This document shows positions 1 through 64,000 of a stretch of 64,000 bases of DNA, in pieces. The translations under genes were made by a program, and so were the position numbers. The notes beneath the pieces are model-generated. The model did no database searches. It was not told the origin of the DNA and was given only the letters and a program-made list of their open reading frames with translations. The stretch covers positions 310,001-374,000 of the forward strand of contig JAHHHZ010000036.1 of assembly GCA_019359095.1 (NCBI GenBank), read 5' to 3'. This stretch comes from Pleurocapsa minor HA4230-MV1. Its GTDB lineage: Bacteria > Cyanobacteriota > Cyanobacteriia > Cyanobacteriales > Xenococcaceae. Within the stretch, counting starts at the first letter, position 1, and each line of letters begins with the position of its first letter.

Positions 1-1
1 A

Positions 2-94
2 CTCCAGGCAGCTTTAAATCGAGAGCAATTACTTGAGGCGATCGCCGATCATATTACAGCTCAAGCCAGATTGGTAGGCACTTACCAACGTTAA
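2..94 (+). CDS. C-terminal 30 residues of a gene cut by the window edge
   Basis: Frame 2 is open from the window edge to a TAA at 92-94 and encodes about 30 residues ending in VGTYQR. It reads as a helical, charged tail (LNREQLLEAIADHITAQ). Nothing in it identifies the family. A roughly 170 bp non-coding gap follows before the next gene. It is called a gene end only because the frame is open and the composition is protein-like. Confidence 0.4.
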   Translation, partial: LQAALNREQLLEAIADHITAQARLVGTYQR

Positions 95-270
95 AACTGT
101 TAAAACCGCGAAGCTTTAAGCCATAAGCCATAAGCTTACATATTAGGGGATTTAACCCTCACTATGTCTTATTCTACCATGTGCAAAGTGGAGGAATTAA
201 ATCAGGCTTAAAGCTTAGAGCTGAGAGCTTTTGTTAAAACTATTGTTCTCAATCAGATTAATTATTGACT

Positions 271-1374
271 ATGACTATCACCAACATGCCTCACCTCCTC
301 AGTTCTTTTCAACTAAAAGATTTATCGTTAAAAAACCGTGTGGTAATGGCTCCGATGACTCGCGGACGTGCGGGTGAAGAGAAAACAGCCAACGCTTTGA
401 TGGCGAAGTATTATGCTCAACGTGCAGGTGCAGGCTTGATTATCTCTGAAGGTACGGCAATTTCTCAACAAGGCTATGGCTGGACAAATAGTCCAGGAAT
501 TTACACTCCTGAGCAAACTATAGCCTGGAAACAGGTAGTAGATGCGGTACATGAGCAGGGGTCAAAAATCTTTTTACAACTATGGCATACAGGTAGAGCT
601 TCCCACAGCAGTTTCCAATTAAATAATCAACTGCCGATAGCTCCTTCCGCGATCGAGATTGAAGGTGGTGAGGCGCATACTCCTAGTGGTAAACAGCCAT
701 ATGAAACACCTAGAGCTTTAGCAACAGCTGAAATAGCTTTAGTAGTAGAAGAATATCGCCAAGCAGCAGCCAACGCTAAAGAGGCGGGTTTTGATGGTGT
801 CGAGATACATGCTGCCAACGGCTATTTAATCGATGAATTTTTACAGTCTAAAACCAATCATCGCACCGATCGATATGGTGGCAGTATTGCCAATCGCTAT
901 CGTTTTTTACAAGAAGTAGTCGAAACAGTCTTAACTGTTTGGGATGCTGGACGTGTCGGAGTTAGGCTTTCTCCTAATGGTAGTTTTAACGATATGGGTT
1001 CACCAGATTACCGCGAGTCTTTCACCTATATCGCTCAACAATTAAACGGCTATCAATTAGCATATCTGCACCTACTAGATGGTTTGGCTTTTGGCTTCCA
1101 TGAATTAGGTGAGCCAATGACCATTGCAGAATTCAGAAAAATTTATGCTGGAGTTTTAATTGGTAACTGTGGTTACGATCGCACAGATGCGGAAAAAGCG
1201 ATCGCCTCTGGAGATGCAGATTTAGTTGCCTTTGGTAGACCATATATCAGTAACCCTGATTTAGCAGCTCGTTTTGCCCATAATTGGGAACTTAATCCCG
1301 ATGCAGAGATGAATGTTTGGTATTCCCCTGGTGCAGAAGGTTATACGAATTTTCCTGCTTATCAACCAGTGTAG
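271..1374 (+). CDS. Old yellow enzyme family FMN alkene reductase
   Basis: This is an FMN-dependent, NAD(P)H-using flavoprotein of the old yellow enzyme family, which reduces activated C=C bonds in enals, enones and nitro compounds; it is expected in the cytosol. About 367 residues form one TIM barrel, the normal length. Visible family motifs are the N-terminal LKNRVVMAPMTR strand, LQLWHTGR, and GFDGVEIHAANGYLIDEFL with the substrate-binding H-A-A-N (His and Asn). TNHRTDRYGGS and a C-terminal ADLVAFGRPYISNPDL phosphate-binding segment complete the family pattern. The ATG at 271 is preferred to the in-frame TTG two codons upstream. The gene stands alone. The physiological substrate cannot be read from the sequence. 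Confidence 0.93.
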   Translation: MTITNMPHLLSSFQLKDLSLKNRVVMAPMTRGRAGEEKTANALMAKYYAQRAGAGLIISEGTAISQQGYGWTNSPGIYTPEQTIAWKQVVDAVHEQGSKIFLQLWHTGRASHSSFQLNNQLPIAPSAIEIEGGEAHTPSGKQPYETPRALATAEIALVVEEYRQAAANAKEAGFDGVEIHAANGYLIDEFLQSKTNHRTDRYGGSIANRYRFLQEVVETVLTVWDAGRVGVRLSPNGSFNDMGSPDYRESFTYIAQQLNGYQLAYLHLLDGLAFGFHELGEPMTIAEFRKIYAGVLIGNCGYDRTDAEKAIASGDADLVAFGRPYISNPDLAARFAHNWELNPDAEMNVWYSPGAEGYTNFPAYQPV

Positions 1375-1394
1375 TGATTACTAATTACTGATTG

Positions 1395-1464
1395 CCCATT
1401 ACTCGTTACTCGTTACCCATTACCCATTACCCATTACCCATTACCCATTACCCATTACCCATTG
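1395..1464. repeat. Tandem heptamer array, CCCATTA x10
   Basis: Ten 7-bp units, mostly CCCATTA with two CTCGTTA variants near the left end, run without a break. They resemble the short tandemly repeated repetitive (STRR) heptamers known from cyanobacteria. The right part lies inside the 3' end of the minus-strand helicase-like gene, so the repeat encodes that protein's last residues (MGNG) and its stop. The same heptamer, in the opposite orientation, makes a 16-unit array at 41266-41377. Confidence 0.95.
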
Positions 1465-3595
1465 AGGATGTCTGTTGATTAGCAAGTGGATCGAGATCGA
1501 GATATTGAGTTGTGGCATGAACTAAAGGTAATAATGCTCCTGCTTGCTCTGTGCCATTAACTCCTAAGTCGCTATGACAGAGAAATATTTTCTCGGTCGC
1601 TCTAGCCATAACGTCCCGCAAAATTCGCTCTAAACGTTCTCGATCCATAGCATATTCGTCTTCGGGCATCCAGGTTCTTCCTGTCCACTGCTTGAGGAAT
1701 AATGGCGCAGCAAACAGGGTGGCTGCACCACCTTGTGACCAAAGGGGAGAGCTGACATCTAACCAAAATTGCCAACGATGGGACGATCGCTCTTGACGAT
1801 ATTGAAAGACAGTTGCTAGGGTCACGGCTTCTCTTTTGGGCGAAAATTGGCGTAACGGTCGAGGATTAGCGGTAATTGTCCCTCTGCGTAATAATTGGAT
1901 AAACTGGGCGACAGTGGCAGTCTGGGTTTGAAAGCTCGGCTCGTTTTGTCTCAGTCTGCGGTCTACTTCCCAGAAATGTTGGGCAGTTTCCATTAATTCT
2001 CGCAATATGGCTAGGCGATCGCTCGTTAAAGAGCTACTGTTTAAACTGTTTAAAAAATATTCAATTGCTTCGGATAGTAAGATTGTCGGAGTTAAAAAAC
2101 TTTGTTGCTGTTGACGGATTTTAGCTGCTTCAATCCAGCGCACAATTTTTTGATAGGCATTAGTGGCTTGATGTCCCAGACGATCCCAACGGGGAAAAGC
2201 TTCTATGGTCGATAGATAAGGAAATTCGGGATCGACATGATAGCAATAGTCGGCAATTAAACCTGCTCTTACAGGATCGATCTGTGATTTGCTTAAGACG
2301 ATCAGCATTTCGGCGATCGCATCACGCTCTACCAAGCGACCTAAATCTCGATAAACTAAACCTAACAAAGTCAATAAACTTCTGACTAGGGGAGAACTAT
2401 TCAGCGGACGTTGCTCATTTAGAGGCGTTACAAGAATGTTTTTGGCTGCTAAAATTTCAATTAGGCTATAGCGGGCAATTTCGTCTAAACCAGGGGCAAT
2501 AATGGCGATTTCGGAGGGTTTAATATCTTGCTCTACGACTTGAATAATGATTTCCGCAGTCTGTCGCAATAATTCAGCACGGGAAATAGTTTGTAAAGAT
2601 TGGATTGTCTCAGGAGCAGATGTTAGATCGTTAGTTTCAGGTAGCAAATTCCCCCAAGAGCCGACTGTAACTAGTTCTACTGCCGTATCAGCAAATTCAG
2701 TTCCTAGGTTAGCAGTGGTGGAGAAAAGCTGTTCTTGATGGCAACGAGTGGCTAAACCAGACAGATAATCGGGATCGGCGTTTAAACCTAAGCGAATTTT
2801 ACCATCAGGGTTATAGGTGAAAACCGCAGATGCACCCCGATCTAGCATAACTTCAAACAAATTGCGCGCGATCGCGGGATAGTCATCGACATCATCAGCA
2901 AATACTGCCTGATAACGACTATTCAAATGCTGCTGATATTTAGGATTGGGCAGCAAAAAACGCCAGTAAAGCTCATAAATCAAGCCATAGGTAAGTAGTC
3001 CGCGCTCTAGACACCAGTTACGCCACGATAGCAGTAATTCTCCCATTCTGTAATGACGTTGGCTCTCGCTACCTAAATCGTTACTAGACATTCCCTGATA
3101 TAGTATTGCCGAAATATCTTCTGTCGGTACACCACTAGCCCCTGCAAGCTGCATTAAATCCAAGGTTTGTCGCACTAAACGATATTCACCGTCAAGCTCA
3201 CATAACTCTAGCCAGTCTGGTTCATTACGCCATAGCTGAGTGGCTAATTCTTGTTCGGTTTCTGGGCGAAGTCGAAGGGGAAACTGTGCCTTGAGCTTTA
3301 ATTCTTCAAAGATCAAAGGGAAAAACAACATCACCTCATCGGTAATAAAACCGACAGGAGTTTTGCACACCACGGGATAAGTACCATCTACCGCTAATAC
3401 TAGGCGATCGCTCAATTCACGGCGATTTTGATTATTGGCAGCAAAGACTAAAATAGCTGAGGCTAAATTTGCAGGTAAAGCTTTAATCTTTGGTTTGAGC
3501 AGCTGCTTTCTCACCCAGCTAGAAAATTCTGCCACTAAACGAGAAGTTTTTCCTGTGCGCGATGTTCCAGTGAGCCAAAGAGATAAAATAAGCAA
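1448..3595 (-). CDS. UvrD/AddB-like SF1 helicase relative
   Basis: This 715-residue protein starts almost at once with a P-loop (GTSRTGKTS, residues 10-18). It then has RecB/AddB-like regions: an ADDVDDYPAIARNLFEVML segment in the position of the Walker B/motif II, PSEIAIIAPGLDEIARYSL near residues 360-380 resembling motif IV, VTLATVFQYRQERSSHRWQFWLD resembling motif V, and RERLERILRDVMARATEKIFL resembling motif VI. The motifs are degenerate next to true UvrD, and the length is well below that of AddB, so helicase activity is uncertain; a DNA-repair or recombination role is inferred. The last codons and stop lie in a heptamer repeat. The product overlaps no neighbour and is transcribed away from pxcA. 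Confidence 0.7.
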   Translation of the reverse strand: MLILSLWLTGTSRTGKTSRLVAEFSSWVRKQLLKPKIKALPANLASAILVFAANNQNRRELSDRLVLAVDGTYPVVCKTPVGFITDEVMLFFPLIFEELKLKAQFPLRLRPETEQELATQLWRNEPDWLELCELDGEYRLVRQTLDLMQLAGASGVPTEDISAILYQGMSSNDLGSESQRHYRMGELLLSWRNWCLERGLLTYGLIYELYWRFLLPNPKYQQHLNSRYQAVFADDVDDYPAIARNLFEVMLDRGASAVFTYNPDGKIRLGLNADPDYLSGLATRCHQEQLFSTTANLGTEFADTAVELVTVGSWGNLLPETNDLTSAPETIQSLQTISRAELLRQTAEIIIQVVEQDIKPSEIAIIAPGLDEIARYSLIEILAAKNILVTPLNEQRPLNSSPLVRSLLTLLGLVYRDLGRLVERDAIAEMLIVLSKSQIDPVRAGLIADYCYHVDPEFPYLSTIEAFPRWDRLGHQATNAYQKIVRWIEAAKIRQQQQSFLTPTILLSEAIEYFLNSLNSSSLTSDRLAILRELMETAQHFWEVDRRLRQNEPSFQTQTATVAQFIQLLRRGTITANPRPLRQFSPKREAVTLATVFQYRQERSSHRWQFWLDVSSPLWSQGGAATLFAAPLFLKQWTGRTWMPEDEYAMDRERLERILRDVMARATEKIFLCHSDLGVNGTEQAGALLPLVHATTQYLDLDPLANQQTSSMGNG

Positions 3596-3734
3596 AATCT
3601 ATTATTTGACTAAGTTATTAATATAAGTCTTATACTTCATTATTATGTAAAGTATTATGTAAAGTACCAATTTTCTGACTCGATCTCAGACTAGGCACGA
3701 TTATCCGAATTATTGCTTGTGCTGTTTAAAATTA

Positions 3735-5087
3735 ATGAAACTTCAAGATATTTTTAATGTTGGCAGACGTTGGTTATCTGCTACTCCAGAAAGAGCATTG
3801 GATGCAGCATATCGGGCAGCAATCAGAATCAAGGCGATCGAAGACGATCATTTTGCAGGACAAATCGTATCTAATAATTCTGTCGAATATTCCCCCAGCG
3901 TCATCAAAGTATTCAAGGGAGATGTTAAAAACTATCTTAATACGATTAATGCTCGATTGACGGAATTTAAAATTAGCCGTGGGTTATTAATTTTTTCAAG
4001 TAATCAAGCAAATGATTCTAGCCAGATCATTGTACGCTACAGTAATGGTTTTGATGATACTCGTGAGCTGACGACCATAGAAAAGTTAGCTTTTATTGAC
4101 GCAATTACTGATAAATATAAAACTGCTGTTGTCCAAGATTTAGAAATTACGCCGACTCGTCGTTTAGACAAAAATCAAAAAAACAACCGATTAATTATTA
4201 ATAAAAATGAGCGTTCAATTGCTCTAAACAAATCATTCCCAGAAAGAAATGGCAAAGAACTTAATACAGAAACTATTACTGATAAAACTAGCGTTTTACC
4301 ACGTTCATTTATGCGGACGCTTAACCGAATCAAACAAGAAATCGATCCCAAACTAGAAGATAGTGAGGAAGAAATAGTTAAAAGGTTTCGTAAAAGCCGT
4401 AACAAGACAGCAATTTCAATTCGCTTTCTACTAGTCTTAATTATTGTGCCTTTGTTAACACATCAAGTAACCAAAACTGTCTTCATTACTCCTTTGGTGC
4501 AAAAATACTTTGATGAACATCCACAACAAGTATTATTTATTAATAAAGATCTCGAAGAAGAAGCTTTTGCTGAATTACGCCAATATGAAGAAAAGCTTCG
4601 TTTCCAAAGTATTATTGGTTTAATACCTCCTCTTTCTCAAGCAGAACAAGAATTAGAAATAAAAGTAAAAGCAGAAGAGTTAGCCGAAGATTTTCGCGGG
4701 CGAGGTATTAATGCGATCAGCAATGTCTTTGCTGATTTCTTTTCATTAGTGGCTTTTGGTAGCATTGTTTACTTCTGTAAACGAGAAATTCAGGTGATTA
4801 AATCGTTCCTCGATGAAATTGCCTATGGTTTAAGCGATAGTGCTAAAGCTTTTTTAATTATTTTGTTAACGGACATTTTTGTCGGTTATCACTCTCCCCA
4901 CGGATGGGAAATTATTTTAGAAGGTGTTGCTCGGCATTTAGGATTACCTGAAAATCGCGATTTTAATTTCTTATTTATTGCTACTTTTCCCGTGATTCTC
5001 GACACAGTTTTAAAATATTGGATTTTCCGCTATCTCAATCGTATTTCACCTTCTTCTGTTGCTACCTATAAAAACATGAACGAGTAA
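3735..5087 (+). CDS. pxcA: Proton extrusion protein PxcA (CemA/CotA family)
   Basis: PxcA is the cyanobacterial relative of chloroplast CemA. It is a plasma-membrane protein needed for light-induced Na+-dependent proton extrusion and, through that, for CO2 uptake and pH homeostasis. The 450-residue product has a soluble N-terminal half, a first membrane helix around residues 230-255 (IRFLLVLIIVPLLTHQV), a charged loop with EEEAFAELRQYEEKLRF, and a CemA-type C-terminal membrane domain. Signature segments there are VYFCKREIQVIKSFLDEIAYGLSD, DIFVGYHSPHGWE, and a final FIATFPVILDTVLKYWIFRYLNR. Length matches the family. The ATG at 3735 is chosen over an in-frame TTG at 3717. It is monocistronic as far as seen. 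Confidence 0.93.
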   Translation: MKLQDIFNVGRRWLSATPERALDAAYRAAIRIKAIEDDHFAGQIVSNNSVEYSPSVIKVFKGDVKNYLNTINARLTEFKISRGLLIFSSNQANDSSQIIVRYSNGFDDTRELTTIEKLAFIDAITDKYKTAVVQDLEITPTRRLDKNQKNNRLIINKNERSIALNKSFPERNGKELNTETITDKTSVLPRSFMRTLNRIKQEIDPKLEDSEEEIVKRFRKSRNKTAISIRFLLVLIIVPLLTHQVTKTVFITPLVQKYFDEHPQQVLFINKDLEEEAFAELRQYEEKLRFQSIIGLIPPLSQAEQELEIKVKAEELAEDFRGRGINAISNVFADFFSLVAFGSIVYFCKREIQVIKSFLDEIAYGLSDSAKAFLIILLTDIFVGYHSPHGWEIILEGVARHLGLPENRDFNFLFIATFPVILDTVLKYWIFRYLNRISPSSVATYKNMNE

Positions 5088-5091
5088 ATAT

Positions 5092-5345
5092 TTAATTTCC
5101 CACCAGTCCAAAAATCTTGGCAGCACCACCCAAAATAATCACTACAATTCCAATTAGTATTCACGATTAGTAAATTCTGAGTTAGTTATTCTCTTGTCTA
5201 ATTGTTCTACTTGAGCATCCAGAGCTTTAACTTCACCTTTAACCTCAGTTTTCAAGTCTGTGACTTCTTGTGAGAGTTTGTCGAGCTTTTGATTAATTTG
5301 CCCTAATATTTCAGCTAAATGAGTTTCAATAATCGGATTACTCAT
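5092..5345 (-). pseudogene. Frameshifted small coiled-coil/membrane-anchor protein
   Basis: The open frame from ATG 5345 gives a 63-residue coiled coil (MSNPIIETHLAEILGQINQK, then repeated LDKLSQEVTDLKTEV heptads) and stops at 5154 after TNREY. Moving to another frame just before that stop reads ILIGIVVIILGGAAKIFGLVGN and then TAA at 5092, a typical membrane helix. Small cyanobacterial proteins with a coiled coil followed by one C-terminal helix are common, so this looks like one such gene broken by a 1-2 bp indel near 5155-5165. Either it is a recent pseudogene, or the soluble 63-residue form is made. A sequencing error cannot be excluded. Confidence 0.6.
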
Positions 5346-5569
5346 TAAATATCACTTTTTTAATCTAAATAATCTACTGATATGTTTAAGTGTAATTGTT
5401 TCTTGTCTAGTTAGAGCGATCGCTCTTCAGGGTAAGGTATTATTAAGCGATCGCCCTACAAAAAATTTTAACTTTATTTTAAGATTCTGAGTATTTTTAC
5501 TTAATAATAAAATAGTTTAATAGTAACATGATATATATCAATTAAGACGGTTAGTTTAAAGATAAAAAG

Positions 5570-6976
5570 ATGAATCAAAAAGCTGTTGTTATTGAAATTA
5601 ATGAAGTTCCTTTAAAAGTTTTAAACCACTATCGGGAATTAAAGCCTAATTCAACTATCGCCAAATTATTAAATGAATCTTTGGTACTCAAAACAGAAGC
5701 AAAAGATGTAGAAGAAAGTTTTTTGTATCCTTCCCAGACTTGGGGTTCATTAAATACTGGGGTGGAATACGATCAGCATCAAATTCATTGGTATAACGAT
5801 CCCAAACCCGATCGCTATCCCCTATATTGGAAATTAGTAGCTGAAAGTGGGCTAAATGTAGGCTTAATTAATACATTGCATTCTTCCCCAGCAGATAGCT
5901 ATATAGACAACAGTAATTATAAATTTGTCATTCCCGATTGTTTTGCCAGCAATAACCTTACCAAACCCGAAATTTTTCAAGATTTTCAGGTTTTAAATAC
6001 CAGTGCTACCTCAGAAAATGGTCGAGCAACAACGCTCAAATTCCCTCGCCAAAAAGCTATTGCAACTTTAGTTAAATCTCCAGCTTTGGGGATAAAGACT
6101 AAGACTTTGTTAGATGCTGCTACCCTTGTCGCTCGAATTAAAACAGGTAAAGTCAATAAAGAAAGACTAAGGAATTTACAGTTTACTTTATTAGCGGATA
6201 TTTTCTTCAAACAACTGCAATCTAAAAATGTTGATTTAGCTATCTTTTTTACCAACCATGTTGCTGCCAATATGCACCGCTATTGGTATGGATTATTCCC
6301 TGAAGACTATAGCCTCAAACTTTATGACCAACAGTGGTTAAATAAGTATTCCTCAGAAATTCTGGTATCTTTGGATTTATTAGATAATTTTTTACAGCGA
6401 TTAATTAATTATTGTCAGCAACAAGAGCGATCGCTTATCTTGGTAAGTAGTATGGGACAAGCTGCGAATGAGAAATTGACAGAAACTCCCATGCATTTCT
6501 ACATACTGGAAAATATTCAAAAATTACTAAATTTACTCTGTGAAGGTAAAGAATATGACTATCAAGTAGATGCAGCAATGATTCCTCAATACAGCTTAAA
6601 TTTTACCTCGCAAAAGCAAGCACAAGAATGTTTTCAAATTATCAAAGAGTCTAAGCAATACTTAAAAAATATTTGGCTAGAAATAGATTTAAATCAGCAA
6701 GTGATTACTCTTTCAACTAATTTAAGTGGCAGTGCCGAGCAATTTTGGATCAAAGGCAAGTGTTTTAGCCATTTAGATTTAGGTTTTAAACAGATTCGAG
6801 TTGAAGATCACCATTCAGGTAGACATTGCCCAGAGGGCAGTTTGATTGTCTATAATAGCCCAACTAGTAGTAAAACTAAGGATACTGTTGATTATCTAGA
6901 ATATGCACCAGCAATGCTCAAGTTTTTTGGCATAGCCCAACCTAGTTATATGCTTAAACCACAGTTTACTATTTAA
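5570..6976 (+). CDS. Alkaline-phosphatase-superfamily (type I phosphodiesterase-like) protein
   Basis: The 468-residue product begins with VVIEINEVPLKVL, which resembles the metal-binding first strand of type I phosphodiesterase/nucleotide pyrophosphatase and sulfatase proteins. It continues with ESFLYPSQTWGSLNTGVEYDQHQIHW, where a Thr sits at the usual nucleophile position, and DLAIFFTNHVAANMHRYWYGLFPEDY, the usual D-x-H metal region. A final VEDHHSGRHCPEGSLIVY segment matches the last His-containing motif (H-x-G). The fold assignment is therefore good, but the substrate is unknown. Relatives often sit near surface-polysaccharide or lipid genes, which is not the case here. There is no signal peptide. 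Just downstream lie transposase fragments. Confidence 0.7.
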   Translation: MNQKAVVIEINEVPLKVLNHYRELKPNSTIAKLLNESLVLKTEAKDVEESFLYPSQTWGSLNTGVEYDQHQIHWYNDPKPDRYPLYWKLVAESGLNVGLINTLHSSPADSYIDNSNYKFVIPDCFASNNLTKPEIFQDFQVLNTSATSENGRATTLKFPRQKAIATLVKSPALGIKTKTLLDAATLVARIKTGKVNKERLRNLQFTLLADIFFKQLQSKNVDLAIFFTNHVAANMHRYWYGLFPEDYSLKLYDQQWLNKYSSEILVSLDLLDNFLQRLINYCQQQERSLILVSSMGQAANEKLTETPMHFYILENIQKLLNLLCEGKEYDYQVDAAMIPQYSLNFTSQKQAQECFQIIKESKQYLKNIWLEIDLNQQVITLSTNLSGSAEQFWIKGKCFSHLDLGFKQIRVEDHHSGRHCPEGSLIVYNSPTSSKTKDTVDYLEYAPAMLKFFGIAQPSYMLKPQFTI

Positions 6977-7180
6977 CCTCAGTTCGAGTTAAGAACATTA
7001 GTTTTTCAAGATCTTGCACAAGATAGTGACAATGAATATCAAATAATAGATTCAACTGTTGTCCGCGCTCATCAGCATAGCAGTGAAGCAAAAGGAACAG
7101 ATATAAAAGCGATCGCTTTTATTTGTGGTTACAGCGTCGATATTAAATGTTTTCTAGTTAACTATCTTGTATATTTCTTC
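6977..7180 (+). pseudogene. IS5-family transposase fragment
   Basis: Past the stop of the preceding gene the same frame stays open and encodes VFQDLAQDSDNEYQIIDST followed by VVRAHQHSSEAKG. This matches the first catalytic Asp region (IDSTVVRAHQHSAGA-type) of IS5-group DDE transposases. The expected continuation (GRSRGGLSTKIH) is absent, and from about 7100 the sequence is unrelated. There is no start codon. It is a remnant of about 40 recognisable codons, not a functional element, and no matching terminal repeats were seen. Confidence 0.75.
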
Positions 7181-7222
7181 GATGTTTGGATATTCTGGTT
7201 TTTTGTAGAGCGATCGCTATCC

Positions 7223-7480
7223 CTACTGTATTTTCCCATAAGTTTTAGGCGTAACACCCACCAAACGTTTAAAATAACGATGAAGATGGCTTTGATCGAC
7301 AAAACCTACCTGAGTTGCGATCTCAGCAAGAGATAATTTACCCTGTTGCATTAAGTTTTTAGCTCGTTCAATCCGACAACGGATAAGGATATCTATCGTA
7401 AGCAACAATTAGATCATTCCAGCCTACAGAATGACTAGAAACAATTGGCGCAGGAATATCTACTTTTTAGATTTTAAAGC
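7223..7480 (-). pseudogene. Broken AraC-family regulator
   Basis: The 3' part (7223-7393) encodes an AraC C-terminal helix-turn-helix: [20 protein letters not shown], then [20 protein letters not shown] and VGVTPKTY. Upstream, one frame away, about 25 codons (7395-7470) read [26 protein letters not shown], which looks like the start of the effector-binding region of the same kind of protein. About 150 codons between them are missing and the frame changes at the joint near 7393. This is a deletion pseudogene. Family recognition of the HTH part is strong; assigning the N-terminal scrap to the same gene is inference. Confidence 0.7.
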
Positions 7481-7677
7481 TTCTCTTCGAATAATCATGA
7501 ATTAATCATAAGCTTAATTTAAAACGAAGATCAATTCTCAATATATGGTCAAAGCTATGGGATTATTAAACGAGGTATTAAGTTAGAATCACAAGCTAAT
7601 CCCAACGAGTGGGAGAATGTAGCTAAGAGCTAAGAGTTTCCATAGACACATCTTTTATCAGTAAATTTAAGCCCTGC

Positions 7678-8748
7678 ATGAGTGAAGTTACCCTAGCCAA
7701 TGGAAATGGAGTCTCCCAAGAAGAAATTATTGCCGCTTTGGAGATTCCCGCCGATTTTAATTTTGATTTGCCCGATCCTGAAGATGAAGAAATTCTGGAA
7801 ATTGATTTCCGAAATCAGTTAGATAAGATCTGGCAAATATGCGATCGCTTTGATCTGCAAACAGACATCTGGCGCGGGCGTGTATTACGCTCGATTAGAG
7901 ACAGGGAAAAGAAAGGCGGTGAAGGTAGAGGGGCAGGTTTTCTGAATTGGCTAAAAGATCGCGAGATTACTAAATCTCAGGCTTATGCTTTAATTCAACT
8001 GGCAAATAGTGCCGACACTCTATTAGCAGATGGAATGTTGGATGCTGAAAATATTAATAACTTTAGTAAGCGGGCATTTGTCGAAACTGCTAAATCTGCC
8101 CCCGAAATTCAACAATTAGTTAGCGAGGCTGCTCAAAAAGGCGATCGCATTACCCGTCGTGAAGTCAAGCAGCTTTCTGATGAGTGGACAGCGATGAGTT
8201 CAGAATTACTACCTGATGAGATTAAGGAAAAGGCAACAGCAGGCATCTTACCCACACGTCACCTTGCCCCTTTAGTCAGAGAAATGGAGAAGCTACCAGA
8301 ATCTCATTTAGTTGAAATCAAACGGGAAATTGCCGAAAGTCCTGATATTGATACGGTCAAAATGATGACCACTGAAGCCAAAAACCTGGCTAAATACCTC
8401 GATGCGGCTGCCCAGGTACAAACTTTGCGGGATAAAGCGGTAGACATGGAATTAGCTTTAGAAGAAGCCCTGAGACTAGACTGTATCAACACTGCTGCGG
8501 ATTTAGTTAAACAGGCTACTACTTTAGAACAAACAGTAGGCAAACTTTATACTACCTGGAAACGGATGAGTAATGTGGCCGATCGCCTGTATGTGGAAAC
8601 GGGGGCATCTAATCCTCATTTGCGATCGCTTTTAACTTGCCTGGAGTCTTTAACAGGAGAGATTATTGAAGTACCTTTAGATGAAGAAGGAGAGCAAATT
8701 GTCCGACTAAAAATTTTGACAGAAGATTTTAATGCAGCTAACAATTGA
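7678..8748 (+). CDS. Conserved-looking protein of unknown function
   Basis: This 356-residue acidic, soluble, mostly helical protein has no signal peptide or membrane segment. The N-terminus is acidic (LEIPADFNFDLPDPEDEEIL). A central basic segment, WRGRVLRSIRDREKKGGEGR followed by GAGFLNWLKDREITKSQAYA, could be a DNA-binding helix pair of the kind seen in ParB/KorB-like or phage-like proteins. A long coiled-coil-prone helix follows (AAAQVQTLRDKAVDMELALE). I do not recognise the family. HIP1 sites within the gene and codon use like its neighbours suggest long residence in the genome. It is flanked by the pseudogene patch upstream and a convergent permease gene downstream. Confidence 0.6.
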   Translation: MSEVTLANGNGVSQEEIIAALEIPADFNFDLPDPEDEEILEIDFRNQLDKIWQICDRFDLQTDIWRGRVLRSIRDREKKGGEGRGAGFLNWLKDREITKSQAYALIQLANSADTLLADGMLDAENINNFSKRAFVETAKSAPEIQQLVSEAAQKGDRITRREVKQLSDEWTAMSSELLPDEIKEKATAGILPTRHLAPLVREMEKLPESHLVEIKREIAESPDIDTVKMMTTEAKNLAKYLDAAAQVQTLRDKAVDMELALEEALRLDCINTAADLVKQATTLEQTVGKLYTTWKRMSNVADRLYVETGASNPHLRSLLTCLESLTGEIIEVPLDEEGEQIVRLKILTEDFNAANN

Positions 8749-8831
8749 AGAAAAGTAGATCTGCCGAAATAAGCATATATTGATACTGTTGATACTGCCG
8801 AGCAAGGTAACTTTTATTATAGGATTTGTAA

Positions 8832-9638
8832 CTAATTTTTAATTCCCGTCGAACCAATACCCTGAATAAATTGTTTTTGACCAATCAAAAATAAAACCAA
8901 GACTGGAACAGTAGCGATTACCACCGCAGCCATTAACAAAGACCAATCACTAGTAAACTGTTCTTGAAACTCAGATAATGCTAGCTGTACTGTACGTAAT
9001 TCTGGACGGGTAGTAAAGACCAATGGTTTAAATAAATCATTCCATTCACCAATAAAGGTAAAGAGAAAAAGAGTGACGATCGCAGGGCGAGCAAGAGGTA
9101 ACATAATCTGAGTGAGAATCTGGAGACGGTTAGCGCCATCTAAAGCAGCAGCTTCTTCTAGTTCGATGGGAATACTAGAAAAATATTGGCGCAGCAGAAA
9201 TATACCAAAACCATTAGCTGCTGTGGGTAAAATTAATGACCAATAGCTATTGATCAGATGCGCCCATTTTAAAATGACGAAGATGGGAATTACCAGTAAT
9301 TGAAAGGGAATAACTAAGGTAGCTAAAATTAAGAGCAAAATCGCCTGTTTTCCTTTAAACTTTAGTCTGGCTAAAGCATATCCCGCTAAGGCAGAAGTTA
9401 TAATTTGTAAAGCCGTAACGCTCAAAGCCACAATGGTCGAATTAGCAAAGGCTAAGAAAAATCCTCCTCGATGCCAAGCCTGTTGATAATTAGCCCAGGT
9501 AAAATGACCATCAGCAGTAGTAAAGGAAGCTTGCAGCACTACCAATAAAGGATATAATACGGCGATCGCCCCTAGAATCAAACCAATTAAAATTAATAAT
9601 TTAGTTGCCGAAAAAAATGAAGGCGATCGCTGTTTCAT
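8832..9638 (-). CDS. Sugar ABC transporter permease, MalG type
   Basis: This is an inner-membrane subunit of a carbohydrate importer of the MalFGK type. The 268 residues hold six predicted helices. The cytoplasmic EAA loop that contacts the ATPase is clear: IELEEAAALDGANRLQILTQ followed by IMLPLARP. The N-terminus (YPLLVVLQASF) and the C-terminal tail are as in MalG/GgtD-like proteins of about 270-280 residues. Its usual partners (MalF-like permease, solute-binding protein, ATPase) are not adjacent; it sits alone between an unknown gene and trpS. Cyanobacteria do scatter such subunits, so it may still work with products encoded elsewhere. The transported sugar cannot be told. Confidence 0.9.
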   Translation of the reverse strand: MKQRSPSFFSATKLLILIGLILGAIAVLYPLLVVLQASFTTADGHFTWANYQQAWHRGGFFLAFANSTIVALSVTALQIITSALAGYALARLKFKGKQAILLLILATLVIPFQLLVIPIFVILKWAHLINSYWSLILPTAANGFGIFLLRQYFSSIPIELEEAAALDGANRLQILTQIMLPLARPAIVTLFLFTFIGEWNDLFKPLVFTTRPELRTVQLALSEFQEQFTSDWSLLMAAVVIATVPVLVLFLIGQKQFIQGIGSTGIKN

Positions 9639-9661
9639 CAGAATAAACCCTAAAATTAAAT

Positions 9662-9756
9662 AGTAACCAGTAATCAGTAATTAGTCCTAAAGGATAAGCT
9701 TCGCAAATAATCAGTAATCAGTAATCAGTAATTAGTAATCAGTAATCAGTAATTAA
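9662..9756. repeat. Heptamer array AGTAATC/AGTAATT with an inserted CCTTTAGG-type element
   Basis: Units of AGTAATC or AGTAATT repeat every 7 bp, interrupted at about 9683-9706 by GTCCTAAAGGATAAGCTTCGC, a piece of the mosaic repeat also found at 14.3, 18.7 and 26.1 kb. The array runs to within 4 bp of the trpS start codon, leaving no Shine-Dalgarno sequence in front of that gene. Confidence 0.9.
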
Positions 9757-9760
9757 TAAC

Positions 9761-10771
9761 ATGAGCAAGCAGCGGGTATTATCAGGGATTCAGACTACTG
9801 GCAATTTACATTTAGGCAACTATTTAGGAGCAATTCGTAACTGGGTAGACATCCAGCAAGACTACGATAATTTCTTCTTTTTTGCCGATCTTCATGCCAT
9901 TACTGTCCCCCATGATGCCAAAGTTTTAGCCGAGAATACCCTCAAAATGGCTGCGGTATATTTAGCCAGCGGGATTGATTTAAACTGTTCGACTATTTTT
10001 GTACAGTCTCATGTGTCGGCTCATAGCGAACTTGCTTGGTTGCTCAACTGTGTAACTCCTCTCAACTGGTTGGAAAGAATGATCCAGTTTAAGGAAAAAG
10101 CCGTTAAACAAGGTGAAAACGTAGGTGTTGGACTACTAGACTATCCTGTCTTAATGGCAGCAGATATCTTGCTTTACGATGCGGATAAAGTACCTGTGGG
10201 AGAAGACCAAAAGCAGCATTTGGAATTAACCAGAGATATTGCGGGGAGAGTTAATGACCAATTTGGTAAAAAGCAACAGCCTGTGTTAAAAGTACCTGAG
10301 CCGATGATCCGCCAAGAGGGTGCGCGGGTGATGAGTCTAACGGATGGGACTAAAAAAATGTCAAAATCCGATCCTTCAGAACTTAGTCGGATTGAGCTAC
10401 TCGATCCTGCCGATGCCATTCAACGCAAGATTAAAAAGTGTAAGACAGATCCCGTTAAAGGACTGGTTTTTGACGATCCTGAACGACCCGAATGTCATAA
10501 TTTGCTGACTCTTTATCAGATTCTCGGCAACAAAACCAAAGCAGAAGTAGCAGCAGAGTGTCAGGATATGGGATGGGGACAATTTAAGCCTTTGCTTACC
10601 GAAACTGCGATCGCAGCACTACAACCAATTCAAGCTAGATACTATGAATTGATGAATAATCGAGATTATCTTGATTCGGTATTAAGAGAAGGAGCGAGTA
10701 AAGCAAGTGTTGTGGCAAATCAAACATTAGTTAGAGTTAAAGATGCATTAGGATTTTTACCACCTTTTTAA
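9761..10771 (+). CDS. trpS: Tryptophan--tRNA ligase
   Basis: TrpS is the class I aminoacyl-tRNA synthetase that charges tRNA-Trp in the cytosol. The 336 residues are the usual bacterial length. The first motif, LSGIQTTGNLHLGNYLGAI (HIGH-like), lies at residues 7-25. GENVGVGLLDYPVLMAADIL and VPVGEDQKQHLELTRDIAGR line the tryptophan and ATP pockets. KKMSKS closes the catalytic core at about residue 200. The ATG follows directly on a heptamer repeat, with no obvious ribosome-binding site. It is transcribed alone; the next gene begins about 120 bp downstream. Confidence 0.98.
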   Translation: MSKQRVLSGIQTTGNLHLGNYLGAIRNWVDIQQDYDNFFFFADLHAITVPHDAKVLAENTLKMAAVYLASGIDLNCSTIFVQSHVSAHSELAWLLNCVTPLNWLERMIQFKEKAVKQGENVGVGLLDYPVLMAADILLYDADKVPVGEDQKQHLELTRDIAGRVNDQFGKKQQPVLKVPEPMIRQEGARVMSLTDGTKKMSKSDPSELSRIELLDPADAIQRKIKKCKTDPVKGLVFDDPERPECHNLLTLYQILGNKTKAEVAAECQDMGWGQFKPLLTETAIAALQPIQARYYELMNNRDYLDSVLREGASKASVVANQTLVRVKDALGFLPPF

Positions 10772-10889
10772 AATAATCAAAAGCTGCATCCGCTCAAAAT
10801 AATGGAAATAATTAGAATAATGAAAAAATAACCAACAAAACTCATATTTGGCTGTTAAAACATACTAATAATTAACCTTGCAATCTTAC

Positions 10890-11795
10890 ATGACTAATAA
10901 TTTTCGACAAGCAGTATTAGATAAAAAATTTTTACTGACGGCGGAAGTCGCACCACCAAAAGGAGGCAACCCCGCTCGAATGATGGAGGTAGCATCAAAG
11001 TTAAAAGACAGAGTTCATGCGGTTAACGTTACTGATGGTAGTCGTGCAGTATTAAGAATGTCTTCGATCGCTGCTTCGACAATTCTCTTACAGCATGATA
11101 TCGAACCAGTGTGTCAGATGGCCTGTCGCGATCGCAACTGTATTGGCTTACAGGCAGATCTTATGGGTGCTTATGCCCTAGGTATTCGTAATGTTTTGGC
11201 GCTCACAGGAGATCCAGTCAAGGCGGGAGATCACCAGAAATCTCGCTCAGTGTTTGAACTAGAGTCAGTCAGGTTGCTCAAGCTAATTACTAAACTCAAT
11301 AGTGGCGTCGATTTTAACGATCAAACCATGCCCGATGATGCCCTAAATTTATTTTCTGGTGCTGCGGTCGATCCACAGTTAAAAAGCTGGTCAAGTCTGC
11401 AAAAGAGATTTGAACAGAAGCTGGAAGCAGGAGCGCAATTCTTTCAAAGTCAGATGATTACTGATTTTGACAAGCTAGATAAATTTATGACCCAAATTGC
11501 CTCGATTAGTGATAAACCAGTTTTAGCTGGGATATTTCTGTTAAAATCAGCTAAAAATGCCAAGTTCATTAATAAATACGTGCCAGGAGTAGACATTCCC
11601 GACGCTATTATTGAACGTTTAGCTAAGGCAGAAAACCCGCTTGAGGAAGGCGTAAAAATTGCAGCCGAACAGGTTAAGCTAGCTCAATCAATCTGTCAAG
11701 GAGTGCACCTAATGGCAGTCAAGCGCGAGGACTTAATTCCCGAAATTCTCAATCAAGCAGGGATTAAACCTCTATCTACTACAGTTAAAGCTTGA
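10890..11795 (+). CDS. metF: Methylenetetrahydrofolate reductase family protein
   Basis: This FAD-dependent enzyme of the MetF family converts 5,10-methylene- to 5-methyl-tetrahydrofolate, supplying methyl groups for methionine. About 300 residues form the typical barrel. It has the N-terminal LLTAEVAPPKGGNPARMMEV (active-site Glu region), AVNVTDGSRAVLRMSSIAAS, QMACRDRNCIGLQADLMGAY with the R-D-R-N folate/FAD motif, and NVLALTGDPVKAGDH. The divergence from E. coli MetF is that usual for this cyanobacterial/actinobacterial subgroup. The ATG at 10890 is chosen over a TTG at 10878. The gene ends 1 bp before the end of a convergent invertase gene, so their 3' ends abut. Confidence 0.85.
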   Translation: MTNNFRQAVLDKKFLLTAEVAPPKGGNPARMMEVASKLKDRVHAVNVTDGSRAVLRMSSIAASTILLQHDIEPVCQMACRDRNCIGLQADLMGAYALGIRNVLALTGDPVKAGDHQKSRSVFELESVRLLKLITKLNSGVDFNDQTMPDDALNLFSGAAVDPQLKSWSSLQKRFEQKLEAGAQFFQSQMITDFDKLDKFMTQIASISDKPVLAGIFLLKSAKNAKFINKYVPGVDIPDAIIERLAKAENPLEEGVKIAAEQVKLAQSICQGVHLMAVKREDLIPEILNQAGIKPLSTTVKA

Positions 11796-11796
11796 C

Positions 11797-13167
11797 CTAA
11801 TCGTGAGAGATCCAGTCGAGGTACTTTGGTTCATCAATTAACTCTTGAGCCAAGAGAAAGCTAGATATAGTCCAATTCTGATACTTTCTCGCCTCTTTAC
11901 CCACTAGACGACCATTTTTTCCGTCATAATACTCTACCCATTCGTCTTTGTGCAAACGTTTGGCAGCAATATCAATTGCTCTTTGCGCTAGATCTACACG
12001 ATCCATTTTGACTGCTGCTGCCACAAAAAAACCTAACAGTACTGGCCAGTTGCCCCCATTATGATATGACCAAGGACGATTTTTGGGGTCACAGCCAGTC
12101 AGGATCTGCCAGTCTCGATTCTTCAAGGCAGGAAAACAGATTTTCATGGGCATCCAACCAATTAAATCTTCCCATTTTTCTTCAATGGTGTGGAGAATAA
12201 TTTGTCCCTGTTGTAGTGTCACCAAGGATGACAGGATTGCTATCATATTGCCTAAAGCAAAAAACCGACAGTCTAGGTGAGAAGGACCCAAATTACCAGC
12301 TAAATATCCCCCCTGTTCGGGAAACCATTCACTTAGTTCAGCATAGGGAATTGATTCAGCATAAATATTGAACTGGTTTAAAGCATCTTCACCATATTCT
12401 TCTGAATGGTAACGATAAATGACGTTGAGCTTTTCTGGATCTAACCAGTAGTTATGACGAATATGGCTAGTTAAGGGTGGAATGCGATTCTCAATTGCCT
12501 GGAGAATTTTGACATTTTCTTTGTTGTAGAGCAACAATTCTTTGGCGCAGCGCAAAGTAGTATGAAATAGCGCCTGAATCTCCAAAGGATGCCCATTAAT
12601 TCCCATGCGACGGTCAATCATACAAGCTCCATCAGGAACAAGTAGCGTGGGGTACATATCAAATCGTGCCGAGAGACAAAGCTCGATAATTAATCTAATC
12701 CCCTTTTGCATTTCAGGACTGTGAGCAAAAGAACTTTCGCCTGTGGCTTTAACGTAAGCTCTTAAGAGAAATGTCCACCATAGACAAGAATCTACAGGAG
12801 TAACTCGACCAATAGCATGGTCGCCAAAATCGGCTTTGAGAAATTCCTCAGATCCCTGATGCAACACCTTAAAGCTCGCTGGCATCAATCCCCGTCCAGG
12901 CTCTAAGAAATCAAGCTGCTTTTCCTTAATCTGTAGTTTGAGAGTCTCAAGCAAAAAATTACGGACAATATCAGTTCTGCCTCTAGTGAGAAAAATCAAA
13001 GCAGCAGGCACAAAATCTCGGACAAAACACTGATCGTAATTTATAGCAGGGGAGCTATAGTCACCAGCAGCCAAAGTGCCAATAGGCTTACCTCGATAGT
13101 AGATAATAGATGATTCGAGAGCTTGCCATGCTTCGGCTGCAATAACATAACTTTGTTTGACACTCAA
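11797..13167 (-). CDS. Alkaline/neutral invertase, GH100
   Basis: This cytosolic enzyme hydrolyses sucrose to glucose and fructose. The 456 residues form one (alpha/alpha)6 barrel, the usual length of cyanobacterial neutral invertases. Signature blocks are SSPAINYDQCFVRDFVPAAL (catalytic Asp in FVRD), LEPGRGLMPASFKV, DHAIGRVTPVDSCLWWTFLL, MIDRRMGINGHPLEIQALF (Glu general acid) and NRPWSYHNGGNWPVLLGFFV. No in-frame ATG was found near the start; the frame begins at a TTG at 13167 just upstream of SVKQSY, so the start is uncertain by a few codons. It has a 240 bp divergent intergenic space with the COP23 gene. It would let the cell use or turn over its own sucrose. Confidence 0.95.
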   Translation of the reverse strand: MSVKQSYVIAAEAWQALESSIIYYRGKPIGTLAAGDYSSPAINYDQCFVRDFVPAALIFLTRGRTDIVRNFLLETLKLQIKEKQLDFLEPGRGLMPASFKVLHQGSEEFLKADFGDHAIGRVTPVDSCLWWTFLLRAYVKATGESSFAHSPEMQKGIRLIIELCLSARFDMYPTLLVPDGACMIDRRMGINGHPLEIQALFHTTLRCAKELLLYNKENVKILQAIENRIPPLTSHIRHNYWLDPEKLNVIYRYHSEEYGEDALNQFNIYAESIPYAELSEWFPEQGGYLAGNLGPSHLDCRFFALGNMIAILSSLVTLQQGQIILHTIEEKWEDLIGWMPMKICFPALKNRDWQILTGCDPKNRPWSYHNGGNWPVLLGFFVAAAVKMDRVDLAQRAIDIAAKRLHKDEWVEYYDGKNGRLVGKEARKYQNWTISSFLLAQELIDEPKYLDWISHD

Positions 13168-13411
13168 TTGTATAAAACCCCTATTTTTTGATAATCTGCT
13201 GGTTTTTAGCTAACTTGATAATGAATAGAAAATTAGATTTATCTGTTATTATCCACTACTTTATTCGGTTTCTCTGAAACTTTTGCCTTTGTGGATCGTC
13301 AAAAATACTGAAGCGTCAACTAAATATGAGGCATTCAACATAATTACCCTCATAACTATACAAAATCACTAACTATTTTTTCAAACATCAATTAAAAAGT
13401 CACTCAGATCT

Positions 13412-14227
13412 ATGAATTTAAATCAGCATTTTAAAACTTTAGTCTCACTAGCTAGTATTCCTGGTGCGATCGCTTTTTTAGGCATCCCTACTAAGGTTAA
13501 TGCTTTGGATCTTGAAGGTTTAAACCCCAATCGTCTTCAACACTTACGTCAAGTTATTGCTCAAAGCAACCCGCCAGAGGTGATTATTAACGAACCAGGC
13601 TCTGAGCCAGCCAGTCCTCGGACTACTAGCAACGCTGATACTCGATTTAACTGCGAACTGGTCAATGGTGAATACACCGTAATGTATTATCCCGAAAGCC
13701 GACCCGATCAGGGTTATGCTTGGGCAATTCCTAGCGAACTAGGTGGTGGCTGGACTCCCCAAAAACGTTGTAATGCGATTACCGATCGCTTTGAATCCTA
13801 TCGTGATGATGGATTATTGGAGTTAACTACAGGAACCGAAAATGGCTATGATACTATCTGCGTCACAACCCAAGTAGATCCTACAGATTGCCGTTTGGTT
13901 CTAACCGTTCCCCCTGGACAAGATCCCCAATTAACTCGTGATTTGATCTTCGATAATTTACTGGTTGCTGACGATGGTGGTTCTACTCAAGGAGTATATA
14001 CCTTTGGCGATCGCCAAGGAGGAGGAAGCGATATTTTAAACGAAATCGGTAAGGTGATTAATGGTGGTAGTGGCAACCGTAATAACTCCCGTAAATCTTC
14101 ACCCGAAGATATTAACCTGAAACCATTTTTAGATCCCGCTGACGGCGGTACAGGACAATACCTAAAAAGCAATGCTGCTGCACCAACACCGAGTAGTTCC
14201 GAACGTAAGCCAGACTTGTTTAAGTAA
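13412..14227 (+). CDS. COP23-domain exported protein
   Basis: The 271-residue product starts with a signal peptide (hydrophobic stretch around residues 8-30, SLASIPGAIAFLGIPTKVNA). A COP23 domain follows at roughly residues 75-190, with FNCELVNGEYTVMYYPESRP, GGGWTPQKRCNAITDRFESY and TICVTTQVDPTDCRLVLTVP including the paired cysteines. COP23 is named for a circadian-oscillating, peripheral membrane protein of unicellular cyanobacteria; its function is unknown. The low-complexity C-terminal third (GGGSDILNEIGKVINGGSGN) is variable in relatives. It is likely periplasmic or thylakoid-lumenal. Repeats follow directly downstream. Confidence 0.85.
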   Translation: MNLNQHFKTLVSLASIPGAIAFLGIPTKVNALDLEGLNPNRLQHLRQVIAQSNPPEVIINEPGSEPASPRTTSNADTRFNCELVNGEYTVMYYPESRPDQGYAWAIPSELGGGWTPQKRCNAITDRFESYRDDGLLELTTGTENGYDTICVTTQVDPTDCRLVLTVPPGQDPQLTRDLIFDNLLVADDGGSTQGVYTFGDRQGGGSDILNEIGKVINGGSGNRNNSRKSSPEDINLKPFLDPADGGTGQYLKSNAAAPTPSSSERKPDLFK

Positions 14228-14235
14228 AGGGCTGC

Positions 14236-14423
14236 GCCCTAGCTATTAGCTTTTAGCTTTTAGCTCTTAGCCATTAGCCATTAGCTTTTAGCGCAATTAG
14301 AAGAGACTTTAAACTTCTCCTAATTGCGACGCGAAGGACGGACGCGCTAGCTAATCCTTTAGGGCAGACTGCTCATTGCTCACTGTGACGCGAGCTTGCG
14401 AGCTAATCCTTTAGGACTCATTG
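14236..14423. repeat. Heptamer array plus two CCTTTAGG-core mosaic repeats
   Basis: From about 14240 to 14292 the sequence is a loose TTAGCTT/TTAGCTC/TTAGCCA heptamer array. From 14325 to 14423 two copies of a mosaic element follow, each with GCTAATCCTTTAGG (14350-14363 and 14401-14414). Each is preceded by a small GC-rich hairpin-like piece (GACGCGAAGGACGGACGCGC and GACGCGAGCTTGCGAGCT). The second copy reaches the hemE stop codon. Confidence 0.85.
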
Positions 14424-15485
14424 CTAAGCGTGCGCCAATAATTGATCCGCTTGCTTGGCGGTTTCAAAGAAATAGCGAACATTATCTTCAGGAGTACCCA
14501 CCAATACCCCGTGTCCTAGGTTAAGAATATGTCCTTGATTCCCTGCTTTGCGAATTGTATCTAAAATGCGATCGCGAATTACGTCATGAGAACCAAACAA
14601 AACACCAGGATCGATATTTCCCTGTACCTTCATATCTTTACCTAGTCGCTGTCTAGCCTCAGCCATATCCACCGTCCAATCGACGCTGACAATATCTGCC
14701 CCTGAAGGAGTCATGCGCTCAAGCAAACCAGCACTACCGCTAACTAATAAAATCAGTGGTGTATCAGGATGAGTCTGTTTAACCTTACGAAATACCTGCT
14801 GTTGATATGGTAGAGCGAAGGCTTCATAATCTTGGGGACATAGTTGTCCCGCCCAAGAATCAAACATCTGCACCGCTTGAGCGCCACAGTCGATTTGGTA
14901 ACAGACATAAGTAGCGATCGCATCTGCTAACTTGCTTAATAGCTGATGTAAAATCGTTGGGTCGGAAAATGCCATCCCCTTGATATTTGCGTAAGTCTTA
15001 GAACCTTTGCCTTCTACGGCGTAAGCAGCTAAAGTCCAGGGCGCACCAACAAAACCTAAGACGGTAGATTGATTGTTTACTTCTGAGCGCAAGCTTTCTA
15101 AAATAGTTCTAATAAAAGGTAGAGATTCCTCTGGTTGTAAAGCGTGTAGCTCATCTACCTGCTGCTGTGAACGAATCGGCGAACTAATAATTGGGCCTTT
15201 CCCCTCGGCAATATCCATTTCAATACCCAAACCAGGAAGTGGGGTAACAATGTCGGAGAACATAATCACACCGTCGGGCTGAAAAGCTTTCCAAGGCTGC
15301 AAGGAGATTTCAATTGCTACTTCAGGAATTTCAGAACGTTCACGAAAGCTAGGATATTTATCTCGAATATCACGATACGCTTTCATATATCTTCCCGCTT
15401 GGCGCATCATCCAAACAGGAGGACGCTCTAATTTTTCGCCACGGGCTGCTCTTAACAGTAATGGCGTTTCCTGTACTTCGCTCAT
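14424..15485 (-). CDS. hemE: Uroporphyrinogen decarboxylase
   Basis: HemE removes four acetate carboxyls of uroporphyrinogen III to give coproporphyrinogen III, on the route to heme and chlorophyll, in the cytosol. About 353 residues from the chosen start, the normal length. Both family signatures are present: [17 protein letters not shown] near the N-terminus (substrate-binding Arg residues) and [20 protein letters not shown] in the middle. [17 protein letters not shown] holds the catalytic Asp. The ATG at 15485 (MSEVQETP) is preferred to an upstream in-frame start that would add 12 unconserved residues. The 3' end abuts repeat DNA. Confidence 0.98.
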
Positions 15486-15612
15486 TTTATAATTCCTGTT
15501 TAATATTTTTTTTAAGTGCAACTGCTAGCTTACCATTCCACAAAGGTTTGATTGCCCTGACCGATTGTTTAATTATGTGAAGCGAGTTAAGAAATAGGAA
15601 GTCAGAAGGTAG

Positions 15613-15632
15613 GGGCGAACGGCTGTTCGCCC
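15613..15632. repeat. Perfect-arm palindromic repeat GGGCGAAC/GTTCGCCC
   Basis: GGGCGAACGGCTGTTCGCCC has 8-bp arms around GGCT. It belongs to a palindromic type scattered in cyanobacterial genomes (established knowledge). Here it sits between hemE and the next gene with no T-run, so it is not an evident terminator. Confidence 0.8.
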
Positions 15633-15746
15633 GTACAGAAGTAGCAAGTTAATTAAATATTTTTAAGCTGCCGTATTGAAACTACTTGATAAATTCTACT
15701 AAACTGATCTTAGGGTAAATATCCCAAGAATTAAGGTTGAGCAAAT

Positions 15747-16130
15747 ATGTTGGGAAATTTTCAGCAAAGTAACTTGCGAATTGAAGTTAACGCTTCAGAG
15801 CAAATGATTAAAGACAGCTTACTCCAAAGCGATCGCTTGAAGCAATGGATGTGGCCCCAAAACTTTGCCTCCTTATCTGGCAAGCTAAGTCCTGGAGATA
15901 CTTTTGTTAGCTCTTTAGGATTAGTAGAAATTGACCACAAGGTAGATATTGTTGAAGATCACAGCCTCCGCCTACTATTGAGTAAAGGTATTGACGGCTT
16001 TCATGAATGGCATTGGGGTGATGGTTGGTTGCAATCTCGTTTGGAAGGGGTATCGATTTTACCCCTCAATCTCGGTCAGACTTTAAGTCTATTTCGTTTA
16101 CGCCAATATCTTAATGCCAACAAGACTTAA
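15747..16130 (+). CDS. Small SRPBCC-like protein, function unknown
   Basis: The 127-residue soluble protein begins MLGNFQQSNLRIEVNASEQM. Its layout, a short strand then a helix with SDRLKQWMWPQNF, then several strands with two Trp-rich segments (GFHEWHWGDGWLQSR) and a C-terminal helix, is like a small START/SRPBCC ligand-binding fold in which the helix with WMWPQ resembles the usual LxxWxxP turn. I recognise no characterised relative. It has its own intergenic region on both sides and is convergent with the following gene. Confidence 0.6.
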   Translation: MLGNFQQSNLRIEVNASEQMIKDSLLQSDRLKQWMWPQNFASLSGKLSPGDTFVSSLGLVEIDHKVDIVEDHSLRLLLSKGIDGFHEWHWGDGWLQSRLEGVSILPLNLGQTLSLFRLRQYLNANKT

Positions 16131-16167
16131 TCTTTTTCATTAGGAATTGAAACTTTTAGCAGCTAGC

Positions 16168-16557
16168 TTACTTACTTGCTTCTAACTGTCTAAATTCCTC
16201 TTGCAGCATAGTTACAAGCTGATAGTTTTCTTTCGCCTGGGCTACTTTTAAGCGATGTTGGAGACTGTTTTGCAAGTTTTCTATATGTTTCTGCTGAGCA
16301 AGAGTATCTTGCAACTGGTATCGGAGAATATTAACAGCTAGGTTAGTAGCTTCTGCTGAGTCAGTATTTCGTCTTGCAGAGTATGTTTGCGAACCTTGAT
16401 GCAGAGTATTAGTCGTCCGATTATGTTGAGGACTTTCTAAACAAGATATGTGACGCGGCAATTTAATCTTTACTGAAGGATCTACGATTAAGCGATCGCT
16501 TAATTCACTATCGCCTGGAGCGTCTCGATAATTTAAAGAGCGGGATAAATTTAACAT
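16168..16557 (-). CDS. Hypothetical protein with C-terminal coiled coil
   Basis: A 129-residue protein: the N-terminal half is polar and probably disordered (NYRDAPGDSELSDRLIVDPS), and the C-terminal half is a continuous helix with coiled-coil character (LQDTLAQQKHIENLQNSLQH). There is no membrane segment or known motif. The HIP1 site in the gene and the clear start (ATG at 16557) support it as real. Its function cannot be guessed. Confidence 0.5.
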   Translation of the reverse strand: MLNLSRSLNYRDAPGDSELSDRLIVDPSVKIKLPRHISCLESPQHNRTTNTLHQGSQTYSARRNTDSAEATNLAVNILRYQLQDTLAQQKHIENLQNSLQHRLKVAQAKENYQLVTMLQEEFRQLEASK

Positions 16558-16656
16558 TACTAAAATATCTCTGGTTAAAAATAAATGATAGTCAAAGTAT
16601 AAAATTCATGACTTAGAGGATATCTGAAAAGTCTAATTGCTACGTTTCCAGTGGGT

Positions 16657-16734
16657 AGATCCCCCTAAATCCCCCTTGTTAAGGGGGACTTTGATTCCGA
16701 TTCTCCCCTTGTTAAGGGGGGCTAGGGGGGATCT
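16657..16734. repeat. Inverted-repeat element with CCCCCTTGTTAAGGGGG cores
   Basis: Outer arms AGATCCCCCTA (16657-16667) and TAGGGGGGATCT (16723-16734) are inverted copies. Inside are two self-complementary cores, CCCCCTTGTTAAGGGGG and CCCCTTGTTAAGGGG. This CCCTTGTTAAGGGG element is a dispersed repeat of many cyanobacteria, probably a non-autonomous mobile palindrome. Confidence 0.85.
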
Positions 16735-16823
16735 GCTAGGGTCTAAGCATAACAGAATTGAGTTCTCAGACATCCTCTTAGAGGCACTAAATCTTAGCAC
16801 CTCTAAACGAACAATAATTAAAA

Positions 16824-17009
16824 TTAATCTTGGGTATAGTGAACACCACGATAGGTAAGCTCTGATTTAACGTGCTTACGACGATGTTGTTCTTTCAAAT
16901 GGTGGACTTTCCAAGGTTTACCACGATATTTTCCACCAATTTCTCCTTCACTGACATCCCACTCAAGATGAGGAGCTTCGTAAGATTTGCCTCTAAATTG
17001 TAATTTCAT
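16824..17009 (-). CDS. DUF4278 small protein
   Basis: The 61-residue basic product has the family's repeated pattern: K-L-Q-F-R-G-K-S-Y near the start, GGKYRGKPWKVHHLKEQHRR in the middle and LTYRGVHY at the end. DUF4278 proteins are short, abundant in cyanobacteria and of unknown function; the Y-R-G motifs look like beta-hairpin repeats. It sits alone between a repeat element and a 280 bp gap in front of coaE. Confidence 0.8.
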   Translation of the reverse strand: MKLQFRGKSYEAPHLEWDVSEGEIGGKYRGKPWKVHHLKEQHRRKHVKSELTYRGVHYTQD

Positions 17010-17287
17010 TGTCTTGTTTTGCTACTCAATATAATTTTCTATATGCGACAAAGCAGTTGTCATTTAAGTACCTACTGCGATCGCAGCAGATACAGTTATT
17101 TTTGCTTTACACATAAATAATATAGCTAATTTCTGTAGCTATTGTTACCGTTTAACCAGAAAATTATATTATTTAATAATATTTATCGATCTTTACAGCT
17201 GTTTTTGGTTCTAGTGGTGTGTCAAAATTATTTTGAGGGATAGTACGTATAGAAGTCACGCATTACCTACTACCTAATCTCAACCCA

Positions 17288-17902
17288 TCAATTCAAACTT
17301 GACGACCTATTAGATTGCATAGCGTCATCGACTTGGGCATAAAGTTCGGCTAATCCAGCGTCATTGGTCAAAACCAGATCGGCTAAAGCTATTTTTTGCG
17401 CCAAAGGCATTTGGCTGTTGATTCTGGCTGCTGCTTGCTGAGGTGTTAAACCGTTGCGCTGCTTTAATCGTTCAATTTGTAAAGAGCGATCGCAACTTAC
17501 CACCCAAATCTCTGTCACCAAAGCCATCAAATTCGCTTCAAACAGCAAAGGGATAGATAACACTACTATGTTACTTGTTAAATGTTGTAATTCTTGTGCA
17601 AAGCGATCGCGCACAAAAGGATGAATCTGCGACTCTAGCCACTGTTTTTCTGGAGGATTGTTAAAAATAATCTCCCCTAAAGCAGAGCGATTAAGCTCGC
17701 CATCGGGTAACTTAACCTGGTCACCATATCGCTGCCAAATAGCTTGGAAAATTGGCGAACCTGGGGTTACAGCTTCTCTGGCATAGACATCTGCATCTAA
17801 GACTGGCAAAGCATATCGATCTGCGAGGTAATTAGAGACGGTAGTCTTGCCTGTGCCGATTCCCCCCGTCAATCCAATCAGTCGTTTAGCTAAATTTGGC
17901 AT
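17288..17902 (-). CDS. coaE: Dephospho-CoA kinase
   Basis: CoaE carries out the last step of coenzyme A synthesis, phosphorylating the 3'-hydroxyl of dephospho-CoA with ATP. The 204 residues have the P-loop GLTGGIGTGKTTVSNYLA at residues 10-27, the substrate-binding PVLDADVYAREAV (with the catalytic-base Asp), and IPLLFEANL followed by VVSCDRSLQIERLKQRNGLT, all standard. The length is normal. It is transcribed alone. Its start lies only about 12 bp from a MITE copy, which therefore forms the upstream region. Confidence 0.96.
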   Translation of the reverse strand: MPNLAKRLIGLTGGIGTGKTTVSNYLADRYALPVLDADVYAREAVTPGSPIFQAIWQRYGDQVKLPDGELNRSALGEIIFNNPPEKQWLESQIHPFVRDRFAQELQHLTSNIVVLSIPLLFEANLMALVTEIWVVSCDRSLQIERLKQRNGLTPQQAAARINSQMPLAQKIALADLVLTNDAGLAELYAQVDDAMQSNRSSSLN

Positions 17903-17913
17903 ACTCCAAGTGA

Positions 17914-18043
17914 TAGTCGTACAAAGTTAGATTAGGACATTAATAATAATTGGCTCGTAAGTAGGAAATAGGAAGTAGGAAATAGGAAATAGGACATAAA
18001 AAGTAGTATTTCAAAAATGTTTTAACTTTGTTACGTGTGGCAT
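17914..18043. mobile_element. MITE copy A (about 130 bp)
   Basis: It aligns along its length with the copy at 52905-53019. The left end TAGTCGTACAAAGTTAGATT continues AGGACATTAATA, and the interior holds GGCTCGTAAGTAGGAAATAG with extra AGGAAAT heptamers. The right end TTTCAAAAATGTTTTAACTT TGTTACGTGTGGCA is more decayed. It has no coding capacity. It sits between coaE and the flavin reductase gene and may supply or disturb their promoters. Confidence 0.75.
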
Positions 18044-18113
18044 AAAGTATTTTTCTATCAAAAGAAAGTTTTTCTGACTACGGAAGCTTGATAAACTATT
18101 GCCTAATGATTCG

Positions 18114-18623
18114 ATGATCTTAAATCAAGGAGTAAGGCTTGTGTTAGACCAGAAAGCAAAAAAAATAATGCTGCGTAAAATTCCCCACGGACTTTATATC
18201 TGCGGTGTCAAGGAAGGGGAGGAAATGAATGGTTTTACCGTTAGCTGGTTAATGCAATCATCTTTTGAACCACCTTTAGTCGTTAACTGCGTTAAAAAAG
18301 GCACTGTCTCTCATGAAATGATTAAAAACACTCAAGTATTTGCGATTAGTTTCCTCGAATCAGCACAAAAAGATTTAGCAGCATCTTTCTTTCGACCAAA
18401 AACCCGTGTTGGTAATAAATTTGAAGATGTAGAATTTTATGAGGGAGAAGCAACAGGCTGTCCAATTATCCAAGACTCTTTAGGATATATTGAATGCAAG
18501 GTAGTCGGCGCAGTAGAAGAAGGTGACCACACAGTATATGTTGGCGAAGTAATTGCTTCAGGGATTCACCGAGAAGGCGATCAGCTCTTATTATCTAGCA
18601 CTGGCTGGGAATACGGCGGCTAA
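18114..18623 (+). CDS. Flavin reductase-like domain protein
   Basis: This 169-residue protein has the FMN-binding split barrel of the flavin reductase/HpaC family: KIPHGLYICGVKEGEEMNGF, TVSWLMQSSFEPPLVVNCV (FMN-phosphate contact), FAISFLESAQKDLAASFF and YIECKVVGAVEEGDHTVYVG ending with the characteristic GDHTV. Such proteins reduce FMN with NAD(P)H, or form the C-terminal domain of cyanobacterial flavodiiron proteins. Here the domain stands alone. ATG 18114 is preferred to a TTG five codons upstream. A MITE copy lies upstream and repeats downstream. Confidence 0.85.
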   Translation: MILNQGVRLVLDQKAKKIMLRKIPHGLYICGVKEGEEMNGFTVSWLMQSSFEPPLVVNCVKKGTVSHEMIKNTQVFAISFLESAQKDLAASFFRPKTRVGNKFEDVEFYEGEATGCPIIQDSLGYIECKVVGAVEEGDHTVYVGEVIASGIHREGDQLLLSSTGWEYGG

Positions 18624-18642
18624 TTTTAGATTGGGCAACAAA

Positions 18643-18838
18643 TATAGCTGTAGGTAAAAACGTTAGGAAATCTTCGAAATACTACTTCCTATTTGCCCTA
18701 AAGGATTCCCTACGGTCACGAAGCTTATGCTAAAGCATTTGCGAAGCTTATCCTTTAGGACTAGCTACGCGTCGTCCTTTAGGACTTCCTATTTCCTATT
18801 TCCTATTTCCTATTTCCTATTTCCTATTTCCTACTTCC
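18643..18838. repeat. Composite repeat: MITE end, CCTTTAGG mosaic and CTATTTC heptamers
   Basis: 18643-18690 (TATAGCTGTAGGTAAAAACG TTAGGAAAT, then AAATACTACTTCC) matches one end of the MITE seen at 17.9 and 52.9 kb. 18700-18786 holds three CCTTTAGG/CCTAAAGG cores with AAGCTT and CTAGCTACGCG linkers. 18786-18838 is a CTATTTC heptamer array of about seven units. The array runs into the following minus-strand gene, whose stop TAG and last codons lie in it. Confidence 0.85.
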
Positions 18839-20147
18839 TAATCGAGTCTGGATGCTCAGATTCAAGATAACCGACTTCTTCTTCCAGGCGATCGCAACAA
18901 TAACGAACTAAAGCTAAACCGTCTGCTTGTGATATTGTACCTGTGGTGGTGGGAAATTTAGCTAATAATTGAGCCTCGGTAGTGGTATATTCTCCCAGTG
19001 TGGTTTTAAATTGAGCTAGATAATGACCAACCTCGCTATCTTCGTGGCAGCTAAATTCTAAAATTGAATCGAGATAATCTTTAATCGCTGTGTTATGAAT
19101 TCCTTCGGTTACCGCAGCGTATAGCAGCTCATTATTGAGATAGTCAAACTCTGGTACATTCAATTTTTGCCCCTGTAGCTGGAACGTTTTGCATCCTACC
19201 TGGGGTCGAACGGTTATATTTTCTCGACGCACTCGATTTGCCGCCTCAGAAATTAAAGCTACTAATGCCAGGGTTACATGAGGATAGTTACTATCTGCGC
19301 CTCTTAGTTCGACTGTCCCAATCGAATTAAGTCGAATTGGATTCCAGCCTGCGGTTAATAATTCACCACCAGAATCGAAAAACATTTGTCTGTCTACCCC
19401 TGCGAGATCCATTGCCTGTAGCCAACTGTGGTAGCGATGAAATAGCTGTCCAGTTAAATCTTCGACGGTTTCAGCATAGGGCATCAAACCACCTACAGAC
19501 GGAAGGTTAGTATAAACTCCTTGCCATGCAAAACGTTTGCTTCCTCGATAGTGAATTGTACGCATTGCCTTACCTGCTACTTCTCCCTGATAAAAAGGAC
19601 AGGCGCGAGATAAAGTAATGATGGCCGCATCAAAAGCGATCGCCAGATTATAAATATTTAGTACTCTTTCTCTCGCTTCAGCAGAGGAATTATAAGCCAG
19701 ACCAATTTGGCGATCTACGACATCAGTAGGCAGATCTAAATGAATATGCGTCCCTGTACATTTTGCAGCATGATCGAATCTTCCCGCGCCGACAGTTCTT
19801 ACCTGCAAATGATAATTAGGTTTATTCCTGATTACTGGCGTAGTAAATAGAGGATAGGTAGATAAGGGATATACTCGTAAATCTAACTCTTGGGCTGCTT
19901 TTAACAAGATTCGCAGCAGGTCGAGATATTCGACTTTTAATTCGCTAAAGTTATTAACTGGAACAGTATTGATCTCTACAATACTTTTAACAAATTCTGG
20001 GGCAAAACAATTAGCAGAGCGATTACTGGGTTTGGCGATCGCACAACAGCGCTCTAGAAATTCATCAGCGCGATGGGATAAAAAACCCTCTAAATCGACA
20101 ATAAAAAATTCTTGCTCCAGTCCAAGACGAGAATTGTTAAGCTCCAT
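18831..20147 (-). CDS. GCS2-family carboxylate-amine ligase (glutamate-cysteine ligase-like)
   Basis: This is a member of the GCS2/YbdK family, ATP-dependent ligases that join glutamate's gamma-carboxyl to an amine, classically cysteine. The 438 residues begin LGLEQEFFIVDLEGFLSHRA, with the metal-binding E-x-E signature. They include TGTHIHLDLPTDVVD (the conserved T-x-x-H-x-H region), ITLSRACPFYQGEVAG, HYRGSKRFAWQGVYTNLPSV and LNSIGTVELRGADSNYPHVT (E-x-R). It may provide gamma-glutamylcysteine for glutathione, but specificity within GCS2 is not readable. The C-terminus ends in codons supplied by a heptamer repeat. Confidence 0.85.
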   Translation of the reverse strand: MELNNSRLGLEQEFFIVDLEGFLSHRADEFLERCCAIAKPSNRSANCFAPEFVKSIVEINTVPVNNFSELKVEYLDLLRILLKAAQELDLRVYPLSTYPLFTTPVIRNKPNYHLQVRTVGAGRFDHAAKCTGTHIHLDLPTDVVDRQIGLAYNSSAEARERVLNIYNLAIAFDAAIITLSRACPFYQGEVAGKAMRTIHYRGSKRFAWQGVYTNLPSVGGLMPYAETVEDLTGQLFHRYHSWLQAMDLAGVDRQMFFDSGGELLTAGWNPIRLNSIGTVELRGADSNYPHVTLALVALISEAANRVRRENITVRPQVGCKTFQLQGQKLNVPEFDYLNNELLYAAVTEGIHNTAIKDYLDSILEFSCHEDSEVGHYLAQFKTTLGEYTTTEAQLLAKFPTTTGTISQADGLALVRYCCDRLEEEVGYLESEHPDSIRK

Positions 20148-20262
20148 CTCATTATCATAGTTTTTTAAGTTGCTATAATTTGTAGCGACTGCTTCACTTT
20201 GATGATTAAGGGAAAAAACATTTAGCCAGCTTCAACCAATTTGAAGACAACTTAAATTATTT

Positions 20263-20460
20263 ATGAGCAATCTATTTAATCATAATCAGCAATTAAATTC
20301 GGATTTAACTTCAATTCAAGAACCGATCGCCAATGCCCCAACCGAAGTCAAGCAGGTAATTGAACAGGTTTTAAAGTTAGAGAAAGACAAGCTTTATTTA
20401 AAAACTCCCCGTAATATTAATGATGATATTCTAAATATTATTAAACACGTTGTGCAATGA
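20263..20460 (+). CDS. Small protein overlapping a DndD-like ATPase gene
   Basis: The 65-residue acidic protein (EPIANAPTEVKQVIEQVLKL, then EKDKLYLKTPRNINDDILN) is predicted helical with no membrane part. Its stop overlaps the start of the ATPase gene in an ATGA, so the two are translationally coupled. Small helical proteins encoded directly before SMC-like or DndD-like ATPases are known accessory subunits in DNA-modification and ABC-three-component defence systems (family knowledge). That this one is such a partner is inference from gene order. I do not recognise it by sequence. Confidence 0.7.
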   Translation: MSNLFNHNQQLNSDLTSIQEPIANAPTEVKQVIEQVLKLEKDKLYLKTPRNINDDILNIIKHVVQ

Positions 20461-22526
20461 AGTTAAATTACCTGCAACTGTGCAACTTTCGCCAGTTTTA
20501 TGGCAAAACCCCACAGATCAAGTTTGCCAGCGGAGCAAAAAACACTACTGTAATCTATGGTAATAACGGTGCAGGGAAGACTTCAATTCTCAATGCTTTC
20601 ACCTGGGTGCTTTACGAGAAGTTTACCGCAGCTTTCGCTTTACCAGAATTATTAATTAATCAAAGATCTTTAGTGGAAGCACCACCAGAAAAAGCGGTAG
20701 AATGCTGGGTTGAGCTACAGTTTGAACGCGATCGCCAGATTTATCAATTGAAGCGCAAGTGTTACGCCACCAGAAATGCTCAACATGAGGTTAGCTACAC
20801 TCAGGCTAATTTATTTATGTTAGTAGCGGGAGATGATGGACGTTGGTATCCGCCTTTAGAGTCGCCAGAGGATATAATTAACCGCATTTTACCCGCTAGT
20901 TTGCATCAGTATTTTTTTTTCGACGGGGAAAGAATCGATGGTTTCTTTCGTCAGAATCATAACTCGACTATTGCTGAAGACACCAAAGAGTTATTAGGAG
21001 TCAAGGTTTTAGATCGGGGAATTGAACATTTAAAAAAAGCTAAAAGGAGTTTACAAGAGGAGTTGGCAGAATTAGGCGACGCTCAAACCAAGCAGCTATT
21101 GAGAGAAGAAATCAAGCTAGAGCAAGATCTCGAAGCGATTAAAAAACTGATTACCAAAATCACCAGAGAAGTAGCTGAGTTAGAACAACATAAAGCAAAT
21201 TTATCACGACAGCTATTAGAAATTAGTGGTGTTAATGAAATTCAAAAGCTTAAGCTCAAGTTAGTCAAACAGCAGAAATTAATTAAGCAAAATCTACTTC
21301 AAAGTAAAAAGGAACTGAAAAGGTTATTGTCGCAGGATAGTTATGTAGTATTTCTCCCAGAAATCGGCGATCGCTTTTTAGACTTATTGCAAACATTACG
21401 CGATCGCGGACAGCTTTCGAGTGGACTCAAACAAGAATTTATTCAGCAACTATTAGATCGACAGTCTTGTCTTTGTGGTGAGACTCTTATTCCTGAGACA
21501 GCAGCATATAACAGTGTCAAGTCATGGCTAGAAAAAGCGGAATTAAAAAACATCGAAGAATCGGCAATTCGGTTAGAGACACAGGTAAACACAATTAAAT
21601 CTCAGTCGGCTGATTTTTGGCAGCAGCTAGATCGACAACAGACAGAAATTAAGCAGCAGTATCTTGAACTTAATCGCCTTGAAGCCGAGACAGAACAGGC
21701 TAATAAACAACTAAATAACTATCCCAATCGAGATTCCCAACAGCTACAGCAAAATATCGAGGCGATTGAAGAGAAAATTAAAAGTCTAGTCTTAGAACAG
21801 GGTGAAAACCAACAGCAACAGAGCGATCGCATTAAGCAATTAGAACAATTAAACCAACAGATCGCCCGACATCAACAAACCGAGAATAAACAACAGTTGG
21901 CTCAAACCAGAATTGCCGTTACAGAAGAAGCGATCGCTAGACTGCATGAAGTGAGAACCCGTCTGGAGCAACAGTTTCGCCTGGCTTTGGAACAAAAAGT
22001 GCAAGAAATTTTTAGCTTTATCTCCTTTACGCCTTATATTCCTCAACTGAGCAGCGATTATAAATTAACCCTAAGCGAAAATACTTCAGGGATCGCCACA
22101 CCTGTGGCTGCATCAACGGGAGAAAACCAAATATTAAGCCTATCGTTTATTGGTGGCATTATCGATCGCGTGAGGCAATGGAGCGAGGGCAATAGTTTAT
22201 TGGGATATGATAGCAGTACTTTTCCGATTGTGATGGATTCTCCTTTCGGCAGCCTAGATCAAATCTATCGTCGACAGGTAGCCAAAGCAATTCCTCAGCT
22301 AGCCAACCAACTAATTATTCTAGTGACTAAAACTCAATGGCAGGGAGAAGTAGAAGAGTCAACACAATCATTGGTTGGACAAGAATATGTGTTAACCTAT
22401 TATTCCCCAAAACAGAACTGTAAGCCAGATCGTCTCGAATTAAACCGACAAAATTATCTCTTGGTTCAACCCAGTTTGAGTAATTTTGAATATACTGAAA
22501 TCGTTCTAGTCAACAGTGCAGATTAG
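20457..22526 (+). CDS. DndD/SMC-like AAA ATPase with zinc hook-type CxC
   Basis: This 689-residue ATPase has the RecN/SbcC/DndD layout. Walker A YGNNGAGKTSILNAF is at residues 34-48, and YFFFDGERIDGFF, a hallmark of DndD, is near residue 155. Long coiled coils flank a hinge with CLCGETLIP near residue 340. The ABC signature-like AASTGENQILSLSFIGGIID is at about 550, and Walker B PIVMDSPFGSLDQIYRRQVA is at about 590. DndD couples ATP hydrolysis to phosphorothioate DNA modification together with DndA-C and E. None of those is beside it, so it is an orphan DndD-like protein whose role in repair or defence is open. It forms an operon with the 65-residue gene upstream. Confidence 0.85.
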   Translation: MKLNYLQLCNFRQFYGKTPQIKFASGAKNTTVIYGNNGAGKTSILNAFTWVLYEKFTAAFALPELLINQRSLVEAPPEKAVECWVELQFERDRQIYQLKRKCYATRNAQHEVSYTQANLFMLVAGDDGRWYPPLESPEDIINRILPASLHQYFFFDGERIDGFFRQNHNSTIAEDTKELLGVKVLDRGIEHLKKAKRSLQEELAELGDAQTKQLLREEIKLEQDLEAIKKLITKITREVAELEQHKANLSRQLLEISGVNEIQKLKLKLVKQQKLIKQNLLQSKKELKRLLSQDSYVVFLPEIGDRFLDLLQTLRDRGQLSSGLKQEFIQQLLDRQSCLCGETLIPETAAYNSVKSWLEKAELKNIEESAIRLETQVNTIKSQSADFWQQLDRQQTEIKQQYLELNRLEAETEQANKQLNNYPNRDSQQLQQNIEAIEEKIKSLVLEQGENQQQQSDRIKQLEQLNQQIARHQQTENKQQLAQTRIAVTEEAIARLHEVRTRLEQQFRLALEQKVQEIFSFISFTPYIPQLSSDYKLTLSENTSGIATPVAASTGENQILSLSFIGGIIDRVRQWSEGNSLLGYDSSTFPIVMDSPFGSLDQIYRRQVAKAIPQLANQLIILVTKTQWQGEVEESTQSLVGQEYVLTYYSPKQNCKPDRLELNRQNYLLVQPSLSNFEYTEIVLVNSAD

Positions 22527-22631
22527 TAACTATTTCTCACAGTGATGACCGTAAAACTTAGGTTATAACTGTGTAAACAGATTGTTATTTTGTACAACAG
22601 CTATAGGGGCAGATATAGGAGTGAAGGAAAA

Positions 22632-23261
22632 ATGCTTTTCTTAGATCATACACAGGTACAGTATTGCAAAATACAAAGCGGAGATCAGACATTATCGGGC
22701 TTAATCTATAACCAAAATCTGTTTATTAGAGAAAAAGCTTTCCCCAAGGAAGAAATAGAAGCAGCCATTAAAGAATGCCGCGAAGAATATCTAGATCATG
22801 AAGAGAGATCGCAGATTGCCACCTTACTAGTAAAAGGCAAAAATAGCGTTGGCATCTGGATGCAAAATAACAAGTATAAAGCTAATATTATTCCTGGTTC
22901 TAGTGAGCAAACGACAGCAAAACCTCAATCGTCCGCTAATAATGCCCAAGCCAAGGGTAATGCTCAAAGAATTAGTATCAGAGAGTTAGCGAGTAATATG
23001 CATTCAGAACGAGGCGTAGAAATTAAAACCCGACGTCATAAACTAATGCTGTTTCAACGGTGTTTTCTCGGTAATGAAGCTGTCGATTGGATCGTCGCTC
23101 AGGTAAAAGTATCGAGAGAAGATGCGATCGTTTTAGGTCAGAAAATGCTCGATAAAGGCATTTTTCAACATGTTTCTAATGAACATCAATTTAAGGATGA
23201 ACCTATTTTCTATCGTTTCAATGAGGATCAGGGTAAAAGTATTTGGAACAGTTCGATGTGA
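22632..23261 (+). CDS. DEP-domain protein
   Basis: The 209-residue product has two parts. Residues 1-80 (MLFLDHTQVQYCKIQSGDQT, then LIYNQNLFIREKAFPKEEIE) form a small domain I do not recognise. After a polar linker (TTAKPQSSANNAQAKGNAQ), residues 115-200 are a DEP domain: LASNMHSERGVEIKTRRHKL, RCFLGNEAVDWIVAQVKV and GQKMLDKGIFQHVSNEHQF. DEP domains usually mediate membrane or signalling-complex docking. ATG 22632 with GAAGGAAA just upstream is chosen over an earlier in-frame codon. The gene lies about 100 bp after the ATPase gene and may or may not share its transcript. Confidence 0.85.
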   Translation: MLFLDHTQVQYCKIQSGDQTLSGLIYNQNLFIREKAFPKEEIEAAIKECREEYLDHEERSQIATLLVKGKNSVGIWMQNNKYKANIIPGSSEQTTAKPQSSANNAQAKGNAQRISIRELASNMHSERGVEIKTRRHKLMLFQRCFLGNEAVDWIVAQVKVSREDAIVLGQKMLDKGIFQHVSNEHQFKDEPIFYRFNEDQGKSIWNSSM

Positions 23262-23289
23262 CATCCTCCCAGCGTGGGACTTAGCCTGA
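23260..23289. repeat. IS200/IS605-type end-like hairpin
   Basis: GACATCCTCCCAGCGTGGGA starts inside the preceding stop codon. The 11-mer GACATCCTCCC recurs at 37572, again overlapping a TGA stop codon. In cyanobacteria this motif plus a short hairpin marks ends of IS200/IS605 elements and derived palindromes. Only a fragment is present. Confidence 0.5.
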
Positions 23290-23305
23290 CATTTCAGTTA
23301 AAAAT

Positions 23306-24523
23306 CTAAACCAAGAAATTGATTTTATTAGCCAGGTGAAAATTGGGGAAAACTTGATTTAGGCGATCGCTCGGAACAGATAAGTGCTGGTGGAGAATTG
23401 CTGAAAATATTTCTCGAAAGTCGGTGGTAACTGGCAAATCTCGGTTTTGCTCTATTGCCGACTCGCCTAAACCCAACCACTCGCCATAGACATTACCGCC
23501 ACGTACTGCCCCTCCTAAAAGCCAAATTACGTTGCCGTATCCGTGGTCTGTTCCTTTATTACCGTTTTCTCTCACCGTTCTGCCAAATTCTGAGATCACC
23601 GCAATTACAGTATCGGCAAAAATTGGCTCTAACCCATGAGCTAAAGTGGCTAGACCTTCCCCCAGAGAAGGCAACAAGCGTTCCAAAAGAGGATTTTGAT
23701 TAACATGGGTATCCCAACCACCAATTTGCATAAAGGCTAATTGCGTCTGAGCATTGCCCACCATCAGTTTTGCCACTTCCACAGCGTCATCGACAAAAGC
23801 ATTAACCCGTTTTGCTCCTCGTGAAGCCTCGATCATCTCTTGAGCTAACTCCGACATAACTATATCTCTAGCTTTACTCCCAGTTTGGTAAGCCTGACTC
23901 AAAGGATCGCTGCCACTATACAACTGACTAAAAGCTTGGCGGACAGCAAGATTATCGCTGGGAATTGGTACGGCGGAATTCAATCCAGGTTTGAGACTAG
24001 CGATCGCCATTTGACCCTTGAGAATATAAGGAGTAGTCACCCCAACATTAACAGCCTGAGTGGGTCGATCTTGAGGTAGTTGAGCTAGCAGTCGATTCAT
24101 CCAGCCATCAGGGGTATCTTTTACGCCAGGAGTACCATTTTCCCAATAATCTTGAGCCTGAAAATGCGATCGCTCCAGTACGGGAGAACCACTAGCATGG
24201 ACAAAGGCTAATTGCTGGCGATTCCAGAACGGCATCAGCTCTTTGAGTTGGGGATGTAAACCAAAAAAGCCATCCAGATCGAGCGTCCCCTGGGGCTGCT
24301 GTGGATAGGGTATGGCAATCGTTGGTCTGGCTTCATAATATTCTGCCTCTTGGTGGGGAATCACCATGTTTAAGCCATCAACAGCACCTCTAAGAAAAAC
24401 TACCACTAGACGCTTACGGTTTTTGCTATTTACCTGTTGCGCCACCCAGCTATTACAACCGATGGGGAGTAACATTCCTCCTGTTGCTAAACCTGCCGCC
24501 GTTAAAAAATTTCTTCTGCGCAT
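23306..24523 (-). CDS. DUF1501 protein, twin-arginine exported
   Basis: The 405-residue protein opens with MRRRNFLTAAGLATGGMLLP, a twin-arginine signal (R-R-x-F-L), with a cysteine (IGCNSW) soon after that could be a lipobox. The mature part has DUF1501 features of a distant alkaline-phosphatase/sulfatase fold: KRLVVVFLRGAVDGLNMVIP, a His-rich FVHASGSPVLERSHFQAQDY, GGWDTHVNQNP and VISEFGRTVRENGNKGTDHG YG. Function is unknown, though these proteins are exported and nearly always paired with DUF1800, as here. It starts 25 bp after the DUF1800 stop, so the two form an operon. Confidence 0.9.
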   Translation of the reverse strand: MRRRNFLTAAGLATGGMLLPIGCNSWVAQQVNSKNRKRLVVVFLRGAVDGLNMVIPHQEAEYYEARPTIAIPYPQQPQGTLDLDGFFGLHPQLKELMPFWNRQQLAFVHASGSPVLERSHFQAQDYWENGTPGVKDTPDGWMNRLLAQLPQDRPTQAVNVGVTTPYILKGQMAIASLKPGLNSAVPIPSDNLAVRQAFSQLYSGSDPLSQAYQTGSKARDIVMSELAQEMIEASRGAKRVNAFVDDAVEVAKLMVGNAQTQLAFMQIGGWDTHVNQNPLLERLLPSLGEGLATLAHGLEPIFADTVIAVISEFGRTVRENGNKGTDHGYGNVIWLLGGAVRGGNVYGEWLGLGESAIEQNRDLPVTTDFREIFSAILHQHLSVPSDRLNQVFPNFHLANKINFLV

Positions 24524-24548
24524 ATTTTTTGCTTTTTACTCAGTTGTT

Positions 24549-26054
24549 TTAGCGATACATTGCTTCGGGACTTCCCATCATCAAGGCAGTACGCAGCTTG
24601 ACAGGTGTTTGCTCAATTACTTCTTTGGTGTGGGGAGAAAATGCGCCTAAATTTTGTGCCAATTGTTGGATTTCAACTCGGCTGTTTTTATTTAGAACGC
24701 CATTGGCGATCGCTCTGGCAAAACCTGTTCGTTGTAACATTGCTTGGGGATTTAACCAAACTGATTGAGTATTGCTATATCCATTAGGAGCTATACATCC
24801 ATAGGTGGGCATTGATAGCTGAAATAGCATCCCGCGTAATCTTTTGAGGTTAGGCTGTTGAATCTCTCCCAATCGCACCAAGGAAATCAAATACTGGTAA
24901 GGGGTTTTAAACTTTTGGCCAAAATACTGAGGATCGTTGAATTCCTGGCTGTGAATTAAAGCATCCATAACTAGCTGGATATTCCCCTGACTATCCAGAA
25001 ACTTCTTGGCTAGGTGGTTAACTAATGATTCGGGGGGTCGATCGGCGACAAAATATTGCGCTAGCTCATAACTAATGTGATGGGCAGTTGCGGGATGATT
25101 TGTCAGGATTTTTAAAGCTGCTTCGCCTTCCTTAACACCGTCAGCAGGAATTTGCTGTCCCAAAAACACTTTATCTTGGCGATCGTGACGGCTAGCAAAA
25201 AAGAAAAAGCCTTGTTGTTCTCCCTTTTTCCCCGAACGATCCGTACTCCAACCAGTAAATATTCGAGCCAGAGCAATTACATCATCCTGACTATAGCCTC
25301 CCTCTACTCCAAGAGTATGTAACTCCATTAACTCACGAGCATAATTTTCATTTAGACCCCTGTTGTGCTTTTTGCCTGCGGGGCTATCTGGCGCAGTATT
25401 CATTTGATTATCTAAATACATGAGCATCGCTGGATGTTTTGCTGTCGCCAATAACAAATCATAGAAGTTGCCTAAAGCATGAGTCCGAATTTGATTTTCA
25501 TAGTCGTATAACCAGAACTTAACCGCGTCTTTCTGAGCGTAAACATTAAAGTGATTGAACCAAAAATCGACCATCACTTCCTGTAGCTGACGATTAGAGT
25601 AGATTGCCCTAACTAGATGAGCATCCGCAACTTTGTTAATCGTGCTGGTATTTAGTTTTGCGATCTCTTGCTGAATTTCTTGCTGTTGTTCACTTGATAG
25701 TTGGGAATTTTTGAGCTTTTTGCGTAGGGCAGTAGCATTTTGATTCAGTTCGATTGGATTTTGGTTAATTGAACCAAGCTGGGCTAAATAGTCTTCTAGT
25801 CGGGAAGATTCACTCATAGATTGAGGCTTAAGCTGAGACTGAATATAAGCTTCAATTCCAGTTTTAGCAACCTGTTCTAACTGGGCTGAAGTTGTGCCAA
25901 AGCTCAATCTAGACAAGACATGCCGTTGATGATTTGGGGATTCACTAGCTGCAACATAATCTAGCGAATTTAACCAAAACGAGCTTAAAATTATGCTGAT
26001 AAACCAGCTAAATAGCTTACTGACCATAGATCTACAACTAATTTTATTAAGCAT
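24549..26054 (-). CDS. DUF1800 protein, exported
   Basis: This is the first gene of the DUF1800-DUF1501 pair. About 501 residues follow a start at ATG 26054, preceded by GAGGAG, a good ribosome-binding site; an in-frame TTG seven codons upstream is less likely. A signal peptide (LFSWFISIILSSFWLNSLDY) is followed by HVLSRLSFGTTSAQLEQVAK, VMVDFWFNHFNVYAQKDAVK, HPAMLMYLDN, NENYARELMELHTLGVEGGY and WLNPQAMLQRTGFARAIANG, the conserved blocks of DUF1800. The family's biochemical role is not established. The protein probably works outside the cytoplasm with its partner. Confidence 0.9.
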   Translation of the reverse strand: MLNKISCRSMVSKLFSWFISIILSSFWLNSLDYVAASESPNHQRHVLSRLSFGTTSAQLEQVAKTGIEAYIQSQLKPQSMSESSRLEDYLAQLGSINQNPIELNQNATALRKKLKNSQLSSEQQQEIQQEIAKLNTSTINKVADAHLVRAIYSNRQLQEVMVDFWFNHFNVYAQKDAVKFWLYDYENQIRTHALGNFYDLLLATAKHPAMLMYLDNQMNTAPDSPAGKKHNRGLNENYARELMELHTLGVEGGYSQDDVIALARIFTGWSTDRSGKKGEQQGFFFFASRHDRQDKVFLGQQIPADGVKEGEAALKILTNHPATAHHISYELAQYFVADRPPESLVNHLAKKFLDSQGNIQLVMDALIHSQEFNDPQYFGQKFKTPYQYLISLVRLGEIQQPNLKRLRGMLFQLSMPTYGCIAPNGYSNTQSVWLNPQAMLQRTGFARAIANGVLNKNSRVEIQQLAQNLGAFSPHTKEVIEQTPVKLRTALMMGSPEAMYR

Positions 26055-26497
26055 CGTAGTTCTCCTCAAAACCAATTTTAAGTATTTGTAAGTATTAGAT
26101 TTAATACGCTTTTCCCTAAAGGATTAGCTCCTACGTCGCGTCACAAATGAGTAGACCACAACAATGAAATTCAAATAAGAGCTAAAAGCTAAAAGCTAAA
26201 AGCTACGAACTAATTCATTAAAAACATAGTCTATTCAAATGAAAGCGGCTGTAATACCCAGACTGCGATCGCTAAATTATTTAGTTAGACGAAGTTCTAT
26301 TAACAAAAGTTGCAAATATGAGTCGTTTTAATAAAAAAAATTAATTATTAGATAGTATTTGAATAGATATAAAATCAATTTAGAAACTATTTATTCTAAG
26401 TTTTGCTCGATCCCCAACTATCATTACTAAATCCTGTAGTTTCTAATTAATATCTGTATTATTTAACCTGACAAAAATATTTAGGAAAATTAAGCTC
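26055..26497. other. Intergenic gap with repeat pieces
   Basis: About 440 bp with no gene. At 26111-26150 there is a reversed copy of the mosaic repeat (CCTAAAGGATTAGCTCCTAC then GTCGCGTCAC). At 26180-26207 there are four GCTAAAA-type heptamers. From 26240 the DNA is plain AT-rich sequence that presumably carries the promoter of the small gene at 26498. Confidence 0.7.
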
Positions 26498-26599
26498 ATG
26501 AAAGTTTCTTCGGATTTAAGTCAATCAATTATATTCGCTCTACTTCTTGCTTTTAGCAGCGTAGCTGTAATTTTGCTAATGTCGCTGGTTGGTGGTTAG
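26498..26599 (+). CDS. 33-residue single-helix membrane protein
   Basis: ATG at 26498 opens a short frame: MKVSSDLSQSIIFALLLAFS followed by SVAVILLMSLVGG and TAG. A polar N-terminus of ten residues precedes one strongly hydrophobic helix. AGGAAAA lies 10-15 bp upstream, and an intrinsic terminator follows about 65 bp after the stop, giving the layout of a small independent transcription unit. Its size is like the small subunits of photosystem, cytochrome b6f or NDH-1 complexes, but it matches none that I can recall. It is a real-looking small gene; its role is unknown. Confidence 0.5.
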   Translation: MKVSSDLSQSIIFALLLAFSSVAVILLMSLVGG

Positions 26600-26664
26600 A
26601 TTTAATTTAATAGTTTTTAAATTGCTGAAATTACATCCAGACAAATTATCTAATTAAAACGATT

Positions 26665-26704
26665 AAACACTGTACTATGATTAAAACATTTTGCAGTGTT
26701 TTTT
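26665..26704 (+). terminator. Rho-independent terminator
   Basis: Stem AAACACTG (26665-26672) pairs with CAGTGTTT (26694-26701) across a 21-nt loop, and a run of Ts ends it. It would stop transcripts of the 33-residue gene and overlaps the stop codon of the convergent VWA gene. Confidence 0.6.
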
Positions 26705-27944
26705 AGTCTTTGATAATTGTTTTAGAAACCAATCGCGTTTTTTTGCGATCGCCTTGGGATAAATCTTTACCGATCTGGAGTCGAGTTGCGTTGGTTTGCA
26801 GGATCGTTGCACCTGCTTTGTCTCCGAGTTGTAGAGCAGTTTTGGCAGCAGTTTGTAACATTGTAGCTGCCCCAGCGCGATCGCCATCTTGTAACTTAGT
26901 TTCCGCAATTTGGGTTTGACGATATTTAGCTAAAGTCAAAATATGATTTTGGACTTCATCGCTGGGTTGAGCCTGATATGAATCTTGAGATTCTAATTCA
27001 ATCGCCAGAACATCGGAGTGGAGATTTTCTTGGTTAGTACTAGGATCGTCGTACTTCAGCTGAACCGCTGCAATTTTATGGGTGCCTGGAGACAACTGAT
27101 TAAGATAAAGATTAATTAAAATTACCCGTGGTCGATCCATCATCAGATCTCCCAAGCGAACCGTGAAGTAATTACCTTCTAAGTGAATTGGTAGTTCAAT
27201 TGTTTCAGGGGCTACCTGTGCCACTGGCTTTAATTCAGCCAGACGAACTTTAGGCATTAACTCCACCGTTAAACAACTGTTGGTTAAACCGACAGACTGA
27301 GCGCGGTTAAAAAGACGCTCAAACTCAGTCACTGCTTCATTTGGCTGTTCAATATAGACTAAAGTTCCTTGAGCTAAATCGGCGATTTGTTCCAAAATAT
27401 CCTGATTCCAATGCTCACCAAAACCCAAAGTATCAATGGTTACGTTATATTCAGCCGCTAATTCTGCCAGTTTCAGACAGCGATTATTATCACCGTGTTC
27501 ATTTTCGCCGTCGGTTAATAAAAAGATGCGGGATACACAGTGCAGGTTGTGGGCAGCTACTTCCTTGAGTCCTAAGCGTAATCCTTCATCAATAGCAGTT
27601 CCACCATCCGCCACCATCAGCCGAATTTTCTGTTTAATTGGCTCAACATCCATTACCTTTTGGTTTGGCACAATCACCTTTGCCCGATGATCGAACGTCA
27701 CCACGCTAATACGATCGTTAGGCTTGAGTTTTTCGATCAGATTAATAGCAGCCTCTTTAACCATTTCTAATGGTTTTTCTGACATTGAACCACTGCGATC
27801 TAAAACTAAGCAGAGATTTAGAGGTAGTTCTGTTGTCTGGTCATCAGGAATAGCGGAGATTGCCAGAGAAAGTTGACGTTGACTACTATTTAACCGAGCA
27901 TCAATATTGGCATCACTAAGGTAAGACTGTAGACCGACTCTCAT
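26703..27944 (-). CDS. VWA-domain protein
   Basis: The 413-residue soluble protein has a von Willebrand A domain at about residues 40-215, with an intact MIDAS: CLVLDRSGSMSEKP (D-x-S-x-S), the conserved Thr in DGGTAIDEGLRLGL, and RIFLLTDGENEHGDNN. It is followed by a beta-rich region (residues 220-330) and a C-terminal helical part with two alanine-rich DGDRAGAATMLQTAAKTALQLGDKAGATIL repeats, split here for length, resembling a TPR-like hairpin. There is no signal peptide. Similar stand-alone VWA proteins are common in cyanobacteria and are thought to mediate metal-dependent protein contacts; partners are unknown. Confidence 0.9.
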   Translation of the reverse strand: MRVGLQSYLSDANIDARLNSSQRQLSLAISAIPDDQTTELPLNLCLVLDRSGSMSEKPLEMVKEAAINLIEKLKPNDRISVVTFDHRAKVIVPNQKVMDVEPIKQKIRLMVADGGTAIDEGLRLGLKEVAAHNLHCVSRIFLLTDGENEHGDNNRCLKLAELAAEYNVTIDTLGFGEHWNQDILEQIADLAQGTLVYIEQPNEAVTEFERLFNRAQSVGLTNSCLTVELMPKVRLAELKPVAQVAPETIELPIHLEGNYFTVRLGDLMMDRPRVILINLYLNQLSPGTHKIAAVQLKYDDPSTNQENLHSDVLAIELESQDSYQAQPSDEVQNHILTLAKYRQTQIAETKLQDGDRAGAATMLQTAAKTALQLGDKAGATILQTNATRLQIGKDLSQGDRKKTRLVSKTIIKD

Positions 27945-28046
27945 GGCTGTAAAGGAATATAGAAGTTATGATTCTATAATATGACTCGATCATCATTGTA
28001 TTGCCAAATAAAAAAGGGGCATTAATACCCCTAAAAACTTTAATAA

Positions 28047-28835
28047 TTAATCAATGCTGATGGAAGTAGGTGCAGTACCAGTAGGAGGAAGACTAGAACC
28101 TCGGCGAAAATCTGCATAGAGGCGATCGCGCCAAGCAAAGAAAGGTTCAAACGTAATATTATCAGCTAATCCAGGAATACCCTTGCCCTTGAGGGGATCG
28201 GGAATATTGAGATAAGAACCGACGGGAAACTTCAAGTAAATACTCAATCCTGCCACAGCAAAATCAGCTAAAGTTGGCGTATCTCCCGTTAAATAAGCTT
28301 GGTTTTGCAAAATTAGACATAAAGCTTCTAAATCTTGAGTTAAACCTTTTTTGGCTGTTTTAACGGCATCTCCACCAAAGCCAACCCCTGTTCCTAACAC
28401 CTCTAAAACCTCGCCAGGAATAGCTCCTATAGCAGTTTTAACTAAATCGGGAGTGTTATCTGGTAACAAAGAAGTCCGAAAATTCTGATTTTGATTTAAA
28501 GCACCGATAAAAGCCTTGCGCGCCTTTAAACCGATTGAAACATCTGCCCACTCTTCAATTAGCAAACACTGTCCCTTAGCCAAGGAATCTGTGGGTAGGA
28601 TTGGGCGTTCGGGATACTTGCGTTCCAAATACAAAGCAATTTCTGTCGAGTCAGCAACATAAGTACTGCCGTCTTTGAGAACTGGTACTTGGCGACTACC
28701 TGACTTTTGCATCAGTTCAATCTGACCAACTCCAGGAGTAACTTCGATTTTACGATACTCTAACTGTTTGTAATCTAAAATTAGACGAACTTTTTCAGTA
28801 TAGTGAGATAACTCAAATTGATATAGCTCTAACAT
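28047..28835 (-). CDS. Glutathione S-transferase family protein
   Basis: The 262-residue product has a thioredoxin-fold N-terminus (MLELYQFELSHYTEKVRLIL, SGSRQVPVLKDGSTYVADST with the cis-Pro in the QVPVL segment, and the glutathione-binding D-S/T-E pair). A helical C-terminal domain follows (NQAYLTGDTPTLADFAVAGL with the conserved N-capping Asp). The active-site area SHYTEK carries Ser and Tyr in place of a Cys. It is longer than a minimal GST because of an inserted helical region around residues 125-165. It is probably a cytosolic detoxification or redox enzyme; the substrate is unknown. Confidence 0.88.
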   Translation of the reverse strand: MLELYQFELSHYTEKVRLILDYKQLEYRKIEVTPGVGQIELMQKSGSRQVPVLKDGSTYVADSTEIALYLERKYPERPILPTDSLAKGQCLLIEEWADVSIGLKARKAFIGALNQNQNFRTSLLPDNTPDLVKTAIGAIPGEVLEVLGTGVGFGGDAVKTAKKGLTQDLEALCLILQNQAYLTGDTPTLADFAVAGLSIYLKFPVGSYLNIPDPLKGKGIPGLADNITFEPFFAWRDRLYADFRRGSSLPPTGTAPTSISID

Positions 28836-29150
28836 TAAAACTCCTTATAATCAGATCGACTCTTTTGATCTTTAATTTACCTTGTTCTAACAATTGATGT
28901 CATCTTTCTCAAGTCTAGACTGTTTTCAACTAATTATAATGTGGGGAAATTTACTAGATCTTGAAAAGGCTATAACAAAGCAAAGCATCAACTCGACCAT
29001 AAGCAGGAATATTGTAAGCATTTCAACATCTCCTGGTCTCATGCTCTTTATCATTGGAACGTTTGGCAACATTTTTATCCTTACTTTGATGTAAAGGAGG
29101 TTTAAAATTATTAAAATTAAAAGTACCAAGTCTTTACAGAACTAGAGTTG
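28836..29150. other. Gap without a recognisable gene
   Basis: About 315 bp. Two overlapping short open frames occur here, one on each strand (about 65 codons each), but neither has a convincing composition or family. The stretch GTAAAGGAGGTTTAAAATTA at 29092-29111 looks like a strong ribosome-binding site without a following start, and may be the leftover of a lost gene. Confidence 0.4.
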
Positions 29151-29768
29151 ATGAAATTACCTGTTAAACCAACTTCAGCACTAACCTTAGAAGAATTTTT
29201 GCAATTACCAGAAACTAAACCAGCAATTGAATATTATCTTGATGGGCAAATTTACCAAAAACCTATGCCACAAGGCCAACATAGCACTTTACAAATTGAA
29301 TTAGCATCTGCTGTCAATCAAGCAGGAAAAGCGCAAAAATTAGTTTATGCCTTTACAGAATTACGCTGTAGTTTTGCAGAACAATCGATAGTACCCGATA
29401 TAGCTGTTTTTGAATGGCAAAGAATTCCTTTAGATAAAAATGGTCGTATTGCTAATAGATTTGAATTAGCTCCAGATTGGATCGTTGAAATCCTTTCTCC
29501 CGACGGGCGGCACAAGCTCCCGAATGCGATTCGGGAGACGCGCCCTCAACAATCCGCAAATAAGGTCATTCGTAAAATTACATTTTGTCTCAAAAATGAC
29601 ACAAAATTAGGCTATTTAATCGATCCTGATGATGAATCAATTACAGTTTTTCAACCTAACCAATTACCAGAAGTAAAAGATAAGCAGGATATCTTACCCG
29701 TTTTAGATGTGTTGAATAGTTGGCAACTTACAGTTGAAGATGTCTTCAGTTGGTTGAATTTTGTCTAA
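29151..29768 (+). CDS. Uma2-family (DUF820) nuclease-like protein with palindromic insert
   Basis: Uma2/DUF820 proteins are PD-(D/E)xK-fold proteins greatly expanded in cyanobacteria, with unknown targets. About 205 residues include LTLEEFLQLPETKPAIEYYL DGQ at the start, CSFAEQSIVPDIAVFEWQRI (catalytic-site Asp), FELAPDWIVEILSPD (Glu) and a conserved QSANKVIRKI helix. Between SPD and QSANK lie 15 extra residues (GRHKLPNAIRETRPQ) encoded by a 45-bp palindromic insertion at 29505-29549. The insert keeps the frame and falls just after the catalytic strand. ATG 29151 is chosen over TTG 29148. Whether the protein tolerates the insert is unknown. Confidence 0.88.
   Translation: MKLPVKPTSALTLEEFLQLPETKPAIEYYLDGQIYQKPMPQGQHSTLQIELASAVNQAGKAQKLVYAFTELRCSFAEQSIVPDIAVFEWQRIPLDKNGRIANRFELAPDWIVEILSPDGRHKLPNAIRETRPQQSANKVIRKITFCLKNDTKLGYLIDPDDESITVFQPNQLPEVKDKQDILPVLDVLNSWQLTVEDVFSWLNFV
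29505..29549. repeat. 45-bp palindromic element inserted in frame in a Uma2 gene
   Basis: The inner hairpin is exact: CTCCCGAAT (29517-29525), loop GCG, ATTCGGGAG (29529-29537). An outer pair GGGCG (29505-29509) and CGCCC (29541-29545) extends it. Its length is a multiple of three and it has no stop in the gene's frame. Confidence 0.8.
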
Positions 29769-29781
29769 GCTCGATCTCTTA

Positions 29782-30225
29782 CTAATTACGTCTAGTGTGA
29801 ATTCTGCTATATGTGCTATTTTCAGTAACCTTTTGAGGACGACGACGCAAGCGATACATCACTAACCCAGTGAAAAATAAAATAGTGGGTGTTAAACCAA
29901 CAAATACGTAAAGAATACGAGTTGGTAAACCGCCAAACGTGCCGTAGTGTATAGGAACAAAAGCATTTAAAATGCGATCGCCCAATTGAGCCTTCTTACT
30001 ATTAATTACGTGTAGCACTTTGCCACTATAGCGATCGATGTCTACTTTATTGGCCAAATATTGCGCATCTTGGGGTTGCTTTAGGTAGACAGTAAAAACT
30101 GCATCGGGTTTAGTGGGGACAGAAATAACACTAGGCTTGGCTTCTGGAATAGTTGCGATCGCTGTAATATTACTTAGAAAGGCAATGATAAATAGTAAAG
30201 CAATCTGCAAACGTCTTGTATCCAT
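29782..30225 (-). CDS. Truncated PepSY-associated membrane protein
   Basis: The 147-residue product matches only the last third of PepSY-TM (iron-regulated membrane) proteins, which are usually 350-500 residues: DAVFTVYLKQPQDAQYLANK, VDIDRYSGKVL, then LGDRILNAFVPIHYGTFGGL and a final helix VFVGLTPTILFFTGLVMYRL. A short hydrophobic N-terminus (ALLFIIAFLSNITAIATIPE) gives it a start codon. Full-length relatives often follow TonB-dependent siderophore receptor genes and are thought to reduce or process imported iron chelates. Remnants of such a receptor gene lie directly upstream. It is probably a decaying gene, although the frame is intact. Confidence 0.65.
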   Translation of the reverse strand: MDTRRLQIALLFIIAFLSNITAIATIPEAKPSVISVPTKPDAVFTVYLKQPQDAQYLANKVDIDRYSGKVLHVINSKKAQLGDRILNAFVPIHYGTFGGLPTRILYVFVGLTPTILFFTGLVMYRLRRRPQKVTENSTYSRIHTRRN

Positions 30226-30258
30226 AATGTTAACCTCTAATTGTTAGTAAAAACATCT

Positions 30259-30345
30259 TTAAAACTTGACAGAAACTAAACCAATTACAGAAAAAGGTGA
30301 GCCTGGTTCATTAGCATTGGTTCTGCTATTTTGAGTAGTGATAAC
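30259..30345 (-). pseudogene. C-terminal remnant of a TonB-dependent receptor
   Basis: A 29-codon minus-strand frame ends NSRTNANEPGSPFSVIGLVS VKF followed by TAA. The pattern EPGSPFSVIG...V.F with a terminal aromatic residue is the last beta-strand of outer-membrane TonB-dependent siderophore receptors. It is preceded by a stop (TAG) and no more receptor sequence. It lies just upstream of the PepSY fragment, the order expected in an intact iron-uptake operon. The short length limits certainty. Confidence 0.5.
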
Positions 30346-30514
30346 AAGCTAAATTGAACTAAATAAAAGCTATCTTTGATTAATTGCACTTTTTTGATTC
30401 TTATTAGATTAGATTAAATTATTTTGAATTGCGAGTGATTAAGAAATAAGTAAAATTAACTGGCTTGTTGGGCATTGTCTAAAATGGAAGTACGATTTTC
30501 AGGAGATAAAAATT

Positions 30515-30742
30515 ATGAATCCCATTACTATTGACGAAGCTGCCCAAAAGTTACCAGATTTAATTGATGCAGCACTACGTGGAGAAGAGGTCGTTATTAT
30601 CAAAGATGGCTCGGTGGTAAAATTAATTCCAACCAATTCTGTTAAGCGTTATCCTGCTCAAGCTGGTAGTGCGAAAGGTCAAGTCTGGATGTCTGATGAC
30701 TTTGATGAACCACTGGAGGAATTTAAAGAATACATGGAATGA
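30515..30742 (+). CDS. Phd/YefM-type antitoxin
   Basis: This 75-residue protein has the N-terminal antitoxin DNA-binding fold: ITIDEAAQKLPDLIDAALRG followed by EEVVIIKDGSVVKLIP. Its C-terminal tail, GSAKGQVWMSDDFDEPLEEF, is the usual toxin-binding segment of cyanobacterial antitoxins paired with PIN (VapC-type) toxins. It would bind and neutralise the toxin and repress the operon. The downstream toxin frame overlaps it by ATGA but is truncated. GGAGATAAAAATT lies before the ATG. Confidence 0.88.
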   Translation: MNPITIDEAAQKLPDLIDAALRGEEVVIIKDGSVVKLIPTNSVKRYPAQAGSAKGQVWMSDDFDEPLEEFKEYME

Positions 30743-30867
30743 GATTATTACTAGACACCCATACATTTATTTGGTTTGTTACAGATAGTCCACGACTAAG
30801 CACGACAGCCAAAGCCTTCATTGAGGATGAATACAATGAAAAATTACTTCGTAAAAGAGATCGCTAA
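30739..30867 (+). pseudogene. Truncated PIN-domain toxin (VapC type)
   Basis: The frame overlaps the antitoxin stop and starts MRLLLDTHTFIWFVTDSPRL, the first PIN strand with the catalytic Asp (LLLDTHTFIW). It runs only to STTAKAFIEDEYNEKLL, then RKRDR and stop, about 42 of the normal 125-130 residues. The other acidic catalytic residues are lost, so it cannot be an active RNase. Confidence 0.85.
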
Positions 30868-30932
30868 CCTGAATGAAGCAAGTTTGAATAAAATAAGGGC
30901 TGGTTCTATATTATTAAACCGCTACATCAACG

Positions 30933-32051
30933 ATGCTCATTCCTCAAATTTCTACCATTGATTTACTCAAGTTAGCTTCTGGTGATGTGTTATCTCTACA
31001 GATCTATAAGTTTAAGGGCGATCGCCCTGGTAAAAAAGCTTATATCCAAGCAAACCTCCACGGGGCGGAAATTGTCGGTAATGCGGTGATTCAGCAGCTA
31101 ATTGAATATTTAACGGCTTTAAATGCTGACCAGTTAGTAGGAGAAATTTGGTTAGTACCTGTGTGTAATCCTTTGGGGGTTAATCAGCGATCGCATTTTT
31201 TCTCTACAGGTAGGTTTAATAGCTACGATGGCAAAAACTGGAATCGTATTTTTTGGGAATATAAGCCAGAAGCAGCAGATTTGACCAAATTTGCTCAGTC
31301 TCAGCTAAATAAACCCCTAGAAGAGATTCGTCGTAATTATCTAGCGATGATCGAACAAGCTTGGGGAGCAGAATTAGACCGCATTAGCTTACCCCGCAGT
31401 GTTCCCCTCAGCCGACAATATCGCTATCAGCTACAGTCTTTATGTCTGGATGCCGATTATGTAATTGATATTCATAGTTCTAGTAATCAAGCGATCGACT
31501 ATACTTTTGGTTTTAAAGAAAGAGTAGAAAGCATCAAATATCTCTTGCTGGAATATGGCGTGTTGATGGATGAATATGACGGCGATGCTTTTGATGAGGC
31601 ATTTCTTAAGCCGTGGCTAGCCTTAGAGCAGGAATTAGCTAATTTAGGTCAAAAAATCCAGTTTGATATTGAAGCCTGGACTTTAGAATTGGGTGGAGGA
31701 ATGGCGATCGATCCCAATTCTGTCGCTAAGGGATTCAGGGGCATTAAAAACTACCTCGCCTATAAACAAATGTTGCCTGGAGTCATCAATAAGACAGAAA
31801 CCACCTTAGTATCAAAACAGAAAATAAATAGTTATTACGCCCCGACAGGGGGAATGATTCAGTCTAGATTACCCTTGGCAACTAAAGTAGAGCCTGGAGA
31901 GCAAATTTATCAGTTGCTCAGTTTTAATAAGCAGGGAACTACGCCAGAAATTATCAACGTTCAGGCTGAAACTTCAGGAATAGTCTTTGATATCTCGACT
32001 AACCAATGTGTTAATCAAGGAGAATACGTAATGGACATTCTCGATTGCTAA
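30933..32051 (+). CDS. Succinylglutamate desuccinylase/aspartoacylase-family zinc hydrolase
   Basis: This is a metallohydrolase of the AstE/AspA group (M14-like fold) that removes acyl groups from amino acids or related small molecules. The 372 residues include KAYIQANLHGAEIVGNAVIQ (zinc-binding H and E in LHGAE), IWLVPVCNPLGVNQRSHFF, ADYVIDIHSSSNQAIDYTFG (third zinc ligand, DIHSSS) and AWTLELGGGMAID (catalytic Glu). A C-terminal beta domain starts near residue 300 (YYAPTGGMIQSRLPL). The exact substrate is unknown. It ends 25 bp before era and probably shares its transcript. Confidence 0.87.
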   Translation: MLIPQISTIDLLKLASGDVLSLQIYKFKGDRPGKKAYIQANLHGAEIVGNAVIQQLIEYLTALNADQLVGEIWLVPVCNPLGVNQRSHFFSTGRFNSYDGKNWNRIFWEYKPEAADLTKFAQSQLNKPLEEIRRNYLAMIEQAWGAELDRISLPRSVPLSRQYRYQLQSLCLDADYVIDIHSSSNQAIDYTFGFKERVESIKYLLLEYGVLMDEYDGDAFDEAFLKPWLALEQELANLGQKIQFDIEAWTLELGGGMAIDPNSVAKGFRGIKNYLAYKQMLPGVINKTETTLVSKQKINSYYAPTGGMIQSRLPLATKVEPGEQIYQLLSFNKQGTTPEIINVQAETSGIVFDISTNQCVNQGEYVMDILDC

Positions 32052-32076
32052 CTTACCTCTTACTTTTTACCTCTTC

Positions 32077-33024
32077 ATGGATTCCCCAGAAAATATCGAT
32101 AGCCTAGTTCCGACAATTCCCATCGCCCCCCCTGATTTCAAATCGGGTTTTATTGCGATCGTCGGCAGACCAAATGTGGGCAAGTCCACTTTAATGAATC
32201 ATTTAATTGGACAAAAAATTGCCATTACTTCCCCTGTGGCGCAAACTACCCGCAACCGTTTACGAGGAATCTTAACCACCCCTGAAGCGCAAATTATTTT
32301 TGTCGATACTCCTGGGATTCATAAACCTCACCATGAATTAGGCAAGGTACTGGTACAAAATGCCAAAACAGCGATTAAGTCGGTAGATCTAGTCTTGTTT
32401 GTCGTGGATGGTTCTAGTGAGGCAGGAACAGGCGATCGCTTTATTTTTGATATTCTCAAGCGGATTGATACTCCCGTAGTTCTGGGCTTAAATAAAGTTG
32501 ACCTCCAACCAAGCAACTATCAGTTTATTGATGATACCTACGCCGAGCTAATTGCCGATACTCACTGGTCTACGGTTAAGTTTTCGGCGACTACAGGCAC
32601 AGGAACTTTAGACTTGCAGCAGGCTTTAATTAATCGGCTAGAAACTGGCCCTTATTACTATCCTCCAGACCTAGTTACAGATCAGCCAGAACGCTTTATC
32701 ATTGCGGAATTAATCAGGGAACAAATCTTACTCCACACCCGCCAGGAAATTCCTCACTCGGTAGCCATCACCATCGAGAAAATTGTCGAGCTGCCTAAAA
32801 TAACTAAGGTGAATGCCGCCATTAATATTGAACGTAGTTCGCAAAAAGGAATTTTGATTGGCAAGCAAGGTATAATGCTCAAAACCATTGGTACAGAGGC
32901 ACGACAGCAGATTCAAAAGCTGATTGCTGGGAAGGTTCATTTGGAGCTATTTGTTAAAGTTGAACCCAAATGGCGACAGTCAAGGTTACGCTTAGCGGAG
33001 TTTGGCTATCAGGTTGAAGAGTAA
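32077..33024 (+). CDS. era: GTPase Era
   Basis: Era is an essential GTPase that binds the 3' end of 16S rRNA and helps assemble the 30S subunit. The 315 residues have G1 GRPNVGKST at about 30-38, G2 in QTTRNRLRG, G3 DTPGIH and G4 NKVD. The C-terminal KH RNA-binding domain contains INIERSSQKGILIGKQGIML and ARQQIQKLIAGKVHLELFVK. The N-terminus has about 20 extra residues (ENIDSLVPTIPIAPPDFKSG), common in cyanobacteria. It lies 25 bp after the hydrolase gene, and a terminator follows it. Confidence 0.97.
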   Translation: MDSPENIDSLVPTIPIAPPDFKSGFIAIVGRPNVGKSTLMNHLIGQKIAITSPVAQTTRNRLRGILTTPEAQIIFVDTPGIHKPHHELGKVLVQNAKTAIKSVDLVLFVVDGSSEAGTGDRFIFDILKRIDTPVVLGLNKVDLQPSNYQFIDDTYAELIADTHWSTVKFSATTGTGTLDLQQALINRLETGPYYYPPDLVTDQPERFIIAELIREQILLHTRQEIPHSVAITIEKIVELPKITKVNAAINIERSSQKGILIGKQGIMLKTIGTEARQQIQKLIAGKVHLELFVKVEPKWRQSRLRLAEFGYQVEE

Positions 33025-33054
33025 AGGGCTTTTAGCTCTTAGCTCTTAGCTCTT

Positions 33055-33104
33055 AGCTTTTAGCTCTTTACTCAAGTAATCTTTTGAAGCTAAAAGCTTT
33101 TTTT
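33055..33104 (+). terminator. Rho-independent terminator after era
   Basis: AGCTTTTAGCT (33055-33065) pairs exactly with AGCTAAAAGCT (33088-33098), followed by TTTTTTT. The left arm is the last unit of a CTTAGCT heptamer array (33030-33066), so the repeat has been used as half of a terminator. Confidence 0.75.
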
Positions 33105-33153
33105 GGTAATTTCATTAAGTATTGAGCATCGAATATTAAGGATTTACATAGTG

Positions 33154-33420
33154 ATGGTTGAAGAGGAACGAAAAATTAAAGTTAAAGTTAAATTATTTGC
33201 GGTATATCAGGAGGCGTTTGGCACACCAGAACTAGATCTGACGTTATTACCAGAGACAACTGTAGAGCAGGTTTTAGCATCTTTAATTGCACAACAGCCC
33301 AAGCTAGCTAAATGGCGAGATGTTACCCGTTTTGGGATAAATTTACAATTTGTTGAATCGTCTACCGCACTACAAGATGGTGATGAGATAGTCTTGATTC
33401 CTCCTGTAAGCGGTGGTTAA
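33154..33420 (+). CDS. moaD: MoaD/ThiS-family sulfur carrier
   Basis: The 88-residue ubiquitin-like protein ends IVLIPPVSGG; the terminal Gly-Gly is adenylated and then thiocarboxylated. This is the small subunit of molybdopterin synthase, which brings sulfur to molybdopterin. IKVKVKLFAVYQEAFGTPEL and TVEQVLASLIAQQPKLAKWR fit MoaD better than ThiS because of the longer helix and the V-S-G-G end. ATG 33154 (MVEEERKI) is chosen; the earlier in-frame start would add 17 unlikely residues inside the leader. MoaE is not adjacent. Confidence 0.85.
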   Translation: MVEEERKIKVKVKLFAVYQEAFGTPELDLTLLPETTVEQVLASLIAQQPKLAKWRDVTRFGINLQFVESSTALQDGDEIVLIPPVSGG

Positions 33421-34033
33421 ACCGCGAAGCCGTTAGCTATTAGCTAGTTAAAATCCTTACATTGTCTAGTATTGCTATATCTGCGTGGAAAGCAAATAAA
33501 AAATGGCGATCGCTCTCTAAGTATTCGCAATTTTTGTTGAGTTATTATCTGGCTCTTGGGTAAATATTTTTTATTTGGGATTCTTAGATACAGAAGAGTC
33601 CAGCTTCATAATATAAGATGATGAAATTGTGCTTTGTTGCTCATTAATTGCTCAATAATAACTAATAAAAGTTAGATTCCTATTAGTTATTATGTACTTA
33701 TTGAAAAGATTGAGATTTATTTCTTACTCAAAGTTTAACCATAAAATGTCTCGCTTGCAGGCTTTCTGTATCGGCGTTACCGCAAAACTCCACCTGCTCA
33801 TCAAAAAATAAACTATAAAAATTGCAGTCTACATTCAGGAAGAATATTTTTTACTAATTTCTACCTTTAGAAAGAGGATTTTTTTAGTAGTCAACAGGTA
33901 GCCTAAAGCTAACAATAAATAACTGATTAATTAAATCAAAGAAAAGAAATAAACTTCATTATCTAGCCAAAAAATAGATAATGCAGCAGCCACTTTTAAT
34001 TAAGATTGCCACAAATTTTTAGGAGTTTTGGAG
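33421..34033. other. Long gap without a recognised gene
   Basis: About 610 bp. It starts with AAACCGCGAAGCCGTTAGCT, sharing AAACCGCGAAGC with the sequence at 104-115, then is AT-rich with no open frame of note. The last 150 bp presumably hold the promoter and leader of the glycosyltransferase gene, whose ATG is preceded by TTTTTAGGAG, a clear ribosome-binding site. Confidence 0.6.
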
Positions 34034-35122
34034 ATGAAAATTGCTCAAATTGCCCCTCTCTGCGAACGAGTACCACCTCCTGCTTATGGCGGTACGGAAA
34101 TTGTAGTTAGTCTATTAACAGATGAATTGGTGCGTAGAGGTCATGAGGTTACGCTTTTTGCTTCAGGAGATTCCCAAACTTTAGCCCATTTAGAGCCTTC
34201 TTGTCCCCAAGCTCTACGCTTACTCGAAGTAAGTCCAGCAGAAATTGCAGTTTATCAAAGCCTACAGCTAGATCGAGTATTTGCCCAAGCTGCGGAGTTC
34301 GATTTGATTCACTCTCATATAGGAGAAGTGGTATTTCCCTATGCAAACCTAGTGGAAACGCCAACGCTACATACAGTTCATGGTGTTATTCCCCCTCAGA
34401 TTGAACCGCTGTGGCTCAATGCTCGGCATCAAAACTTTATTAGTATTTCTAATTCACAAAGACGCAACGATCTTCACTTAAACTATGTCGATACTGTTTA
34501 TAACGGTATCGATACGGGCCGATATCCTTTCTATGTCCAGCCCGATCATCCTCCCTATTTAGCTTTTTTAGGCAGAATGTCGCCAGAAAAAGGCCCGCAC
34601 CTGGCAATTGAAATCGCTAAACGTACTGGCTGGCACTTAAAGATGGCAGGGAAAGTAGATCCCGTAGATCGTCAATTTTTTGAAGAGGAAATCAAACCCT
34701 TAATTGATGGTGAACAGATTGAATTTTTAGGCGAAGCTAATCATCAGCAAAAATGTCCGCTTATGGGTGGTGCGGTAGCAACACTATTTCCCATTACTTG
34801 GAATGAACCTTTTGGTTTAGTGATGGCAGAATCGATGGCAGTGGGTACGCCTTTAATAGCTATGGCTATGGGTTCGACTCCAGAAGTAATCGATGCGGGG
34901 AAAACGGGGTTTTTGTGTCACAGTGTCGAGGAATGTATTGTGGCGCTAGATCGCATCGGCGAAATAGATCGAGTTGCCTGTCGCGATCGCGTTGTCTCTA
35001 ATTTTAGTGTCAAGCGTATGGTTGACGACTATGAAGCAGTTTACCAAATGTTAGCCCAGCAGCCCAGTTCCAATCATCGCGTGCCAAATTTAATTGTGGA
35101 TGAAAATCGTTTATCGGCATAA
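34034..35122 (+). CDS. Glycosyltransferase family 4 protein
   Basis: This is a retaining GT-B glycosyltransferase that transfers sugar from a nucleotide-sugar donor. The 362 residues have the N-terminal acceptor domain with PPAYGGTEIVVSLLTDELVR RGHEVTLFASGDS. The C-terminal donor domain has YLAFLGRMSPEKGPHLAIEI AKRTG and the E-x7-E motif region WNEPFGLVMAESMAVGTPLI followed by GSTPEVIDAGKTGFL. The PPPAYGGTE start is typical of a cyanobacterial GT4 subgroup. The ATG at 34034 has AGGAG at a good distance. It lies about 57 bp before a debranching-enzyme-like gene, so the two probably form an operon. Confidence 0.92.
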   Translation: MKIAQIAPLCERVPPPAYGGTEIVVSLLTDELVRRGHEVTLFASGDSQTLAHLEPSCPQALRLLEVSPAEIAVYQSLQLDRVFAQAAEFDLIHSHIGEVVFPYANLVETPTLHTVHGVIPPQIEPLWLNARHQNFISISNSQRRNDLHLNYVDTVYNGIDTGRYPFYVQPDHPPYLAFLGRMSPEKGPHLAIEIAKRTGWHLKMAGKVDPVDRQFFEEEIKPLIDGEQIEFLGEANHQQKCPLMGGAVATLFPITWNEPFGLVMAESMAVGTPLIAMAMGSTPEVIDAGKTGFLCHSVEECIVALDRIGEIDRVACRDRVVSNFSVKRMVDDYEAVYQMLAQQPSSNHRVPNLIVDENRLSA

Positions 35123-35179
35123 AGTATGTAAAATCTAAATTAACTAAACCTTTGCTAAATTAACAATTTGTACGGTGCT

Positions 35180-37573
35180 ATGACAGAGCCTCTCGAACTC
35201 AATGGCAAAACTTACGTCCCCGTCGAAACCTCTCCAATCCCTCAGTGGCCGTGTGTTAAAAACGAATCGAGGCTTTCTACCCTAACTCTCAAAGACGATG
35301 ACATTTTCTTGGTTACGGATACCCTAGGGAATATTCCAGGCTGTTTACCAGGCGAAGCCAGCACTAGTGTCGGATTATTTTGTCAAGACACCCGTTTTTT
35401 GAGTCGTCTAGAGTTGCAAATCGATGGTCAGTTACCAATTCTTTTGAGCAGTAATGCCCGCAGTGGCTTTGCCCTTTCTATTCTCTGTGCTAATCCTCAT
35501 TTAGAACAACAGCAGATTGGGGCAGAAACGATTGGCATTGAACGAGAAATTGTGATTAATGGCGGACTGTTTGAAGAATTAGAGATTACTAACTTCAGCA
35601 CCAGTCCCGTTAGTTTTGAGCTTAGTTTGAGTTTTGATGCCGATTTTGTCGATCTCTTTGAAATTCGCGGTTGGGAACGCAAACAGCGAGGCAAACTATT
35701 ACGTTTGATGGATGAGGCAGAAAATGTCGAGTCACAAATAATCGAAACAGAAGCTACTTTAAGCGAGAATTTAGAATCCGATGTAGAGGTAATCGAACAA
35801 GCAAGTAGCCCTTTTATTTATGAATCTCATTCCGAGTTTACTGGAGGTAAAAGCGATCGCACTCTTTTAACAGCCAAAGCAGCCCAGGATTTAGTTTTAG
35901 TCTATCAAGGTTTAGACGGTGTAGTCAGGTCGTCGTGCATTCAATTTTCGTCCCGTCAGCCTGATTACTTCAAAGGCAACACTGCTATTTGGCGTTTAGA
36001 GTTGAATTCCCACCAAACCACACACCTAGGCTATCGTGTGCAGCTACTGGCTAACAATCATTCTATTTCCAAAGTAGGCACGCCCATGACCTTGATGCAG
36101 GCAAAAGCAGCAGAGTCAATGGAGTTACAAGAATGGCAGCAACAGGTAACTACAATTCGCTCCGACAGTAGTACTTTCAATCGGTTAATTGAAAGAGCAG
36201 AGCAAGATATTTATCTCTTGCGTCAAAGTTTTGAAGACAAAAAATTCTTATCAGCGGGAATTCCCTGGTTTTCCACCTTGTTTGGTCGAGATTCAATTAT
36301 TGCAGCCTGGCAAACGCTAATCCTCGATCCTCAAATTGCTAAAGATACTTTATTTATCCTCGCCGAATATCAGGGAAAAACCGCAGATCAATGGCGGGAA
36401 GAAGCGCCAGGCAAAATCCTACACGAACTACGCCTGGGTGAAATGGCGCGCTGTGGCGAAATTCCCCATACTCCCTATTACGGTACGGTAGATGCCACTC
36501 CTTTGTGGCTAATTCTCTATGCCGAATATTATGCTTGGACGGGCGATCGCGAGACGATCGAGCAACTATGGGAAGCTGCCCTCTCGGCAATGAGTTGGAT
36601 CGATCGCAACTTAGGACAAACAGGATATTTAAGCTACTCGCGTAATTCTCCCAGTGGCTTGCTCAATCAGGGTTGGAAAGATTCTGGAGACTGCATCGTT
36701 AACCGCCAAGGTCAATTAGCAACAGGAGCGATTACCTTATGTGAAGTTCAAGGTTACGTTTATGGGGCGAAAATGCGTCTCTGTGCGATCGCCGATTTAA
36801 TGAAAAGAACCGATCTCGCTGGCAGATGGTATCGAGAGGCTCTAGAACTCAAAAGTCGCTTTAATAAAGATTTTTGGCTGCCCGATCTAGATTACTGTGC
36901 CTTGGCCTTAGATGGGGAGGGAAAACCTGTGGATAGCATCACCAGCAATCCAGGTCACTGTTTAGCAATGGAAATTTTACAACCCGAAAAAGCGATGAAC
37001 GTTGCCGAAAGACTGCGTGCGCCAGATTTATTTAGTGGTTGGGGCATTCGTACTCTGAGCAATTTATCTCCAGCTTACAATCCGATGGGCTACCATGTTG
37101 GTTCGGTATGGCCCCACGATAATAGTATTATTGCTTTGGGTTTACGCACTACCGCTAGGGAAATTCCCAGAGAATCATCTGGTTTAGTCGAGCAAACCCT
37201 CGAAGTCGCTACGGGAATTATCGATATGACTCTTCAGCAGCCCTATCTCAGACCACCAGAACTGTTTTGCGGATATGAACGAAGAGAAGAAAATACCCCC
37301 GTACGCTATCCCGTGGCTTGTTCTCCCCAAGCGTGGGCAACAGGTACGCTATTTCAACTATTGCAGGTGGCAATTAACCTTGTTCCCGATGCAGCAAACA
37401 ACCGTATGCGAGTGATCGAGCCAGTTTTACCCGAATCTATTAATTCTCTTTCATTGCACAATCTGAAAGTTGGTTCGACAATACTTGACTTAGAATTTGA
37501 GCGCCTGGGCAACACCACTGCCTGTCGGGTGGCAAAAAAACGTGGCAATCTCAGGGTAGTGTTTGAAGCTTGA
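35180..37573 (+). CDS. Amylo-alpha-1,6-glucosidase/glycogen debranching enzyme-like protein
   Basis: About 797 residues. The N-terminal 300 form the beta-sandwich GDE_N_bis domain (LVTDTLGNIPGCLPGEASTS VGLFCQDTRFLSRLEL). The rest is an (alpha/alpha)6 barrel like GDE/MGH1 hydrolases: AGIPWFSTLFGRDSIIAAWQ, TPYYGTVDATPLWLILYAEY, NQGWKDSGDCIVNRQGQLAT and GYHVGSVWPHDNSIIALGLR. The conserved acids (GRDS, KDSGD, PHDN) look intact. It probably hydrolyses a branched or short glucan, or a glucosylated solute made by the GT4 next door. The ATG at 35180 is chosen over a TTG four codons earlier. Confidence 0.9.
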   Translation: MTEPLELNGKTYVPVETSPIPQWPCVKNESRLSTLTLKDDDIFLVTDTLGNIPGCLPGEASTSVGLFCQDTRFLSRLELQIDGQLPILLSSNARSGFALSILCANPHLEQQQIGAETIGIEREIVINGGLFEELEITNFSTSPVSFELSLSFDADFVDLFEIRGWERKQRGKLLRLMDEAENVESQIIETEATLSENLESDVEVIEQASSPFIYESHSEFTGGKSDRTLLTAKAAQDLVLVYQGLDGVVRSSCIQFSSRQPDYFKGNTAIWRLELNSHQTTHLGYRVQLLANNHSISKVGTPMTLMQAKAAESMELQEWQQQVTTIRSDSSTFNRLIERAEQDIYLLRQSFEDKKFLSAGIPWFSTLFGRDSIIAAWQTLILDPQIAKDTLFILAEYQGKTADQWREEAPGKILHELRLGEMARCGEIPHTPYYGTVDATPLWLILYAEYYAWTGDRETIEQLWEAALSAMSWIDRNLGQTGYLSYSRNSPSGLLNQGWKDSGDCIVNRQGQLATGAITLCEVQGYVYGAKMRLCAIADLMKRTDLAGRWYREALELKSRFNKDFWLPDLDYCALALDGEGKPVDSITSNPGHCLAMEILQPEKAMNVAERLRAPDLFSGWGIRTLSNLSPAYNPMGYHVGSVWPHDNSIIALGLRTTAREIPRESSGLVEQTLEVATGIIDMTLQQPYLRPPELFCGYERREENTPVRYPVACSPQAWATGTLFQLLQVAINLVPDAANNRMRVIEPVLPESINSLSLHNLKVGSTILDLEFERLGNTTACRVAKKRGNLRVVFEA

Positions 37574-37606
37574 CATCCTCCCTCAATTTATTGAGGGATT
37601 CCTAGA
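37572..37606. repeat. IS200/IS605-type end hairpin
   Basis: GACATCCTCCCTCAATTTAT TGAGGGATTCCTAG: arms CCCTCAAT and ATTGAGGG make a tight hairpin flanked by CATCCT and ATTCCTAG, as at the subterminal ends of cyanobacterial IS200/IS605 elements. It overlaps the stop of the preceding gene and the end of a transposase scrap. Confidence 0.6.
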
Positions 37607-37713
37607 ACAAAGCGAGTTTTGACTCCTTGCGAGATTAACGGCGATCGCCATTGAGGTTCAAAAGATTGACAAAAATCATCTAGGTCGCAAAACAATTCTT
37701 CTAAAATAAACAT
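37588..37713 (-). pseudogene. IS982-type transposase N-terminal fragment
   Basis: ATG at 37713 opens 41 codons: MFILEELFCDLDDFCQSFEP, then QWRSPLISQGVKTR. This matches the start of IS982-family transposases (LFCxVDDFCQxFxPxW). After about 33 residues the family match ends at the IS605-type hairpin, which brings a stop. So one mobile-element end seems to have cut off another element. Too short to function. Confidence 0.7.
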
Positions 37714-37782
37714 AGGATGGGAGTGCTGAATTATATACATTTTCAGCTTACTACTCCCTCCTTTTCTTATCCCGAACTCAGG

Positions 37783-38613
37783 TTAACTAGTTATTCGTTT
37801 AACTTTGTTTGGTGGCAGCTTAACATTAGTTGCCAGTCCCAAAGCAGATAAAGTTTTAATCACCATCCAAGTTAGGTCAATTTCCCACCACTCTAGACCA
37901 TGACGAGCAGAATATTGAAAAGCATGATGATTATTATGCCAACCTTCACCAAAAGTAAGCAGTGCTACCCACCAACAGTTGAGGGATGTGTCGTCAGATT
38001 CATAGCTTTTATAGCCAAATTTATGAGTTGCGCTATTGACAAACCAAGTACAGTGAAACACCACTACTAGCCTGACAAAAACGCCCCAAATTACCCAGGG
38101 TAGACCGCCAAAATAATATAAACTTCCCGCTAAAATAAGCTGGATGGGAATCATCCCGTATTGACAAAATTGATAAAAGCGATCGCCTGAGATATCCTTG
38201 GTATAACGAGCAATTTTCGCGTTGGCAGGATTTTGACATAGCATCCAGCCAAGATGACTCCAGAAAAAGCCTTTCAACGAATTATGTGGGTCAGATTCTA
38301 AATCGGAATATTGATGATGAATCCGATGCAGTCCAATCCAATCTAAGGGCCCTCCCTGACCAGCTAAAGTACCGCAAAAGATTAAGCAATATTCTAGTAA
38401 TCGAGGAACTTGATAGCTACGATGGGATACGAGGCGATGAAATCCCAAAGTAATACCAAATCCTGCGGTGATTACGTACAGAATAAACGCTACCCCCAGC
38501 GCACCCCAGCTAAAATTGCGGGGAAATATGGCAAATAAAGCTACAAAGTGAATTATCGCCAGGTAAATAATTGTTCCCCAAGCAGGAGGAATTTTTTCAG
38601 ATGTCGCAATCAT
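37783..38613 (-). CDS. desC: Acyl-lipid/acyl-CoA delta-9 type fatty acid desaturase
   Basis: This membrane di-iron enzyme inserts the first double bond in C16/C18 acyl chains, keeping membranes fluid. The 276 residues hold four membrane helices and the three His boxes of the DesC type: GFHRLVSHRSYQ (HxxxxH), GLHRIHHQYSDLESDPH (HxxHH) and EGWHNNHHAFQYSAR (HxxHH). The C-terminus is normal. Two direct repeats lie just upstream of the start. Cyanobacterial desC genes may be cold-regulated, which the repeats could serve (inference). Regiospecificity is inferred from family resemblance. Confidence 0.92.
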   Translation of the reverse strand: MIATSEKIPPAWGTIIYLAIIHFVALFAIFPRNFSWGALGVAFILYVITAGFGITLGFHRLVSHRSYQVPRLLEYCLIFCGTLAGQGGPLDWIGLHRIHHQYSDLESDPHNSLKGFFWSHLGWMLCQNPANAKIARYTKDISGDRFYQFCQYGMIPIQLILAGSLYYFGGLPWVIWGVFVRLVVVFHCTWFVNSATHKFGYKSYESDDTSLNCWWVALLTFGEGWHNNHHAFQYSARHGLEWWEIDLTWMVIKTLSALGLATNVKLPPNKVKRITS

Positions 38614-38652
38614 TTATAAATCTAAATCTCAACTATATGTAATTATTGATGA

Positions 38653-38706
38653 TGTAATTCCATATATCATCTGTTAAATGGTGTAATTTCATACATCATC
38701 TATTAA
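38653..38706. promoter_or_regulatory. Paired 25-bp direct repeats upstream of desC
   Basis: TGTAATTCCATATATCATCT GTTAA (38653-38677) and TGTAATTTCATACATCATCT ATTAA (38682-38706) match at 22 of 25 positions with a 29-bp period. Each also has weak dyad symmetry (GATG ... CATC). They sit 40-95 bp before the desC start codon on the other strand, a position suited to a regulator-binding site. Confidence 0.5.
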
Positions 38707-38854
38707 GTAGCACTCGCGAAGCAACAAACATAATCAAATCTGCTGTTGGTTTTCATGCTGAATTATTAGTCAGAATATGCCATTACTAAGATAAACTGCA
38801 AAAGCATTACTCGATTGACGACTGAAACATAAATCTCAGCACTGCCTTAAAATC

Positions 38855-40078
38855 ATGAAAACTGATCGTCTGCTTTCAGAAGCAGAAAAAGCACTAATAC
38901 CGATTTTTTCTAAAATTGACGCTCAGGTCAAGCAAAATCTCAAAAAAGTTTTAACCGCCTTCCGCGATCTGCGTGTGGGAGTACAGCATTTTTCTAGTGT
39001 TAGTGGCTATGGACATGATGATTTAGGCAGAGAAACCTTAGATCGAGTTTTTGCTCAAGTCATGCAGGCGGAGGCTGCTGCGGTACGAGTACAGTTTGTT
39101 TCAGGGACTCATGCGATCGCCTGTGCTTTATACGGCGTATTACGACCAGGTGACGAAATGTTAGCAGTGGCTGGCACACCCTACGACACTCTAGAGGAAG
39201 TAATTGGCTTACGAGGTAAGAATCAGGGTTCTTTAAAAGACTGGCACATTGATTATCGTCAGCTTGAGTTAACCGAACAAGGCACAATTGATTGGTCGGG
39301 GTTAAGTAGCGCCATTACTAGTAAAACTCGTTTGGTCTTGATTCAACGTTCCTGTGGTTATTCCTGGCGACAAAGCTTATCTATTGCCGATATTCAACGA
39401 ATTGTGGAGTCGGTTAAACAGCAAAACCCCCATACGGTTTGTTTTGTCGATAACTGCTATGGCGAATTTGTCTCTGAACTTGAACCAACGGCGGTGGGAG
39501 TAGATTTAATGGCGGGTTCTTTAATTAAGAATCCTGGAGGCACAATCGTCACGGCGGGGGGATATATTGCGGGGAAAAAAGAGTTAGTTGAAATGGCAGC
39601 CTGTCGCTTAACCACACCAGGAATTGGCAGCAGTGGTGGGGCAACTTTTGATCAAAATCGTCTGATGTTTCAGGGTTTGTTTCTCGCACCACAAATGGTT
39701 GGGGAAGCGATTAAAGGTAGTCATCTAATCGCTTATGTTTTTGAACAGTTAGGTTATCGGGTTAATCCTTTACCCCTAGAACCCCGTCGCGATATTATTC
39801 AGGCAGTACAGTTAGGCTCGGCTAAAAAGTTGATTGCCTTCTGTAAAGCGATTCAACAGCATTCTCCTGTAGATTCCTATGTTGAACCCATTCCTGGGGA
39901 AATGCCTGGATACGCCAGCCAATTAGTTATGGCAGGAGGCACGTTTATTGATGGTAGCACCTCCGAATTCTCCGCAGATGGCCCTTTGCGCGAACCCTAT
40001 ATCGCCTTTTGTCAGGGAGGAACTCACTGGACACATATTGCGATCGCACTTGAAGCAGCAATTCCCGCCATGATTTGA
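38855..40078 (+). CDS. Methionine gamma-lyase family (YnbB-like) PLP protein
   Basis: The 407-residue PLP enzyme belongs to the group once called aluminium resistance proteins. Motifs: VGVQHFSSVSGYGHDDLGRE near the N-terminus, VQFVSGTHAIACALYGVLRP GDEM (cofactor-phosphate region), VCFVDNCYGEFVSELEPTAV (Asp contacting the pyridine nitrogen) and AGSLIKNPGGTIVTAGGYIA with the Schiff-base Lys in SLIKN. TRLVLIQRSCGYSWRQSLSI is also typical. Its physiological reaction is not settled in the literature known to me. The gene is alone; the next one is convergent, 37 bp away. Confidence 0.9.
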   Translation: MKTDRLLSEAEKALIPIFSKIDAQVKQNLKKVLTAFRDLRVGVQHFSSVSGYGHDDLGRETLDRVFAQVMQAEAAAVRVQFVSGTHAIACALYGVLRPGDEMLAVAGTPYDTLEEVIGLRGKNQGSLKDWHIDYRQLELTEQGTIDWSGLSSAITSKTRLVLIQRSCGYSWRQSLSIADIQRIVESVKQQNPHTVCFVDNCYGEFVSELEPTAVGVDLMAGSLIKNPGGTIVTAGGYIAGKKELVEMAACRLTTPGIGSSGGATFDQNRLMFQGLFLAPQMVGEAIKGSHLIAYVFEQLGYRVNPLPLEPRRDIIQAVQLGSAKKLIAFCKAIQQHSPVDSYVEPIPGEMPGYASQLVMAGGTFIDGSTSEFSADGPLREPYIAFCQGGTHWTHIAIALEAAIPAMI

Positions 40079-40115
40079 GGAAGATTGAACTAGATCTGTT
40101 CTCCACTCTTTGCTT

Positions 40116-41030
40116 TCACAAGATAATGCCATAATTATTGAGCGTAAATTTAAATTCTAAAATCAAGCGATCGCGAGTTTGAGGTACAATTCCTTTATGA
40201 AAACAGAATGGATCTTCGGCAAAACCAACCCCAGCGCGATCGCAGATAGTAATTATATTTTCATGACCGTAGTATTCTGTAATTTCGCCGTCGTTTCTTT
40301 CCCTTAATAAAGAGAATTGATGACTTAACTTTTTGTTTTGATGGCTACTTTTGACACAAACGTGACAACCATCAGCTAAATCGACATCTGTAAGATAAAA
40401 CATAAATTTTACACAGGCATAATCTTCGAGATCGTAGTGAAAGCGATAAAACCCTTCAGCACGTCCTTCAGCAGGTGTGTCTTTGACAAAAGTCCACCAC
40501 ATCTGAGTACTAGCAAGCATTGGCTGAGTACTAAAATATTTTGCTGCAATTTCCCAAAGTTTAGGATCTGCCGCTAATTTTTTAATTGCCGCGCATTGAG
40601 ACGTAGGTTCAAAATTGTAACCAAGCCGAAAATTTCTGCCATATTTTATTTCTTGCACTTTTCTATTAGCCAGTGAGAAAGGAAATCGCCAATCTCCATT
40701 TCCCTGATAAGTAGCTGTTTGAGCAAAATCTAGAATCTCTTTCAGCAGATGGGATGGAATGATAATACCTAAGTGCAAACCGTCATTTTTGAGAGTTTTA
40801 ACCACCCAATCAGGATCGAGATCACAAAAGCAAGAATCTTTTTTAGCTAAATCCAAATCCAACTGCACAGTTTGTTTACTCAATCGCAACACTAAAGAAC
40901 GAATAAAATGGATACGGCTAAACGCAAACATCAACAACCACTGTGGCTGCTTAAGCGAGATGGCAAAATATTGTCTAAATCTTCGTTGAAACTTTAGCCG
41001 TAGTTTTTGAGAATTAATTAGTGAGATCAT
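40116..41030 (-). CDS. Phytanoyl-CoA dioxygenase-like Fe(II)/2-oxoglutarate oxygenase
   Basis: The 304-residue protein has a basic N-terminal 50 residues and then a cupin core. The iron triad is visible: FHYDLEDYACVKFMFYLTDV gives H-x-D, and FCFHKGIVPQTRDRLILEFK gives the distal His and the Arg that binds 2-oxoglutarate. VDLADGCHVCVKSSH between them is as in PhyH proteins. LHLGIIIPSHLLKEILDFAQ is the usual first helix. The substrate is unknown; relatives act on small natural products, lipids or sugars. The gene stands alone, so no pathway is indicated. Confidence 0.8.
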   Translation of the reverse strand: MISLINSQKLRLKFQRRFRQYFAISLKQPQWLLMFAFSRIHFIRSLVLRLSKQTVQLDLDLAKKDSCFCDLDPDWVVKTLKNDGLHLGIIIPSHLLKEILDFAQTATYQGNGDWRFPFSLANRKVQEIKYGRNFRLGYNFEPTSQCAAIKKLAADPKLWEIAAKYFSTQPMLASTQMWWTFVKDTPAEGRAEGFYRFHYDLEDYACVKFMFYLTDVDLADGCHVCVKSSHQNKKLSHQFSLLRERNDGEITEYYGHENIITICDRAGVGFAEDPFCFHKGIVPQTRDRLILEFKFTLNNYGIIL

Positions 41031-41265
41031 CTAGTTTTCCTGAATTCTCTATGTTCTAATCACTACATGGCACTAGAATACGCTCAATGGAAATTTATTT
41101 TCGGCTTTGTCCCTATGTCTGATTTCAATCCTCAATCGTCCTAAAAAACAATCGCAATTACACTAGTTAAATAGCTATATATTAACTACTTATTTTAAAT
41201 TATTCTTAAAAGCGATCGCAACTTACAGCAGTTTTCAATTGAGTAGACACGTTAATTTATCGAAG

Positions 41266-41377
41266 TAATGGGTAATGGGTAATGGGTAATGGGTAATGGG
41301 TAATGGGTAATGGGTAATGGGTAATGGGTAATGGGTAATGGGTAATGGGTAATGGGTAATGGGTAATGGGTAATGGG
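41266..41377. repeat. Tandem heptamer array, TAATGGG x16
   Basis: Sixteen perfect units of TAATGGG, 112 bp. It is the reverse-complement form of the CCCATTA array at 1395-1464. The perfection of the units suggests recent expansion or strong homogenisation. Confidence 0.97.
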
Positions 41378-41828
41378 TTCTATCCAACTGAAATTCGCTG
41401 TATGTTATGTAAGGAGTTTTTTCGAGCTAAAAACTAGTAAATTAGAACGAAGGTAATTCACATTAAGCGTACATTAGTTTTAATTTCAGCAAGACAATCT
41501 TTCATTTGCTATATCTGTAGCAAATCAATATGATACCCATAAATTAGAAGTGCGATCGCAACTTACAGCAGATTAAATCTGGAAATCAATCAACAATAAT
41601 TTTTAGTTGTTAAAATTTTTTCAATTGACAGGCTTTTAAGATTAAGTGAATACCGAGAAGATATATTCCACTCACAACAGGAATTAGAAGGGATGGAGAA
41701 ATGTGCATGTTAATTCTCTAGTTTGACGATTTTTTGTCCGAATTCCACTGAAAACAAGATATATACAGTTATCTTAGCTGAAGGAATAGTATTTAGAGTA
41801 TCAATTTTGCACTGCACGATATTAGCTT

Positions 41829-41859
41829 AGGTAGCAAGTTTTGCTTGCCTTATTTTTTT
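41829..41859 (+). terminator. Terminator-like hairpin with no gene in front
   Basis: GCAAG (41834-41838), loop TTTTG, CTTGC (41844-41848), with AGG/CCT possibly extending the stem, then TTATTTTTTT. No protein gene on the plus strand lies upstream for over 1.7 kb, so it may end a small RNA or be chance. Confidence 0.45.
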
Positions 41860-42023
41860 AGCGCTGACCAAAACTAAGCACCTATTGCGCAACACTCAAC
41901 CTTGAATACTGTTGTTCTAATGGTTTGTTATTAGTATTGCTGTTTATGTTAGTTGGTATTTATTTATTTAGCAAATTAAAATTGGATGGTCAAGATTGAT
42001 TCATCAAGTCTAAATTTTATTTT

Positions 42024-42665
42024 ATGAATTTGCCTATTTTAATCAAACCATTACTTTTTATTTATTGTTTGGGTTTAATCTCGGGTATACAACCAGATTT
42101 CGGTGGAGATTTTACTGCACAAGCTCAGAATACTGTTGCTTCAGACAATAATCTGACCAATTTATCCTCACAGGAAAAGACTAGTCTAAAACAAGGCAAA
42201 GTAATACTGAAAGGAGAAAAGGGTAAATATTTGGGTCAAGTAGAGACAGCAGGCAAGATCAATACTGCCTGGGAAGTTTTAACTGATTATGATAACTTTG
42301 AGCGTTTTTTACCTAATCTTGCTTCTAGTAAGATTATCTCGGCAAAAGGCGATCGCATTTTATTCGAGCAGGTGAACGTAGTCGATCTCTGGTTATTTAA
42401 ACAAAAGTTTACTGTCCAGATTGAGGCGATTAAAACTAAACCAAACAAAATAGACTTTAAGATCGTTGATGGCGATTTAAAGAAATTAGTTGGTAGATGG
42501 CAAATTAAGGAAACATCTCCAGGTAAAATTTTGGTTAGTCAGGCAGTAGAAGTTGAGCCTGAAAATAATACAGAGAAGCCTCTTTTTTATGGCATTTATG
42601 AAAGTTCTTTAGAAGAAAATTTAAAAGCGATCGCTAAAGAAATTACTAAACGTTCTCAAATTTAA
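42024..42665 (+). CDS. Exported SRPBCC (START/COQ10-like) protein
   Basis: The 213-residue product has a signal peptide (IKPLLFIYCLGLISGIQPDF, with a likely cut after AQAQ at about residue 35). An SRPBCC lipid/polyketide-binding domain follows: AGKINTAWEVLTDYDNFERF LPNLASSKII, IDFKIVDGDLKKLVGRWQIK and a C-terminal amphipathic helix ESSLEENLKAIAKEITKR. WEVLTDYDNFERFLP is the diagnostic first-helix motif of the COQ10/cyclase group. It would bind a hydrophobic ligand in the periplasm or lumen. Its stop overlaps the stop of the convergent synthase gene by 2-3 bp. A link to that synthase is tempting but the orientation argues against an operon. Confidence 0.8.
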   Translation: MNLPILIKPLLFIYCLGLISGIQPDFGGDFTAQAQNTVASDNNLTNLSSQEKTSLKQGKVILKGEKGKYLGQVETAGKINTAWEVLTDYDNFERFLPNLASSKIISAKGDRILFEQVNVVDLWLFKQKFTVQIEAIKTKPNKIDFKIVDGDLKKLVGRWQIKETSPGKILVSQAVEVEPENNTEKPLFYGIYESSLEENLKAIAKEITKRSQI

Positions 42666-45600
42666 ATATCAAGTTCAAAATCGAGATTATTTAATTCTTC
42701 TAATAGTAAAGCTTCTGCTTGTGATTCTGATAATTTCTCAATATTTAATGCATTATTATTTATTTCAGCAGCTTCCTTATTTTTAATTAGCTCAGAATTG
42801 AATAACAAAGATGATAAATAATTGCTCAGTGCTGTAAGATTGGCATAATCAAAAATAACAGTTGGCGATAGCTTTAGATTGTAACTAGATTGGAGTTTAT
42901 TTCTTAATTCTACTGAACCTAAAGAATCTAAGCCTAACTCAGCAAAACCTGATGCTAAATCAATCTTACTTAAATCTTTAATGCCTAATATATCTGCTAA
43001 CTGTTGACTTATTTGTTCTTTTAATAAATATTCTCTTTGCTCAGGAATTGCAGCAAGCAAATGTTGTTTGTAATCACTACTATTCTCAGCATAAGCTGGT
43101 ACAGAAACTAAATTTTCGTAGTAAGGCGTAACAGAATTATGTTGTTGCCATAGATCCCAATCAAAGGGGATTACCCCTATCTGTGGGGGAGCATTTAATA
43201 GTAATTGTTCTAAGATTTCAATTCCTTGATTAGGTTTAATTGAGCCAATTCCTTGTTGCTTGAAAGCGTTTGTGATCTGAGTATTAGCAGCTAATCCTGT
43301 ATTTTTCCACGCACACCAGTTAATCGCGATCGCAGGTAATCCTAAATTACGTCGAGCATGAGCTAAAGTATCGAGAAAAGCATTAGCAGCACAATAATTA
43401 GCTTGTCCTGCCGAACCAAGTAGAGAACTGGCGGAAGAAAACAGAATAAAGTTATCTAGGTCGTATTTTTGGGTTAAATGGTGTAAATTCCAGGCTCCTT
43501 GAACTTTTGGGGCAAGAACTTGCTCGAAACTATGCCAGTCTTGTTGGGCAATAGTGCGATCGCTGATTATTCCTGCACAGTGAACCACTCCTTTTAGTGG
43601 CGGTAACTCTAATTCGATTTGTATTAGAACCTGGGCTAGTTGATCTGTATTAGCAATATCTGCTTTAATAAGTTTAACTTGGGCCTTATCTTGAATTTTT
43701 TTGAGACTACTTTCTAATTCAGGTTTGATATCATTACGTCCAAGCAAGACAAGATTAGTTACCCCCTTAGTTACTAACCATTGGGCTATCTGTAAACCAA
43801 TTGCCCCCATTGCTCCTGTAATCAGGTATGTACCTGTATATGTTTTGTGGGTAGGGGTTATTCTGGCATAATCCCTACTATTCATTGCAATGATAATTTT
43901 TCCTTGGTGTTTCCCCTGCTGCATATAGCGAAAAGCAGCAATAGTTTGCTCTTGAGTAAAGACAGTGTGGGGTAGGGGTTTAAATGTTTCAGCTATAAAT
44001 TGCGATCGCTTGTTTAGTTTACTGTGCAATTCCCTTAACATTTGCTGGATTAATTCAGGCTTGTCTTGGGTGATCTGCCAGAGATCGACAATCGAGTAAT
44101 TAATACTTGGTTCTACTTGTGCTACCTCTGATGGTGACCAAATACCTTGCTTGCCTATTTCAATCAAACGCCCATGTTTATTTAATACCGCAATACTTTT
44201 AGCAATAAACTCTCCTGAAAGAGAATTCAATACGACATCAACACCCTTGCCATTGGTTGCCGAGATAATTTCTTCAGCAAAATCAAGACTACGGGAGTTC
44301 ATAATCTGTTTTACTCCCATAGACTCCAGCAATGACCATTTAGACATAGAAGCCGTGGCGTATATTTCCGCGCCGATGTTTTGGGCGATTTGAATAGCAG
44401 CTAAACCAACTCCCCCTGCTGCTGCGTGAATTAAAACCTTTTCTCCTGGCTGGAGTTTGGCCACATAAACCAGGGTGTAATAAGCTGTCAGGAAAGTTAC
44501 AGGGATAGTTGCTGCTTCAAGCAAACTCAAAGATGCAGGTTTATTAATAGCTAGCTGGGAATTAACCACTAGGTATTGACTAAAGCTGTTTTCGGCAATT
44601 GCCATCACTTCATCCCCAGGCTTAAAGTTAGTTACCTTACTACCTACAGAAATAATTATCCCCGCACATTCTATGCCTAGAAATTTTGTTTGATCGGGAT
44701 ATAAATCTAAAGCTACCATCACATCACGGAAATTTAACCCCGTAGCTTTAACCTCGATTTCAATTTCATCAGCTTGAGGTTGTTGTCGGTTAATAGATTT
44801 CCATTGCAGACTATCTAAATTACCAGGATTATTGATATTTAGCTGAAAATTTCCCTTATTGATGGAAGATTTACCAATGGGCGATTGACCAATCGCCCCT
44901 ACAATTCTTACCAACCTGCTAACATAACGCTGATTATCTCGATAGGCAACCTGTTCCATTCCTGAGTCGCCAAGTTCCTGAAAAATATTAGCTGCTGCGT
45001 TATCCAAAGAGTCTATATCTATCCCAACGCATCTTAACTCAGGATGTTCTAAAGCGATCGCTTTTTGCATCCCCCAAAGACAAGAGTTTTTAATTCCTGG
45101 TGTAAGTTGATAGTTACCAACAGGTTGTGCATTATGGGTAACAAACCACAAAGAGGAATGAGTGGCGGATTGAATTAAAGCCTGTACTAGATATAAATAA
45201 TTTTGGCACTCTTGCCAGTTTTCAGTAAGATCCAAACTCCAGAGATATATAACCCCTGTAACTGTAGGATGTTGTTGAATTAAATCTGAGCAAGCTTGAG
45301 GATCGTCGGTAATTGTGTCACGAGTAATAAGATGGCATTGCTGCTGTCGATCTTCTAGTTGTCTAGCCAACTGTTGACCGATACCTGTACTGTCAGTAAA
45401 AATTAACCACGTACCCGTATTTGATAAAGAGGATGGAGTCAATAATGGTTGTGGTTTCCATTGCGGTTGATATAGCCAATTGTGCCAAGCTGGTTGAGAT
45501 TTGATTGCTTGAGATTTTAAGCCTTCAATTTTGGCAATTAGATCGCCAAAATCGTTATATAGCCAGACATCTGCCATTAAGACTTGATGCTGATTATGAT

Positions 45601-48600
45601 CTTGTCGTAATTTTAGATAACTCCAAACTCGCTGATGAGGAAAATATTGTAGATCTAGTTTTTCTAAACCGACGGGGATATAAGTTATAGCTTGTAATTC
45701 TCTAGGTAAAGCGGCAAAGAGTATTTGTAAACAAGCATCTAATAGTGCAGGATGAAAATAATAGGCTGCGCTGCTGAGGTGATTTGGTAGTTCAATTAAT
45801 CCCAAGGCTTGATGATCTTTTGCCCACAGTTGTTTGATGCCCTGAAAGCTTTTACCGTAGTTAATTCCTTTGTCTTGGCAGTTTAAATAATGTTGTTCAA
45901 CATCTAATTCAGTCTGGTTAAATTTAGTTCTAATCTCGTTTAAAGTTTGACCTTCAATTAGCATATTTGAGCTAGAAACTTGACCAGAACAATGTAGTTG
46001 CCATTCACCATCATTTAAACTATGAATTTCCCAATGACAAGCTTCTGTTGTGTCAGAGGTTATTATTTGAATTTCCTGCTCTAGCTTTAAGTTATTTAAG
46101 TTATTTTTAATATATAGAGGAGTATAAATATCAATATTTTTAATTAGCAATCGGTTAGTTTTACCATGAAATAAGCCCAAGGCGATCGCTATTTCTAAAT
46201 AAGCCGTACCAGGAAAGATAATTTTACCTGCTAAACAGTGATCTTGTAACCAATTATAAGTATCAGCCTGTAGATAAGATTGAAAAATGGTTTGTTTTAC
46301 AGGAGAAGAAATTAACTTACCTAACAAAGGATGAATTAAATTATCAACACTTTTTATAGCTTGATAGTTAGTAACTTCTGTCGGAATATCAAACCAATAT
46401 CTTTGTCTTTGAAAAGGATAGGTAGGTAAAGATATTTTATTGGCGTTATAGTTTTGGGTGACAGCTTGCCAGTTTATCTCTATACCTGCTGTATATAATT
46501 GTGCCAGGTTTTCTAAGATATTTTGCCAATCTGCTTGTTGTGAATCGAGACTATGTAAAAATAACTTATTATCTCGATCATCTATAATACCTGTGACGAT
46601 ATTTTTCAAAATGGGTTTTGTTCCCACTTCTAAAAATATATCTACCTGTTGAATAGCTAAATATTCAATACTTTGAGCAAACTGAACAGGTTGTAATATA
46701 TGTTTTATCCAATAATCAGCCGTGGCGATCGTTTCATCCGCTAATTCTCCCGTCAGATTAGAAACAAGCGGTACTTTAGGTAAAGAGTAATTAATACTTT
46801 CGGCTACTAGTTTAAACTCCTCTATCATCGGCTGCATTAAAGGAGAATGAAAAGCATGAGATACATTTAATAATTTAGTTTTGATTGCTAAATTATCTAG
46901 TTGTTGACTAATCTGCTCAATATCTTTTTCCAATCCTGATAATACTAAATGCGTCCCATTGTCCGCTGCAATACTTATCTTATTAGCAAGTAAATGCTCG
47001 ATCTTATCTTTACTACTAAAAACTGCCAACATTGCCCCATTTTCAGGTAAGCTTTGCATCAACTTACCCCTAGCACAAACTAACTTCAAAGCATCCTCTA
47101 AGCTAAATATTTCTGCAATAGTTGCTGCTACATATTCGCCAATACTATGTCCGATCGTGACATCAGGTTTAATGCCCCAAGCTAACCATAGTTGCGCCAG
47201 AGAATATTCAATGATGAATAATAACGGTTGAAGATATTGGGTTTGATTGATATCAACATCCCACAGGGACGTGTCACAAATTTGACAACAGCGATCGCAA
47301 TTTTCTTTAAACACATCGCAGGTATCGTATAATTGCCTTGCCATATCAACGTATTGCGAACCTTGTCCTGTAAACAGAAAAGCTAATTTATGGTGTTGGA
47401 TTGGTTCTTCGATCGATATTGCTGCTAGTTTTTTAATTAATTCCTGTTTATCTTTAGCAACAATACCCTGACGATAATCAAAATGATGTCTGCCAATATT
47501 ACTAGTTAAACAAATATCTGCTAAAGACGCTGCACAATTACTCTCGAACGAGTTTTGATAGTCGATCGCTAGTTCCTTTAAAGCAATTTTATTTTTAGCC
47601 GATAAAGTTAATAAATAAGCAGGCAATAATTGAGTCGTAGTTTCTGTTTGATTAACAAATTCTTCTAAGACAACATGAGCATTAGTCCCACCAATCCCTA
47701 AAGAATTAACTCCTGCACGACGAGGATAAAATTCAGTTTTCCAGTCTTGTAGCTGAGTATTAATATAAAAACGACCCTGCGCAAAATCAATCTGCGGATT
47801 AGGACGATTAAAATGTAAGCTTGCAGGAATTTTCTGATGATATAAACACAGGGTGGTTTTAATTAAACCGACAATTCCCGATGCCATTTGCAGATGTCCG
47901 ACATTAGTTTTTACTGAACCGATCGCACAATCACTTTTTCTGGTATCATCATGATATGCTTGGGATAATGCTGTAATTTCAATCGGATCGCCTAGTTTTG
48001 TCCCTGTACCATGGGCTTCAATATAACTAACCGATCGAGGTAAGATGTCTGCGTAGGCGATCGCTTCGGCGATTACTCTAGTTTGCCCGTCTACATTTGG
48101 TGCAAAATAACCTACCTTAGCACCACCATCATTATTAACCGCCGATCCTTTAATTACGCTATAAATGCGATCGCCATCTTCTATCGCTCGCTCTAGTAGC
48201 TTTAACACCACCATCCCCGCTCCACTACCAAAGATTGTGCCTGACGCCTCAGCATCAAATGCCCGACAATGACCATCTGCGGATAAGATCATACCTTCTT
48301 GGTATAGATAGCCCATTTTTTGCGGAGAATGAACGGAAACACCACCAGCTAAAGCCATGTCGCATTCGGCATTAATTAAACTCTGACAGGCTAAATGAAC
48401 CGCGACTAGAGAGGTGGAACAGGCTGTTTGCACATTCACACTCGAACCTGTCAGATTAAGCTTATAAGATGTTCTGGTGGTAAGATAGTCCTTGTCATTT
48501 GCCGTAGTGACTTGAAAGCCCCCCATCGAGCTTAAATTCATCACCTGTAAATCATCCTGGCGATCGATCTGATGGCGATGAGGATAAATATTATTTAACA

Positions 48601-51004
48601 GATAAGTATTAGTTGCTGCACCACCATAAAGACTAATATCACCCTGGTAGTTAAAAGGATCGTAGCCTGCATCTTCCAAACTTGACCAAGCACATTCCAT
48701 AAATAAACGTTGCTGCGGATCTAGTAATTGAGCTTCTTTCGGACTATAGCCCCAAAAATCGGCATCAAAGCTTTCTATGTCATTTAAAATCGGACTAGCT
48801 TTTACATAATTAGGATTATTAACCAATGCAGCATCAACCCCAGCATTAATCATCTCTCGATCGCTAAAAAAGCTAATCGACTCCACGCCATCACACAAGT
48901 TATGCCAAAACTCGTTAATATTATTCGCCCCTGGAAAGCGACAAGACATACCAATAATTGCAATATCTCGATTACCTGTAGCCTGACGGCGCAACTCTCC
49001 CCGACGTTTACCCTGTTGTACAGCAATAGATTCTGGTTCGCTATGCAAATAATTAGCCAAAGCAGCAATAGTCGGATACTGAAACAGCAACACCGCAGAC
49101 AAATCATATTCAGGAGTCAACTTACTCAATACCTGCATGAGTAATAAAGAATTTCCACCTAACTCAAAAAAGTTATCCTTAACCCCAACCTTGTCTAACT
49201 TCAAAACCTCTTGCCATATCTTTACCAGTCGCTGTTCGATCGCATTACCAGGCAACTCCTGCTGACTTAAATTCCGCTGGTTAAATAACTGTTCTATCTC
49301 CGAAATAATAGCCTTAAACTCCCCCGCAGCAAATCTTTGACTCAATTGCGATCGCTTGATTTTGCCAATTGCCGTCTTCGGTATAGTCTCTTGCGTCACA
49401 GGAATAATATAAGCAGGAGTAACCCCCATCTGCGTAAAAACATCCCTGCGGACGGTATTAATTAATCCTCTTAACTCATTACCTCGATAATCCGTATGGA
49501 AAAAAACCGCTATTTGCTCTTGCCGATTAAGATCCATAACGCCACAGACAGCAGTATAAGAAATGCTCACTCCTGCGATCGCTTCAACCACGGATTCAAT
49601 TTCGTGATTATAATAATTAACCCCATTAATAATAATTACTTCCTTTTCTCGCCCCGTAATTGTCAGTTGCCCCGACTCCAAAAAGCCCAAATCCCCCGTC
49701 TTAAACCAACCATCATCAGTAAAGATCTCCTGGTTTAACTCCGACTGCTGATAATATCCTGCTGTGATCGTTTCCCCCTTAACCTGTAATAGCCCAACTT
49801 CACCTTCAGGAATTACTTGATTCCCTTCGTCTACAATGCGTAAAGACACCCCAGGAATCGGCGCACCGACTGACACAGATTCCCGATTCAAATTCAGATA
49901 AAAATCCTGTAGGGGCGATTGGTGAAGCACTTGCGGTGGACAGGTATCCTGGCATAAGCAAAGTGCTGAACCCGAAGGGTCAATCGCCCTCCAATGAGCT
50001 ATTCCCGAAGTAGTTTCCGACATCCCGTAACCAGGGCTAACTACCGTCGGAGATAAACCATAAGGGGTAAGTAATTTGAGAAACTGCCCCATAGTCTTGC
50101 CCACAACCGCTTCTGCCCCATTGCCCATCCAGCGTAGACAAGACAAATCCCAATTGTGTTTAACTGTCCGATCTAAATTCCGTTCTAATTGTTGATTAAC
50201 TAAGTTATAAGCAAAATTAGGACTCCAGGTGGCACTTACGCGATACTGATGGATTAAATCCAACCATTGCAGAGTATTTTGCAGAATAAACTCACTTTTA
50301 ACCTGAATTTGCTGACATCCCAAATATACTTCCGTCAAATGGAACATCACCAAACTAGCGACGTGTTCCAAAGGCATCCAGTTCAAACTAATATCCTGTT
50401 GAGAAAGCTGATTCACCGTAGCCATACCGTAAACGCTGGCGATTAAATTACGGGCAGATAACATTACTCCTTTAGGCTTCCCTGTACTGCCCGAAGTCAA
50501 TAATAACAACGCCAAATCATCCAAATTGCCCTGATGCCAATAGCGATCGCGATTATTACCCAACAAATCCTCAACTTGAACTGTAGCTAAATCCGCTATA
50601 TCCCTATCGGCAATTACCACAGAAGGATTACATAACTCCCAAGCTTGCTCAATACGGCGATCGCCATTAAGATCTACGCCCAAAGGAATAGGTACAAATC
50701 CACCCAAAAAACAGCCCCACAAACAAACAAAAAAATGTCGCGGATCTTGCAGCTGAAGGATCACCCGATCTTGTGGTTGTAAATTACGTTGACGTAACCC
50801 AGCTAAGACACGTTCAGCCTCTGCCAATAAATCGCTGTAGGCTAAAAACGTTGACTGATTTCCATCGATCAAAACAATTCCCGTCGAATATTCAGCAGCC
50901 CGTTCCAGCATTTTAGGTAAATTAGTACTAAAAACAGAACTCGGCAAAACAGCCCCATGACAGAGAGAAAGATTAACGGAAACTTGTTCTGACAACTTAT
51001 TCAT
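42662..51004 (-). CDS. AMP-ligase/type I polyketide synthase, fully reducing module (AL-ACP-KS-AT-DH-ER-KR-ACP)
   Basis: 2780 residues, cytosolic. AMP-ligase 1-560 (LLLTSGSTGKPKGVM, PGYGMSETTSG, GWFKTGDLG, KTAIGKIKR) would activate a carboxylic, probably fatty, acid. ACP1 585-655 (Ser619 in LGGNSLLLM). KS 677-1115 (Cys862 in QTACSTSL, His998, His1037). AT 1205-1500 (Ser1287 in GHSIGEY; SHAFHSP indicates malonyl-CoA). DH 1558-1830 (His1589 in HCLAGKIIFP, Asp1756 in HPALLDA). ER 2075-2375 (LIHAAAGGVGLAA). KR 2390-2570 (TGAMGAIG, Tyr2537). ACP2 2660-2735 (Ser2694 in LGLDSLGS). All catalytic residues look intact, so one round should give a fully saturated two-carbon extension. There is no thioesterase or sulfotransferase as in olefin synthases. 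The tail IEKLSESQAEALLLEELNN resembles linkers before docking regions, but no following module is encoded nearby. The product is unknown. Confidence 0.95.
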   Translation of the reverse strand: MNKLSEQVSVNLSLCHGAVLPSSVFSTNLPKMLERAAEYSTGIVLIDGNQSTFLAYSDLLAEAERVLAGLRQRNLQPQDRVILQLQDPRHFFVCLWGCFLGGFVPIPLGVDLNGDRRIEQAWELCNPSVVIADRDIADLATVQVEDLLGNNRDRYWHQGNLDDLALLLLTSGSTGKPKGVMLSARNLIASVYGMATVNQLSQQDISLNWMPLEHVASLVMFHLTEVYLGCQQIQVKSEFILQNTLQWLDLIHQYRVSATWSPNFAYNLVNQQLERNLDRTVKHNWDLSCLRWMGNGAEAVVGKTMGQFLKLLTPYGLSPTVVSPGYGMSETTSGIAHWRAIDPSGSALCLCQDTCPPQVLHQSPLQDFYLNLNRESVSVGAPIPGVSLRIVDEGNQVIPEGEVGLLQVKGETITAGYYQQSELNQEIFTDDGWFKTGDLGFLESGQLTITGREKEVIIINGVNYYNHEIESVVEAIAGVSISYTAVCGVMDLNRQEQIAVFFHTDYRGNELRGLINTVRRDVFTQMGVTPAYIIPVTQETIPKTAIGKIKRSQLSQRFAAGEFKAIISEIEQLFNQRNLSQQELPGNAIEQRLVKIWQEVLKLDKVGVKDNFFELGGNSLLLMQVLSKLTPEYDLSAVLLFQYPTIAALANYLHSEPESIAVQQGKRRGELRRQATGNRDIAIIGMSCRFPGANNINEFWHNLCDGVESISFFSDREMINAGVDAALVNNPNYVKASPILNDIESFDADFWGYSPKEAQLLDPQQRLFMECAWSSLEDAGYDPFNYQGDISLYGGAATNTYLLNNIYPHRHQIDRQDDLQVMNLSSMGGFQVTTANDKDYLTTRTSYKLNLTGSSVNVQTACSTSLVAVHLACQSLINAECDMALAGGVSVHSPQKMGYLYQEGMILSADGHCRAFDAEASGTIFGSGAGMVVLKLLERAIEDGDRIYSVIKGSAVNNDGGAKVGYFAPNVDGQTRVIAEAIAYADILPRSVSYIEAHGTGTKLGDPIEITALSQAYHDDTRKSDCAIGSVKTNVGHLQMASGIVGLIKTTLCLYHQKIPASLHFNRPNPQIDFAQGRFYINTQLQDWKTEFYPRRAGVNSLGIGGTNAHVVLEEFVNQTETTTQLLPAYLLTLSAKNKIALKELAIDYQNSFESNCAASLADICLTSNIGRHHFDYRQGIVAKDKQELIKKLAAISIEEPIQHHKLAFLFTGQGSQYVDMARQLYDTCDVFKENCDRCCQICDTSLWDVDINQTQYLQPLLFIIEYSLAQLWLAWGIKPDVTIGHSIGEYVAATIAEIFSLEDALKLVCARGKLMQSLPENGAMLAVFSSKDKIEHLLANKISIAADNGTHLVLSGLEKDIEQISQQLDNLAIKTKLLNVSHAFHSPLMQPMIEEFKLVAESINYSLPKVPLVSNLTGELADETIATADYWIKHILQPVQFAQSIEYLAIQQVDIFLEVGTKPILKNIVTGIIDDRDNKLFLHSLDSQQADWQNILENLAQLYTAGIEINWQAVTQNYNANKISLPTYPFQRQRYWFDIPTEVTNYQAIKSVDNLIHPLLGKLISSPVKQTIFQSYLQADTYNWLQDHCLAGKIIFPGTAYLEIAIALGLFHGKTNRLLIKNIDIYTPLYIKNNLNNLKLEQEIQIITSDTTEACHWEIHSLNDGEWQLHCSGQVSSSNMLIEGQTLNEIRTKFNQTELDVEQHYLNCQDKGINYGKSFQGIKQLWAKDHQALGLIELPNHLSSAAYYFHPALLDACLQILFAALPRELQAITYIPVGLEKLDLQYFPHQRVWSYLKLRQDHNQHQVLMADVWLYNDFGDLIAKIEGLKSQAIKSQPAWHNWLYQPQWKPQPLLTPSSLSNTGTWLIFTDSTGIGQQLARQLEDRQQQCHLITRDTITDDPQACSDLIQQHPTVTGVIYLWSLDLTENWQECQNYLYLVQALIQSATHSSLWFVTHNAQPVGNYQLTPGIKNSCLWGMQKAIALEHPELRCVGIDIDSLDNAAANIFQELGDSGMEQVAYRDNQRYVSRLVRIVGAIGQSPIGKSSINKGNFQLNINNPGNLDSLQWKSINRQQPQADEIEIEVKATGLNFRDVMVALDLYPDQTKFLGIECAGIIISVGSKVTNFKPGDEVMAIAENSFSQYLVVNSQLAINKPASLSLLEAATIPVTFLTAYYTLVYVAKLQPGEKVLIHAAAGGVGLAAIQIAQNIGAEIYATASMSKWSLLESMGVKQIMNSRSLDFAEEIISATNGKGVDVVLNSLSGEFIAKSIAVLNKHGRLIEIGKQGIWSPSEVAQVEPSINYSIVDLWQITQDKPELIQQMLRELHSKLNKRSQFIAETFKPLPHTVFTQEQTIAAFRYMQQGKHQGKIIIAMNSRDYARITPTHKTYTGTYLITGAMGAIGLQIAQWLVTKGVTNLVLLGRNDIKPELESSLKKIQDKAQVKLIKADIANTDQLAQVLIQIELELPPLKGVVHCAGIISDRTIAQQDWHSFEQVLAPKVQGAWNLHHLTQKYDLDNFILFSSASSLLGSAGQANYCAANAFLDTLAHARRNLGLPAIAINWCAWKNTGLAANTQITNAFKQQGIGSIKPNQGIEILEQLLLNAPPQIGVIPFDWDLWQQHNSVTPYYENLVSVPAYAENSSDYKQHLLAAIPEQREYLLKEQISQQLADILGIKDLSKIDLASGFAELGLDSLGSVELRNKLQSSYNLKLSPTVIFDYANLTALSNYLSSLLFNSELIKNKEAAEINNNALNIEKLSESQAEALLLEELNNLDFELDI

Positions 51005-51155
51005 ACAATCAAACTCGACTCACTCACTACCGAAAGATCAAATTTAGAGTTACTTTATAGCAAATTAGTCACAATTAGGGCGAAATTTACTTTTAAGAGC
51101 GCATAAAATGCACCAAATTTGCGTATCTTATATATTGCAGTGATAATGTTTGGTG

Positions 51156-52277
51156 ATGACACAGATCCCTCTCACTATTTTTGACGAAACTCTCAGAGAC
51201 GGAGAGCAACAGGTTGGTATCTTCTTTGATGCCCAAACCAAAGGCGATCTGGCGCAACTAATTGCCCAAACAGGAGTGCATCATGTGGCATTAATGCCTG
51301 CGATCCATTCCACAGAAGCCCAGTTAGTCAAAAATTTAGTCGATCGCAATCTTCCCCAGATAGTCGCTTCAACCATGATGGGCAAAAGTCATATCGACCA
51401 ATCCCAAGCCTGTGGGGTAAAAACAATTATTCTGTTCAATGCTGTCAGCGATCGCCTTTTAACTTTAAGAGATTCCTCAACCCAAGATACGGCTACAATT
51501 AACCAGATCCGCGACAAAATGCTAGAGCGAATTTTAGCCAATCTCCAATATGCTGCTAGTCGAGGATTAAAAATCTGTTTTGCAGCGGAAGATGCCAGTC
51601 GTGCCGATTTCGATTTCCTCGTCGAGTGTATCAATAAATTTCAGCCCTACATCGAGCATTTTATCCTCTGCGATACCGTCGGCATTCTCACCCCTGAAGA
51701 TACTAAACTGTGGCTACGCAACCTCATCGAGTTCACGGGGGATAAAACACCCCTGTCTGTCCATTTCCATAACGATCGCGGTTTAGCCTTAGAAAACACA
51801 ATCCAGGCAGTATTAGCAGGCGCTAGGGGTATCTCAGGCACGTTTGGCGGGATTGGCGAGAGGGCGGGTAATGTTGCCCTAGAACAGGTGCTTAATGGCT
51901 TAAAACTACGCTATGGCTGGCACATTGAAGGCATTAACTACGATGCCCTAACACAAGTAACTGAATACTTATCTAGTCAAGGCTTTAAAGCTAATGCCCC
52001 CTACTCCACCGAGAGTTTACGCTATGAAACAGGAATTCATGTCGATTCCCTTTGTAGCGATCGCTCTAGCTACTATTTATTTACTCAAGGACAACCTGAA
52101 GTCTGGTATGGCAAGTTTAGCGGTGCTAGTAACTTCCAATATCTGTTTGAACATTGTCTAAATCAACCTCAACCCCAGTCAAAGTATCAGGAATTTCGCG
52201 AGAAAATTAAACATATAGCGATCGCCCAAAAACGCTCTTTTGATCGAGCGGAAACTCTCAAGTTGTTGGGATATTAA
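51156..52277 (+). CDS. Homocitrate/isopropylmalate synthase-like DRE-TIM metallolyase
   Basis: These enzymes condense acetyl-CoA with a 2-oxoacid. The 373-residue length equals NifV-type homocitrate synthases rather than longer LeuA. FDETLRDGEQQVGIFFDAQT carries the metal-binding Asp and the catalytic Arg, and SVHFHNDRGLALENTIQAVL the H-x-H metal ligands. AGARGISGTFGGIGERAGNV and the C-terminal TGIHVDSL are conserved. The protein is divergent in the substrate-facing LAQTGVHHVALMPAIHSTEA. ATG 51156 is chosen over TTG/GTG just upstream. It diverges from the synthase gene with a 150 bp shared promoter region, so it may make a precursor for it, but no nitrogen-fixation genes are near and this is inference. 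Confidence 0.85.
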   Translation: MTQIPLTIFDETLRDGEQQVGIFFDAQTKGDLAQLIAQTGVHHVALMPAIHSTEAQLVKNLVDRNLPQIVASTMMGKSHIDQSQACGVKTIILFNAVSDRLLTLRDSSTQDTATINQIRDKMLERILANLQYAASRGLKICFAAEDASRADFDFLVECINKFQPYIEHFILCDTVGILTPEDTKLWLRNLIEFTGDKTPLSVHFHNDRGLALENTIQAVLAGARGISGTFGGIGERAGNVALEQVLNGLKLRYGWHIEGINYDALTQVTEYLSSQGFKANAPYSTESLRYETGIHVDSLCSDRSSYYLFTQGQPEVWYGKFSGASNFQYLFEHCLNQPQPQSKYQEFREKIKHIAIAQKRSFDRAETLKLLGY

Positions 52278-52302
52278 CCCAATCAGCAGTTAATCAGTAT
52301 CA

Positions 52303-52337
52303 GGCTTTTAGCTTTTAGCTTTTAGCTTTTAGCTTAT
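52303..52337. repeat. GCTTTTA heptamer array
   Basis: Five units of CTTTTAG repeat every 7 bp between two genes (52303-52337), the reverse-complement kind of the GCTAAAA units at 26180. Confidence 0.9.
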
Positions 52338-52391
52338 GCGCGATTACTTAAGTAAATAGCTAATAGCCAGGGAGAAGCCTTTTACCATAGT

Positions 52392-52856
52392 TTAGTCTTC
52401 AGGTAAATAATTAGGATTAAGAGTTTCGTCCAAGGTAAAGGGAGATTCTGGAGGGAAAGTATTCAGAGGTAATTCTGTTTCATCCGCTGCCTGTTCCCTT
52501 CCATCTTGATAACATTCAGAGAAAACTTCTTCACAATAGCCTTTTAAGCTGGGACTAGCAGAAAAAGCTTTTCTTAGTCTCCGTCGATGTTCTCTGATAC
52601 TGGATTTCCAACTATTAGTTCTTCTTTCTGGCTGATATTTATACTTGAGTAAGTGTAACAAGACAACTACTAAGTTACTTTCAATTGCTCGTTTCTCACT
52701 TCTGCCCATGTCCTCAATTTCTTCAATTAAATTGGCTGTATCTACCTCAGAAAGTTTACCTTCAGAGATCAGTTGAGCAGTATGTGATAGCCAAAGATAA
52801 TAATCTCGGTTATAGAGATTTGCTGAGTCAGTAGCAGACGATAATTGAGTAGTCAT
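52392..52856 (-). CDS. DUF29 protein
   Basis: The 154-residue protein has the DUF29 pattern: LYNRDYYLWLSHTAQLISEG followed by DTANLIEEIEDMGRSEKRAI and VVLLHLLKYKYQPERRTNSW. The C-terminal ESPFTLDETLNPNYLPED is typical of the family's end. DUF29 is abundant in cyanobacteria and of unknown function. The ATG at 52856 (MTTQLSS) fits the family start; the frame itself reaches a TTG six codons upstream. A MITE copy sits just upstream. Confidence 0.88.
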   Translation of the reverse strand: MTTQLSSATDSANLYNRDYYLWLSHTAQLISEGKLSEVDTANLIEEIEDMGRSEKRAIESNLVVVLLHLLKYKYQPERRTNSWKSSIREHRRRLRKAFSASPSLKGYCEEVFSECYQDGREQAADETELPLNTFPPESPFTLDETLNPNYLPED

Positions 52857-52904
52857 ATAGTCATTATTGAGCAAGAGAAACGAGAAATTGGCTCAAACAC
52901 CTAA

Positions 52905-53019
52905 TATAGCCGTATAAAGTTAGATTAGGACATTAATAGTAATCGGCTCGTAAGTAGGAAATAGGAAATAGGAAATAGTATTTAAAAAATGTCCTAACGT
53001 TTTTACGTACGGCTATACT
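52905..53019. mobile_element. MITE copy B with intact terminal inverted repeats
   Basis: The outer ends are exact inverted copies: TATAGCCGTA (52905-52914) and TACGGCTATA (53010-53019). Inner arms continue as GTTAGATTAGGACATT and AATGTCCTAAC. The terminal TA on each side fits a TA target duplication, as for IS630/Tc1-mariner-type elements. The interior has AGGAAAT heptamers. Related sequences lie at 17914-18043 and 18643-18690. Confidence 0.85.
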
Positions 53020-53044
53020 TTAGTCTGTATTTTATATTTATTAT

Positions 53045-54280
53045 CTACAGCAGATCGCCAAGATACTTAGCTACTGTTTGTACGTCTTTATCCCCTCTAC
53101 CCGAACAGTTCAAGACAATGCGTTGAGTTCCTGTCAATTGAGGACAAAGTTGCTCTAAATAAGCAAAAGCATGAGCAGTTTCTAGGGCGGGAATAATACC
53201 TTCCAATTCTGATAATAGACGCAAACCAGCGATCGCTTCAGTATCAGTCACGGCATAATATTCTGCTCTTTGAGTATCTTTAAGATAACTATGCTCTGGG
53301 CCTACCCCAGGATAATCTAGCCCTGCACTAATTGAATGAGCCTCGATAATTTGTCCTTGAGTATCCTGCAATAAATAGCTCATTGCTCCATGCAAAACCC
53401 CAGGACGACCTTCAGTTAGAGTAGCAGCATGTTTACCCGATGCCACACTTTCTCCCGCAGCTTCTACGCCAATTAAGCGCACGCTAGATTCAGCTAAAAA
53501 CTCGTAAAACAAGCCCATCGCATTCGAGCCACCACCAACACAGGCGATCATAATATCAGGTAGTCCACCCCATTTTTCAGTACACTGCTGGCGAGTTTCA
53601 CGACCAATTACCGCATGAAAATCCCGTACCATCATCGGATAAGGATGGGGGCCAGCCACTGAACCCAAGATATAGTGAGTACTTTCAACATTTGTTACCC
53701 AATCTCGAATTGCTTCAGAGGTAGCATCTTTTAACGTTCCTGTCCCAGCGGAAACTGGCTCTACCTTGGCTCCTAATAGGCGCATCCGAAAGACATTAAG
53801 CTTCTGTCTTTCCATATCTTGTACACCCATATAGATAATACATTCCAGACCAAAACGCGCGCAGACTGTGGCGGTAGCAACTCCATGTTGACCTGCACCT
53901 GTTTCGGCGATGATTCGCTTTTTACCCATGCGAATCGCTAATAACGCCTGAGCTAAAGCATTATTAATCTTGTGCGCTCCCGTGTGGTTTAAATCTTCAC
54001 GCTTGAGGTAAATTTTAGGCTGAAAATCTGGGCGAGTATAGTGCTGGCTTAGACGTTCGGCAAAATAAAGAGGATTTGCTCGACCAACATAGTCTTTTAA
54101 TAATCCTTGTAGTTCTTGAGTAAAATTGGGGTCGTTTTTATACTGGTTATAAGCAGTTTCCAATTCAGCCAAAGCTGGCATCAAAGTTTCGGGAACGTAC
54201 TTACCACCATAAGGGCCAAAACGCCCTAATTGATCTGGTACAGAGGCAATGTTATCTCGTTTGAGGGGAGTGGCAGTCAT
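53045..54280 (-). CDS. trpB: Tryptophan synthase beta chain
   Basis: TrpB joins indole with L-serine to give tryptophan, using PLP, in an alpha2-beta2 complex with TrpA. The 411 residues are normal. Motifs: [40 protein letters not shown] with the Schiff-base Lys in [25 protein letters not shown] with the catalytic Glu, the phosphate-binding [10 protein letters not shown], and [19 protein letters not shown] at the end. It is the TrpB1 type. trpA is not adjacent, as is usual in cyanobacteria. No trp leader was seen. Confidence 0.98.
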
Positions 54281-54419
54281 AAAATTACGATTTAAGCTAA
54301 AAAGTAGATGTTATCGTAATTGTATCGTTTATGTATGGGTAAAAAGCCTTAGAGTTTAATCATAATTAAGCTCTGACAACTAGTTTTTAATCTGGTAAAG
54401 TTAGAACACAAGCAAGTCA

Positions 54420-54501
54420 AGATAGCTATTTTGAGCAACGGTCGGGTAAGTCCAGTGTTTAAAAGGCGGGAAACCTGAACCACTTATTTAAATGACGTAA
54501 T
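54420..54501 (+). other. GC-richer leader in front of the TPR gene
   Basis: AACGGTCGGGTAAGTCCAGT GTTTAAAAGGCGGGAAACCT GAACCACTT stands out from the AT-rich surroundings. It could form short stems (AGG/CCT around CGGGAAA). It matches no RNA family I can recall, and a structured leader or small RNA is only a guess. Confidence 0.25.
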
Positions 54502-55416
54502 GTGAACGTAAAATTTTCGCGATTATTAACTATAATAATTTTCCTCCTCAGTATTGGCGGAATTATTGGCCTAGGCTCTATTTTAATTGTTAGATATCTT
54601 CAAACACAGCAGATTCAGCAAACACAGCAAGCTAACAATTTACTAGCTCAGAAAAAATATTCTTTAGCTGTTTCTGCCTACGATCGACTGTTAAAAACTG
54701 ATTCTAATTCTGCGCAATCATATCTACTGTGGGCTAATCGTGGAGCTGCACTATTAAAATTAAATCAGTATCAAGAAGCACTAAAATCCTGTTCTCAAGC
54801 TACTAGTTTAAATCAGCGAGCCGATTTAGCTTGGAACTGTCGTGGGGAGGCTCTATATTACTTGGGTCGATCCAATGATGCCTTGACTGCTTTTAAACAG
54901 GCGATCGCCATTAATCCTCAGAATGCAACTTTTTGGCTTAATCAAAATCAGGTATTATTCGATCTCGCTCAACACCAGCAGGCAATAGCAGCAGCTAAAG
55001 AAGCGATCGCCTTACTCCAGTCTCAACCAGCAACAGCTACCAAAAATCGTCAATTAGCGATCGCTTGGAGACGACAGGGACAAAGTTGGTTAGAACTGAA
55101 GCAAAATCAACAGGCATTAGCTGCTTTTAATCAGTCTTTAACTTACCAGCCTCAATATTTAGCTGCTCAACAAGACAGAGGAATTACTCTCTACAGATTG
55201 GGTAATTATGCTCAAGCTATTCAATCTTTTGAGCAAATTTTACAACAAGATAATTTAACTCCACAACAGCAGGCAATCAACTGGTTATATAAAGGAACTA
55301 GCCTCTGCCAAATATCCCAAGCTGACGCTGCCACCCAAGCTTTTAAGCAGGTGCTGCAACTCACTAATAATGTTCAGTTACAAAAAATAGCCCAAGCTGG
55401 CTGTGGTATTCATTAA
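54502..55416 (+). CDS. Membrane-anchored TPR protein
   Basis: The 304-residue product starts with GTG (VNVKFSRLL). It has one N-terminal membrane helix (LTIIIFLLSIGGIIGLGSIL) and then at least six TPR-like units of 34 residues, for example ANRGAALLKLNQYQEALKSC SQATSLNQ and CRGEALYYLGRSNDALTAFK QAIAINPQ. The TPR array lies outside or inside the membrane, probably in the periplasm, and serves as a protein-binding scaffold. The gene ends 54 bp before the nuclease gene of the pPIWI-RE island in the same direction, but such TPR genes are common and a link is not implied. Confidence 0.85.
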   Translation: MNVKFSRLLTIIIFLLSIGGIIGLGSILIVRYLQTQQIQQTQQANNLLAQKKYSLAVSAYDRLLKTDSNSAQSYLLWANRGAALLKLNQYQEALKSCSQATSLNQRADLAWNCRGEALYYLGRSNDALTAFKQAIAINPQNATFWLNQNQVLFDLAQHQQAIAAAKEAIALLQSQPATATKNRQLAIAWRRQGQSWLELKQNQQALAAFNQSLTYQPQYLAAQQDRGITLYRLGNYAQAIQSFEQILQQDNLTPQQQAINWLYKGTSLCQISQADAATQAFKQVLQLTNNVQLQKIAQAGCGIH

Positions 55417-55470
55417 TAACCATTAGTGACAAGTTAAGATTAACTGATTAAATATCAACTATTGGCAAAG

Positions 55471-56517
55471 ATGACAAAGGAAAAAACAGAAGATGAAATC
55501 TTATTGATTAAATTATGCAAAGGATTAATAGAAGTAGGCGATCGCATTAATCGGGGTGAACCTGCTTATCTAGTCGATCATTCTCAGCCATTTCCTCAGC
55601 CTTTGTACGAAGCATTTGAAAAATTAAGTATAAAGTGGATATTGCGCGATGGAGGAATGCGTCATCCTTCCATACTAAATATGGTTGAAGCAGCTAGAAA
55701 GTCAGTAGAAGCAGTTGAACCAGATTTTTGTGAATGGGTTGATTTTCCTGATGAACCTCTAATAGAAGACATGACAAGACCATCTGACGAATGTGAAGAA
55801 TATGCTAGTGAATATAGTTTTAGTTTAGATATTGATAACAATCAAAGCTATATTCCCCGATTGATGGAGGAAATCAGAAGGTTTGATTTGCCTCATAGCA
55901 CTTACACAATATTTCGTCGTTTTATAGCAGAAAATCTTTTTCCTTCAGAATCCGATATAGCTATTTTGCGAGATAATCATCCCGAAATTGAAAGAGTCAA
56001 AGAGTTTTTATCTAAACCCTATCGAGACGCACCTCCTCAATCAGATTCCAAACCACTATGTAAAACTTGTGGCGGATATTTAGACTGTGCAGCCAGAGAA
56101 ATTGGATATTGCAAACCTTTAGATCGCAAAGTTGATAAAGCACCAATTCTCGATACTGTTATTTCTGTAATTAGACCATCTTTCATTGAGCTACGCTTAG
56201 ATAAAAAGTTCAAAGATATGGGATTAGAAATAGAATTGTGGCCAGAATTAGATACAGCAGATTTAAAAATTACATTTCCAGATGGTAAGTTTTGGGCAAT
56301 TGATGCTAAAGACTGGGGAAGTGCAACTAAGTTAGCTAGAAAACTGAATCAAGATACCATCCAAAATTTTGGTCAATCTAAATCATTTTTTGTTGTTCCA
56401 GATTATCGATTAAATAAACTTAAATATCAAGCAATTTTTCAAAGTAAATATCAAGGGAGTATTCCTCTAATTTCCGAATCAGAATTAATTAAGCGCGTCA
56501 AAAGAGAATTACAATGA
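55471..56517 (+). CDS. pPIWI-RE-associated PD-(D/E)xK nuclease-like protein
   Basis: First gene of the three-gene pPIWI-RE island, 348 residues. The C-terminal domain (about 230-348) has a restriction-endonuclease-like core: an acidic FIELRLDKKFKDMGLEIELW segment, DTADLKITFPDGKFWAIDAK with Asp264 and the D278-A-K280 motif, and FGQSKSFFVVPDYRLNK. A four-cysteine cluster, Cys197-x2-Cys200-x5-Cys206-x7-Cys214, precedes it and should bind zinc. The N-terminal 190 residues are helical and unrecognised. In pPIWI-RE operons this nuclease is predicted to cut DNA located by the PIWI protein. ATG 55471 is chosen over TTG 55462. Its stop overlaps the helicase start (ATGA). Confidence 0.8.
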   Translation: MTKEKTEDEILLIKLCKGLIEVGDRINRGEPAYLVDHSQPFPQPLYEAFEKLSIKWILRDGGMRHPSILNMVEAARKSVEAVEPDFCEWVDFPDEPLIEDMTRPSDECEEYASEYSFSLDIDNNQSYIPRLMEEIRRFDLPHSTYTIFRRFIAENLFPSESDIAILRDNHPEIERVKEFLSKPYRDAPPQSDSKPLCKTCGGYLDCAAREIGYCKPLDRKVDKAPILDTVISVIRPSFIELRLDKKFKDMGLEIELWPELDTADLKITFPDGKFWAIDAKDWGSATKLARKLNQDTIQNFGQSKSFFVVPDYRLNKLKYQAIFQSKYQGSIPLISESELIKRVKRELQ

Positions 56518-59500
56518 GAGATTCAAGCAACTGGATAAATGTTCTTAGACAACCTTTAAGTGGTGCCATTCCTTTGAAGTTTTCTAATTTTGCTCGTATC
56601 GAATTAATGTTGTATGCCTTGCAAGCTTATTTTCCCAGGCAACAAATACGTGAAGCTCATTTATTGATGCAGGGTTATAGAGAACCAGTAATTAACGATA
56701 ATCAGTGGGAAATTATTAAACATTTACGTCATTTAGCACCAGAGTTTCGTAGTTCAATTAGTTGGGAAATTGCTCTGCGTAATTATGATGATATGGCTAA
56801 CAGTGATGTTGCTGGATGGTTGGGATTTGAGCTTGATTATGACAATAACCGTATTACTCTAAGCAATAATATGGTAATGAATCGATATGCAGTATATGAA
56901 AATATACTAACAAAAAGCTCCCTTAAGTTTTCTCAACGAGAATATAATCCAGCACCTCAAGGAAATTATCAATTTAATATTAGTTCAGAGCAGATAAGAT
57001 TAGTTGGAATTTCAGATGCGATCGCAAATATAGGAATACAGCATCAAAATAATATTCCTAGTATTAATCTAAATCATAATCATTTGCCAATCAGAATATC
57101 TCTCGAACAATTAGTTGAACGAGGACGAAATTTAAGCTCGGTTTTAGGTTACGATGCGGGAGAAATCATAGAGAGATCGAGCTATTGGGATATTAAGCAA
57201 GATCGACAAACCAACGAGATTTTTATTGATGGTGAGAGTCATATTTTAGGCCCTACTGGAAGTGGGAAGTCTACCTTAATCGAATGTTTAATTACTTTAT
57301 TAATTGAACAAAATAAAAGAATTGCGATCGCTACTAATAGTCTGGGAGAAGTTCAAGATTGGTTAGAATTTGCTCAAAAAATAGGTATTAAAGCTATTCC
57401 CATTATTGGTAATTCGGAACGACATAAACATCTAAGTCGGCTTAATCAAGCTGTGATGTTTGGTAATAGACAGCAATCTTTTACTCACCCTGGTTTTAAA
57501 TGGCTCAGTCAATGTTGCTCTTTGTTTGCTTTAGCAACATCATCAATTCCCCAGTCAAATAGTCAACGACGCAATAAAACACCTTGTTTTAATCAACTAG
57601 AAGATATTGACGATCCGAAGCAGAAAAAGTACGATTGTCCTCTGATTGGTGTTTGTCCTCAACACATTACATCAAAGGAATTAGAAGAAGCCCAATTAAT
57701 TGTCGGGACATTACCAGGATTTATCCATAAGAAAGTATCTCGTCACAATCTAGAAGAAAACATTACTATTCTGGAATATTTAGCTCTAACAACCGATTTA
57801 TTCGTAGTTGATGAAGTCGATCTAGCTCAACCTAAACTAGACGAGCTTTTTTATCCTATTGTTACTATTGCATCTTTTAAACCAATTCAAGATACTTGGT
57901 CGCGTAGTGAATTTTATCAGCACGTAAACAGTGTTTTAGAAGGCGAAATAGTTGTTCTTGAAAGTTTTAAAGATTCTTGTCTTGAGGAATCAGAGGGTTG
58001 GAAATTTTTAGCTTGTAAAGCAATTGGGGATTTGATGTATTCTCTGAGAGATATTGAGACTGCCAACAAAGGGAAAAAACCCATACAAGAAATTGAAAAA
58101 CTGTTCAAAGAATGCTCTGGCGAAGGAAGATTATTTGCTGCTTGGTCTTTGTTTGACACTCTTGCCGAACATCTGTCGGGAAAAATCAAAATACGCTTGG
58201 GTAAAAAAATACGTCAACCAACTGCTCAAAAATACGAACGTAGTTACGAAAGGTATCGTCAAATTTTTAAACCCATACAAGATAACCCCACCGATCCCGA
58301 TCTAACAGGACTGAATCCTAAAGACAGTAAAATTGTTAGCAAATTAGCTTCAATTGCAGGAATTTTAGCAGGACAAGCTTATCAAAATATTCCTCATGAT
58401 AAATGCGTGGAATTTATCAAAGAAACCAAATGGGATACCGAACTAAGCAGATTAGAATCAGATGATGAACTATTTACCAAGAATTTAGCAACTCTATTAC
58501 AACTATCTATTTTTGCAACTCAAGCTTTGGGTGCATTAGGTAAGCACTTTTCTACGAGAAGACAATCTAGTAGCGAACTTCAATCTAATTTACCGTTGAT
58601 TCCTCCAGTAGATTTTGAACGTTTATTACCTGCTTCTCCTGTAGGTGCTGTAACCAGCGCACAATATCAAGATGGACACCTAAAAATACATCGAGGTATT
58701 TGTATTGGGCGATCGCTTTTTAGTCAATGGAGAGATATTTTTAGCGTTGATGGGTTAGTGCCTTCTCATTTGCTAGTCACTTCTGCCACTAGTTATTCAG
58801 GAGAAAACAAGCAATCATATCCCTTCCACGTTCAACAACAACCCAGCTTACTAATTGAACCACCTCCAGAAAAAGCTAAAACAATAGCTTACGAAAGCGA
58901 ATTTTTCTTTTGTCCTGTATCTGATGATGCTGGCGATCCTGTCTGGGTATCAGGTTCACAAGGGGATGAACGTTACAACAACATTGGTAAGATGGTTTCT
59001 GGTTTGTGTCGTCCTTCTGCACATGGTAAACCTCTAATCGAGCAGTTTCAAGATTATTTGGTCAACAAGATAGATAGCGATCGCAAAAATCTACTTTTAG
59101 TTACTAATAGTTACGTAGAAGCAAAAACTTTCTATGACTGTTTAAAGCCACCCTATAAAGATAAAGCCTCTTTTGTAGTTCGAGATGGAGACAGTGTTTT
59201 ATGGTCGCCTGATATTAATGTTCCCCGTTCCAAAATGACAGAATTTCCTAGTTTAGGAAAAGAACTGTTGATCGCTCCAATTGGCGCTATTTCACGTGCC
59301 GTCAACTTAATGCACCCAGACAATCCCCAAGAACCTTATTTTGGCGGTATGGTAATTCTAGTTAGACAGCATCCTCGTCCAGATGACAATCAACTAATCA
59401 TTAGTGCTGTTAACAAAAATGCAGTAGATAATATTGGTTCTCAATCTGTAGCAACTATTCAAAGACAAGCCAGAAACACAAGAGATATCTTTCTAGCTGT

Positions 59501-59846
59501 ACCGCAAATTTTTTCTCAATTACCAGACGAATTGCAAGGAGTGGCAATGAAACAGCCTCTTGTTTGGACTTTAGCAGTAAATTTAACTCAATTGATCGGA
59601 CGTAGCACTCGTGGAGGTCGTAAAACCATTGTTTGGTTTACTGATGCAGCATTTATGCCTCAAACTGCACAAGGTAAGCGTGCTGGTGATACAGAGCAAA
59701 ATTCTCTTTTGTTAGCAGTACGAAAACTTTTAGGGGATGCTATTAAACAAGGTGGCTCATCTAGTCGCTTAATTCAAACTTTATACGGGCCAGTTTATTA
59801 CCCTCTGACTCGTTTGACTCATTTTATTAGCGGAGTAAAGCTGTAA
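56514..59846 (+). CDS. pPIWI-RE-associated DinG/XPD-type helicase
   Basis: Second gene of the island, 1110 residues. The N-terminal about 200 residues (IELMLYALQAYFPRQQIREA, IKHLRHLAPEFRSSISWEIA) are likely the pPIWI_RE_Z-type accessory domain. A superfamily 2 helicase follows: Walker A HILGPTGSGKSTLIECL near 245, and cysteines around 334-382 (QCCSLF, TPCFNQ, YDCPLIGVCPQ) that fit the iron-sulfur cluster of DinG/XPD helicases. Motif II is VVDEVD near 433, and motif VI QLIGRSTRGGRKTIVWFTDA near 1027. It should unwind duplex DNA or an R-loop for the PIWI partner. It is longer than plain DinG (about 700) because of inserts in the middle. It overlaps the nuclease gene by 4 bp. Confidence 0.85.
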   Translation: MRDSSNWINVLRQPLSGAIPLKFSNFARIELMLYALQAYFPRQQIREAHLLMQGYREPVINDNQWEIIKHLRHLAPEFRSSISWEIALRNYDDMANSDVAGWLGFELDYDNNRITLSNNMVMNRYAVYENILTKSSLKFSQREYNPAPQGNYQFNISSEQIRLVGISDAIANIGIQHQNNIPSINLNHNHLPIRISLEQLVERGRNLSSVLGYDAGEIIERSSYWDIKQDRQTNEIFIDGESHILGPTGSGKSTLIECLITLLIEQNKRIAIATNSLGEVQDWLEFAQKIGIKAIPIIGNSERHKHLSRLNQAVMFGNRQQSFTHPGFKWLSQCCSLFALATSSIPQSNSQRRNKTPCFNQLEDIDDPKQKKYDCPLIGVCPQHITSKELEEAQLIVGTLPGFIHKKVSRHNLEENITILEYLALTTDLFVVDEVDLAQPKLDELFYPIVTIASFKPIQDTWSRSEFYQHVNSVLEGEIVVLESFKDSCLEESEGWKFLACKAIGDLMYSLRDIETANKGKKPIQEIEKLFKECSGEGRLFAAWSLFDTLAEHLSGKIKIRLGKKIRQPTAQKYERSYERYRQIFKPIQDNPTDPDLTGLNPKDSKIVSKLASIAGILAGQAYQNIPHDKCVEFIKETKWDTELSRLESDDELFTKNLATLLQLSIFATQALGALGKHFSTRRQSSSELQSNLPLIPPVDFERLLPASPVGAVTSAQYQDGHLKIHRGICIGRSLFSQWRDIFSVDGLVPSHLLVTSATSYSGENKQSYPFHVQQQPSLLIEPPPEKAKTIAYESEFFFCPVSDDAGDPVWVSGSQGDERYNNIGKMVSGLCRPSAHGKPLIEQFQDYLVNKIDSDRKNLLLVTNSYVEAKTFYDCLKPPYKDKASFVVRDGDSVLWSPDINVPRSKMTEFPSLGKELLIAPIGAISRAVNLMHPDNPQEPYFGGMVILVRQHPRPDDNQLIISAVNKNAVDNIGSQSVATIQRQARNTRDIFLAVPQIFSQLPDELQGVAMKQPLVWTLAVNLTQLIGRSTRGGRKTIVWFTDAAFMPQTAQGKRAGDTEQNSLLLAVRKLLGDAIKQGGSSSRLIQTLYGPVYYPLTRLTHFISGVKL

Positions 59847-59905
59847 TTGTAGTATTAATAATAGTGATGGCATAAAAATAAAATATCGACTAACCAAAGT
59901 AAATT

Positions 59906-62500
59906 ATGGCAAAAAACCAGAGATACAATCATTTTCAACCAATTTATTTTGAATATATTGAGGCCTTAACTAAAGATATTGCTGGTTGGGTAATGCCATT
60001 TCCTAACTTAAAACGATTTAAAAGTAGTTACGGAGAAGAACAAGAAAACGCCCCAACAAATTCCTTGTTAGATATACTACGTTTACTTTTACCTCAAATC
60101 AGAGTCATTAATAAACTTGTTGTTGACGGTCAGCCTAACCCAGCAGCTTTTTTAGCTTACGAACCGATAGACCCTAAAATTTTATCTTTGATATTCAGCA
60201 AATGGGTTGAAGTTTGGTATCCAGAATTAGAACATCAATATTTAAAATCTTTATGTACTCCTAATCAATTTGAGTGGAAGTCTGCAACCCCAGAACAATT
60301 AGAATGGTGGTCGCCAGCCTGGTCAGTAGCAAAACATTTAAGTAAATATCAGGATGGAGAATATAGATACAAGCTGGGCAATAATGAATTCAATTTACTG
60401 TTTGCTCCAGGAAGAAAAGGGAATACTGTAGAGTTAGTTTCTTGGCCACCTTTTTCTACTCCTAGCGGTTATAAATCTTCTCTTGGAATTATCATATCTA
60501 GCCAAAGCGATTTTTCCGATAGAAGAATTAATATTCATTTCAAGATGAAACGTTGGGTAGTCAAAAGAGGAGAAAATGTAGACATTAATTTACAAACCAA
60601 AACCACCCATTGTTATATTCGTCGATTAACTTCTTGGTCAGGAAATTTTAATCTTCTTGAACCAAATGCTTTTACTGTTTTAGAAGCTAAAAACTTTAGA
60701 AGAGAAAGTCACGGTAGAAGCGAGTCTAATAACTCTACAGGCGCAGACGAGAAAAAATTTGAGCGTCGCTGGAAAGACAAAAAAATTCTCGAAATACTAG
60801 AAAAGCTATCAGTAGATATTCCCGATCTAGAAGATGTTCTCCAAAATCCTCTGAATTATATAGAAACAGAAAAGACAGATATTCTCATACCTGCCAGAAG
60901 CTGGCAAAAAGCAGGATGGGGGACAGGATTCACTATTTCTGATAGTAGAAGATTATTAAAACAAATTATTGCCTTTCTTCCTGCGGGCGCAACTTTAACT
61001 AAACCTTGGCAAAAAATATCAGCAATTAAAGATAATGACGTAATAAAAGAAAAATCTAAGGATGCTGATAAATCGATTAAAAGGCAATTCATCAAAAATC
61101 CTAAGCTCCAAAAACCATCTCAAAATCAACTACCAGAATTAACTGAAGAATTTAAAGAGTTTCTGCAACAAAGAGCAAACAATATAACCCTTCATGTATG
61201 CAGTTTGGCTGATTCTAAAACAAAAGATGCTATCGAAAAAGTTGCCAATCATTATTTTGGAGATAGCTTAAAACTAAAATTCTATTCGTCACAAAGTTTA
61301 GCCGATCCCATACAGTACGAAAAATCTAAAAAGAAAGACTCCAAAAACAAAAAAATTCCTCAGTTAAAACATATTAAAAAGTTCGGTGAACAATATCAGC
61401 CAGAGAATCCTGAGCCAATCATAGTAGAAATTTTGTCTTCACATCATCCTTTATATAATGGCGATGCCGATCCAAAATCTTACATTAAATCAGAACTGCC
61501 AAAATACAATCTCATTCCTCAATGTATTGTTTCTGCCGAAAATATCGATAAAGAAACCAAAGAAGCTACTTTAGATAAAAAAGCTAAAAAAAGTCTTTTA
61601 AATCGAGCTTTATCGTCGATTTTAGATGCAATAATGCCATTTGATCGACATTATCCTTTAACTACATCCGAAGATAATAACGTTTATGCGGGATTTTATG
61701 TCATCTCCCGCAACAAAGCAACTTCTAGCCAAAGCTTTAACGAACCAGTGTTAGTGGTTATCTACAAAAATGAGATTAAGGTTTTATTACCAGCACAAGA
61801 TACAAAACTGCGTTCTTTTCCTCAATCTATCTGTCATTTAGCGAATAATACCAAAAATACGACTCGGCAGGATGAACGTACCGTCAATACAATGCTAGAA
61901 CAACTTAGTATTAATTATTCCGATGCGGACAACATCTATCTATATGCTCACGAGCAAAATGCTCGAACATATTGGCAATGGTTACAAGATGGAAAATTTG
62001 ACAAAGATAATCCACCAACTAAGAAAATCACTATTATGCGAGTTCGAGATTCAGAGAGTAATGAAGTGGCACAAGGCTACGGATTAGAAACAAAAGATGA
62101 AGATTTTACAGCCAAATTCAATCCAGAATCAGCATCTTTTGCGCAGGGAATATTTATTGCTCCAAACTGCGAGATCAATAATATTCCACTTACTCGAACT
62201 ATATTAAGTGTTGCGCCCAAACCACAGACACTTAGCAAGCAAATAAAAACTACCAGTCGTGTCGAATCTTATACTGATTTTAAAGGAGAGACTAAAAGTC
62301 CATCTCCTAATACTGATTGGAAAATGCCACAACCTCGCTCTCACAATATTTTAGCTACGCCATCGCCAGACAAATTTATCTTACATCATGCGATCGCACA
62401 TCATTTAAGATCTGTTCATTGGTGGAGTGCCGATGAATGCGAATATCCACTACCTCTTTCCTTAGCTAAGAAAATTAAAGAGTGGTGTTTTAGTACATAA
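59906..62500 (+). CDS. Prokaryotic PIWI protein of pPIWI-RE type
   Basis: Third gene of the island, 864 residues. The N-terminal region (residues 1-400) has family-like VELVSWPPFSTPSGYKSSLG IIISSQSDFSDRRINIHFKM KRWV, and TDILIPARSWQKAGWGTGFT. A MID-like region follows (ITLHVCSLADSKTKDAIEKV ANHYFG, IIVEILSSHHPLY). The RNase H-fold PIWI-like domain covers about 580-864: VYAGFYVISRNKA, NIYLYAHEQNARTYWQWLQD, ITIMRVRDSE and, at the end, DECEYPLPLSLAKKIKEWC. The first RNase H strand (YAGFYVIS) lacks the usual Asp, so slicing may be absent and the partner nuclease may cut. Expected to bind nucleic-acid guides or R-loops and direct anti-plasmid or anti-phage defence (family knowledge). 59 bp after the helicase gene. 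Confidence 0.82.
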   Translation: MAKNQRYNHFQPIYFEYIEALTKDIAGWVMPFPNLKRFKSSYGEEQENAPTNSLLDILRLLLPQIRVINKLVVDGQPNPAAFLAYEPIDPKILSLIFSKWVEVWYPELEHQYLKSLCTPNQFEWKSATPEQLEWWSPAWSVAKHLSKYQDGEYRYKLGNNEFNLLFAPGRKGNTVELVSWPPFSTPSGYKSSLGIIISSQSDFSDRRINIHFKMKRWVVKRGENVDINLQTKTTHCYIRRLTSWSGNFNLLEPNAFTVLEAKNFRRESHGRSESNNSTGADEKKFERRWKDKKILEILEKLSVDIPDLEDVLQNPLNYIETEKTDILIPARSWQKAGWGTGFTISDSRRLLKQIIAFLPAGATLTKPWQKISAIKDNDVIKEKSKDADKSIKRQFIKNPKLQKPSQNQLPELTEEFKEFLQQRANNITLHVCSLADSKTKDAIEKVANHYFGDSLKLKFYSSQSLADPIQYEKSKKKDSKNKKIPQLKHIKKFGEQYQPENPEPIIVEILSSHHPLYNGDADPKSYIKSELPKYNLIPQCIVSAENIDKETKEATLDKKAKKSLLNRALSSILDAIMPFDRHYPLTTSEDNNVYAGFYVISRNKATSSQSFNEPVLVVIYKNEIKVLLPAQDTKLRSFPQSICHLANNTKNTTRQDERTVNTMLEQLSINYSDADNIYLYAHEQNARTYWQWLQDGKFDKDNPPTKKITIMRVRDSESNEVAQGYGLETKDEDFTAKFNPESASFAQGIFIAPNCEINNIPLTRTILSVAPKPQTLSKQIKTTSRVESYTDFKGETKSPSPNTDWKMPQPRSHNILATPSPDKFILHHAIAHHLRSVHWWSADECEYPLPLSLAKKIKEWCFST

Positions 62501-62581
62501 GAAGTAACGCAAGCGCTCTTTAATTACACAAAATACAGAAGAACTATAATTTGAGTAACCCCAAAATGATCCCATAAAATT

Positions 62582-63187
62582 ATGACTTCGGCATTATTAA
62601 GAGATTTTTTTCAACTTGATGCTAGCGATCGCGAAGAAAAATTCCTAACTTCTAATGTAACTTGGCAAGCTTATGAGTCACTTCTGACATCATTGGGGGA
62701 TAGTTCTAGTTATCGAGTGGCTTACTTATTAGGAACTTTAGAAATTATGTCGCCCAGTCGTAGTCATGAATTAGATAAAAAAGCGATCGCCAGGTTATTA
62801 GAAGTTTATCTAGAAGAGAATCGTATTCGTTTTTGGGGATTGGGTTCAACTACTTTTCGTAAAGAAGATAAGCAAGCAGGAAAAGAACCAGACGAGTGTT
62901 ATTGTATCGGTACAGATAAAGATATTCCCGATCTGGCAATTGAAGTTATTTATACCAGTGGCGGTGTTGATACTCTAGAGATTTATCAGCGTTTGGGTGT
63001 CGCGGAAGTATGGTTCTGGCAGGATCAACAGCTTAAAATTTATTGTTTGCAAGATAATAACTATCAACAGCAAATACAAAGTCAATTATTACCAGATTTA
63101 GATTTAACTTTATTGGCACAATATGTAGTTATCAGCGATCCTTTAGAAGCAGTTATTAAGTGGCGCAAACAAGTTCGAGTCGATTAG
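62582..63187 (+). CDS. Uma2-family (DUF820) nuclease-like protein
   Basis: A 201-residue Uma2 protein of a different subgroup from that at 29.1 kb. It has VTWQAYESLLTSLGDSSSYR VAYLLGTLEIMSPSRSHELD (the usual first acidic motif) and STTFRKEDKQAGKEPDECY. The PD-(D/E)xK core is DIPDLAIEVIYTSGGVDTLE IYQRLGVAEVWFWQ, with a clear PDLAIEV strand. Targets of this very abundant cyanobacterial family are unknown. It lies 81 bp after the PIWI gene in the same direction; since Uma2 genes are scattered widely, its position may be coincidence. Confidence 0.9.
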   Translation: MTSALLRDFFQLDASDREEKFLTSNVTWQAYESLLTSLGDSSSYRVAYLLGTLEIMSPSRSHELDKKAIARLLEVYLEENRIRFWGLGSTTFRKEDKQAGKEPDECYCIGTDKDIPDLAIEVIYTSGGVDTLEIYQRLGVAEVWFWQDQQLKIYCLQDNNYQQQIQSQLLPDLDLTLLAQYVVISDPLEAVIKWRKQVRVD

Positions 63188-63229
63188 TTTTTGTATGATT
63201 GAGCAAAAAAAACAAAAATTTATGTTTAA

Positions 63230-63739
63230 CTAATTTATTGGATAAACACTCTGATGAAACCAAGCCGTTAAAGCGATCGCCAGAGCATCAGCAGCATCAT
63301 CAGGACGAGGAATAAAGTCTAAAGCAAGTTCTCGTGCCACTGCTTCTTGAACCTCTATCTTCTGAGCGTTACCATAGCCTGTCAAAGCTTTCTTTACTTC
63401 TGGTGGGGTAAATTCTACATAAGGTAAACCAGACTGCCCTAAAACCAACATTAAAACTCCTCTAGCTTGAGCGACGGTGATGGTATGGCTCATGCGATAA
63501 AAAAATAATTTCTCTATTGCCACGAGATCGGGTTTAATCTCGGCAATTACAGCATGGAGGTCATCATAAATCGTACAAAGGCGATCGCTAAAAGGTGTCT
63601 TGGCAGCGGTTTCAATAATGCCGTAATCTTGAAGTTGTACTCTTGCATCTAAGTTAAATTCTGCCGAGATCTGACAAATAATGCTACCAAAGCCCAAAAT
63701 AGCGATTCCAGGATCTAATCCTAAGATTTTAATTTCCAT
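63230..63739 (-). CDS. ruvC: Holliday junction resolvase RuvC
   Basis: RuvC cuts four-way DNA junctions made in recombination and repair, working with RuvAB. The 169 residues match the family. Catalytic acids are in the expected places: [16 protein letters not shown] (first Asp), [20 protein letters not shown] (Glu) and [20 protein letters not shown] (paired Asps). It is transcribed on the minus strand, convergent with the Uma2 gene, and has no operon partners here. Confidence 0.97.
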
Positions 63740-63890
63740 TTGAGCCAGATCCGATTAACCTTAAAACCATAAACTCTATTTTGAAGATTGCACTCTTGAC
63801 TATGGCTACCTGCCAACTCAATTACAGCACGATAGGATATGTTTATCTTAACGACTCTGGTATCTATCTCGAAAACAGCCATTACTTGAG

Positions 63891-64000
63891 ATGAAAAATT
63901 CATCCCCCCATCAGAAAAAACTTCGTCGCCGTAATCGGTTGTTTAAATGGTTGTCTCCTGGATTATTTATTAAAAGATGGTTACTCATTAGTGCTACTGG
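63891..64000 (+). CDS. Start of a probable YvcK/CofD-like gene (cut by window end)
   Basis: ATG 63891 opens a frame that runs off the window after 36 codons: MKNSSPHQKKLRRRNRLFKW followed by LSPGLFIKRWLLISATG. A basic N-terminus, W-L-S-P-G-L-x-I-K-R-W and the start of a hydrophobic segment are how cyanobacterial YvcK-family (gluconeogenesis-factor/CofD-like) proteins begin, with one membrane region before the cytosolic domain. The rest is not visible, so the call is moderate. Confidence 0.5.
   Translation, partial: MKNSSPHQKKLRRRNRLFKWLSPGLFIKRWLLISAT

What the first reader, a model, noticed from the sequence alone, without database searches (positions are those of the whole stretch)
55471..62500. 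Complete pPIWI-RE three-gene island in a cyanobacterium
A nuclease-like gene, a DinG/XPD-type helicase gene (ATGA overlap) and an 864-residue PIWI-like gene occur in one direction with gaps of -4 and 59 bp. This matches the pPIWI-RE arrangement predicted from comparative genomics as a guide- or R-loop-dependent defence against plasmids or phages. Seen directly: the order, overlaps, Walker A, Fe-S cysteines and D-A-K motif. From family knowledge: the module name and predicted role. It is not a Cas or short-Ago system, and no CRISPR array is nearby.
Basis: partly seen in the sequence, partly recalled or inferred. Interest (0 to 1): 0.88.

Follow-up and report, generated by a model that had tools for sequence, protein, structure and literature searches.

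The report
pPIWI-RE operon with dead PIWI site
A cyanobacterium carries an intact three-gene operon (DNA-cutting enzyme, DNA-unwinding enzyme, Argonaute-like protein) of a kind described in 2013 and thought to attack foreign DNA; here the Argonaute-like part has lost its own cutting site, so the neighbouring nuclease probably does the cutting.

Summary
Three co-directional genes lie at 55471-56517, 56514-59846 and 59906-62500 (gaps -4 and 59 bp). Pfam and PADLOC place them in the pPIWI-RE three-gene island of Burroughs et al. 2013 (REase 1.4e-26, domain Z 2.8e-32, RNaseH_pPIWI_RE 1e-22, PprDinG 5e-103, PprPIWI 3e-95), so the kind is known. (1) The PIWI belongs to a small cyanobacterial lineage (100/100 support) that lacks both RNase H aspartates (Tyr598, His682) and the name-giving Glu (Ser812); the Arg is kept. 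(2) Three of four guide-pocket positions of the MID domain align with pAgo pocket residues (K524 for Tyr, K528, Q539; the fourth is unresolved), and the REase and DinG motifs are intact. The likely division of labour is a guide-binding sensor with separate helicase and nuclease, as in ApsAB, DdmDE and BPAN. (3) The island fills a 20-23-bp gap between a TPR gene and ruvC that is empty in two close relatives; several relatives of the island are broken. Best reading: guide-directed attack on invading DNA, with the REase cutting. This is untested; a role under replication stress, for which the one published knockout gives evidence, is the main rival.

The parts
55471..56517 (+). REase gene (348 aa from the ATG): Y-like helical part, Cys-containing stretch, C-terminal PD-(D/E)XK domain with D261, D264, D278, K280
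   Evidence: Pfam PF18154 1.4e-26; PF18156 (Y) 0.034, below cut-off; PADLOC PprRE 3.2e-20; active-site columns identical in 14 of 14 rows; positions
56514..59846 (+). DinG/XPD-type helicase gene (1110 aa) with N-terminal domain Z, Walker A, DEVD, four cysteines (335, 358, 375, 381) and QLIGRSTRGG
   Evidence: Pfam PF18155 2.8e-32; PADLOC PprDinG 5.1e-103; motif columns
59906..62500 (+). PIWI gene of the pPIWI-RE type (864 aa): domain X, MID, RNase H-like domain
   Evidence: Pfam PF13111 2.9e-17, PF18157 8.9e-6 (26.5 bits, cut-off 26.6), PF13032 1e-22; PADLOC PprPIWI 3.3e-95 over residues 6-859; fold matches
61475..61522 (+). MID pocket positions K524, K528, Q539, aligned with the Y/K/Q of pAgos; a fourth basic residue, R567 (61604-61606), has the spacing of RsAgo K506 but is not aligned with the pAgo Lys
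61697..61951 (+). positions of the two RNase H catalytic Asp, here Tyr598 and His682 (predicted nuclease-dead)
62039..62344 (+). Arg of the 'RE' signature kept (R712, R714); the Glu position is Ser812, next to His813, with no Glu nearby in that stretch
55417..63229 (.). segment present here between the TPR gene and ruvC and absent from two close relatives (three island genes plus a Uma2-family gene)
62582..63187 (+). Uma2-family gene inside the extra segment; probably a passenger
   Evidence: Pfam PF05685 8.9e-22; PADLOC PDC-S17 7.2e-83; tblastn finds a relative in 1 of 8 loci of the lineage searched (L035, upstream, other strand) and in none of 12 genus ruvC regions

Best explanation
A pPIWI-RE three-gene island whose PIWI protein works as a guide-loaded sensor without cutting activity of its own. 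Proposed steps: (a) the PIWI binds the 5' end of a short guide in its MID pocket (inferred from conserved residues); (b) it pairs with complementary invading DNA, most likely plasmid or replicating phage DNA (inferred); (c) it recruits the separately encoded DinG helicase, which opens the duplex or R-loop (inferred from the family); (d) the PD-(D/E)XK protein, the only one of the three with an intact nuclease site, cuts the DNA (site shown, act inferred). [quoted passage not shown] Shown here: gene order, motifs, loss of the RNase H Asp pair and of the signature Glu, three of four MID positions, an extra segment at an otherwise empty site, and low dN/dS in one pair of relatives. Not shown: guide, target, complex, cleavage, phenotype.
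For: Family matches for all three proteins. In 30 aligned PIWI rows the second Asp column is H in all 5 rows of the window lineage (D in 16, E in 7, S and L once each) and the first is Tyr in those 5; no row has Asp at both. A profile comparison with cyanobacterial pAgos (hhalign E 2.4e-5, probability 75%) puts K524, K528 and Q539 on the pAgo Y, k and Q and Tyr598 on the first Asp in its confident part, and His682 on the second Asp in its low-confidence extension. RsAgo holds the guide 5' phosphate with Y463, K467, Q478 and K506. REase and DinG motifs are intact. dN/dS for L023 against L034 is low: 0.031/0.368 REase, 0.045/0.329 DinG, 0.078/0.524 PIWI, 0.085/0.476 for the C-terminal part of the PIWI. 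In ApsAB a MID mutation (K413A) abolished antiplasmid activity. Other lineages of the island occur on plasmids, and the window copy is an extra segment at a site empty in close relatives.
Against: In the papers found, no three-gene island has been shown to defend a cell. The one studied relative, PsPIWI-RE, does cut nucleic acids and its knockout has a ciprofloxacin phenotype. The fourth pocket residue is unsupported: the profile alignment puts the pAgo Lys opposite Pro578, not R567, and Lys replaces the stacking Tyr at the first position. The window lineage was not found in the phage, plasmid or viral collections. The resemblance of the REase protein to DdmD is weak (best Foldseek E 0.016; Z 4.5-5.4, a range the tool calls common). 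AlphaFold confidence is low (pLDDT 57.7 and 60.9). No guide source was seen.
Confidence: 0.5

Rival explanations
1. The island aids replication or repair rather than defence: PIWI, DinG and REase resolve R-loops or stalled forks in the host chromosome.
For: The P. stutzeri piwi-re knockout survives ciprofloxacin about 15 times less well and filaments under it. DinG helicases act on R-loops (citing earlier work).
Against: Patchy: PF13032 in 12 of 386 cyanobacterial genomes; the window protein in 1 of 13 genomes of the genus and 3 of 27 of the family. Broken copies in relatives and plasmid-borne copies in other lineages fit a housekeeping role poorly.
Confidence: 0.21
2. Abortive variant: target recognition by the dead PIWI unleashes the REase on the host's own DNA and kills the invaded cell, as in BPAN.
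For: BPAN pairs a catalytically inactive long pAgo with a nuclease and degrades genomic DNA after sensing a plasmid. Broken copies in relatives would fit a costly system.
Against: BPAN has no helicase in its description (the word is absent from that paper's text); a helicase suggests work on the target itself, as proposed for ApsAB.
Confidence: 0.15
3. The 2013 model in its catalytic form: the PIWI also cuts the RNA strand of RNA-DNA hybrids while the REase cuts the DNA.
For: PsPIWI-RE shows RNA-guided DNA and DNA-guided RNA cleavage.
Against: The two Asp needed in PsPIWI-RE (D525, D610) correspond to Tyr598 and His682 here.
Confidence: 0.05
4. A decaying remnant without function in this strain.
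For: Of ten relatives of the lineage examined, four (L029, L030, L032, L033) are rearranged or frame-broken and one (L028) has in-frame stops; drafts and MAGs may exaggerate this.
Against: In the window all three ORFs are complete with intact REase and DinG motifs; a 59-bp DinG-PIWI gap is within the range seen elsewhere (-137 to 111); low dN/dS between L023 and L034.
Confidence: 0.09

Closest known systems
pPIWI-RE three-gene island (Burroughs, Iyer and Aravind 2013, PMC3702460)
   Same: Same three proteins in the same order with overlapping or close ends; Pfam domains X, RNaseH_pPIWI_RE, Z and REase above cut-off, MID at it; Arg of the signature kept
   Different: The name-giving Glu is Ser or Ala in all 5 aligned rows of this lineage; both RNase H Asp lost (also common elsewhere: 0 of 30 rows have the pair); Y domain below cut-off; PIWI of 849-879 aa, shorter than most others sampled
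PsPIWI-RE of Pseudomonas stutzeri (PMC10991935)
   Same: PIWI-RE protein encoded with a DinG helicase and a nuclease
   Different: PsPIWI-RE has catalytic D525 and D610 and cuts; here the positions are Tyr598 and His682. The PsPIWI-RE sequence itself was not available for alignment
ApsAB antiplasmid system (PMC11096173)
   Same: Argonaute-like protein with a Y/K/Q/K-type MID motif, plus helicase and nuclease functions
   Different: ApsA joins helicase and nuclease in one protein, and ApsB does not conserve the RNase H fold. Here three proteins and a recognisable RNase H-like domain. No sequence comparison was made
DdmDE
   Same: Guided Argonaute-like sensor with a helicase-nuclease; the window REase model aligns weakly with DdmD residues of about 927-1189
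   Different: Two proteins, DdmD a helicase-nuclease; Foldseek match not significant (E 0.016)
[quoted passage not shown]
   Same: Catalytically inactive Argonaute with a PD-(D/E)XK nuclease partner
   Different: No helicase; long pAgo; abortive outcome

Membership tests
pPIWI-RE three-gene island | REase, DinG and PIWI genes in this order, ends overlapping or close | tested here: met
   (gaps -4 and 59)
pPIWI-RE three-gene island | Pfam RNaseH_pPIWI_RE and pPIWI_RE_X above curated cut-off | tested here: met
   81.8 vs 25 and 63.3 vs 30.5 bits
pPIWI-RE three-gene island | Pfam MID_pPIWI_RE above curated cut-off | tested here: inconclusive
   26.5 bits against a cut-off of 26.6
pPIWI-RE three-gene island | Conserved Arg of the signature | tested here: met
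   R712 and R714; columns R in 28 and 27 of 30 rows
pPIWI-RE three-gene island | Conserved Glu of the signature (E718 of PsPIWI-RE) | tested here: not met
   Ser812 in the window; S or A in all 5 rows of its lineage; E in 21 of 30 rows; no Glu within the residues around it. The column was assigned by alignment and spacing, without the PsPIWI-RE sequence
pPIWI-RE three-gene island | REase-fold protein with D/D-x-K | tested here: met
   PF18154 1.4e-26; D261, D264, D278, K280
pPIWI-RE three-gene island | Y domain and zinc ribbon in the REase protein | tested here: inconclusive
   PF18156 14.9 vs 26.7 bits; PADLOC pPIWI_RE_Y 0.0057; CxxC at 197/200, the second Cys pair of other rows not matched in place
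pPIWI-RE three-gene island | DinG-type helicase with Fe-S cysteines and domain Z | tested here: met
Active PIWI nuclease (DEDX) | Two catalytic Asp of the RNase H fold | tested here: not met
   Tyr598 and His682
Guide-binding MID domain of Argonautes | Y/K/Q/K-type 5'-end pocket | tested here: inconclusive
   K528 and Q539 match, K524 stands for Tyr; the pAgo Lys of the fourth position aligns with Pro578, while R567 fits RsAgo only by spacing
Guide-binding MID domain of Argonautes | Binds a short nucleic-acid guide | not testable with these tools
   needs protein work
DdmDE / ApsAB | Helicase and nuclease in one protein | tested here: not met
   separate ORFs
DdmDE / ApsAB | Homology of the window proteins to DdmD/DdmE or ApsA/ApsB | tested here: inconclusive
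   only a weak fold match of the REase model to DdmD; ApsAB and DdmE sequences not compared

The most novel reading that the evidence does not exclude
This cyanobacterial lineage has turned pPIWI-RE into a pure guide-loaded sensor: the RNase H site and the signature Glu are lost while most of the MID pocket, DinG and REase are kept, making a three-protein counterpart of DdmDE/ApsAB that arose from a different Argonaute branch with a DinG-type (XPD) helicase.
Probability: 0.37. Interest if true: 0.65.

Novelty: new variant of a known kind. Interest (0 to 1): 0.42.

Why it matters
What pPIWI-RE islands do has been an open prediction since 2013. An intact island in which only one of the three proteins can plausibly cut separates sensor from effector and makes the prediction testable with two point mutants (MID and REase). 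If it removes plasmids or phages, guided helicase-nuclease defence would have arisen on at least one more Argonaute branch.

Tried and rejected
Considered and dropped: (1) E720 as the Glu of the signature: it lies 8 residues after R712 and 144 from the end, whereas PsPIWI-RE R639 and E718 are 79 apart and E718 lies about 65 from the end; column 812 fits better (77-133 after R and 52-75 from the end, leaving out the odd or cut rows L077, L079, L080). (2) R567 as proven fourth pocket residue: dropped, which aligns the pAgo Lys with Pro578; my odds for the best explanation and the novel case were lowered slightly for this. (3) The Uma2 gene as a fourth member: of 8 loci of the lineage searched, only L035 has a relative nearby, upstream and on the other strand. 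(4) Target-site duplication at the junctions: none seen by eye. (5) Foreign composition: 1-kb blocks within the island 33-38% GC, blocks to the left of it 38-44%, suggestive only. (6) Promoter and terminator scan: counts at the level of shuffles. (7) Carriage of this lineage by phages, plasmids or viral contigs: none found at the sensitivities used. (8) PDB sequence search with the PIWI protein and with a 23-row profile: nothing up to E 1 and E 10. (9) Literature: searches for pPIWI-RE, PIWI-RE (202 papers, 40 listed, most on other subjects), PIWI-RE with DinG, DUF3962, PIWI-RE with Argonaute, defense and restriction since 2023, and PIWI-RE with DdmDE. Of what was listed, two papers study the family itself; the one paper that holds both PIWI-RE and DdmDE mentions them apart. 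Reviews listed were not opened, and subscription journals and preprints are not held, so the DdmDE comparison may exist in print.

Rows dropped before counts: two of 30 PIWI rows (L077, L075: odd C-terminus, fragment) were left out of the tree and the profile comparison; L079 and L080 were cut to 1100 residues; two short pAgo frames (L103, L104) were left out. The counts use all 30 rows, the five rows of the window lineage including a slice of the fused ORF of L030. One search lists 25 islands with three ORFs; fetched islands that are split, cut or broken (L019, L021, L022, L025, L027-L030, L032, L033, L035, L075, L079, L080) are not in it.
Full report
What is there. Three genes lie head to tail on the + strand: a 348-aa nuclease-like gene (55471-56517 from the ATG; a TTG nine bases upstream is also possible), a 1110-aa helicase gene (56514-59846) and an 864-aa gene (59906-62500), with gaps of -4 and 59 bp.

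Family. Pfam gives pPIWI_RE_REase 1.4e-26 for the first, pPIWI_RE_Z 2.8e-32 for the second, RNaseH_pPIWI_RE 1e-22 and pPIWI_RE_X 2.9e-17 for the third; the MID model scores 26.5 bits against a cut-off of 26.6, and the Y domain of the first protein is below its cut-off. PADLOC gives PprRE 3.2e-20, PprDinG 5.1e-103 and PprPIWI 3.3e-95. NCBIfam gave no match near its cut-offs among the rows shown. Burroughs et al. 2013 describe this triad, its gene order and a predicted role in restriction directed by DNA-RNA hybrids (PMC3702460; abstract and the section on the bacterial family read). One search lists 25 islands with three ORFs, the window included: the gaps range from -44 to 70 bp (REase-DinG) and from -137 to 111 bp (DinG-PIWI), with starts as in the longest frame or as annotated. 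The first gene was shown to be the REase by alignment in 14 of these and by Pfam in 4 more; in the other 7 it is taken from its position.

Distribution. PF13032 rings in 12 of 386 cyanobacterial genomes, the own genome included, and once in the own genome. With the window PIWI protein, 1 of 13 genomes of the genus and 3 of 27 of the family match. A scan of the species-genome collection with a two-row alignment gave 10 loci; seven are of the window's lineage at 50-70% identity (a Crocosphaera MAG, two Nostoc MAGs, Nostoc sp. CHAB 5715, Cyanothece sp. BG0011, Hydrocoleum sp. CS-953, a Xenococcaceae MAG). The method finds close relatives only, so this is a lower bound. The window lineage gave no match in the plasmid, phage and viral collections, whereas other lineages of the island sit on plasmids of cyanobacteria, Streptomyces, Azospirillum, Cupriavidus, Bradyrhizobium and others.

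Lineage. In a tree of 28 PIWI rows the window, L023, L031, L034 and L030 form one group with 100/100 support on a branch of 2.13 changes per column; the program warns of long branches, and deeper joins are unsure.

PIWI active site. In 30 aligned PIWI rows (columns counted) the two RNase H Asp positions are Tyr598 and His682 in the window. The first is Tyr in all 5 rows of the lineage and Asp in 2 of 30 (both of which have Glu at the second position). The second is His in those 5; in all 30 it is D in 16 and E in 7. No row has Asp at both, so loss of the pair is the rule in this sample; the 2013 paper also says that only a subset keeps the catalytic residues. The Arg of the signature is kept (28 and 27 of 30 for R712 and R714). 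The Glu, assigned to column 812 by spacing to PsPIWI-RE R639 and E718, is E in 21 of 30 rows but S, S, A, A, A in the five rows of the lineage, and there is no other Glu in the stretch printed around it. In PsPIWI-RE the R639A and E718A mutants cut like wild type, whereas D525A and D610A did not (PMC10991935, parts 1-3 of 4 read). Loss of the Glu therefore says little about activity; loss of the Asp pair says much.

MID pocket. RsAgo binds the guide's 5' phosphate with Y463, K467, Q478 and K506 (PMC4919518, passages). A profile comparison of the family's C-terminal half with pAgos from cyanobacterial genomes gave E 2.4e-5 and 75% probability (6.6e-5 and 64% with the other master sequence, a pAgo of the window's own genome). 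Read residue by residue, K524 lies on the pAgo Tyr, K528 on its Lys, Q539 on its Gln and Tyr598 on the first Asp, all in the confident part; His682 on the second Asp comes from the low-confidence extension. Against a full pocket: Lys stands in place of Tyr, and the fourth pAgo residue (Lys) lies opposite Pro578; R567 has the RsAgo spacing (4, 11, 28) but is not aligned with that Lys. In the 30 rows the columns are K in 24 (524), R or K in 30 (528), Q in 25 (539) and R or K in 30 (567).

Structure. The PIWI model has mean pLDDT 57.7 and pTM 0.44. Foldseek ranks RsAgo first (E 6.6e-10, but TM 0.19 and rmsd 20.7). VIA-align gives pAgo and PIWI chains at Z 12-14, most with rmsd over 11 A, probably because the domains are misplaced; five rows that cover the MID-PIWI half alone have rmsd 4.5-5.2 A. 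The REase model (pLDDT 60.9) aligns best with AF2093 (Z 7.1), a VRR_NUC domain (6.9) and Holliday junction resolvases (6.6). Among the 50 rows listed, the eleven aligned over more than 160 residues are all DdmD chains (Z 4.5-5.4); DdmDE chains are also Foldseek's first hits, at E 0.016 and above. The tool warns that such Z values are common, so I treat this as a hint.

Site. In two genomes of the same genus (L062, L063; 85-90% DNA identity in the flanks) the protein matches of the TPR gene and ruvC end 20-23 bp apart; in the window the same two genes enclose about 7.8 kb: the three genes and a Uma2-family gene. Of 12 genus genomes fetched, 7 have the TPR gene beside ruvC; in the other 5 no TPR match was found in the stretch held, which in one (L072) ends soon after ruvC. 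The contig is 603 kb, and ruvC and a trpB-like gene flank the site, so it is probably chromosomal.

Relatives' copies. Of ten relatives of the lineage (L023, L027-L035), L023, L031 and L034 are complete. L027 and L035 run to the edge of the DNA held. L028 has in-frame stops in the PIWI match. L029 lacks most of the REase and the first 627 residues of DinG, and its PIWI frame is interrupted. L030 has a split REase and DinG 1-869 joined to PIWI in one 1718-aa frame. L032 shows overlapping pieces in all three genes, as of partial tandem repeats or misassembly. L033 lacks the DinG end and the PIWI start. Several of these are MAGs or drafts. L023 against L034 gives dN/dS well under 1 for all three genes and for three parts of the PIWI; dS of many more distant pairs is saturated or undefined.

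Mechanism. With a dead PIWI, most of a guide pocket, an intact XPD-type helicase and an intact PD-(D/E)XK site, the simplest model is guided recognition with cutting by the REase. Parallels: ApsAB, where mutations in MID, helicase and nuclease motifs were tested for plasmid maintenance and the MID mutation abolished the effect (PMC11096173, passages); BPAN, an inactive long-B pAgo with a nuclease (PMC10620215, abstract, outline and passages); DdmDE (passages of a review and PDB titles only). The main rival is a replication-stress role, from the ciprofloxacin phenotype of the P. stutzeri knockout.

Verdict. The family assignment holds with one defining residue not met. The function is unproven. 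Known kind, divergent variant, of moderate interest as a clean test object.

Noticed in passing
G000:C29:111347-112234 and G000:C36:88919-89662 (loci L086, L087): The same genome encodes two classical Argonaute-type PIWI domains (783- and 713-aa frames). L086 has Gly and Asn where the profile has the two catalytic Asp.
   Followed up: partly
window 20457-22526: A DndD/PbeC-type ATPase gene (PADLOC PbeC 2.8e-274) with no other Dnd/Pbe hit among the 17 other window ORFs scanned with PADLOC; the genome has two more DndD-like genes on contig C31 (that family also rings weakly in 12 of 14 control genomes).
   Followed up: partly
window 42662-51004, - strand: A 2780-aa polyketide synthase with AMP-binding, carrier, KS, AT, DH, zinc-dehydrogenase (ER-like), KR and carrier matches.
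   Followed up: no
L030 7394-12550 (Nostoc sp. TH1S01 MAG): DinG residues 1-869 run in frame into the PIWI protein, one 1718-aa ORF; deletion, fusion or assembly error.
   Followed up: partly
L079, L080 (Bradyrhizobium and Microvirga plasmids), L077 (Azospirillum plasmid): pPIWI-RE genes of 9.3 and 10.2 kb instead of about 3 kb, so the PIWI is fused to something large; in L077 a separate 7.2-kb gene follows an 846-aa PIWI gene.
   Followed up: no
L023, L030, L034: In these Nostoc-type relatives the island lies downstream of a succinate dehydrogenase-type flavoprotein gene (Pfam), unlike the ruvC site of the window.
   Followed up: partly
window 29148-29768: A 206-aa gene with weak hits to the PADLOC candidate PDC-S03 (6.4e-12); the Uma2 gene beside the island hits PDC-S17.
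   Followed up: no
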